Shown here: positions 1 through 24,701 of the stretch, piece by piece
Layout: every line of letters starts with the position of its first letter
Position numbering within the stretch: the first letter of the stretch is position 1
From: a virus
IMG/VR virus record: IMGVR_UViG_3300022851_001807
Location: 1 to 24,701 of that record
Direction: 5' to 3' (one strand)
Length of the DNA stretch: 24,701 nucleotides
Position numbers and translations under genes: made by a program
Notes under the pieces: model-generated
What the model was told of the DNA's origin: nothing
Seen by the model: the letters and a program-made list of their open reading frames with translations, nothing else
The model's database searches: none

Positions 1-3
1 TTT

Positions 4-210
4 ATGAAATTAGCAACTAGTGGAATATGTAAAGCTATAGAAAGAGCTTTTATTAAAGCTAAAAAGAAGAACTGGGATTGTATCTACATGCTCGTAGATG
101 TTCATGAAACAATTGTTAAGCCCAACTCAATAGCACTCAACTTTATTGTTCATACCATTTGTATCATTGCAAACATTGACATGATGATTGATAAGAAGGC
201 GATATCATGA
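4..210 (+). CDS. Short protein resembling the N-terminus of a phage HAD-like phosphatase
   Basis: A 68-residue protein. Residues 14-41 (an ERAFIKAKKKNWD run, then IYMLVDVHETIVKPN) look like the start of phage HAD-like hydrolases. In those proteins a 'KAKKKGWDKIY' helix precedes a hydrophobic strand and the catalytic DxDxT-type motif, here D-V-H-E-T. After residue 41 the resemblance stops and a short hydrophobic tail (about residues 42-61) follows. The rest of a HAD domain (the later Thr/Ser, Lys and acidic motifs) is absent, so phosphatase activity is unlikely. It may be a truncated remnant or a domain with another role. The gene begins three bases into the window, so its start could lie further upstream. 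Its stop overlaps the next start as ATGA. The HAD resemblance is judged by eye. Confidence 0.5.
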   Translation: MKLATSGICKAIERAFIKAKKKNWDCIYMLVDVHETIVKPNSIALNFIVHTICIIANIDMMIDKKAIS

Positions 211-392
211 ACGGTAGAGTCATATTTCATATCATGATGGGTATTGGCGTACCCGCCATATTAGTGGCAAATGTATTTATTCTAGATGATTTGGGTGCAG
301 CAATGATGTTTATCATTGCACTTTTCACCCTTGTCCTCAATAGCACTTTTGTTATAACCTCATGGGACAATAAGAGTGGCGAGAAGTTCTAA
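207..392 (+). CDS. Small two-helix membrane protein, unknown function
   Basis: A 61-residue hydrophobic protein with two probable membrane helices, at about residues 5-25 and 30-52, separated by a short acidic turn (LDD). The tail is polar (DNKSGEKF). The start overlaps the previous stop as ATGA. An AAGG ribosome binding site lies 7 nt upstream, which supports this start. The family is not recognised. Its size and topology would fit a holin-like or other small phage membrane protein, but no lysis gene is nearby, so no role is assigned. A tRNA gene follows within 10 nt of the stop. Confidence 0.6.
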   Translation: MNGRVIFHIMMGIGVPAILVANVFILDDLGAAMMFIIALFTLVLNSTFVITSWDNKSGEKF

Positions 393-400
393 GGAGACAC

Positions 401-472
401 ATCCTCATAGTTCAATGGATAGAACAATCGCCTCCTAAGCGATCAATACAGGTTCAAGTCCTGTTGGGGATA
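401..472 (+). tRNA. tRNA-Arg (anticodon CCT)
   Basis: A complete cloverleaf can be drawn. The acceptor stem is ATCCTCA with TGGGGAT (one G-T pair). The D stem is GTTC/GAAC. The anticodon stem is ATCGC/GCGAT with loop CTCCTAA, giving anticodon CCT at 434-436. The T stem is ACAGG/CCTGT with loop TTCAAGT. The discriminator base is A. The 3' CCA is not encoded; ACA follows instead. The tRNA reads AGG, and AGA/AGG are common arginine codons in this window. The missing CCA means that a tRNA nucleotidyltransferase and 3' trailer removal would be needed; see the RNase Z-like gene downstream. Confidence 0.95.
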
Positions 473-485
473 CAAAATAGAATCG

Positions 486-514
486 TTGACATCTAGCATC
501 AATCATGATACATT
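486..514 (+). promoter_or_regulatory. Sigma70-like promoter with extended -10
   Basis: A perfect TTGACA -35 box (486-491) is followed by a 17-nt spacer and a TACATT -10 box (509-514), with TGA directly before the -10 box (extended -10). Transcription would start near 521, giving a leader of about 10 nt that contains the AAGGAG ribosome binding site of the zinc-finger gene. Confidence 0.7.
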
Positions 515-530
515 ATGATTAAGGAGTAAT

Positions 531-734
531 ATGAGTCATCAAATTTGCGTTTCTTGTGGTGGGACGACTATAGGGCCAGTTACTAGGTCTCAATCATTTC
601 CCTATGGAGCATCTAAAACTTTATTGGAAGTCAAGGTTGAAGTATTTGAATGTAAAGTTTGCGATCTTATGTTTACAAATTCAGAAGCAGAAACGATTCG
701 AGACGAAGCAGTGAGAAAGCACTTAGGTAAATAA
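531..734 (+). CDS. YgiT/MqsA-type zinc-finger protein
   Basis: A 67-residue protein with two CxxC knuckles, Cys6-Cys9 and Cys41-Cys44, separated by a beta-rich stretch (TLLEVKVEVFECKVC). A short helix with Glu/Ala follows. This is the layout of the zinc-binding N-terminal domain of MqsA and of stand-alone YgiT-type zinc-finger proteins. The helix-turn-helix domain of the MqsA antitoxin is missing, so this is only the zinc module, and no partner toxin is seen next to it. A textbook AAGGAG site sits upstream of the ATG, and a sigma70-like promoter ends 16 nt before the start. The next gene starts 2 nt after the stop, so the two are probably co-transcribed. DNA or protein binding is possible but not shown. 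Confidence 0.75.
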   Translation: MSHQICVSCGGTTIGPVTRSQSFPYGASKTLLEVKVEVFECKVCDLMFTNSEAETIRDEAVRKHLGK

Positions 735-735
735 T

Positions 736-1584
736 ATGGAAACATTAAAATTATCAGGACTAACTCTTGAGGGGTTTGCACAAGGTGGAATCAGAACATC
801 GTTTGGCTGCCCTGAAATTGGAGCAATGTTCGATGCAGGAACTGTTATACCGACATGTCTAAGGTACGATCATGTATTCGTTACTCACGGACACCCCGAT
901 CACATCGGAGCAATAACGAACATTGTAGCTAGAAGAAGTTTGCAAAAACTTCCTCCAATAAACATATACGTCCCAAAATCCATATCGGAAGACTTGAAAA
1001 GTATCTTTCATCTTTGGTGGAAGATTAATGGAGGTCATGGTCCGCCATTTCCAGCTAATGTTTTGGGTAAAAAGGTGGGTGATAGCATCACATTAAAACA
1101 GGGATTGACAGTACATGGCGTCGAGACGTTTCACAGAATAGATTCTATGGGATGGTCTGTAGATCGAACAACTAACAAATTAAAGAAAGAATTTCTTGGC
1201 CTTAAAGGTGCTGACATTGGAGCATTGAAGAAAAAGGGTGTTGAAGTAACGGATCCAAAGACTGAGACATTACTAACAGTTCCTGGTGATACTAAAATTG
1301 AGTTTTTATTATCTGAAGAAAGAGCAAGAAAAGCGAGAACACTTGTTCATGAAGTAACGATCTGGTCAGATGACGATTCTACTATCGATAGATGTAGAAG
1401 ATACGGACATACTCATTACAAGGAAATGATTTCTCATTGTGAAAAATTTGAAGGAGACAACCTAATTCTTTGCCATAGATCTATGAAATATTCCAGAAAT
1501 TTTATTGAAAAACGACTGAAGAAAGACTTTCCAGCCTCTATGAGAGATAGAATCCAGATTTTCGATGGTGGAGATCGAGGATAA
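736..1584 (+). CDS. Ribonuclease Z-like metallo-beta-lactamase nuclease
   Basis: A 282-residue protein whose motifs appear in RNase Z order. HGHPDH (residues 51-56) is the metal-binding HxHxDH. HR with a downstream S-x-G-W lies at 133-140, GDT at 184-186, HE at 205-206, GHTHY at 224-228 and CHRSMKY at 246-252 (normally HFSxRY). RNase Z removes the 3' trailer of tRNA precursors, leaving an end ready for CCA addition. Its length fits the short bacterial form (about 300 residues). The usual final His-Phe-Ser is Cys-His-Arg-Ser, shifted but still with a histidine. The gene lies between two tRNA-Arg genes that lack an encoded CCA, which gives it an obvious substrate. Activity on those tRNAs is inference. 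A general MBL-fold nuclease role is the alternative. Confidence 0.85.
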   Translation: METLKLSGLTLEGFAQGGIRTSFGCPEIGAMFDAGTVIPTCLRYDHVFVTHGHPDHIGAITNIVARRSLQKLPPINIYVPKSISEDLKSIFHLWWKINGGHGPPFPANVLGKKVGDSITLKQGLTVHGVETFHRIDSMGWSVDRTTNKLKKEFLGLKGADIGALKKKGVEVTDPKTETLLTVPGDTKIEFLLSEERARKARTLVHEVTIWSDDDSTIDRCRRYGHTHYKEMISHCEKFEGDNLILCHRSMKYSRNFIEKRLKKDFPASMRDRIQIFDGGDRG

Positions 1585-1596
1585 GTAATGCCATTC

Positions 1597-1602
1597 TATA
1601 TT
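1597..1602 (+). promoter_or_regulatory. -10 box (TATATT) 6 nt before a start codon
   Basis: TATATT matches the -10 consensus at five of six positions and ends exactly 6 nt before the ATG at 1609, so transcription would start at the start codon. No good -35 box is visible. The same bases lie in the loop of a small ATGCC...GGCAT inverted repeat (about 1588-1610). Confidence 0.35.
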
Positions 1603-1608
1603 TAAGGC

Positions 1609-2034
1609 ATGGGACAGTTTGACTTGATTAATCAAAAGCTTGATCAGTTTGGTGAAAAATTAAAAGAATGCAGTGATGACGTAAAGAATGTTAGTAATTC
1701 CTTGCAACATCCAGATAAGGGCATTTATGCAAGGATTCGACAAACTGAGAGTCAAACGAATAGACTTGAAGAGTGGATGGCAGAGCACGAAGTAAGAGAT
1801 GGTGAGCTTAGAACTAACGTTGAGAACCTAACCAAGTCTATGAAGCCACTAACAGATGATTATATTATCAGAATGAGCAATAAAAAGTGGTCAGATAAAA
1901 TAGTTTGGACTGTCATTGCTATAATATTAGGGTTGATGATTCCTATAGTTTGGGTTACATTTACAGGAAATTCGGTCAAGTCAGTTATTCCTACATCTAT
2001 TCCTACATTGTCGTCACCTGTAAAAAACAAATAG
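1609..2034 (+). CDS. Coiled-coil protein with one C-terminal membrane helix
   Basis: A 141-residue protein. Residues 1-85 are polar and helical, with heptad-like spacing (LINQKLDQFGEKL, RLEEWMAEHEVRDGEL). One strong membrane helix lies at about residues 98-118 (IVWTVIAIILGLMIPIVWVTF), followed by a Ser/Pro-rich tail with a repeated IPTSIPT. The general shape recalls XhlA-like and other small phage coiled-coil membrane proteins, but no specific family is recognised. A cytoplasmic coiled coil anchored in the inner membrane is the simplest reading. There is no standard ribosome binding site: AAGG ends only 1 nt before the ATG. The -10-like box just upstream suggests a leaderless start. Confidence 0.7.
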   Translation: MGQFDLINQKLDQFGEKLKECSDDVKNVSNSLQHPDKGIYARIRQTESQTNRLEEWMAEHEVRDGELRTNVENLTKSMKPLTDDYIIRMSNKKWSDKIVWTVIAIILGLMIPIVWVTFTGNSVKSVIPTSIPTLSSPVKNK

Positions 2035-2053
2035 AATAACACATTCTTAACAC

Positions 2054-2123
2054 GTCTTTGCGCATTGGAGTGCAGAAAGATCTTCTAAATCTTATCTTGA
2101 GGGTTCGAATCCTTCCAAGGACA
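2054..2123 (+). tRNA. tRNA-Arg (anticodon TCT), with compact D arm
   Basis: The acceptor stem is GTCTTTG/CAAGGAC with one G-T pair. The anticodon stem is AAGAT/ATCTT with loop CTTCTAA, giving anticodon TCT at 2084-2086. The variable loop is 5 nt. The T stem is GAGGG/CCTTC with loop TTCGAAT, and the discriminator is A. No CCA is encoded. The D arm is unusual: a 3-bp GCA/TGC stem with a 6-nt loop (TTGGAG) that keeps the GG pair. There is one linker base before the stem instead of two, and three bases after it instead of one. The gene decodes AGA (and AGG by wobble). The odd D arm lowers certainty about function, not about identity. Confidence 0.8.
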
Positions 2124-2150
2124 CAAAAAAATAAAATAAGTCAAAAAGTT

Positions 2151-2159
2151 TGATACTAT
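2151..2159 (+). promoter_or_regulatory. Extended -10 element before the methyltransferase start
   Basis: TGATACTAT is an extended -10 (TGa plus TACTAT, four of six consensus bases). It ends 5 nt before the ATG at 2165, so the transcript would begin at or within a base or two of the start codon. No Shine-Dalgarno sequence precedes that ATG, which fits a leaderless start. No clear -35 is seen. Confidence 0.4.
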
Positions 2160-2164
2160 TGCTT

Positions 2165-2755
2165 ATGCCATATCATGTTTACACGCCTTGGATAAGAGAA
2201 AATGTTTTTGCAAAAAACCCAAACCCTAGTATTTTAGAAATTGGTGTTGATGTTGGGCAAACTCTTTTGCCAATAATGAATTACTTTAGCGTAACTAGAG
2301 GTCCATATAAATATGTTGGACTGGATATTCGAAGAGATGAAAATCTTTGTGCCATTCTAGGTCAATGCCTAATGCTCAAAGATCAAAATATATCTTATTT
2401 GAAAGAGAATTCTTTATCTTGGCTTCCTAAGTGCGAAGATAAGTTCGATCTAATCTTAATTGATGGAGATCACAATTATCATACCGTTTTTGAAGAGCTG
2501 AAACATATTGACAATCTTTTAGCTCCAGGTGGACATGTTATTTGTGATGACTATGAAGGAAGATGGTCAGAAAGAGACTTGTACTATTCAACAAGAGACA
2601 CTCATAACGATCTAGAGTTGGGAACAGAGTTTAAAGACACACAAAAAAAGGGTGTCAAAAATGCTATTGATGATTTCTTAGAAGAGAATAGCGACAAATG
2701 GATCATGGCAAGACCGATTCGGTCAGAAGCTGTCGTCTTGACAAGATATGATTGA
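2165..2755 (+). CDS. Class I SAM-dependent methyltransferase (Methyltransf_24-like)
   Basis: A 196-residue Rossmann-fold methyltransferase. Motif I is LEIGVDVGQT (about residues 25-34), with the acidic end of strand 2 in VGLDIR (about 53-58). The post-I/IV region is DLILIDGDHNYH (about 96-107), and LLAPGGHVICDDYE (about 121-134) is motif V/VI. The DGDH motif and the following PGG/DDY pattern are typical of the Methyltransf_24 group, often found with glycan genes and in phages. The substrate is unknown. An in-frame TTG five codons upstream is possible, but it overlaps the proposed -10 element, and the ATG start gives the normal N-terminus (MPYHVYTPWIRE). The -35 box of the next promoter overlaps the stop codon. 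Confidence 0.8.
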   Translation: MPYHVYTPWIRENVFAKNPNPSILEIGVDVGQTLLPIMNYFSVTRGPYKYVGLDIRRDENLCAILGQCLMLKDQNISYLKENSLSWLPKCEDKFDLILIDGDHNYHTVFEELKHIDNLLAPGGHVICDDYEGRWSERDLYYSTRDTHNDLELGTEFKDTQKKGVKNAIDDFLEENSDKWIMARPIRSEAVVLTRYD

Positions 2756-2780
2756 CATCGAGCCCTGAATGTGCTAGAGT
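2752..2780 (+). promoter_or_regulatory. Sigma70-like promoter for the ligase operon
   Basis: A perfect TTGACA (2752-2757) overlaps the preceding stop codon. It is followed by a 17-nt spacer and TAGAGT (2775-2780), with TGC in front of it (extended -10). Transcription would start near 2787, leaving a leader of about 80 nt that contains a 10-bp hairpin before the ligase ATG. Confidence 0.7.
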
Positions 2781-2817
2781 AACAACAAGCTACTACTAGA
2801 CCAGGATAGTTAGCCCA

Positions 2818-2854
2818 GGGGAATGCATGATATATTAACATTAGTGCATTCCCC
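2818..2854 (+). promoter_or_regulatory. 10-bp perfect hairpin in the ligase mRNA leader
   Basis: GGGGAATGCA (2818-2827) and its exact reverse complement TGCATTCCCC (2845-2854) enclose a 17-nt A/T-rich loop. The stem ends 13 nt before the ligase ATG at 2868. No U-run follows, so it is not an intrinsic terminator. It may control ligase translation or mRNA stability, or shield the spurious ATG at 2823, which lies inside the left arm. Confidence 0.6.
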
Positions 2855-2867
2855 GACTAAATTCACC

Positions 2868-4115
2868 ATGCAATTACACGAGATTTTTCAAGAAGTAAAT
2901 TCAACCTCAAAAAGAAGTGAGAAAGAAGAGATTCTAAAAAAGAATGATTCTCCGCTTATTCGACTAGCTCTTGATTATACCTATAATCCATATAGGCAAT
3001 ACCATTTGGCTAAGGTCCCGAAAATTAAAAAGTTCCTTCCAGATAGTGAGTCAGTAGACGATCAAGTCTGGGAGGGGTTCTTTCTTGTTCTAGACAGACT
3101 TGAGGAGCGAGAGGTTACTGGTAATGCTGCCATCAAAGAGGTTGTCTCTTTTTTAGAAACGGTTGATAAGGACCGAGCTGAATGGATGCTAAGGGTACTA
3201 AAGAAGCATCTAAATATTGGTATGACCGCCAATACGGCAAACAAAGTCTATGGTGACATGATTCCAACCTTTAAGGTTCAGCTTGCGAAGGTTTTTGAAG
3301 AAAAAAGAGTTTCTAAAGAATCCTTGGTCGCAACTGAACCAAAGCTTGATGGTGTTCGATGCATTGCTGTTTCCAAAAATGGGGTTACGACTCTTTATTC
3401 TAGAAACGGCAAAAGCATATCTGACAACTATCGAGACACAATCATTAGAGATATTGGAAATTTGACTATCTCTGGTAGAATTCCAAAGGAAATTGTTTTT
3501 GATGGAGAGCTGATGGGTTCAGACTTTACCCAAACCGTCTCTCAATTTAGAAAGAAAACTGGCGCGGATACTTCCGATCATTTTTACCACATTTTTGATT
3601 GGATGCCGTATGAAGACTGGATCAGTCAAAAATCAACACTAACTTGTCAAGAGACAAGAGAACGCCTAGAAGACATGTCTTTAGAATCCCAGAGTAGATT
3701 TCTTAGAGTGGTAAAAAGAGATATTGTATCTCCAGACAAAGTAAAGACCATGCACGACATTTATGTCTCACAAGGTTATGAAGGGGTAATGATTAAGACA
3801 CTTCATACCAAGTATAAGTTTGGAAGAGGATTCAATGTCACTAAGTTGAAAGCATTTTTCGATGCAGATCTAGAGGTTGTTAGATTCGAAGAAGGTGACG
3901 GAAAGTATTCTGGATCGTTGGGTGCAATCGTTGTAAAGAATAAGGGCGTATTAGTAAACGTTGGTTCTGGGTTTAGCGATGAGGAACGTAAAATGATTTG
4001 GGATGACCGTAGCAATTTTAGAGGAATGATTGCTGAAGTTCGATATCAAGAAGAGACACCTGACGGCTCTCTTAGATTTCCAACCTTTCGTGGTTGGAGA
4101 TCAGATAAGAAATGA
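2868..4115 (+). CDS. ATP-dependent DNA ligase (T4 gp30 type)
   Basis: A 415-residue nucleotidyltransferase-fold ligase that seals nicks using ATP. Motif I is EPKLDGVR with the AMP-accepting lysine at residue 159. SRNGK follows, then DGEL (212-215, motif III), EGVMIK (305-310, motif IV) and a TKLK motif V, ending in an OB-fold region with a basic RGW tail. An in-frame ATG 15 codons upstream (2823) lies inside a leader hairpin. The start chosen here puts the catalytic lysine at position 159, the same number as in T4 ligase, and begins with the T4-like MxLxEIF. The protein is somewhat shorter than T4 ligase (487). The next gene starts inside the stop as ATGA. It presumably acts in phage DNA replication and repair. 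Confidence 0.95.
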   Translation: MQLHEIFQEVNSTSKRSEKEEILKKNDSPLIRLALDYTYNPYRQYHLAKVPKIKKFLPDSESVDDQVWEGFFLVLDRLEEREVTGNAAIKEVVSFLETVDKDRAEWMLRVLKKHLNIGMTANTANKVYGDMIPTFKVQLAKVFEEKRVSKESLVATEPKLDGVRCIAVSKNGVTTLYSRNGKSISDNYRDTIIRDIGNLTISGRIPKEIVFDGELMGSDFTQTVSQFRKKTGADTSDHFYHIFDWMPYEDWISQKSTLTCQETRERLEDMSLESQSRFLRVVKRDIVSPDKVKTMHDIYVSQGYEGVMIKTLHTKYKFGRGFNVTKLKAFFDADLEVVRFEEGDGKYSGSLGAIVVKNKGVLVNVGSGFSDEERKMIWDDRSNFRGMIAEVRYQEETPDGSLRFPTFRGWRSDKK

Positions 4116-4294
4116 TAAAAAACTTCTTCAAGAACCTTTCTTTCAAGTGTAGTCGGCATGGGAGATGTTTCGAGCATTCTGAAGAGATAGAGTCATATGG
4201 TGAATTGCCTGATGATTATTACTATCCCGCGCCACACGTCGAAATAGTAATACCATCCAACCTTTTTAGAGATACAGATAAAGATGAGGTATAA
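4112..4294 (+). CDS. Small protein of unknown function
   Basis: A 60-residue protein with a basic, aromatic N-terminus (KNFFKNLSFK), a possible metal-binding cluster (Cys13, His16, Cys19, His22) and an acidic Tyr-rich middle (ELPDDYYYPAPH). No family is recognised. The ATGA overlap with the ligase stop, and an 11-nt overlap with the next tiny gene, argue that it is a real, translationally coupled member of the ligase operon. Codon use (A/T-rich, AGA for Arg) is like its neighbours. Confidence 0.5.
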   Translation: MIKNFFKNLSFKCSRHGRCFEHSEEIESYGELPDDYYYPAPHVEIVIPSNLFRDTDKDEV

Positions 4295-4463
4295 AATAGA
4301 TGTATTTCCATATAAGAAGAAAAACGACAAAATCGTTGAGTGGAATTCTGTAATTTCAAGAATAGATGACGATGGAAACAAGGTCTTTTTAAAATTGACA
4401 AAACCCGTCTCTTCTAAAGAACTTTCATTTATGAACGCAGAAAATATTATTAGGAAAATATGA
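4284..4463 (+). CDS. Tiny protein of unknown function (59 residues)
   Basis: A 59-residue reading frame beginning MRYKIDVFPYKKK and ending AENIIRKI. The centre (EWNSVISRIDDDGNKVFLKL) looks like a small beta-strand protein. No family is recognised. Its start lies 11 nt inside the previous gene. Its TGA overlaps the next ATG as ATGA, exactly the coupling used by the genes on both sides. Without it there would be a 165-nt gap in an otherwise gapless operon. It is short enough to be missed by common length cutoffs. Confidence 0.6.
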   Translation: MRYKIDVFPYKKKNDKIVEWNSVISRIDDDGNKVFLKLTKPVSSKELSFMNAENIIRKI

Positions 4464-4771
4464 CACAAAGAACACTATATGACATTAGGGATACATTGGA
4501 GGAACTTTGTTCAGATGAAGATCCAATCTATCATAACGATAGAGAGACTACAATAAACATTTTAGTTAATAGTAGAAATTTTTTCATTAATGATCCAATT
4601 GGTTACACTTCTGAAGATGGTTTCGTTGATCAAGGTACTCTTGATGGAATGATTAGAGATCGAGTCAGCCTTCTTAGTTCTCGTGGATATAATCTTGACC
4701 ATATAGACGTAAACAATAGTTATGACGATATTGTTAAGAATATCGTTGTCCCCCGTCATACAAGCGTATGA
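4460..4771 (+). CDS. Small acidic protein of unknown function
   Basis: A 103-residue acidic, hydrophilic protein without membrane segments or cysteine clusters. It contains one cysteine and many Asp/Asn residues (for example DVNNSYDDIVKNIVV near the end). No family is recognised. It is coupled to the preceding tiny gene by ATGA and is the last gene of the ligase operon; about 100 nt without a gene follows. It could be a phage-specific regulator or inhibitor, but nothing in the sequence decides this. Confidence 0.55.
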   Translation: MTQRTLYDIRDTLEELCSDEDPIYHNDRETTINILVNSRNFFINDPIGYTSEDGFVDQGTLDGMIRDRVSLLSSRGYNLDHIDVNNSYDDIVKNIVVPRHTSV

Positions 4772-4858
4772 AGATCAACTCAGCCTATTTCTGGTTTTAT
4801 ATATTTCCTCTTTATTTCATGTTTAGGACCTATGACATTGTTGTAAAGATTAAAAATG

Positions 4859-4867
4859 TGATAAAAT
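4859..4867 (+). promoter_or_regulatory. Extended -10 (TGATAAAAT) for the chaperonin-like gene
   Basis: TGA plus TAAAAT (five of six -10 bases) ends exactly 6 nt before the ATG at 4874. A weak TTGTTG -35 lies 18 nt upstream of the hexamer (4838-4843). There is no Shine-Dalgarno sequence before the ATG, so a leaderless transcript is likely. The rest of the 4772-4873 gap shows no gene or RNA that I can recognise. Confidence 0.5.
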
Positions 4868-4873
4868 CTAAAT

Positions 4874-6202
4874 ATGTTTGATTATACGAAAACGATCTCG
4901 AAAAAAGAGTACCTCAATACACTAAAGAGTGTATTGAACGAGATTGAAAAGTTGACAAAAGTTGAATCAATCATTTACCAAAATAATGATGAAGTCTTCG
5001 TTTCTGAAAGGCTTCTTACTTATTTGAGGCAAACACAAAACGGAAACTCATTAGAGAGACTTATAAAGGGACAGATATTAGATGCAACTTACAGATCTGA
5101 GATGTTAGGACCTGACAGTACAGACTTGTTTTTGTCATTTTTTCTAAAAACAATAAGGAATATCTTCTTATTGTTAGAGGGTGGAAAAAGTCATATTCAA
5201 ATTGAAAAAGCTCTAAATGTTGGATATGATGACTTTAAAAAAGAGCTTCAAAAAAATAAGCTTAGTCCGAAATGGGAAGATATTGTAAAGCTGGTTTCGT
5301 CTGTCAGCAAAAACAAGAGGATATCAGACATGGTAATTGAAGCAGTCCAACTGTCTGGGCTTGAGGGAAATATTATTCCGTCCCATTCTCATAAGGGGTA
5401 TTCTGTAGAGCTTGTTTCTGGTTACAATTTTGATGTATCAACATATCCGGTATTTAGTTCAGAAGACGGTGGTCGGTGGGAAAGGAAGTCTGTTCGAGTA
5501 TTTGTTGTTGATGGTGTTATAGAAAGGGAGTCAGAGATTCACAATATTTTCTCAAAAGCATATGATGACAATTGTCCTTTACTCTTAGTTGCTAGAGGTT
5601 ATGGAGAAGAGGTAATTGCAACCATAATGGCAAACAAAAAATTGGATGTTTGTCCAATTAGGGTTCCGTTTGAGGTTGAATCAATCAATCTAGTATCAGA
5701 TATTGCCATTGTTTGTGGAGGTCATATTTGTTCTACAATGAAAGGCGATATTGTAACAAATATGGTATATGAAGATTTTCCAATTATAGATCAGGTAATT
5801 TGCACTAAGGAAAAATTGAACATAATCGATTCTAGCTTTGTTAGCTCTGTAAACAATCATGTGACAGACTTGTGCAAAAGAAGAGAAGAGTCATCACAGG
5901 AAAAGGGAGAGCTTATCAGCAAGAGAATCAAGGCTCTATGCTCTCACACCATTCACCTAAAGGTTGGAAGCAAAACAAAGCAAGAAGCTATCAAGGAGCT
6001 AGAAGCTACAGACTTCTCTCTTCGATTAGTAAAAGGTATTTTAGATAAGGGAATTGTAGATCCAAGTACAACAATCTCAGAGTTTAAAGAATATTGTAAA
6101 ATGAGACCAACAATATCTTTACTATCTGCTGTTCATCATGGAATATCTTTGGCAAAATCTCTAGCATTTACAGAGATTGCAATAATGTCAGATATTACTT
6201 AA
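4874..6202 (+). CDS. Divergent GroEL-like (group I type) chaperonin
   Basis: A 442-residue protein that aligns by eye with GroEL, chiefly over the apical domain. [14 protein letters not shown] (155-168) matches GroEL [24 protein letters not shown] (178-187) matches [33 protein letters not shown] (235-255) matches [28 protein letters not shown]...DIAIVCGG (261-283) matches VKAPGFG...[23 protein letters not shown] (361-375) matches VIKVGAATEVEMKEK. In the equatorial domain GroEL's GDGTT is GPDSTD (79-84), the TLGPKGRN nucleotide loop is not seen, and the second equatorial part is shortened by about 80 residues. GroEL is about 548 residues. ATP hydrolysis may therefore be weakened or lost. It may fold phage proteins or mix with the host chaperonin. 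It ends 8 nt into the convergent minus-strand gene. Confidence 0.8.
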   Translation: [442 protein letters not shown]

Positions 6203-7004
6203 GTGCCTTATAGACAGCTTGTAGATCCTTTGGATCAAAATCTCGTCCAAGAATACCCTTAAGTGTGTCCAATACGTCAACAAACCCTTTAGACATAGGC
6301 TTGTTCTTTTTTAGTAGATTAATTGCTTGACCAAGATTCTTTTGCCCTCCTTCACCAGGCTCAATTCCAAGACTTTTTAGAACCTTATCGTGAACAGAAT
6401 TTTCTTTGGCGTCTTTTTCAGAACTGTCAGATTGTGGAACTTTCCAGTTATTTGCTGAGGATTTCTGAACAAGCTTCATGAAGGTTCTGAATGGTAAGGC
6501 CATTATTTGACTAGCTGCGGTTCCTGCATCGACAGATGGCTTTCCCCTTAACCATTTCGGGCTAAGATTTGCCTTGATGTGCAGCTCCATTCTTTGGCTG
6601 ATGCTAGGACTAATACGGTTTAGTACATCAGAAACATTGTCACCATCATCATATCCACCTTTCTGAAGTTCTGACGCAAGATTTTTAGATGTAAGAGTAA
6701 CGATTTTTCTCATATTTTGAAGAAGATTTCCTACCTGAATTGTTACGTTTTGCACAACTTGCATTTTTTTCTTAGCTTCTCTTCTATTCTTACTAAAGAT
6801 ACCAGTCTTTCTCTGTCCGGCCTCAACTTGGCTAAGAAACTCTCTCGCATCATCAATTTTTGAGTCGATTTCGGGAACATCTATGTCTGCCATCAAATTG
6901 TCAATTTTTCCCAAATACCCAAGCAAGCTTGAGACATCTTCTTCTGACAGTTGCTCTTCAAGCACTTTTCGGTTATGATTTTCTTTTAGCGTAATAGTTT
7001 TCAT
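6195..7004 (-). CDS. Unknown helical protein, minus strand
   Basis: A 269-residue, mostly helical, Lys/Glu-rich protein with no cysteine and no membrane helix. The first half (to about residue 110) is likely coiled coil, containing LSQVEAGQRKTGIFSKNRREAKKKMQ. The centre has a short NLSPKWLRGKP motif. The C-terminus has two predicted helices rich in Leu and Lys (LGQAINLLKKNKPMSKGFVDVLDTLKGILGRDF). No family is recognised. A virion-associated or scaffold-like role would fit the composition but is not supported by neighbours. It is one of only two minus-strand genes in the window. It converges with the chaperonin-like gene (8-nt overlap) and diverges from the next plus-strand gene across 32 bp. 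Confidence 0.65.
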   Translation of the reverse strand: MKTITLKENHNRKVLEEQLSEEDVSSLLGYLGKIDNLMADIDVPEIDSKIDDAREFLSQVEAGQRKTGIFSKNRREAKKKMQVVQNVTIQVGNLLQNMRKIVTLTSKNLASELQKGGYDDGDNVSDVLNRISPSISQRMELHIKANLSPKWLRGKPSVDAGTAASQIMALPFRTFMKLVQKSSANNWKVPQSDSSEKDAKENSVHDKVLKSLGIEPGEGGQKNLGQAINLLKKNKPMSKGFVDVLDTLKGILGRDFDPKDLQAVYKALK

Positions 7005-7017
7005 GACGTAAAATCTC

Positions 7018-7023
7018 TATATA
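7018..7023. promoter_or_regulatory. Symmetric TATATA between divergent genes
   Basis: The 32-bp gap between divergent start codons contains a self-complementary TATATA exactly in its middle, 13 nt from each ATG. It could serve as a shared -10 box in both directions. No -35 boxes are clear, so this is tentative. Confidence 0.3.
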
Positions 7024-7036
7024 CCTAATTATATAC

Positions 7037-7576
7037 ATGGCAAGAAAGAATAGGAAAAAAATCGAAAAGAATAAGGATGATGATTTCGTTGAGGAATACA
7101 GCTTCCCGACAGTAAAGACTGGGCTCAGACACCTAATTGGGTGCAATTGCATACTCCCTCAGTATACAAAGTTAAAAAACCCAATATGGCATAAATTTCC
7201 AGTATTCTCTATAATAGATGAAAACAACAAGGTTATCAGTAAGATTGTAGTCTGTAATAACTGTGGTATTGTGCACAAAGTTGTTGAAATAGGGGTTTCA
7301 GAAATTACTAGAAAGGAAAACATTAAGAGTTCTAGAACTATAGATGATATGAAGTATGGATTGCCAGAAATTTTTGTTGGACTATTGGAACAACACAATT
7401 GTGATGTTTCAGTCTGGGAGGAGGTCGAATTCATCATAGAAGAGGAGCGTTGGGGCTCGTTCATCGTTTTGAGCCAAGAAGAGGTTGAGGGAAGCATTCA
7501 TGGAAAGATGATGGTGGTCAAGGGTCCGACCCTTGTTAAGATCGATTCTTTCGATAGAAATAATTATGTTGGATAA
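7037..7576 (+). CDS. Zinc-binding protein of unknown function
   Basis: A 179-residue protein with a Lys-rich start (ARKNRKKIEKNK). A conserved-looking core has Cys36-x-Cys38 (IGCNC) and CNNCGIVHK at 73-81 (Cys73, Cys76, His80), which together could hold one zinc ion. The PIWHKFPVFSIIDENNKV segment between them forms likely beta strands. The second half (about 118-179) is acidic with alternating strands. I recall similar IGCNCILPQ...CNNCG proteins as hypothetical proteins of marine phages, but no function is known to me. There is no ribosome binding site before the ATG. It diverges from the minus-strand gene. The next gene starts 30 nt downstream behind its own promoter. Confidence 0.7.
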   Translation: MARKNRKKIEKNKDDDFVEEYSFPTVKTGLRHLIGCNCILPQYTKLKNPIWHKFPVFSIIDENNKVISKIVVCNNCGIVHKVVEIGVSEITRKENIKSSRTIDDMKYGLPEIFVGLLEQHNCDVSVWEEVEFIIEEERWGSFIVLSQEEVEGSIHGKMMVVKGPTLVKIDSFDRNNYVG

Positions 7577-7581
7577 TAATC

Positions 7582-7600
7582 TGATAAATTTTAGTATAAT
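7582..7600 (+). promoter_or_regulatory. Tandem -10 boxes, the second 6 nt before a start codon
   Basis: TGATAAATT (7582-7590) is an extended -10, and a perfect TATAAT (7595-7600) follows within TTTTAGTATAAT. The TATAAT ends 6 nt before the ATG at 7607, placing the transcription start on the start codon. No Shine-Dalgarno sequence is present. No TTGACA-like -35 is found at the usual spacing from either box. Confidence 0.55.
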
Positions 7601-7606
7601 ACGACC

Positions 7607-7852
7607 ATGGGCATTAGACCGTATGGTATATCCGAAAATTCAGACGTAATGATAGAGTCTCAAGAAGCAAGAGAGATTGTTAGAGAGATATTAGAGTTTG
7701 GAGTTTCCCAAAAACAGCTCTATTACATAATCCACGATCTTTCTTTGAATCTTGAGAATAGAGAGAATATGATAAAGTTTGTAGAATTAACTAAAGAAAT
7801 GATGGATGGGGCAACGCTCATATCTACAGAAGAGTCTTTGTTAGAGGTCTAA
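7607..7852 (+). CDS. Small helical protein of unknown function
   Basis: An 81-residue, acidic, all-helical protein. Its core reads EAREIVREILEFGVSQKQLYYIIHDLSLNLENRENMIKFVELTKEM, which suggests two or three helices with a turn at GVSQKQ, vaguely HTH-like. No family can be named with confidence. Comparable short proteins precede other genes in large marine phages. It directly abuts clpP (stop TAA, then ATG with no gap), and its last codons supply the GAGG ribosome binding site of clpP. The two, and probably the helicase behind, form one operon from the promoter just upstream. Confidence 0.6.
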   Translation: MGIRPYGISENSDVMIESQEAREIVREILEFGVSQKQLYYIIHDLSLNLENRENMIKFVELTKEMMDGATLISTEESLLEV

Positions 7853-8434
7853 ATGAAAAAGGATGACGCAACGCAGGAAGATGAGTCAGAGAGAATTATT
7901 TTCTTAACAGATGTTGACGAAAATCCTATAACGACAGCAATATCCCAGCTATTCAATTTGGCTGCTAAAGATACTGGTTCCAAAAAACCAATCACTATCA
8001 TTATTAATACTTTTGGCGGCAGTGTTTATGACATGTTTGCGTTATATGATGCCATGAAGTATGTTCAGTCATTCAAGATTCCTGTAGACACAGTTGGGGT
8101 CGGAAAGATCATGTCTGCTGGTGTGTTGCTTTTGGCTGCTGGAACGTGTCGGAAGGTTGGCAAAAATGCCAGTATCATGTATCACTTGACTGCAAACTCA
8201 GTTGATGGTAATATCTTCGATATCGAGTGCGAGCTAGCAGAGACAAAGAGGCTAGAAGCTCTTTGTAACGATCTTCTAGCAGAAAACTCAAAAATGACAG
8301 TAAAAAACATCGAAGATTTACTGAAAAGTAAGACAGATGTTTATATGTCGGCAGATCGAGCAATTGAGCTTGGAATTGCTGACAAAAAATTAAGTTCTTT
8401 TAAATCACGTAAAAGAAAGAAAGTAGGTACATGA
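7853..8434 (+). CDS. clpP: ClpP-like serine protease
   Basis: A 193-residue ClpP/crotonase-fold peptidase. INTFGGSVYD (51-60) is the equivalent of NSPGGSV. GKIMSAG (84-90) carries the nucleophile Ser88 (usually AASMG), MYHL (109-112) carries His111, and KTDVYMSADRAIELGIAD (160-177) carries Asp162. The catalytic triad is thus complete. Length matches ClpP (about 200). The N-terminal loop is highly acidic (DDATQEDESE) and the C-terminus is very basic (KSRKRKKVGT). In phages, ClpP-fold enzymes often serve as prohead proteases, but here no capsid genes are near. The neighbours are a helicase and small unknown genes, so an early role in regulated proteolysis, possibly with host ClpX or ClpA, is as likely. 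GAGG lies 5 nt before the ATG. The stop overlaps the helicase start as ATGA. Confidence 0.88.
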   Translation: MKKDDATQEDESERIIFLTDVDENPITTAISQLFNLAAKDTGSKKPITIIINTFGGSVYDMFALYDAMKYVQSFKIPVDTVGVGKIMSAGVLLLAAGTCRKVGKNASIMYHLTANSVDGNIFDIECELAETKRLEALCNDLLAENSKMTVKNIEDLLKSKTDVYMSADRAIELGIADKKLSSFKSRKRKKVGT

Positions 8435-10068
8435 AGTTTGACTATAAAAAATATTTTCCCTTTCCAAAAATTCGAAAAGAGCAAGAAGAGGGTATAGATT
8501 TTGCTCTTGATGCTTTTATAAATAAAGGAAAGAAGTTTGTTATTTTAGAGATGGGGACAGGGTGTGGAAAATCTCCATTGGGGGTTGCTGTGTCTCAATA
8601 TATGGTAAATCACCATAAGCCAGCAGAGACATACTCTAAAGGCAGTTGGTTTTTGACAACTCAAAAAATACTTCAAGATCAGTACGTAAAAGACTTTGGT
8701 CCACCAAGGGGGAAGATTGTTTCTATAAAGTCTTCTTCAAACTATGGTTGCAATTTTTTCAAAAATAATAAGTGCTCTGAAAGTTTACAACTGTTAAAAG
8801 AGGCAGATAAGGATAGTAAATTTTATAAAAGCTGCTCATTTAACTGTAAGTACAAAAAAACAAAAAGAGATTTTATTTCTTCACATTTAAGCATTACAAA
8901 CTTTCCATATTTCCTAACAGAGACTGCCTATGTTGGGCTTATTCAGCCAAGGCAATTTTTAGTCATAGACGAATGTCACACGATTGAAGATGAACTAAGT
9001 AAATTTATTGAAATTGTCGTAAGTGAAAAGTTCGCTTCAGCCATATTGGAAATCGAGATGCCCTTAGATATGACAGATCAAGAAAGTGCGTTCTTATGGG
9101 TAAAGGACACATATAAGCCTGCCTTATGTGACTCTATTGCGGAACTTGAAAAGGAAATTAAGGAATTACAAGAAGCCGGACAGGAAGATTCAGATGAGGC
9201 AAAAAGAATATCCACAAATCAGGATAGACTAAATATGCACAAATCAAAAATTGAAAAGTTTTTGATGTTGTATGATTCTGAAAATTGGATCTTCAACTTT
9301 ATTCCATCTTGGAATAAGAGTGGGAGAAAATTGGAATTCAAGCCTATTGATATAGGAATGTATGCAGAAGAGTACCTGTTCAAATTTGGGGAAAAGGTCC
9401 TCTTGCTTTCTGCTACGATTTTAAATAAAGAAGCTTATTGTGAGTCAGTTGGTATACCACTGAAAGATGCAGAGTTTATCTCTATAGATTCACCATTTCC
9501 AATTGAAAATACTCCTGTTATATACTTCCCTGTTGGTAGCATGTCCGCAACTAACATCGACGATACATTACCAGACATGCTAAATGCTATAAAAGCAGTT
9601 TTGGCAGATCATTCTAAAGAAAAAGGAGTAATTCATACAAGAACATTTAAGATTGCGAAATATATAGAGGAAAATCTTAATGACAAGAGATTACTTTTCC
9701 ACTCTTCAGATGATCGAGAAGAGATTATTGAAAAACATATGAAGTCAAAGAAGCCAACAGTATTGGTTTCTCCATCGTCTACAGAGGGTCTTGACTTAAA
9801 GGATGATCTAAGTCGTTTTCAAATTGTTTGCAAAATTAACTGGCCCTACCTTGGTGATAGGCTAGTTAAGAGTAGAATGGAAAAGTATCGTTACTGGTAT
9901 GCTTACCAGGCTGTTAAGTCTTTAATTCAGGCAAGAGGAAGAAGTATTAGAACAGCTGAGGATTATGCAGTAACATATATCTTAGACGACTCTTTTGAAG
10001 GGCTTTATAGTCGAAATATTCGAATGTTTCCAAAATATTTTAGGAAAAGCCTACATATGGACTTATGA
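8431..10068 (+). CDS. DinG/XPD-family Fe-S helicase
   Basis: A 545-residue superfamily 2 helicase of the Rad3/XPD/DinG type, which unwinds DNA 5' to 3'. Walker A GTGCGKS lies at 42-48. Four cysteines (107, 115, 135, 139) have the spacing of the 4Fe-4S cluster domain. The DECH box is at 180-183. LLLSATIL (motif III-like, about 324-331) begins helicase domain 2. SPSSTEGLDL is motif V-like and QARGRSIR (500-507) is motif VI. A charged coiled-coil insert (about 230-285) probably forms the arch domain. It is shorter than E. coli DinG (about 716). A role in phage replication or recombination, for example clearing R-loops or D-loops, is inferred. It is coupled to clpP upstream and to a basic small protein downstream by ATGA overlaps. 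Confidence 0.92.
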   Translation: MKFDYKKYFPFPKIRKEQEEGIDFALDAFINKGKKFVILEMGTGCGKSPLGVAVSQYMVNHHKPAETYSKGSWFLTTQKILQDQYVKDFGPPRGKIVSIKSSSNYGCNFFKNNKCSESLQLLKEADKDSKFYKSCSFNCKYKKTKRDFISSHLSITNFPYFLTETAYVGLIQPRQFLVIDECHTIEDELSKFIEIVVSEKFASAILEIEMPLDMTDQESAFLWVKDTYKPALCDSIAELEKEIKELQEAGQEDSDEAKRISTNQDRLNMHKSKIEKFLMLYDSENWIFNFIPSWNKSGRKLEFKPIDIGMYAEEYLFKFGEKVLLLSATILNKEAYCESVGIPLKDAEFISIDSPFPIENTPVIYFPVGSMSATNIDDTLPDMLNAIKAVLADHSKEKGVIHTRTFKIAKYIEENLNDKRLLFHSSDDREEIIEKHMKSKKPTVLVSPSSTEGLDLKDDLSRFQIVCKINWPYLGDRLVKSRMEKYRYWYAYQAVKSLIQARGRSIRTAEDYAVTYILDDSFEGLYSRNIRMFPKYFRKSLHMDL

Positions 10069-10364
10069 AACAAAAAAAACTACCACCAGATTTTGAAGTA
10101 ATAGATGCTTGGAAAGAGCTATTTGTTCTATTGGAATCTATAGATAAAGATCTTAAAAAGACCTTGACAAAAGGAACAAAGCGTTCTGGTATAAACTCTA
10201 GGAAAGGACTGTATTATGCACAGGAATTAATTAAAAACATTATTCATGGTAGCATAAAGAAACAAAAAGAAATAAGGGCAAAAAAGCCTCCTCATGGGAA
10301 TGCTAATGGGAATGGTATTCAGGCTATGAAGGAAATGAACAAAAAAAAGAAGGATAGTAGCTAA
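10065..10364 (+). CDS. Small basic protein, possibly nucleic-acid binding
   Basis: A 99-residue, very Lys-rich protein. The central part, DLKKTLTKGTKRSGINSRKGLYYAQELIKNI (about 27-58), resembles the 'KGNKAAGTRARKALQ.LKKL' pattern of histone H1-like bacterial proteins and related small phage proteins. The tail is Gly/Asn-rich, then Lys-rich (GNANGNGIQAM, NKKKKDSS). The basic charge suggests DNA or RNA binding, but this is weak evidence. Its start overlaps the helicase stop as ATGA, so it may be made together with the helicase. The strong intrinsic terminator follows 28 nt after its stop. Confidence 0.6.
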   Translation: MKQKKLPPDFEVIDAWKELFVLLESIDKDLKKTLTKGTKRSGINSRKGLYYAQELIKNIIHGSIKKQKEIRAKKPPHGNANGNGIQAMKEMNKKKKDSS

Positions 10365-10391
10365 ATAGCGTTATCCTACTCTTATTACTTG

Positions 10392-10425
10392 AAAAAGGCG
10401 TATTATTATTATACGCCTTTTTTTA
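10392..10425 (+). terminator. Strong intrinsic terminator
   Basis: A 12-bp perfect stem: AAAAAGGCGTAT (10392-10403) pairs with ATACGCCTTTTT (10411-10422) around a 7-nt loop, and further T residues follow. The A-run on the left makes it potentially bidirectional. It closes the operon of the small protein, clpP, helicase and basic protein. Confidence 0.9.
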
Positions 10426-10427
10426 TT

Positions 10428-10440
10428 TTTAGTGTAATAT
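10428..10440 (+). promoter_or_regulatory. Possible promoter for the acidic protein gene
   Basis: TTTAGTGTAATAT directly after the terminator resembles the TTTTAGTATAAT element upstream of 7607. The -10 would be TGTAAT or TAATAT. An AGAGG ribosome binding site follows before the ATG at 10466. No -35 box is apparent, so this is tentative. Confidence 0.35.
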
Positions 10441-10465
10441 TTATAGACAGAGGCGAAAGCACACT

Positions 10466-10792
10466 ATGACACGAAGAACAATCAACAGAGTATTATCAGA
10501 GAAGAACCTAAGCCACACCGAGGCTCACACACTAAAGTCTATAGCCGACGCAGATGGTTCCCCAACAGTTCAGCCAGAAGTGGCTCCCGAGCTATCTAAA
10601 AATGATCCTAGCCCTTCTGAAGATGAGCTAGACGTTGAGCTAGATAGTCGAGACGATCTTGACGATGAAGATGAGGATGATGTGGTCTCTGAGCCAGTTG
10701 TCGAAGAGGCTAAGAAGGTCGAAAAAGTCGTTGAAGACGCAAAAGTAGAACCTAAGCCTAAAAAGGCAAAGAAAAGCAAATCTTCTAAATAA
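10466..10792 (+). CDS. Low-complexity acidic protein with Lys-rich tail
   Basis: A 108-residue protein, probably disordered. A short N-terminal part (TRRTINRVLSEKNLSHTEAHTLKSIADADG) may form two helices. It is followed by a strongly acidic segment (about 45-75, Asp/Glu/Ser runs with DDLDDEDEDD) and a C-terminal Lys-rich stretch (KPKKAKKSKSSK). Such bipolar acidic/basic proteins occur in phages as DNA mimics, nucleic-acid chaperones or structural fillers; nothing here decides between these. AGAGG precedes the ATG. The gene stands alone between the terminator and a convergent minus-strand gene, with an 8-nt tail-to-tail overlap. The antisense Ser/Thr-rich frame is a shadow of the acidic repeats. 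Confidence 0.7.
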   Translation: MTRRTINRVLSEKNLSHTEAHTLKSIADADGSPTVQPEVAPELSKNDPSPSEDELDVELDSRDDLDDEDEDDVVSEPVVEEAKKVEKVVEDAKVEPKPKKAKKSKSSK

Positions 10793-11057
10793 GCGTTCCC
10801 AAATCGTTATCTTTTCTAATATTTTTTAGAATAGTTTTTTCTATCTGGCAGACTCTCATTCTAGTCAGACCAAAATAGTCACCAATTCTTTCTTGTTTTT
10901 CAGGACCTTTCTTTGCAGTAATGTTTACACAGTTTTTTGAATCTAGGTTATCAAACCAGCATCTGCACGATTCCTTCTTGCAAGATAAGTTAAGTCTTTC
11001 ATGTGCTGCAAAGCACGTATCATTTTGAATAACAGTTAATGGATATTTCTTTTTCAT
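10785..11057 (-). CDS. Sigma-70 region 4-like DNA-binding protein with Cys cluster
   Basis: A 90-residue protein. The C-terminal half, RIGDYFGLTRMRVCQIEKTILKNIRK (57-82), has the helix-turn-helix pattern of sigma-70 region 4 ('IGxxxGLTRxRVxQIexxALxkL'), the part that contacts the -35 box. The N-terminal half carries Cys15, Cys26, Cys31, Cys33 and Cys43, arranged like a zinc-binding knuckle. No region 2 is present, so it cannot melt promoters alone. It may be a phage transcription regulator or a partial sigma that redirects host RNA polymerase. It runs opposite to its neighbours and diverges from phoH across 36 bp. A TAAGGA ribosome binding site lies 8 nt before the ATG, and TTTTAGTATG upstream (minus strand, about 11083-11092) resembles the TTTTAGTATAAT element seen elsewhere. 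Confidence 0.75.
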   Translation of the reverse strand: MKKKYPLTVIQNDTCFAAHERLNLSCKKESCRCWFDNLDSKNCVNITAKKGPEKQERIGDYFGLTRMRVCQIEKTILKNIRKDNDLGTLI

Positions 11058-11093
11058 TATTTTGTCCTTAAACCAGATGGAGCATACTAAAAT

Positions 11094-12335
11094 TTGAAAA
11101 CATATTGCCTGGATACAAGTGTCCTACTCGACAACCCTAAAGTATTTGAAATACTTGGAAAAGTTGAGATCATTATTCCCTTTTGCGTACTTAAGGAGCT
11201 TGACGGAAAACGTCATAACGAAGGGCGCATAGGGAGAAATGCTAGAGAGTCTGTGAGATTCCTTGACAATGTTTCCAAGAATGGAAATCTTATGAGCGGA
11301 ATCTCTGTAGCAGAGTCTGGTCAAACGATAAAGGTTGTTTATGGCGATCCAAATGCCGAAACCAATGATCTGAAAATTATATCCTGTGCAAAAGATTGCT
11401 CCGCAATCATCCTTAGCAATGATATTGGTCTCAGGATGATTGCTTCTGGGTTGGGTATTTCCTCTGATTCTTTTAAGCATAGGGGTCAAAAAGATGTTCT
11501 TTCAGGAACGGGTTCTCTTGAACTAGACAGCGATTTAGTTAATGAACTTTATAGTATTAAGAAAGTAACTTTGCCTAATACTATCACCTCGGCATATGAC
11601 TTTTATCCAAATCAGATGATTATTTTAAATTCCAACACATTGTGTAGGGTTAAAATGTCAATGGATGAGACTGTTCTTGAACTAGTTGAAAAAGAATCAC
11701 CTTGGGGAATCAGACCTGCAAACTCAGAGCAGATATTTGCAACCAACTTACTCATGGATGAGGACGTTAAATTGGTCAGTCTTGTTGGAAAGGCCGGATG
11801 TGGAAAAACGTTTCTTGCTACAGCAGCTGGGATTCAACAAACTATTAATGAAAAAATTTATGACAAGATCATAATTCTTAGACCTATCGTTACTGTTGGT
11901 AATGACATTGGTTACTTACCAGGAACGATTCAAGAAAAAATGGCTCCTTGGACACAGCCAATTATTGATAATTTAATTGTACTTTTTGGTGGAAACAAAA
12001 GAAATGTCGACATACAATTTGATTTAGGAACAATCGTTGTAGAAGCAATGAGCTACATTCGTGGACGATCTATTCCTAAATCCTTTATTATTGTTGATGA
12101 GTGTCAGAATATTTCTAAAGAACATTTGAAAACAATTTTAACACGAGCTGCTGAAGGATCTAAAATTGTATTAACGGGTGATATCGAACAAATTGACAAT
12201 AAGTTCTTAGATATCTTCTCTAATGGCTTATCTGAGGTTGTTGGTAAATTTAAAGATCTTTCAATTGCTGGGCATATTATATTAACAAAGGGAAAGAGAT
12301 CTGAATTAGCTACAATTGCAGCAGATATTCTTTAA
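11094..12335 (+). CDS. phoH: PhoH2-type protein: PIN RNase domain fused to PhoH ATPase
   Basis: A 413-residue protein in two parts. The first (about 1-130) is a PIN nuclease domain with CLDTSVLLDNP (Asp7), VLKELD (about 35-40) and the later ILSNDIGLR acidic motif. The second (about 200-413) is a PhoH P-loop ATPase with GKAGCGKT (232-239), the RPIVTVGNDIGYLPG loop typical of PhoH, DECQN (335-339, Walker B) and LTGDIEQID. PhoH2 proteins are RNA-unwinding and -cleaving enzymes; phoH is common in marine phages. The start is TTG: the PIN strand begins immediately and no in-frame ATG is available upstream. GGAG lies 11 nt before it. Its job in infection is not known; RNA turnover is the natural guess. 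It is followed by the AT-rich palindrome region. Confidence 0.9.
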   Translation: MKTYCLDTSVLLDNPKVFEILGKVEIIIPFCVLKELDGKRHNEGRIGRNARESVRFLDNVSKNGNLMSGISVAESGQTIKVVYGDPNAETNDLKIISCAKDCSAIILSNDIGLRMIASGLGISSDSFKHRGQKDVLSGTGSLELDSDLVNELYSIKKVTLPNTITSAYDFYPNQMIILNSNTLCRVKMSMDETVLELVEKESPWGIRPANSEQIFATNLLMDEDVKLVSLVGKAGCGKTFLATAAGIQQTINEKIYDKIIILRPIVTVGNDIGYLPGTIQEKMAPWTQPIIDNLIVLFGGNKRNVDIQFDLGTIVVEAMSYIRGRSIPKSFIIVDECQNISKEHLKTILTRAAEGSKIVLTGDIEQIDNKFLDIFSNGLSEVVGKFKDLSIAGHIILTKGKRSELATIAADIL

Positions 12336-12517
12336 ATATAATTAAATTAATTATAAATTGATACAAATAGGATCCTCTGTATTACCCTTAAATTAATTAA
12401 ATTTAATTTAACTTAAGTAATTTTAAATTAGATCTTAATTTAATAGGAGTTAAATTCTTGTTAAATTAAGGTCTTAATTTAATTTACATATGAATTAAAT
12501 TTACTAAATTATACTTA
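12336..12517. repeat. Gene-free AT-rich region with four palindromes
   Basis: 182 bp, nearly all A+T, with no reading frame of interest. Four inverted repeats built from TTAAATTAA-type words are visible. They are 12339-12353 (7-bp arms, 1-nt centre), 12388-12411 (9-bp arms, 6-nt centre), 12423-12443 (8-bp arms, 5-nt centre) and 12461-12482 (10-bp arms, centre GT). TATAAATT lies at 12352-12359, and a possible -10 (TAAATT, 12505-12510) lies 7 nt before the next ATG. The region separates phoH from the sugar island. It could hold a promoter, a terminator or a binding array, or act as an unwinding element of an origin. No G+C-rich terminator stem is present. Confidence 0.75.
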
Positions 12518-14455
12518 ATGGATTTTACACAAAATACTATATTCGGACCAGCCATATCAGAAGAGGTAAAAATTATCTGGGTTTCTGACATGTTTGTTGA
12601 AGATTATGTTGGAGGAGCAGAATTAACAAGTGAAGCACTAATACAAAGCTCTCCATTTGAAGTTATGAAGCTGCATTCTAAAGATGTAACAATGGAACTT
12701 CTAAAAGAAGGTCAAAGTAAGTTTTGGATCTTTGGGAACTTCTCACAATTAGACCTAAACATAATCCCAGCAATTGTAGCTAATATGAAATACTCAATTG
12801 TTGAATACGATTACAAGTACTGTAAGTACAGAAGTCCTGAAAAGCATAAAGAACTATCAGGAGCAGATTGCGATTGTCACGAAACTCAGCATGGTAAGTT
12901 GGTTGCAGGATTCTATCGAGGATCCCAGCATCTTTGGTGGATGGGTGAAAGCCAGATGGATCACTACCACAACCTATTTCCATTCTTAAGTAATGAACAT
13001 ATGAAGAATACCGTTCTTTCTTCTATTTTTGGAAAAAGAACACTTGCTGAAATCAAAGCACTTCGTGAAAGAACGGAGAATATGGATAGAAAAGGGTGGA
13101 TCGTACTGGGATCTAAGAGTTGGGTTAAGGGGTATGAGGAATCTGAACAGTACTGCAAAGACAATGGTTTAGATTATGAAGTTGTGTGGAATATTCCCTA
13201 TCATGACGTACTTAGAAAGTTCGCATTAGCAGAAGGTTTTGTGTATTTACCAAAAGGAAAAGACACATGCCCAAGAATGGTAATTGAGGCAAAACTTTTA
13301 GGGTGCAAGCTTGTTTTGAACGACTTTGTTGAACACAAGGATGAGGAGTGGTTTAATCCAAAACACACAGAAGAAGACAGTGAAATAACCCAGATAGAAC
13401 AATATCTTTATGCTGCCCCAGAGTGGTTTTGGAATGGAATAAAATCTCTTATGAACTATAGGCCAACGATGTCTGGTTATACAACAACAAGAAATTGTAT
13501 AGATCAGCAATATCCTTATGAAGCTTGTATCAATTCAATGCTTTCATTTTCTGATGAAGTTATTGTTATGGACGGCGGCAGCTCGGACGGAACTTTAGAG
13601 CGGCTTCATGAAATGGCGAAGGAAGACGATCGAATAAAAGTTTTCACTGCTGATCTAGATTGGGATCATCCACGATTTGCGGTGTGGGATGGTTTGATGA
13701 AAGACATGGCTCGTCAGAAGTGTCAGATGGATTTTTGTTGGCAACAAGACAGTGATGAGATAGTTCATGAGCTTGACGGCGAAAGGATTATAGAAATAAT
13801 GTCACAGTTCCCTGTGAGCATGAATCTTCTGGCTCTACCCGTGATTGAATACTGGGGTGGTTTCGATAAGGTTCGGGTTGACGTAAACCCTTGGAAGTGG
13901 AGATTGTCAAGGAATAAGAAATTTATTGGACATGGAATTCCAAAACAATTGAGAATCAATGAGGGTAGTGATGACTACCATGCAAGAATCGGAACGGATG
14001 GTTGCGACTACATTCATCGTGAAACAGGGGAGATTATTCCTTGTGCGACGTTTATGACACCAGAAGTTGAGATGCTACGTAGAAGATGTCAAGACGATGA
14101 AGAGTCACGGACAATGTATGAAAATTGGCTGGATAACGTCACGGATGCACTACCAACGGTTTCTCACTTTTCTTGGTGGGATATCGAAAGAAAGATTAAT
14201 ACTTATAAGAATTATTGGGGAAAACATTGGCAATCATTATATAACCTGAAGACAGAAGACACTGCTGAAAACAATATGTTTTTTGATTCAGCTTGGTCTG
14301 ATGTAACTTCTGATATGATCACGGAACGTTCCAAGGAATTGGCTGAAAAATGTGGTGGATGGGTTTTTCACAGTAAGTGGGATGGAAAACAGACTGCTTC
14401 AGTAAAATGTGCCAGAACACTTCCAAAATTTGTTTCAGGTATCTATGAAGAATAG
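12518..14455 (+). CDS. Bifunctional glycosyltransferase: GT4-like domain fused to GT2 domain
   Basis: A 645-residue fusion. Residues about 15-300 are GT-B/GT4-like: GGAELTSEAL near the N-terminus, then VLGSKSWVKGYEES, and the donor-site segment PKGKDTCPRMVIEAKLLGCKLVLND. From about 316 a GT-A/GT2 domain starts (SGYTTTRNCIDQQYPYEACINSM, then DEVIVMDGGSSDGTLERL) with the metal-binding Asp-Ser-Asp at 411-413 (WQQDSDEIVHE). Together they would add two sugars, or one domain may be inactive. GT4 and GT2 use nucleotide-sugar donors, but neither donor nor acceptor can be read from the sequence. It is the first gene of the island. No ribosome binding site precedes the ATG. Its last 11 nt overlap the next glycosyltransferase. 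Confidence 0.85.
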   Translation: MDFTQNTIFGPAISEEVKIIWVSDMFVEDYVGGAELTSEALIQSSPFEVMKLHSKDVTMELLKEGQSKFWIFGNFSQLDLNIIPAIVANMKYSIVEYDYKYCKYRSPEKHKELSGADCDCHETQHGKLVAGFYRGSQHLWWMGESQMDHYHNLFPFLSNEHMKNTVLSSIFGKRTLAEIKALRERTENMDRKGWIVLGSKSWVKGYEESEQYCKDNGLDYEVVWNIPYHDVLRKFALAEGFVYLPKGKDTCPRMVIEAKLLGCKLVLNDFVEHKDEEWFNPKHTEEDSEITQIEQYLYAAPEWFWNGIKSLMNYRPTMSGYTTTRNCIDQQYPYEACINSMLSFSDEVIVMDGGSSDGTLERLHEMAKEDDRIKVFTADLDWDHPRFAVWDGLMKDMARQKCQMDFCWQQDSDEIVHELDGERIIEIMSQFPVSMNLLALPVIEYWGGFDKVRVDVNPWKWRLSRNKKFIGHGIPKQLRINEGSDDYHARIGTDGCDYIHRETGEIIPCATFMTPEVEMLRRRCQDDEESRTMYENWLDNVTDALPTVSHFSWWDIERKINTYKNYWGKHWQSLYNLKTEDTAENNMFFDSAWSDVTSDMITERSKELAEKCGGWVFHSKWDGKQTASVKCARTLPKFVSGIYEE

Positions 14456-15215
14456 ATTTGTATTCGTTGTTCCGTGCTATAATGCGAAAAGCACAATCGA
14501 AAGAATGTTAATGTCTGTTTTTTGTCAGACGTATGATAACTGGATTATCTTAATACGTGATGACATGAGTACAGACGAGACGGATAAACTAATAGTAAAC
14601 TATTGTGTGAAAAACGAAGTTTCTGTTCGACATAATGGGTTCGAAATCAAAGATTGGATGGGTCAAAATCCAAAAGTTTTTGTTCATAAAAATAAAGAAA
14701 AGTTTTGGGAAGTGAAAAATGTACTATCTATGATTAGGGAAGACGTTGTTCGAGATGATGATATTATTTGTCGGTTAGATGGAGACGATTTTCTAACAGA
14801 CTTATGCGCTCTTCAGGACATCAATCTAGCCTATAACAAGTCTGGATGTGAGGTTTTATGGACAGCGCACAGATGGGGTGACACGCTTCAGAATATATCT
14901 AACGCAATGCCTTCCAATGCTGATCCATACAAACATCCATGGGTCTCGTCTCATTTTAAAACTTTTAGAAAGCACCTAATTAATGATGTGGCCGAAGAGA
15001 ACTTTTTTGGAGAAGATGGTGAATATATCAAGAGGACTGGTGATCAGGCGATATATCTACCAGTTCTTCACAAGACAAATAAGAGGGTCTTTTTTCCAAA
15101 GGAAGTGTATTATTACACTATAGACATGAAGCCAGAGACCTTTCAGACAGATGATGCAAAATTCCAAAAATCAGAAATGGAGTTTTTAAGGAATAGAGGG
15201 TTCATTTCTTCATAA
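14445..15215 (+). CDS. GT2-family glycosyltransferase
   Basis: A 256-residue GT-A enzyme: FVFVVPCYNAKSTIERMLMSVFCQTYDNWIIL at the start is the classic GT2 nucleotide-binding entry. RDDMSTDET follows, and the metal-binding DGD lies at 112-114 (CRLDGDDFL). The later KHPWVSSHFKTFRKHL region is the acceptor part. An ATG 12 codons upstream (14409) exists, but the chosen ATG starts directly at the first beta strand and overlaps the previous stop by 11 nt, as is common in this genome. It is shorter than typical GT2 enzymes, with no membrane helix, so it should be soluble. The donor is unknown. Confidence 0.85.
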   Translation: MKNRFVFVVPCYNAKSTIERMLMSVFCQTYDNWIILIRDDMSTDETDKLIVNYCVKNEVSVRHNGFEIKDWMGQNPKVFVHKNKEKFWEVKNVLSMIREDVVRDDDIICRLDGDDFLTDLCALQDINLAYNKSGCEVLWTAHRWGDTLQNISNAMPSNADPYKHPWVSSHFKTFRKHLINDVAEENFFGEDGEYIKRTGDQAIYLPVLHKTNKRVFFPKEVYYYTIDMKPETFQTDDAKFQKSEMEFLRNRGFISS

Positions 15216-15234
15216 CTAAAGAATAGTTATTAAT

Positions 15235-15555
15235 ATGAAAAACATCTACTTTAAAGATACTAACTGTCATTTTAGAAGTGGCGAGAACGTAACAATACGA
15301 ATGGGTGATAAGTGGCACCTTTCTCTCACTCCTGGAGATATTGTTAATGTAATAGATTATGAAACTGAGTCAGTAAGTAGGACAGTAAAAATAATTGGTA
15401 CAAAATATGTTCCGTTTGAAAATATTGAACCTTGCCTTTTAGAGTATGAGACATCTATTTTCTCAACTAAGGATGCAATCTTGAATGAGATGAAGTTGAC
15501 TTATAACAATTTTGATTCAAAAGACTTTGTATCTGTAGTAACATTCTCTGTATGA
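15235..15555 (+). CDS. ASCH/PUA-like domain protein
   Basis: A 106-residue, beta-rich protein. TIRMGDKWHLSLTPGDIVNVID (about 20-41) matches the ASCH pattern of a basic residue after a turn and a GDxVxV strand. VSRTVKIIGTKYVPFENI (about 47-64) is followed by a charged stretch and a final strand (DFVSVVTFSV). ASCH domains are PUA-like and often bind RNA; they are common small proteins in phages, and some hydrolyse modified nucleosides. Why one sits among glycosyltransferases is unclear. It is coupled to the following glycosyltransferase by ATGA. No ribosome binding site is seen. The assignment is by pattern only. Confidence 0.55.
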   Translation: MKNIYFKDTNCHFRSGENVTIRMGDKWHLSLTPGDIVNVIDYETESVSRTVKIIGTKYVPFENIEPCLLEYETSIFSTKDAILNEMKLTYNNFDSKDFVSVVTFSV

Positions 15556-16448
15556 AAACACTTTTTCTCAATAGAAAACCTGTTGAGGGACCATATGGTG
15601 GCGGAAATTTATTCGTAAAGGCTATATGTGAATATGGTGAGAAGTATGGATATAAGGTTATTCATAAGCTTGAATCGCATATAGACGCGATCTTGATGAT
15701 ACACCCAGACCCAGACGAGCTTAGGGTAGGAATCAATGAAATTAAGATCTACAAGAGTCTTTGCCCAAAAACAAAAATAGTTCACAGAATAAATGAGTGT
15801 GATGCTAGAAAGGGTACATCTGATATGGATGAGAAACTCAGATACTGCTCACAAATTACAGATGTTTCTATATTTGTATCAAATTGGATGAAAGACTATT
15901 TTTCTAAAGATTGGTTGACAGAAGAAAGGCACGTAGTCTATAACGGTGTAGATAGTAATCATTTTTCTAAGAATCAAAAAATAGATAATGGTAAAGTAAA
16001 TCTCGTAACTCATCATTGGTCAAATAACTCATTTAAGGGCTTTGATATTTACGATACTTTAGATGGGTGGGTTGGAGATAATGAAGATTACACATTTACG
16101 TACATTGGAAGAGAAAGGGGTAGTTTCAAAAATACAAAAGTTATCAGTCCACTATTTGGAAAAGAGCTTGGGGAAGAGCTTGGAAGGTATGACATTTATA
16201 TCAGCGCTTCTCGCTTCGATCCAGGTCCAAATCATATCATTGAAGCTATGGCTTGCAACATGCCAACCGTCGTACATAGAGACGGAGGTGGTGCTGTCGA
16301 ATTTGCCGGGATGGATAATGTATATGGAACTTTTGGAGAACTTCTTACATTGATCAAGTCAGAAAGCACTTTGTTGAAAAATACTGAATGGAATGTTTCT
16401 TGGGAAGACTGTGCTAAGAGATATTTTCAAATAATTGATCAAATGTGA
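15552..16448 (+). CDS. GT4-family glycosyltransferase
   Basis: A 298-residue GT-B enzyme. The N-terminal domain has KIVHRINECDARKG (acceptor side). VYNGVDSNHF at about 134-143 is the typical interdomain 'hNGvD' strand. LVTHHWSNNSFKGFD follows (donor domain entry). The donor-binding E-x7-E-like segment is YISASRFDPGPNHIIEAMACNMPTVVHRDGG. It is short for GT4 (usually 350-400 residues), like the other GT4 genes of this island. The start overlaps the ASCH-like gene stop as ATGA. A promoter for the next gene overlaps its end. Confidence 0.85.
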   Translation: MKTLFLNRKPVEGPYGGGNLFVKAICEYGEKYGYKVIHKLESHIDAILMIHPDPDELRVGINEIKIYKSLCPKTKIVHRINECDARKGTSDMDEKLRYCSQITDVSIFVSNWMKDYFSKDWLTEERHVVYNGVDSNHFSKNQKIDNGKVNLVTHHWSNNSFKGFDIYDTLDGWVGDNEDYTFTYIGRERGSFKNTKVISPLFGKELGEELGRYDIYISASRFDPGPNHIIEAMACNMPTVVHRDGGGAVEFAGMDNVYGTFGELLTLIKSESTLLKNTEWNVSWEDCAKRYFQIIDQM

Positions 16449-16454
16449 TACACT
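16446..16454 (+). promoter_or_regulatory. Extended -10 (TGATACACT) before a GTG start
   Basis: TGA plus TACACT (four of six bases) overlaps the preceding stop codon and ends exactly 6 nt before the GTG at 16461. A weak TTCAAA -35 (16426-16431) lies 17 nt upstream of the hexamer. No Shine-Dalgarno sequence precedes the GTG, so the transcript would be leaderless. Confidence 0.4.
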
Positions 16455-16460
16455 TACGGT

Positions 16461-17363
16461 GTGAAACCTCTTAGTATTTGTATAACATCTTGCAATAGGC
16501 TCAAATACCTAAAAGCTCTACTTACATCCCTTGAAGACATTCAGGGTGACGATGTTCAAGTATGTGTTGTTGATATGGGTTCGACAGAACCCGGACTTAG
16601 AGATTACCTTGAATCGAGAAATGTTTCATCGTTCTTTTACGACTCTAAAGATAGAGATTGGATAAATGATGAGTACATTGCACGAAACAAGTTGATTGAG
16701 ATGAGCAAGAATGAGACTATCATGTTTTTGCAAGACGATTCTCAGCTAATCGCAACAAAGTCAGTATTGTCTCAAGCCATTGATGACTTCTGGGATATGG
16801 AAGACTGTTACTGCTTGGAGATTTATGGTGTTAGGAAGGTAACGCTAAGAAACACTCTAGACATGACTCCAAGACTTGTTGGAAAAGACCTAGTAGACCA
16901 AAGGAAGTATTGGAGGCGTAGTGATAGGCATTTTCTAACCACTGGAATATACAGAAAAGAAATTTATGATATTGGAGAATATCCCACAGATTGGCCTCAC
17001 GATAAGTCCTATTGGGGTCGTTCAGAAGACTGGTATGACGGAAAGGTCAAGGAAAAATTCCCAAATGGACAGACTTACAGAACACATGTTCCATTAGCAC
17101 TGTCAGTCTGGGATGATAAAAGAGGAGGGTATGCATTCATACGAGAGAGTAAAAGATTTGGAGAATACAACTCTTGCTTTCACGAAAGTGGACTGTATTA
17201 TGAAAAAAATGTTGACAGTCTTATTCATGAGTCTGTTGGTCCTGTAAGTTTTATGGAGATAGCGAAGCCTTTAGGGTGGTCTGTGACGCAAGATGAGAGC
17301 GGAGAACAGAAAAAGTACCCTCAAGAAAAAATAATGCAGGAGGGTCCTTATGAAGATTTGTAA
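16461..17363 (+). CDS. GT2-like glycosyltransferase (GTG start)
   Basis: A 300-residue GT-A protein. SICITSCNRLKYLKALLTSL (5-24) and VQVCVVDMGSTEPGL (32-46) give the GT2 fold. MFLQDDSQL (88-96) replaces the DxD motif with D-D-S. The middle has a Trp/Tyr/Asp-rich acceptor region (TDWPHDKSYWGRSEDWYDG). The GTG start is required because the first strand begins at once and no nearby ATG is in frame. The last codons contain an AGGAGGG sequence that serves the micro-ORF starting inside this gene. The altered DxD leaves open whether it still needs a metal or is active. Confidence 0.75.
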   Translation: MKPLSICITSCNRLKYLKALLTSLEDIQGDDVQVCVVDMGSTEPGLRDYLESRNVSSFFYDSKDRDWINDEYIARNKLIEMSKNETIMFLQDDSQLIATKSVLSQAIDDFWDMEDCYCLEIYGVRKVTLRNTLDMTPRLVGKDLVDQRKYWRRSDRHFLTTGIYRKEIYDIGEYPTDWPHDKSYWGRSEDWYDGKVKEKFPNGQTYRTHVPLALSVWDDKRGGYAFIRESKRFGEYNSCFHESGLYYEKNVDSLIHESVGPVSFMEIAKPLGWSVTQDESGEQKKYPQEKIMQEGPYEDL

Positions 17364-17406
17364 AATTTGCAATAATTTCTTAGAAGGACCGTGGAAAGAA
17401 TTATGA
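17350..17406 (+). CDS. Micro-ORF: 18-residue CxxC peptide
   Basis: The frame encodes MKICKICNNFLEGPWKEL. It has a CxxC knuckle (Cys4, Cys7) like the start of many phage zinc-ribbon proteins. AGGAGGG (17338-17344) lies 5 nt before the ATG, the strongest Shine-Dalgarno sequence in the window. The frame begins 14 nt inside the upstream glycosyltransferase, and its TGA overlaps the next ATG (17403) as ATGA. It may be a coupling leader for the next gene, a real small peptide, or the remnant of a larger zinc-finger gene. All three fit; translation is well supported by the signals. Confidence 0.5.
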   Translation: MKICKICNNFLEGPWKEL

Positions 17407-17594
17407 AAAAATATTTAGAATTAGTTATAAGTGGTAAAAAGGAAACATCATCAATAGACGATTTCGTTAGAATGTGGTATAGAGACCTTAGTTCAAGAGA
17501 AAGACTGTATGACTATCTAGGCATCTCTAAAAAAGAGTATTCCGAATGGGTTGAAGGTACAGATATTGAAACGATAGTCGGTAGACATAGATGA
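17403..17594 (+). CDS. Small conserved-looking protein with LGxxxxEYxxWV motif
   Basis: A 63-residue protein, KKYLELVISGKKETSSIDDFVRMWY at the start and DYLGISKKEYSEWVEGTDIETIV at the end. The second half follows the pattern 'L.d(F/Y)LGm...EY..Wv', which I recall from short hypothetical proteins of phages and bacteria; the function is unknown to me. A GTG at 17391 is an alternative start, but its AAGGA site is too close (2 nt). The ATG used here overlaps the micro-ORF stop as ATGA. Its own stop overlaps the next glycosyltransferase start in the same way. Confidence 0.65.
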   Translation: MKKYLELVISGKKETSSIDDFVRMWYRDLSSRERLYDYLGISKKEYSEWVEGTDIETIVGRHR

Positions 17595-18490
17595 AAATAT
17601 ATTTTGACAATGTTGACTTTGAATCAACATCTGGACCAAATTCATTTGGCAGTAGGCTTGCCAAACAGTTTCTCAAGATGGGTCATACCATAAGCAAGTA
17701 CTCAGAACCATATGATGTTTATATGTGCTTTATCTCTCCAAGAAACAGACCAGCACCAGAATCTAAAAAAATATTAAGGGTTGATGGAATATGGTTCTCT
17801 CCAGATAATTTTGAAGAAAACAACAAATTTATAAAAAACGCATACGATCATGTTGATGCAGTTATCGTTCAGTCAGAATTCGATAGGCAGATGATTGAAA
17901 AATGGTTTGGAAAAAGAGACAATGTTCACGTGATTCACAATGGTATTGAAAAATACGAATCATCTTTCACCCATAGCTCAACCCCAAGATTTGTATGTAG
18001 TGCAAATTGGCATCCTCAAAAAAGGTTAGAAGATAACCTTCGACTTTTTCAAAAAATAAGAAACACAATGAGCGATGCAAAAATGACTGTTCTTGGAAAG
18101 AATGCAGTCGTGGCTGGGCATCGAAGCCTAACAGAGAATGTTGCATTTAAAGGAAGCGTAAGTCACGAAGAGTGCTTAAAGGTTTACAGAAATTCAGATT
18201 ACATGATTCATTTAGCCTGGCTAGACCATTGTCCAAATGTTGTTGTAGAGGCGCTATCTGAAGGTTGTCCTGTAATATGTACAGACTCAGGAGGCACTAG
18301 CGAAATCGTTAGGGATAATGGAATAATTATTCCAGAAACAACACCTTACAATTTCGAGCTTTTGGATTATGATTTACCACATGAGTTAAATTTTAGCAAT
18401 TTCACCTTACCTGAAGAGAAGCCATTTGTAAGGGCAGATTATCTCGATATAGAAAAGGTTGCTAAAAAATATCTTGAGGTGTTTTCATGA
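17591..18490 (+). CDS. GT4-family glycosyltransferase
   Basis: A 299-residue GT-B enzyme with the GT4 layout. SGPNSFGSRLAKQFLKMGH (14-32) is the N-terminal Gly-rich loop and helix. VHVIHNGIEKY (about 112-122) is the interdomain strand, and FVCSANWHPQKRLEDNLRLF is the donor-domain entry. The donor-binding segment is DHCPNVVVEALSEGCPVICTDSGGTSEIV (about 210-238). The 'CPNVVVEAL...G.PVI....GG..E(I/L)' pattern is very typical of GT4. It is shorter than usual. ATGA overlaps link it to the genes on both sides. Confidence 0.9.
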   Translation: MKIYFDNVDFESTSGPNSFGSRLAKQFLKMGHTISKYSEPYDVYMCFISPRNRPAPESKKILRVDGIWFSPDNFEENNKFIKNAYDHVDAVIVQSEFDRQMIEKWFGKRDNVHVIHNGIEKYESSFTHSSTPRFVCSANWHPQKRLEDNLRLFQKIRNTMSDAKMTVLGKNAVVAGHRSLTENVAFKGSVSHEECLKVYRNSDYMIHLAWLDHCPNVVVEALSEGCPVICTDSGGTSEIVRDNGIIIPETTPYNFELLDYDLPHELNFSNFTLPEEKPFVRADYLDIEKVAKKYLEVFS

Positions 18491-19434
18491 AAGTGTTTTT
18501 ATTAAATCCTAATGAGAATTGGGTCGTCGATAGGTTTGTAAAAGAGTGGGTTGAACATCACAACTATCCTAGCTCCAAATTCGTAACTGTAGACAATGCA
18601 AAGTCTTCTGATCTAGTGTATTTAATAGCCGATTGGTGCTGGAAGGATGTAGGTAGGGAAACATTATCAAATAAGAAAGTGATAGCCTCAGTTCATCACA
18701 TAGTACCAGACAAATTCCGATCTGCTGAAATAATGGACTTTAAGGACAGAGATAAATTTATAGATGCTTATCATGTTCCGTGCGAGTTGACGAAAAAGCA
18801 AATAGAAGATCTTACTGACAAGCCAATATACTGTTTTCCATTTTGGATAAATAATAAGATATGGTATCCAAAAGAAAAAGAAAAACTAAGAAAAGAGTAT
18901 GGCATATCAGAAAAAGCATACTTGATTGGAAGCTTTCAAAGAGATACTGAGGGCTTTGACTTAAAGACTCCCAAACTTGAAAAAGGCCCAGATGTATTTT
19001 GTGATTTTGTTGAAGATTTGTCTAGCACTCATCAAGATGTAGAGGTCTTGCTTGGTGGTTGGCGAAGACAATATGTTCAATCCAGACTTAAGAAATCCAA
19101 TATTAGATACCATTATTCTGAACTTCCAAATTTTACTAGGCTAAATGATTTTTACAATATGCTAGACCTATATTTCGTAGGTTCACGCTTTGAGGGTGGC
19201 CCACAGGCTGTTTTTGAATGTGCAGCTACACGAACTCCCATACTTTCTACACATGTTGGATATGCTCCCGAATTACTTCATAAAGATTGTTTAGTTGAAA
19301 ATTCGAACATCTTAACAAGAGATAATGTATCAAGTGAAGAAGTTTTAGATTATAATTTTAAAAATGTAGAAAAGTTTTTTATCCCTAATGGGTTTGATTC
19401 TTTTGAAAAAATGTTTGTAGAGGTAATGAAATGA
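18487..19434 (+). CDS. GT4-like glycosyltransferase
   Basis: A 315-residue GT-B-type protein. The N-terminal half is divergent (NENWVVDRFVKEWVEHH, then KKVIASVHHIVPDKF). The donor-side half is clearer: AYLIGSFQRDTEGFD, VLLGGWRRQYVQSRL and YFVGSRFEGGPQAVFECAATRTPILSTHVGYAPELL (about 236-271), where the Glu of VFECA matches the second Glu of the GT4 EX7E motif. GAGG lies 7 nt before the ATG. It is coupled by ATGA to its neighbours. It probably works in the same glycan pathway as the previous GT4. Confidence 0.8.
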   Translation: MKVFLLNPNENWVVDRFVKEWVEHHNYPSSKFVTVDNAKSSDLVYLIADWCWKDVGRETLSNKKVIASVHHIVPDKFRSAEIMDFKDRDKFIDAYHVPCELTKKQIEDLTDKPIYCFPFWINNKIWYPKEKEKLRKEYGISEKAYLIGSFQRDTEGFDLKTPKLEKGPDVFCDFVEDLSSTHQDVEVLLGGWRRQYVQSRLKKSNIRYHYSELPNFTRLNDFYNMLDLYFVGSRFEGGPQAVFECAATRTPILSTHVGYAPELLHKDCLVENSNILTRDNVSSEEVLDYNFKNVEKFFIPNGFDSFEKMFVEVMK

Positions 19435-21089
19435 TTATAGTTGGATTAATGAATTCTCACGATGGCGGCTACGCTGTATTGGAAGACGGAAAGGTTATAG
19501 AACATACAGAGTTTGAAAGATATACTCGAATCAAAGAGTCAGGAGGAGACAGTCTTAAACTTTTTGAGGAGAGATTTTTACATCCTAGAAACATGACTCT
19601 TGAAGACGTAGATCAGTTTGTGTCTCCAATGCCTTCTTACAATCTTGAAAGAGGAGGTGGAAACACTTATGACACACATGACAGACTTCCTAAGGAAAAG
19701 GTCAGATTCTATTCTCATCACTTATGTCATGCTGCAAATTCTTATTTTTCATCCCCATATGATGAAGCTTTTTCAATATCTATCGACAATGCTGGAATGG
19801 AAGACGATGAACATGGAGAGTCTGTATCGATTTATGTTTGCAAAAAAAATCATATGAAAAAGATTTTTAGTATACCTAGCGAAATTTTTTCATTGGGAGA
19901 TTTATGGGGTCGAATGACAAGATGGGTTTTTAAATTGTGGTCAGGATATCCACGAGGACATCAAGCAGGTTCGGTCATGGCAATGGCAGCTCTAGGAGAC
20001 TCTGACAAATATTACAACGAACTTGTTTTGATGATGGGTAAGGATCACAAATTTGCTGTTACAGCTCCCTCAAATGCTCTCAGGGGCGTCTATGTGCCAC
20101 CTGAAGAAGAGGTTGTTCACCCCTATCTGAATAAGTTTAGACTGATCGCAGAAGATGATCAGGAAAAATACAATTTAGCAGCAGCTCTTCAAAGGGTAAC
20201 CGAAGAATTTTTAGAAACCCTTGTTGAGCAGGCAATGTCATTCAATCAAGCAAATGGTTCGAACATTAAAAACATTTGCTTTTCTGGAGGAGTTTCTCTT
20301 AATAGTGTCTCTATGGGTAAGGTAAAAGATTTTCTTCCAAAAGATTGGAATGTTTTTATCCCGCCCGTTCCTTATGATGGTGGATTGAGTATAGGAGCTG
20401 CGCAATATCATTATCATACAATCTTAGATAACGATAGGGTGTATGATAAGGAATTTTGCTCTCCCTATCTAGGAGAAGGCGGATATGAAATAGATTTAGT
20501 TGAATGTTACGACTCCTATAAAGATAAGGTCAATGTAGAAAAAGTAACAGATCGACAAGTTGCTCAACTGTTAGCTGATGGAAAGATTATTAGCGTATAT
20601 AATGGTTCGAGCGAATCTGGTAGAAGAGCGCTAGGAAACAGATCCATTTTAGCCAACCCAGCTTTGCCAGACATGAAGGCGATGATCAATGAAAAGGTAA
20701 AGCATCGTCAATGGTATCGTCCTTTCGCGCCATCAATCTTGGGAGAGCATGGGGAAGAATGGTTTGAAAATTATTTTCATAGTCCTTATATGGGTTTTGT
20801 TTTCAAAATAAAAGAAGATAAAATTGGAAAAGCTCCAGCTATTGAGCACTTTAATCAAACCGCGAGAATACAAAGTGTAACTAAAGAAACAAATCCCTGG
20901 TATTATGATCTTATCAGTTACTTTTATGAGATAACTGGGGTTCCTTTAGTTCTAAACACATCATTCAATGATAGGGAACCAATTGTTGAAACACCTGAAG
21001 ATGCCTTTAGGTGTTTTTTAGGGACAGATATCGATTATCTGTATTTTGCTCAACAAGGAGATTTAGTGAAAAAAAATGAATTTGAATGA
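19431..21089 (+). CDS. NodU/CmcH-family O-carbamoyltransferase
   Basis: A 552-residue, full-length carbamoyltransferase. These enzymes make carbamoyl-adenylate from carbamoyl phosphate and ATP in the Kae1-like domain and pass the carbamoyl group to a sugar hydroxyl. Visible motifs are IGL-type strand 1 with NSHDGGYAVLEDG (8-20), SHHLCHAANSYFSSPY (95-110, the metal-binding HHxxHA), CFSGGVSLNSV, PPVPYDGGLSIGAA, SGRRALGNRSILANP and HRQWYRPFAPSIL, then LNTSFNDREPIVETPEDA in the C-terminal domain. GAGG lies 7 nt before the ATG, which overlaps the upstream stop. Carbamoylated sugars are known from Nod factors and antibiotics; here the target is probably the glycan made by the adjacent glycosyltransferases. 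Confidence 0.93.
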   Translation: MIIVGLMNSHDGGYAVLEDGKVIEHTEFERYTRIKESGGDSLKLFEERFLHPRNMTLEDVDQFVSPMPSYNLERGGGNTYDTHDRLPKEKVRFYSHHLCHAANSYFSSPYDEAFSISIDNAGMEDDEHGESVSIYVCKKNHMKKIFSIPSEIFSLGDLWGRMTRWVFKLWSGYPRGHQAGSVMAMAALGDSDKYYNELVLMMGKDHKFAVTAPSNALRGVYVPPEEEVVHPYLNKFRLIAEDDQEKYNLAAALQRVTEEFLETLVEQAMSFNQANGSNIKNICFSGGVSLNSVSMGKVKDFLPKDWNVFIPPVPYDGGLSIGAAQYHYHTILDNDRVYDKEFCSPYLGEGGYEIDLVECYDSYKDKVNVEKVTDRQVAQLLADGKIISVYNGSSESGRRALGNRSILANPALPDMKAMINEKVKHRQWYRPFAPSILGEHGEEWFENYFHSPYMGFVFKIKEDKIGKAPAIEHFNQTARIQSVTKETNPWYYDLISYFYEITGVPLVLNTSFNDREPIVETPEDAFRCFLGTDIDYLYFAQQGDLVKKNEFE

Positions 21090-21543
21090 AGTTTTAATTA
21101 AGTTTGGAAAGGGATTTCCAAAATCCGCATACCTAGAGTTGGGAACACAGTCATCTGAAAGGCTCATAGCCATAAAGGATCACTTTAGCTCATTATATGG
21201 TGTTGATGAAGATCCGCAAAATTTTACAAATGTATGTAGAGACGTAGTTAAGCATAAGAACATAACCCTTCTTTGTGGAAAGTCCTTTAGAATTCCTCCA
21301 AATAAGTACAGTGTTGTTGTCAATAATTGTTCTAACTTAAGAGAGGGCTTGGAGTCAATACTTGTTAAAAACATAAACCCCGAACCTTTTCTGATGGTAT
21401 TTTTATCTCCATTAACAAAATCTTTTATTGAAGATTACTTTAGTGGAATAGTGGTTGATTTAGTTGAAGGAGCGTCAGTTGTAGCTATATCTCAAGAATA
21501 TCGTCTTGATTTGTTGGAAAGATTCAAGAAAGAGGGTATATAA
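21076..21543 (+). CDS. Methyltransferase-like protein, short
   Basis: A 155-residue protein. SAYLELGTQSSERLIAIKDHFSSLYGVDEDPQNF (17-50) matches motif I (hELGtxxG-type) and the acidic end of strand 2 of class I SAM methyltransferases. NITLLCGKSFRIPP may be the next strand. The glycine-rich loop is weakened (G-T-Q-S-S) and the later part, KYSVVVNNCSNLREGLES, lacks the usual Asp-x-Gly-x-His. It may be an inactive relative or another Rossmann protein. It overlaps the carbamoyltransferase end by 14 nt, and AAGGAG lies 14 nt before the ATG. It closes the first part of the island; a promoter follows. Confidence 0.55.
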   Translation: MNLNEVLIKFGKGFPKSAYLELGTQSSERLIAIKDHFSSLYGVDEDPQNFTNVCRDVVKHKNITLLCGKSFRIPPNKYSVVVNNCSNLREGLESILVKNINPEPFLMVFLSPLTKSFIEDYFSGIVVDLVEGASVVAISQEYRLDLLERFKKEGI

Positions 21544-21554
21544 AAACTCTTTTG

Positions 21555-21560
21555 TATAAT
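21555..21560 (+). promoter_or_regulatory. TATAAT -10 before the sugar-nucleotide genes
   Basis: A perfect TATAAT lies in the sequence CTTTTGTATAATG and ends 12 nt before the ATG at 21573, so the leader would be about 6 nt. No TTGACA-like -35 is present at 17 nt. It would start a separate transcript for the dehydratase, aminotransferase, acetyltransferase and glycosyltransferase genes. Confidence 0.5.
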
Positions 21561-21572
21561 GTAAATTAGGTT

Positions 21573-22601
21573 ATGAGATACTTAATTTTTGGAGGAACTG
21601 GATCGCTTGGAAAGGCCTTAATTAATCGCCTTGGTCCGAGTGATGATGTTGTCGTATTTTCTCGTGATGAAGGAAAACATTGGACAATTAAGAATGCAAT
21701 ACCTTCAAAGTGGGAGGTTCAATTTATTGTGGGTGATATGAGAGACTATCAGGCAGTAGAAAGAGCCATAAAAAAGGTAAATCCTCAAACAATAATAATT
21801 GCATCAGCACTAAAGCAAGTTGGAACATGTGAAAATTTTCCAAGCGAGAGCATAAAAACAAATATCCTAGGAGTACAGAATGTTGTGGATGCTTGTGAGG
21901 CTGTCCCTATGCAGACAGACATGGTGCACCCAAGACTTCCTAGGACAGTTTTGATGGTATCAACAGATAAGGCGTGTTCTCCAATAAATGTTTATGGTAT
22001 GTGCAAAAGTATTGCTGAACGAGTCGTTACTGAAAGGTCTCGCTCATCATCTGATACTAGATATATAGCCGTCAGATATGGCAACGTTCTAGAGTCTAGA
22101 GGTTCTGTAATTCCACTATTCAAATACCTTGGAGAGAACGCTCCCGCAATAACATTGACTCACGATGAAATGACTCGATTTATCATGACACTAGATGATA
22201 GTATTGATCTAATTTTAGATGCTTTGAAAAAGGCAGAAAATGGAGATATGTGGATTCCAAAACTCCGCGCAATGAAAATCAAGGATTTAGCTGATATTTT
22301 TGGAGATATTTACAATAAGACAGTAAAGGTAACTGGAATAAGGCCAGGAGAAAAGCTACACGAATCCCTGATAAACACAGTAGAGTCACTAAGGGTTGTT
22401 GAGGATTGTGGTAGATATGTCGTAAAGCCTGCTTGGGATAGCAAGGTCTACAATTATAAGACGTTTGAGTATACAAGCGAGGACGATCTTATGACTAAGG
22501 ATGATTTAGTGAAGTACCTAAATTCTCTTGGAATTTTAGATTGGGATTTGTCAAGATTTAAGGGCGCATCTATTGAGGAAATAAGGGTAGAAAAGGAATG
22601 A
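21573..22601 (+). CDS. NAD(P)-dependent sugar-nucleotide 4,6-dehydratase, PseB/FnlA-like
   Basis: A 342-residue short-chain dehydrogenase/epimerase. GGTGSLG (7-13) is the NAD(P)-binding loop. GDMRD lies at about 51-55, and ALKQVGTCENFP matches the 'AALKQVPxCExxP' of PseB and FnlA. STDKACSPINVYGMCK carries the Tyr141-x3-Lys145 pair. TRFIMTLDDSIDLI is substrate-domain sequence and GIRPGEKLHESLI is the hallmark of the CapD/PseB group. The family converts UDP-GlcNAc to a 4-keto-6-deoxy sugar, with or without C5 inversion. The next two genes are an aminotransferase and a GNAT enzyme, the order of the early pseudaminic acid pathway. FnlA- or CapD-type products are alternatives. Its last 4 nt overlap the aminotransferase start. 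Confidence 0.85.
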   Translation: MRYLIFGGTGSLGKALINRLGPSDDVVVFSRDEGKHWTIKNAIPSKWEVQFIVGDMRDYQAVERAIKKVNPQTIIIASALKQVGTCENFPSESIKTNILGVQNVVDACEAVPMQTDMVHPRLPRTVLMVSTDKACSPINVYGMCKSIAERVVTERSRSSSDTRYIAVRYGNVLESRGSVIPLFKYLGENAPAITLTHDEMTRFIMTLDDSIDLILDALKKAENGDMWIPKLRAMKIKDLADIFGDIYNKTVKVTGIRPGEKLHESLINTVESLRVVEDCGRYVVKPAWDSKVYNYKTFEYTSEDDLMTKDDLVKYLNSLGILDWDLSRFKGASIEEIRVEKE

Positions 22602-23731
22602 TTTACCCCTTATTCAAAGTTCATGTAGATATACCAGAAGCCCTAAAGGGAATTGAGAAAGTTTTAGAGTCTGGGTTTATTAATGAGGGAGATCAGGTTA
22701 CAGAGTTTCTTAATGGAATGAGAGTGTGGGTTGATGGATACCCTGTTCTTATGAATGCGTGCACTAGCGCACTAGAAACAGCACTACACTTATTGGATCT
22801 AAAAGATGGTGATGAGATTATCACAACAAGCATGACATGTATTGCCACGAATACACCAATTAAGAATTCGTTAGCTAAAATAGTTTGGGCAGATATTAAT
22901 TCCAAAACTGGAACCTTAGATCCAGAAAGTGTCGAAGCTGCAATAACAGATAATACTAGAGCTATTATGTGTATGAATTGGGGTGGATACCCATGCGACC
23001 TAAAGGCATTAAGGGAAATTTGTGATAGATACAATCTAAAACTTATTCAAGATTCGGCACATTCTTTTGGTGCAAGATACCAAGGGAAATTTGTAGATCA
23101 TTTTGCTGACTATACATGTTTTAGTTTTCAAGCAATAAAGCACCTGACGACAGGCGACGGAGGAATGCTTGTGTGCAAAGATGAAAAAGATGCTCACAGG
23201 GCAAATTCTCTAAAGTGGTTTGGGATTGATCGAGAAGCAACAAAGGATGAGCAAGGTTCGTGGAAAGGCCAGGCTTGGGATTTCGACGTATTGGAGGCTG
23301 GATTCAAATACAACATGAATAACCTTTCTGCGGCTATTGGAATAACACAGCTTAGAAAAATTAGATCGATAATAAGTGTTCATCGAAGGAATGCTTCGAT
23401 ATATAATGAGATTTTGGACCCTGCTATTGGTCGACTTCAATATCCTAAGGATGCGTACCCAACGTGCTGGGTTCATACAATCCTAACACCAGAAGGTACT
23501 TCAGTTGAAGATCGAGACAATATTATAAAGCAATTAAATGATGATGGAATACAAGCAGGACTTGTTCATGTCCCTAACCATTATTATAGTTGTTTTAAAG
23601 ATGAGTATGTAGATTTGCCTGAAACAGATAAATTTTACGAAAGCCAAATATCTCTTCCATGTGGATGGTGGCTTGAGAAGTCAGAAATAGTAAAAATTGC
23701 CAACAAGGTAAATGAGTATGTATTATCTTAG
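22598..23731 (+). CDS. PLP-dependent sugar aminotransferase (DegT/DnrJ/EryC1 family)
   Basis: A 377-residue enzyme that transfers an amino group, normally from glutamate, to a keto sugar. NACTSALETALHLLDLKDGDEIIT (about 53-76) is the cofactor phosphate region. IQDSAHSFGARYQGK carries the Asp that pairs with the pyridine ring. FSFQAIKHLTTGDGG (176-190) carries the PLP lysine, Lys181. The family signature GFKYNMNNLSAAIGITQLRKI (about 236-256) and VHVPNHYY near the end are also present. Length fits the family (360-400). It overlaps the dehydratase stop as ATGA, with AAGG directly in front. The product would be a 4-amino-4,6-dideoxy sugar nucleotide if it follows the dehydratase, as in PseC. Confidence 0.92.
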   Translation: MIYPLFKVHVDIPEALKGIEKVLESGFINEGDQVTEFLNGMRVWVDGYPVLMNACTSALETALHLLDLKDGDEIITTSMTCIATNTPIKNSLAKIVWADINSKTGTLDPESVEAAITDNTRAIMCMNWGGYPCDLKALREICDRYNLKLIQDSAHSFGARYQGKFVDHFADYTCFSFQAIKHLTTGDGGMLVCKDEKDAHRANSLKWFGIDREATKDEQGSWKGQAWDFDVLEAGFKYNMNNLSAAIGITQLRKIRSIISVHRRNASIYNEILDPAIGRLQYPKDAYPTCWVHTILTPEGTSVEDRDNIIKQLNDDGIQAGLVHVPNHYYSCFKDEYVDLPETDKFYESQISLPCGWWLEKSEIVKIANKVNEYVLS

Positions 23732-24236
23732 AGATGTTGAAGAGGATGATCATGAATGGCTTGTTGAGCTTCACAATGATCCATTGGTATTAAGAAACTT
23801 AACGGATCCATCTCCTATTACCATGGAAAGCCATATGAATTGGTGGAAGTCTCTTAATAAGAAAAAGAATCCTAGAAAAATCTTTTGCGAACAAATATCA
23901 GATCCATTAGGGAAGAGTATTGGTTTTTGTAAATTCTATAATGTAGATACTGAAAACAGGAATTGCGTTTTAGGAGCAGATATTCACGAAAGTCATCGTG
24001 GAAAAGGTTTGGCAAAAACAATGTGGAAGACAATGCTTAATTATTGTTTTTCAGATCTTGGATTGCATCGAGTAGGACTAACAACAGCAGAATATAACAC
24101 AATTGCAAGAAGGGTATATTCTGATATTGGTTTCTCGGTAGAAGGAATTTCTGTCGAATCTTTATATCGAGATGATAAATACTACAATCAGTATTGTATG
24201 TTTCTAATGAAGAAAACGTGGGAAAAGACTATATGA
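23718..24236 (+). CDS. GNAT N-acetyltransferase, PseH-like
   Basis: A 172-residue GNAT enzyme of the RimJ/PseH type. It begins YYLRDVEEDDHEWLVELHNDP, the usual first strand and helix. RGKGLAKTMWKTML (94-107) is the acetyl-CoA pyrophosphate loop (R-G-x-G-x-A). LHRVGLTTAEYNTIARRVYSDIGFSVEG is the typical 'L.rv.l.v...N..a...Y...GF...G' end. An ATG two codons upstream (23712) is possible, but the chosen one has AAGGT at 8 nt and the normal N-terminus. Placed after a dehydratase and aminotransferase, it probably acetylates the new amino group, as PseH does. It overlaps the aminotransferase by 14 nt and the next gene by ATGA. Confidence 0.85.
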   Translation: MYYLRDVEEDDHEWLVELHNDPLVLRNLTDPSPITMESHMNWWKSLNKKKNPRKIFCEQISDPLGKSIGFCKFYNVDTENRNCVLGADIHESHRGKGLAKTMWKTMLNYCFSDLGLHRVGLTTAEYNTIARRVYSDIGFSVEGISVESLYRDDKYYNQYCMFLMKKTWEKTI

Positions 24237-24586
24237 AAAAGACTCCAAAAGTATTTGTCGGAACACTTTATGTTAATGAGCCTCAATTTGAGAAGTGCTG
24301 TGATGCTATATCTTCTCAAAAAGGAGTGGAGGTAACACACTCCATAATCAAGGGTAAGTCGGAGCTTGAGGCTCACAATATTCTGTGGAACCAGTGGAAC
24401 ACTGTTAGGAGCTGCTACGACATGTTTGTTAAGGTCGACGCAGATACTGTCTTGAGGGAGGGCGTTCTACAGCAGGCGGCAGAATTGATGACAAGTGATA
24501 AGAGGATCACGGGCATGCAGATCCCTCTTCATGACTATTCTACAAATGTAGAAATAGCAGGATTAAATTGTTTCTCCCAGACATGA
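24233..24586 (+). CDS. GT-A glycosyltransferase, N-terminal part (frame ends early)
   Basis: 117 residues. KVFVGTLYVNEPQFEKCCDAISSQKG is a GT2-like first strand and helix. MFVKVDADTVLREGVLQQAAEL contains the metal-binding Asp69-Ala-Asp71. The frame then stops after GLNCFSQT, before the acceptor half of a GT-A fold. Sequence that reads like the continuation lies in the next frame from 24583. A one-base loss in the CCC run at about 24575-24577 would explain this: CCCC would read ...NCFSPDMTF.... It is therefore either a frameshifted gene, a sequencing error, or two ATGA-coupled half genes. The start is set by the ATGA overlap with the acetyltransferase. Confidence 0.7.
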   Translation: MKKTPKVFVGTLYVNEPQFEKCCDAISSQKGVEVTHSIIKGKSELEAHNILWNQWNTVRSCYDMFVKVDADTVLREGVLQQAAELMTSDKRITGMQIPLHDYSTNVEIAGLNCFSQT

Positions 24587-24701
24587 CTTTTAGCACATCG
24601 AAAGACAGCCTATTTTGTGATCGAGGAGCTGAGGTTGGTCACGATATTGTTTTGAAGGGCCGTAAGGTCGAGTTCATGGCACCAGCTGGATATCACTGTC
24701 A
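24583..24701 (+). CDS. Continuation of the glycosyltransferase in another frame (partial)
   Basis: An open frame of 39 codons runs off the window end: MTFSTSKDSLFCDRGAEV at the start, then HDIVLKGRKVEFMAPAGYHC. It starts in an ATGA overlap with the preceding stop. The content (FCDRG, GHDIVLKGR, APAGYHC) reads as the C-terminal half of the GT-A enzyme whose N-terminal half lies just upstream, rather than as an independent protein. Whether it is translated by re-initiation, or is joined after correction of a one-base gap, cannot be told here. Confidence 0.55.
   Translation, partial: MTFSTSKDSLFCDRGAEVGHDIVLKGRKVEFMAPAGYHC

Follow-up and report, generated by a model that had tools for sequence, protein, structure and literature searches.

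Conserved ends and a swapped interior in a glycosylation island of huge T4-type phages suggest a tailored glycan coat, most probably on the virion tail

Positions 12518-24701 of IMG/VR record IMGVR_UViG_3300022851_001807 (the window, 24,701 nt, is the whole stretch that was analysed) hold a run of glycan genes on one strand that covers the left two-thirds of an island ~19 kb long; its carrier is uncultured and is probably a huge phage of the T4 type (gp23). Related phages carry islands with the same ends and a swapped middle, which suggests that each makes a sugar coat of its own kind, most probably for its tail. The reading that we favour, with a probability of about 0.5, is that the island serves the cytoplasmic glycosylation of virion tail proteins. 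All island genes, from 12518 to the contig end, are on the + strand. In the features listed here, Pfam matches were judged against curated cut-offs and the recurrence of glycosyltransferase (GT) genes was counted over 28 regions.

12336..12517, no strand: AT-rich gap that borders the island on its 5' side and holds six TTAAATTAA/TTAATTTAA copies; possible control region
12518..14455, +: GT-A*, two-domain glycosyltransferase, 645 aa; Pfam GT2 domains over cut-off; conserved first island gene
14445..15215, +: GT2 glycosyltransferase, recurrent second island gene; PF00535, 1.4e-10; 23/28 regions
15235..15555, +: 106-aa protein, no assigned function; no Pfam match
15552..16448, +: GT4 glycosyltransferase; PF00534 over cut-off; 17/28 regions
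16461..17363, +: GT2 glycosyltransferase; PF00535, 1.1e-9
17391..17594, +: 67-aa protein, no assigned function; no Pfam match
17591..18490, +: GT4 glycosyltransferase; PF00534, 1.6e-16; 24/28 regions
18487..19434, +: GT4 glycosyltransferase; PF13692 and PF00534 over cut-off; 16/28 regions
19431..21089, +: predicted O-carbamoyltransferase, TobZ/NodU superfamily; PF16861 5.5e-61, PF02543 2.2e-23; phrog_1601 8e-106
21076..21543, +: 155-aa protein, no assigned function; no Pfam or PHROG match; model pLDDT 36
21573..22601, +: UDP-GlcNAc 4,6-dehydratase-like, PseB/FnlA type; PF02719 (Polysacc_synt_2) 3.7e-74; GGTGSLG, STDKA and YxxxK present
22598..23731, +: DegT-type nucleotide-sugar 4-aminotransferase, PseC-like; PF01041 4e-85; SFQAIKH lysine motif present
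23712..24236, +: GNAT acetyltransferase, PseH-like; PF13302 3e-18
24232..24701, +: GT-like gene, cut by the contig end and broken by a frameshift near 24586; homology to intact proteins in relatives

This single-strand run confirms the glycan island proposed in the first-pass annotation. Of the "at least seven" GT genes counted there, six were recovered by Pfam (12518, ~14445, 15552, 16461, 17591 and 18487), while the seventh, at 24232, was recognized by homology and is frameshifted; sibling contig L004 has an identical break near 24586, and five relatives have intact homologues of 234-248 aa. The carbamoyltransferase, with its Pfam N and C domains, and the adjacent dehydratase, aminotransferase and acetyltransferase were also correctly anticipated. 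The label "methyltransferase-like" given to the ORF at 21076-21543 was not supported, as this ORF lacked a profile match to the methyltransferases of the lineage as well. The 106-aa protein at 15235 did not match the c19 family (120 aa), whose members lie close by in relatives.

The rest of the island was read from the sibling contig (L004/L067), which is 99.988% identical to the window where they overlap and adds ~6.8 kb, for a total of ~19 kb and 11 GT genes. Past the window edge come further GTs and a short UDP-sugar dehydrogenase, and the right end of the island is occupied by a gp55-like sigma factor followed by T4-type baseplate genes, including the wedge genes gp25 and gp6. The T4-type gp23 capsid protein was found in 16 of 20 large relatives. 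These capsid and baseplate genes indicate that the region belongs to a phage and is not host chromosome, the outcome that the first-pass annotation had named as fatal to its proposal. Judged from gene content, the phage is a T4-type (gp23) myovirus, its own gp23 gene lying on neither contig. A PhoH gene is located upstream of the island in this window.

Comparison of 11 sequenced islands of 18-35 kb showed that both ends are common and the interiors differ. The left end is GT-A*. At the right end, a PD-(D/E)XK nuclease, two GT4 enzymes, a gp55-like sigma factor and one small protein were present in all 12 regions that reach it, and gp25- and gp6-like baseplate genes come next in 11 of those 12. 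The gp55-like assignment is the weaker one: Sigma70_r2 was detected in two of nine members, and T4 gp55, the sole solved-structure match, is a weak one (E 0.22). The interiors of relatives, as read from sequence, include heptose kinase, cytidylyltransferase and GT9-like genes, UDP-galactopyranose mutase (UGM), GDP-mannose dehydratase and RmlA/RmlB; NeuB was also found in the island interior of relatives. None of the 293 island ORFs of 11 relatives has two or more membrane segments, the island in the window encodes no membrane protein, and the lipid-carrier initiating transferase PF02397 was absent from all 34 records searched. The first-pass annotation had likewise described a soluble, phage-encoded pathway with no membrane flippase or polymerase genes. 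By these counts (0/293 and 0/34) the islands do not fit an O-antigen conversion (Gtr) or Wzx/Wzy system.

GT-A* consists of a GT-B/GT4-like half followed by a GT2/GT-A half, and its AlphaFold2 model has a pLDDT of 90. In 43 IMG/VR contigs of up to 324 kb, the first gene of the island is a complete or almost complete GT-A*. In an alignment of 35 sequences the mean column identity was 59%, and the motifs GGAE, DGGSxDG and DxD were invariant or nearly so. The GT2 half is similar to the synthases of chondroitin and heparosan; the GT2-fold matches (chondroitin synthase, the peptide GTs SunS/ThuS, and TarS) are too general to name the acceptor. GT-A* had no match among 50,697 phage records, and in cellular genomes it was found in two MAG contigs only. 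One of these, L128, has ORFs that resemble tail fibres together with an island of this type and is therefore a phage contig; the host link provided by such contigs is weak. A DNA ligase used as bait found no relatives.

The genes upstream of GT-A* also bear on the acceptor. In 14 of 32 dereplicated loci whose upstream side could be read, a large Ser/Thr/Gly-rich ORF lies no more than three genes before GT-A*; such genes make up 4.7% of the genes in one whole relative. Some of these fibre-like ORFs have Peptidase_S74 or YadA_head domains or a shared C-terminal motif, and L128 is a further case. The adjacency is nearly confined to one GT-A* clade, to which the window does not belong, and it must therefore be read as one retained association and not as 14 independent ones. 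In the window, all six TTAAATTAA/TTAATTTAA copies are located at 12342-12482 (shuffled sequences had a mean of 1.24, and 0 of 100 reached six), and the gap that contains them is a possible control region. The TTAAATTAA cluster was rejected as a lineage-wide element, being absent from the same place in relatives and found only in this window. The T4 late promoter TATAAATA was seen neither near the island nor before most genes of one whole relative, which counts against the favoured reading. The position of the islands beside baseplate and sigma genes in all relatives, and beside tail-fibre genes in one clade, favours virion proteins as the target.

The predicted carbamoyltransferase aligns with TobZ and 7xb6 and is similar to the TobZ/NodU family over its full length. 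Residues H96, H100, D119 and D316, which we take to be the metal-site positions from the metal ligands of TobZ, are kept in all eight lineage members; with the N and C domains, they place the enzyme by sequence in the TobZ/NodU O-carbamoyltransferase superfamily. TobZ W408 is replaced by V, I or L in the lineage, and G421 and R423 are kept. The closest phage matches, at ~31-40% identity, are from cyanophages and Pelagibacter phages. The three enzymes that follow lie next to one another and are of the types that form the first half of pseudaminic acid synthesis (PseB-PseC-PseH); their best NCBIfam models are PseB (241 bits, cut-off 408; FnlA, 204), PseC (233 bits, cut-off 424) and PseH (61 bits, cut-off 93), so that none reaches the equivalog level. 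The first-pass annotation had suggested looking for PseG, PseI and PseF beyond the right edge. However, the sibling contig has no NeuB/PseI and the named domains of the completed island include no PseG- or PseF-type enzyme. A complete pseudaminic acid (nonulosonate) route within the island was rejected on these grounds.

From the gene content, the conserved ends with a variable middle, the lack of membrane machinery and the neighbouring genes, we infer the sugars, the order of transfer, the acceptor and the benefit as follows. In the cytoplasm of the host, soluble enzymes would first produce the activated sugars: the PseB/PseC/PseH-like enzymes would convert UDP-GlcNAc to a UDP-2,4-diacetamido-2,4,6-trideoxyhexose that is used directly, and the UDP-sugar dehydrogenase would supply a uronic acid. 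A core glycan would be started and extended by the conserved GTs, namely GT-A* and the right-end pair; variable GTs would add outer sugars, and the carbamoyltransferase would cap a hydroxyl. In the least certain step, the glycan would be assembled in the cytoplasm, late in infection, on tail proteins of the virion during their synthesis; Ser/Thr/Gly-rich fibres are the likeliest candidates. The tail glycan may alter adsorption or shield the particle. More tentatively, a lineage-wide interchangeable cassette, with conserved GTs for initiation and core synthesis at the ends and exchangeable sugar pathways between them, might coat the phages' own tail fibres with diversifying O-antigen-like, carbamoylated glycans.

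The main rival, which we consider rather unlikely, is that the soluble GTs, which could equally well act there, extend the LPS core or another lipid-linked glycan of the host on the cytoplasmic side of its membrane; the host itself flips and exports the product, so that superinfection is blocked. LPS-core GTs are likewise soluble or peripheral enzymes. Heptose-pathway genes in the islands of relatives and the fast turnover of interior genes, which suits antigen-like diversification, point the same way, and comparable cyanophage GT clusters were interpreted as surface-modifying by Iyer et al. (PMC7824862). However, unlike O-antigen conversion sets, neither the 11 islands nor the 34 records yielded a flippase, polymerase, ligase or lipid-carrier transferase, and the islands lie next to baseplate and sigma genes and, in one clade, tail fibres. 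In addition, the annotated genes of the window include no lysogeny gene, and hence excluding superinfecting phages over the long term would have no obvious use.

It is improbable that the GTs, perhaps with the carbamoyltransferase, decorate 5-hydroxymethylcytosine (5hmC) of the phage genome. To our knowledge, eleven GTs are far more than any DNA glycosylation system has. Five large relatives do encode a thymidylate-synthase (TS) homologue in which Asp takes the place of E. coli Asn177, a signature linked to dCMP-modifying enzymes, and 5hmC is a substrate of some phage carbamoyltransferases (PMC8670742). Nonetheless, in relative G028 this homologue lies near 238.7 kb, ~90 kb from the island, next to a dCMP deaminase, two epimerases and a separate GT with a weak match. 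Moreover, G028 and G025 have the TS homologue and no island carbamoyltransferase, and G015 shows the reverse. The carbamoyltransferases that neighbour group 1 GTs came from contigs without modification (PMC8670742, eLife), and of the three TobZ positions singled out in that study, W408 is the one not kept. A 5hmC carbamoyltransferase was disfavoured because the island enzymes lie among GTs and their distribution does not follow that of the TS homologue. Least probable is a secreted or stored polysaccharide or small glycosylated metabolite with no conjugate, which the synthase-like GT2 half and the carbamoyltransferases of antibiotic pathways, as proposed for some cyanophages (PMC7824862), could suggest, but the island has no exporter or membrane protein and no polyketide or peptide synthesis genes, and it is a core, syntenic feature beside structural genes.

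A precedent is the Xanthomonas jumbo phage XacN1, which encodes GTs and a carbamoyltransferase that was among the matches of the island enzyme, and in which proteomics found at least two glycoproteins; however, it has two GTs only, and no island of comparable size was described (PMC5852040). T4-type marine cyanophages have GT-rich "LPS" or capsular polysaccharide clusters, some with carbamoyltransferases, that lack a GT-A* match and differ from the island in bracket and gene set (PMC7824862). The moraphages, aquatic T4-related jumbo phages of up to 307 kb reported in 2025, share PhoH, gp25, gp6 and sigma factor core genes with this lineage, a likeness of gene types only (PMC12619734). HSP70 was discarded as a moraphage marker, being present in only 1 of 19 relatives. 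Four moraphage core orthogroups are putative GTs and variable genomic islands were noted, and we did not find the island, its conserved ends, the nucleotide-sugar pathways or the link to tail genes described there (PMC12619734). That such phages are rich in GTs had thus been published before; no description of the island architecture was found in the literature consulted.

For related uncultured phages, GTs belong to the small set of reported core genes, and variable islands were named an avenue for future work (PMC12619734). The bracketed architecture turns this into a testable model of core GTs, swapped GTs and neighbouring candidate acceptors. If a tail fibre is the acceptor, these huge phages would rely for adsorption and recognition on sugars of their own making besides protein sequence.

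All likely genes from position 12518 to the right end of the 24,701-bp IMG/VR virus record lie on the + strand. Six of them are glycosyltransferase (GT) genes scoring above the Pfam curated cut-offs, including one for a 645-aa two-domain protein at 12518 (GT-A*), and Pfam also identified a carbamoyltransferase gene and a Polysacc_synt_2/DegT/GNAT triad. The genes at the two ends of this stretch are as follows.

12518-14455 (+), GT-A*, two-domain GT, first gene of the glycan island
24232-24701 (8033-8743 in the sibling contig L004), frameshifted GT-like gene, broken in both sibling contigs

The frameshift in the latter lies near 24586 and is identical in L004; five relatives carry an intact version of 234-248 aa. 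The broken gene may be a pseudogene, a phase switch or a shared assembly error. The 155-aa ORF at 21076 had been described as methyltransferase-like in the first-pass annotation, a label that was not upheld: no match was found in Pfam or PHROG, nor a profile match to the methyltransferases of the lineage, and its single-sequence structure model was useless (pLDDT 36). Outside the island, a methyltransferase at 2150-2755 matches the island methyltransferase family of the relatives (hhalign 97%).

L004 was recovered by a scan with the carbamoyltransferase and belongs to a 20,967-bp contig that extends rightward, sharing 99.988% identity with the window across 8,502 bases. The continuation consists, in order, of the remainder of the interrupted GT gene, two ORFs (8740 and 9684), a UDP-sugar dehydrogenase, a PD-(D/E)XK nuclease, a GT4, an unknown gene and another GT4. 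ORFs 8740 and 9684, without Pfam match, are read as further putative GTs from gene context and sequence. The dehydrogenase is of a short form also found in relatives (264-334 aa).

L004 10541-11440, short UDP-sugar dehydrogenase, 299 aa, N-terminal and central family domains only

The last GT is followed by a small one-membrane-segment protein, a gp55-like sigma factor, a small protein, a 445-aa protein, and gp25-like and gp6-like baseplate wedge proteins. The sigma factor family has a Sigma70_r2 domain in two of nine members, and the only solved structure reported for it was T4 gp55, a weak match (E 0.22). This gene content therefore puts the complete island at about 19 kb and its GT genes at 11, a count that includes the broken gene and the two ORFs assigned by context and sequence reading. 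The one-strand glycan island proposed at 12518-24701 was right, and understated.

Comparison with relatives showed fixed ends and a variable interior. GT-A* was the first island gene in all 11 relatives read across the whole island. The right end (nuclease, two GT4 genes, sigma-like gene and its neighbour) was found in 12/12 regions, the sibling contig included, and gp25 and gp6 come next in 11 of these. Among relatives the island spans 18-35 kb and its interior pathways are swapped. The interior genes, named from sequence with a Pfam scan covering part of them, are listed here.

Sugar pathways: PseB/PseC/PseH-like; heptose kinase, cytidylyltransferase and heptosyltransferase-like; UDP-galactopyranose mutase; GDP-mannose dehydratase; RmlA/RmlB-like
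Others: carbamoyltransferase; methyltransferases; NeuB (six records)

Of 293 island ORFs of at least 100 aa, 284 point in the same direction as GT-A*; eight have one marginal hydrophobic stretch and none has two. PF02397, the family of lipid-carrier initiating transferases, was found in 0/34 records. In the window, all six copies of TTAAATTAA/TTAATTTAA lie at 12342-12482, in the gap directly before the island, a number reached in 0/100 shuffles. The relative L021 has five copies of a different repeat, AATTAGATA, in the same place. Elsewhere in the window, a divergent GroEL-like protein (4874-6202; phrog_5725, 3.3e-23) is kept in 15 compared regions, and a 90-aa protein (10785-11057, - strand), weakly matching part of the sigma factor family phrog_351, in 14.

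The best models for the triad are PseB, PseC and PseH. Catalytic motifs are retained; all scores fall below the equivalog cut-offs. The near-complete Pse-type route proposed earlier was not borne out: a search for PseG/PseI/PseF beyond the right edge met GTs, a dehydrogenase and a nuclease, and NeuB was not found in L004's contig. With no NeuB-type enzyme in this island, the likely product is a UDP-diacetamido-trideoxyhexose that serves directly as a sugar donor. An alignment of the carbamoyltransferase with TobZ shows that its metal-site histidines and aspartates are retained in 8/8 lineage members. A study of 5hmC carbamoyltransferases (eLife; PMC8670742) reports that contigs in which a carbamoyltransferase was flanked by group 1 GTs were unmodified, consistent with a sugar acceptor.

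Glycosylation of DNA is the rival to be weighed here. In five relatives a thymidylate-synthase homologue has Asp at the position that specifies dCMP; its presence does not track that of the carbamoyltransferase. In the relative G028 the homologue is distant from the island, in a probable separate DNA-modification locus.

G028 233939-240688 (L094/L095), weak GT match, two epimerases, Asp177-type thymidylate-synthase homologue, thymidine kinase-like gene, dCMP deaminase

DNA modification may therefore be present in the lineage, apparently at its own locus.

GT-A* had no tblastn match among 50,697 phage records. Of 61 relatives in IMG/VR, 43 have full or nearly full length (about 45-58% identity); the contigs reach 324 kb. 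A T4-type gp23 capsid protein was found in 16 of 20 large relatives, and among isolates the nearest capsids come from Flavobacterium phage immuto and Microcystis phage Mel-JY01. The lineage may be, or may be close to, the moraphages, aquatic T4-related jumbo phages described in 2025 with four core GT orthogroups (PMC12619734). The AlphaFold2 model of GT-A* is confident (pLDDT 90, pTM 0.79), and the GT2 half has matches to chondroitin and heparosan synthases, to the peptide glycosyltransferases SunS/ThuS and to TarS at about 10-22% identity; these matches reveal the fold and name no acceptor. In a second group (L050-L065) the core genes are the same but stand in another order: downstream of PhoH come the nuclease and both right-end GTs, followed immediately by a shorter relative of GT-A*. 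A contig assigned by binning to a Halobacteriovorax MAG (L128) has an island of this kind behind tail-fibre-like genes; it may be a clue to the host, though a weak one.

Of the 32 dereplicated loci whose upstream side could be read, 14 have a large Ser/Thr/Gly-rich ORF no more than three genes upstream of GT-A*; in one whole relative, only 4.7% of genes have a neighbour of this kind. Peptidase_S74 or YadA_head domains, or a common C-terminal motif, occur in some of these Ser/Thr/Gly-rich ORFs. In the GT-A* tree the fibre-adjacent loci fall in one clade of 22 rows (support 100/99), so they represent one old retained association, not many independent ones. The window's GT-A* is outside this clade, and the island on that side adjoins only sigma and baseplate genes. 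The gene neighbourhood gives moderate support to a virion target for the glycans. Of the two candidate targets proposed at the outset, virion proteins are better supported than the host surface.
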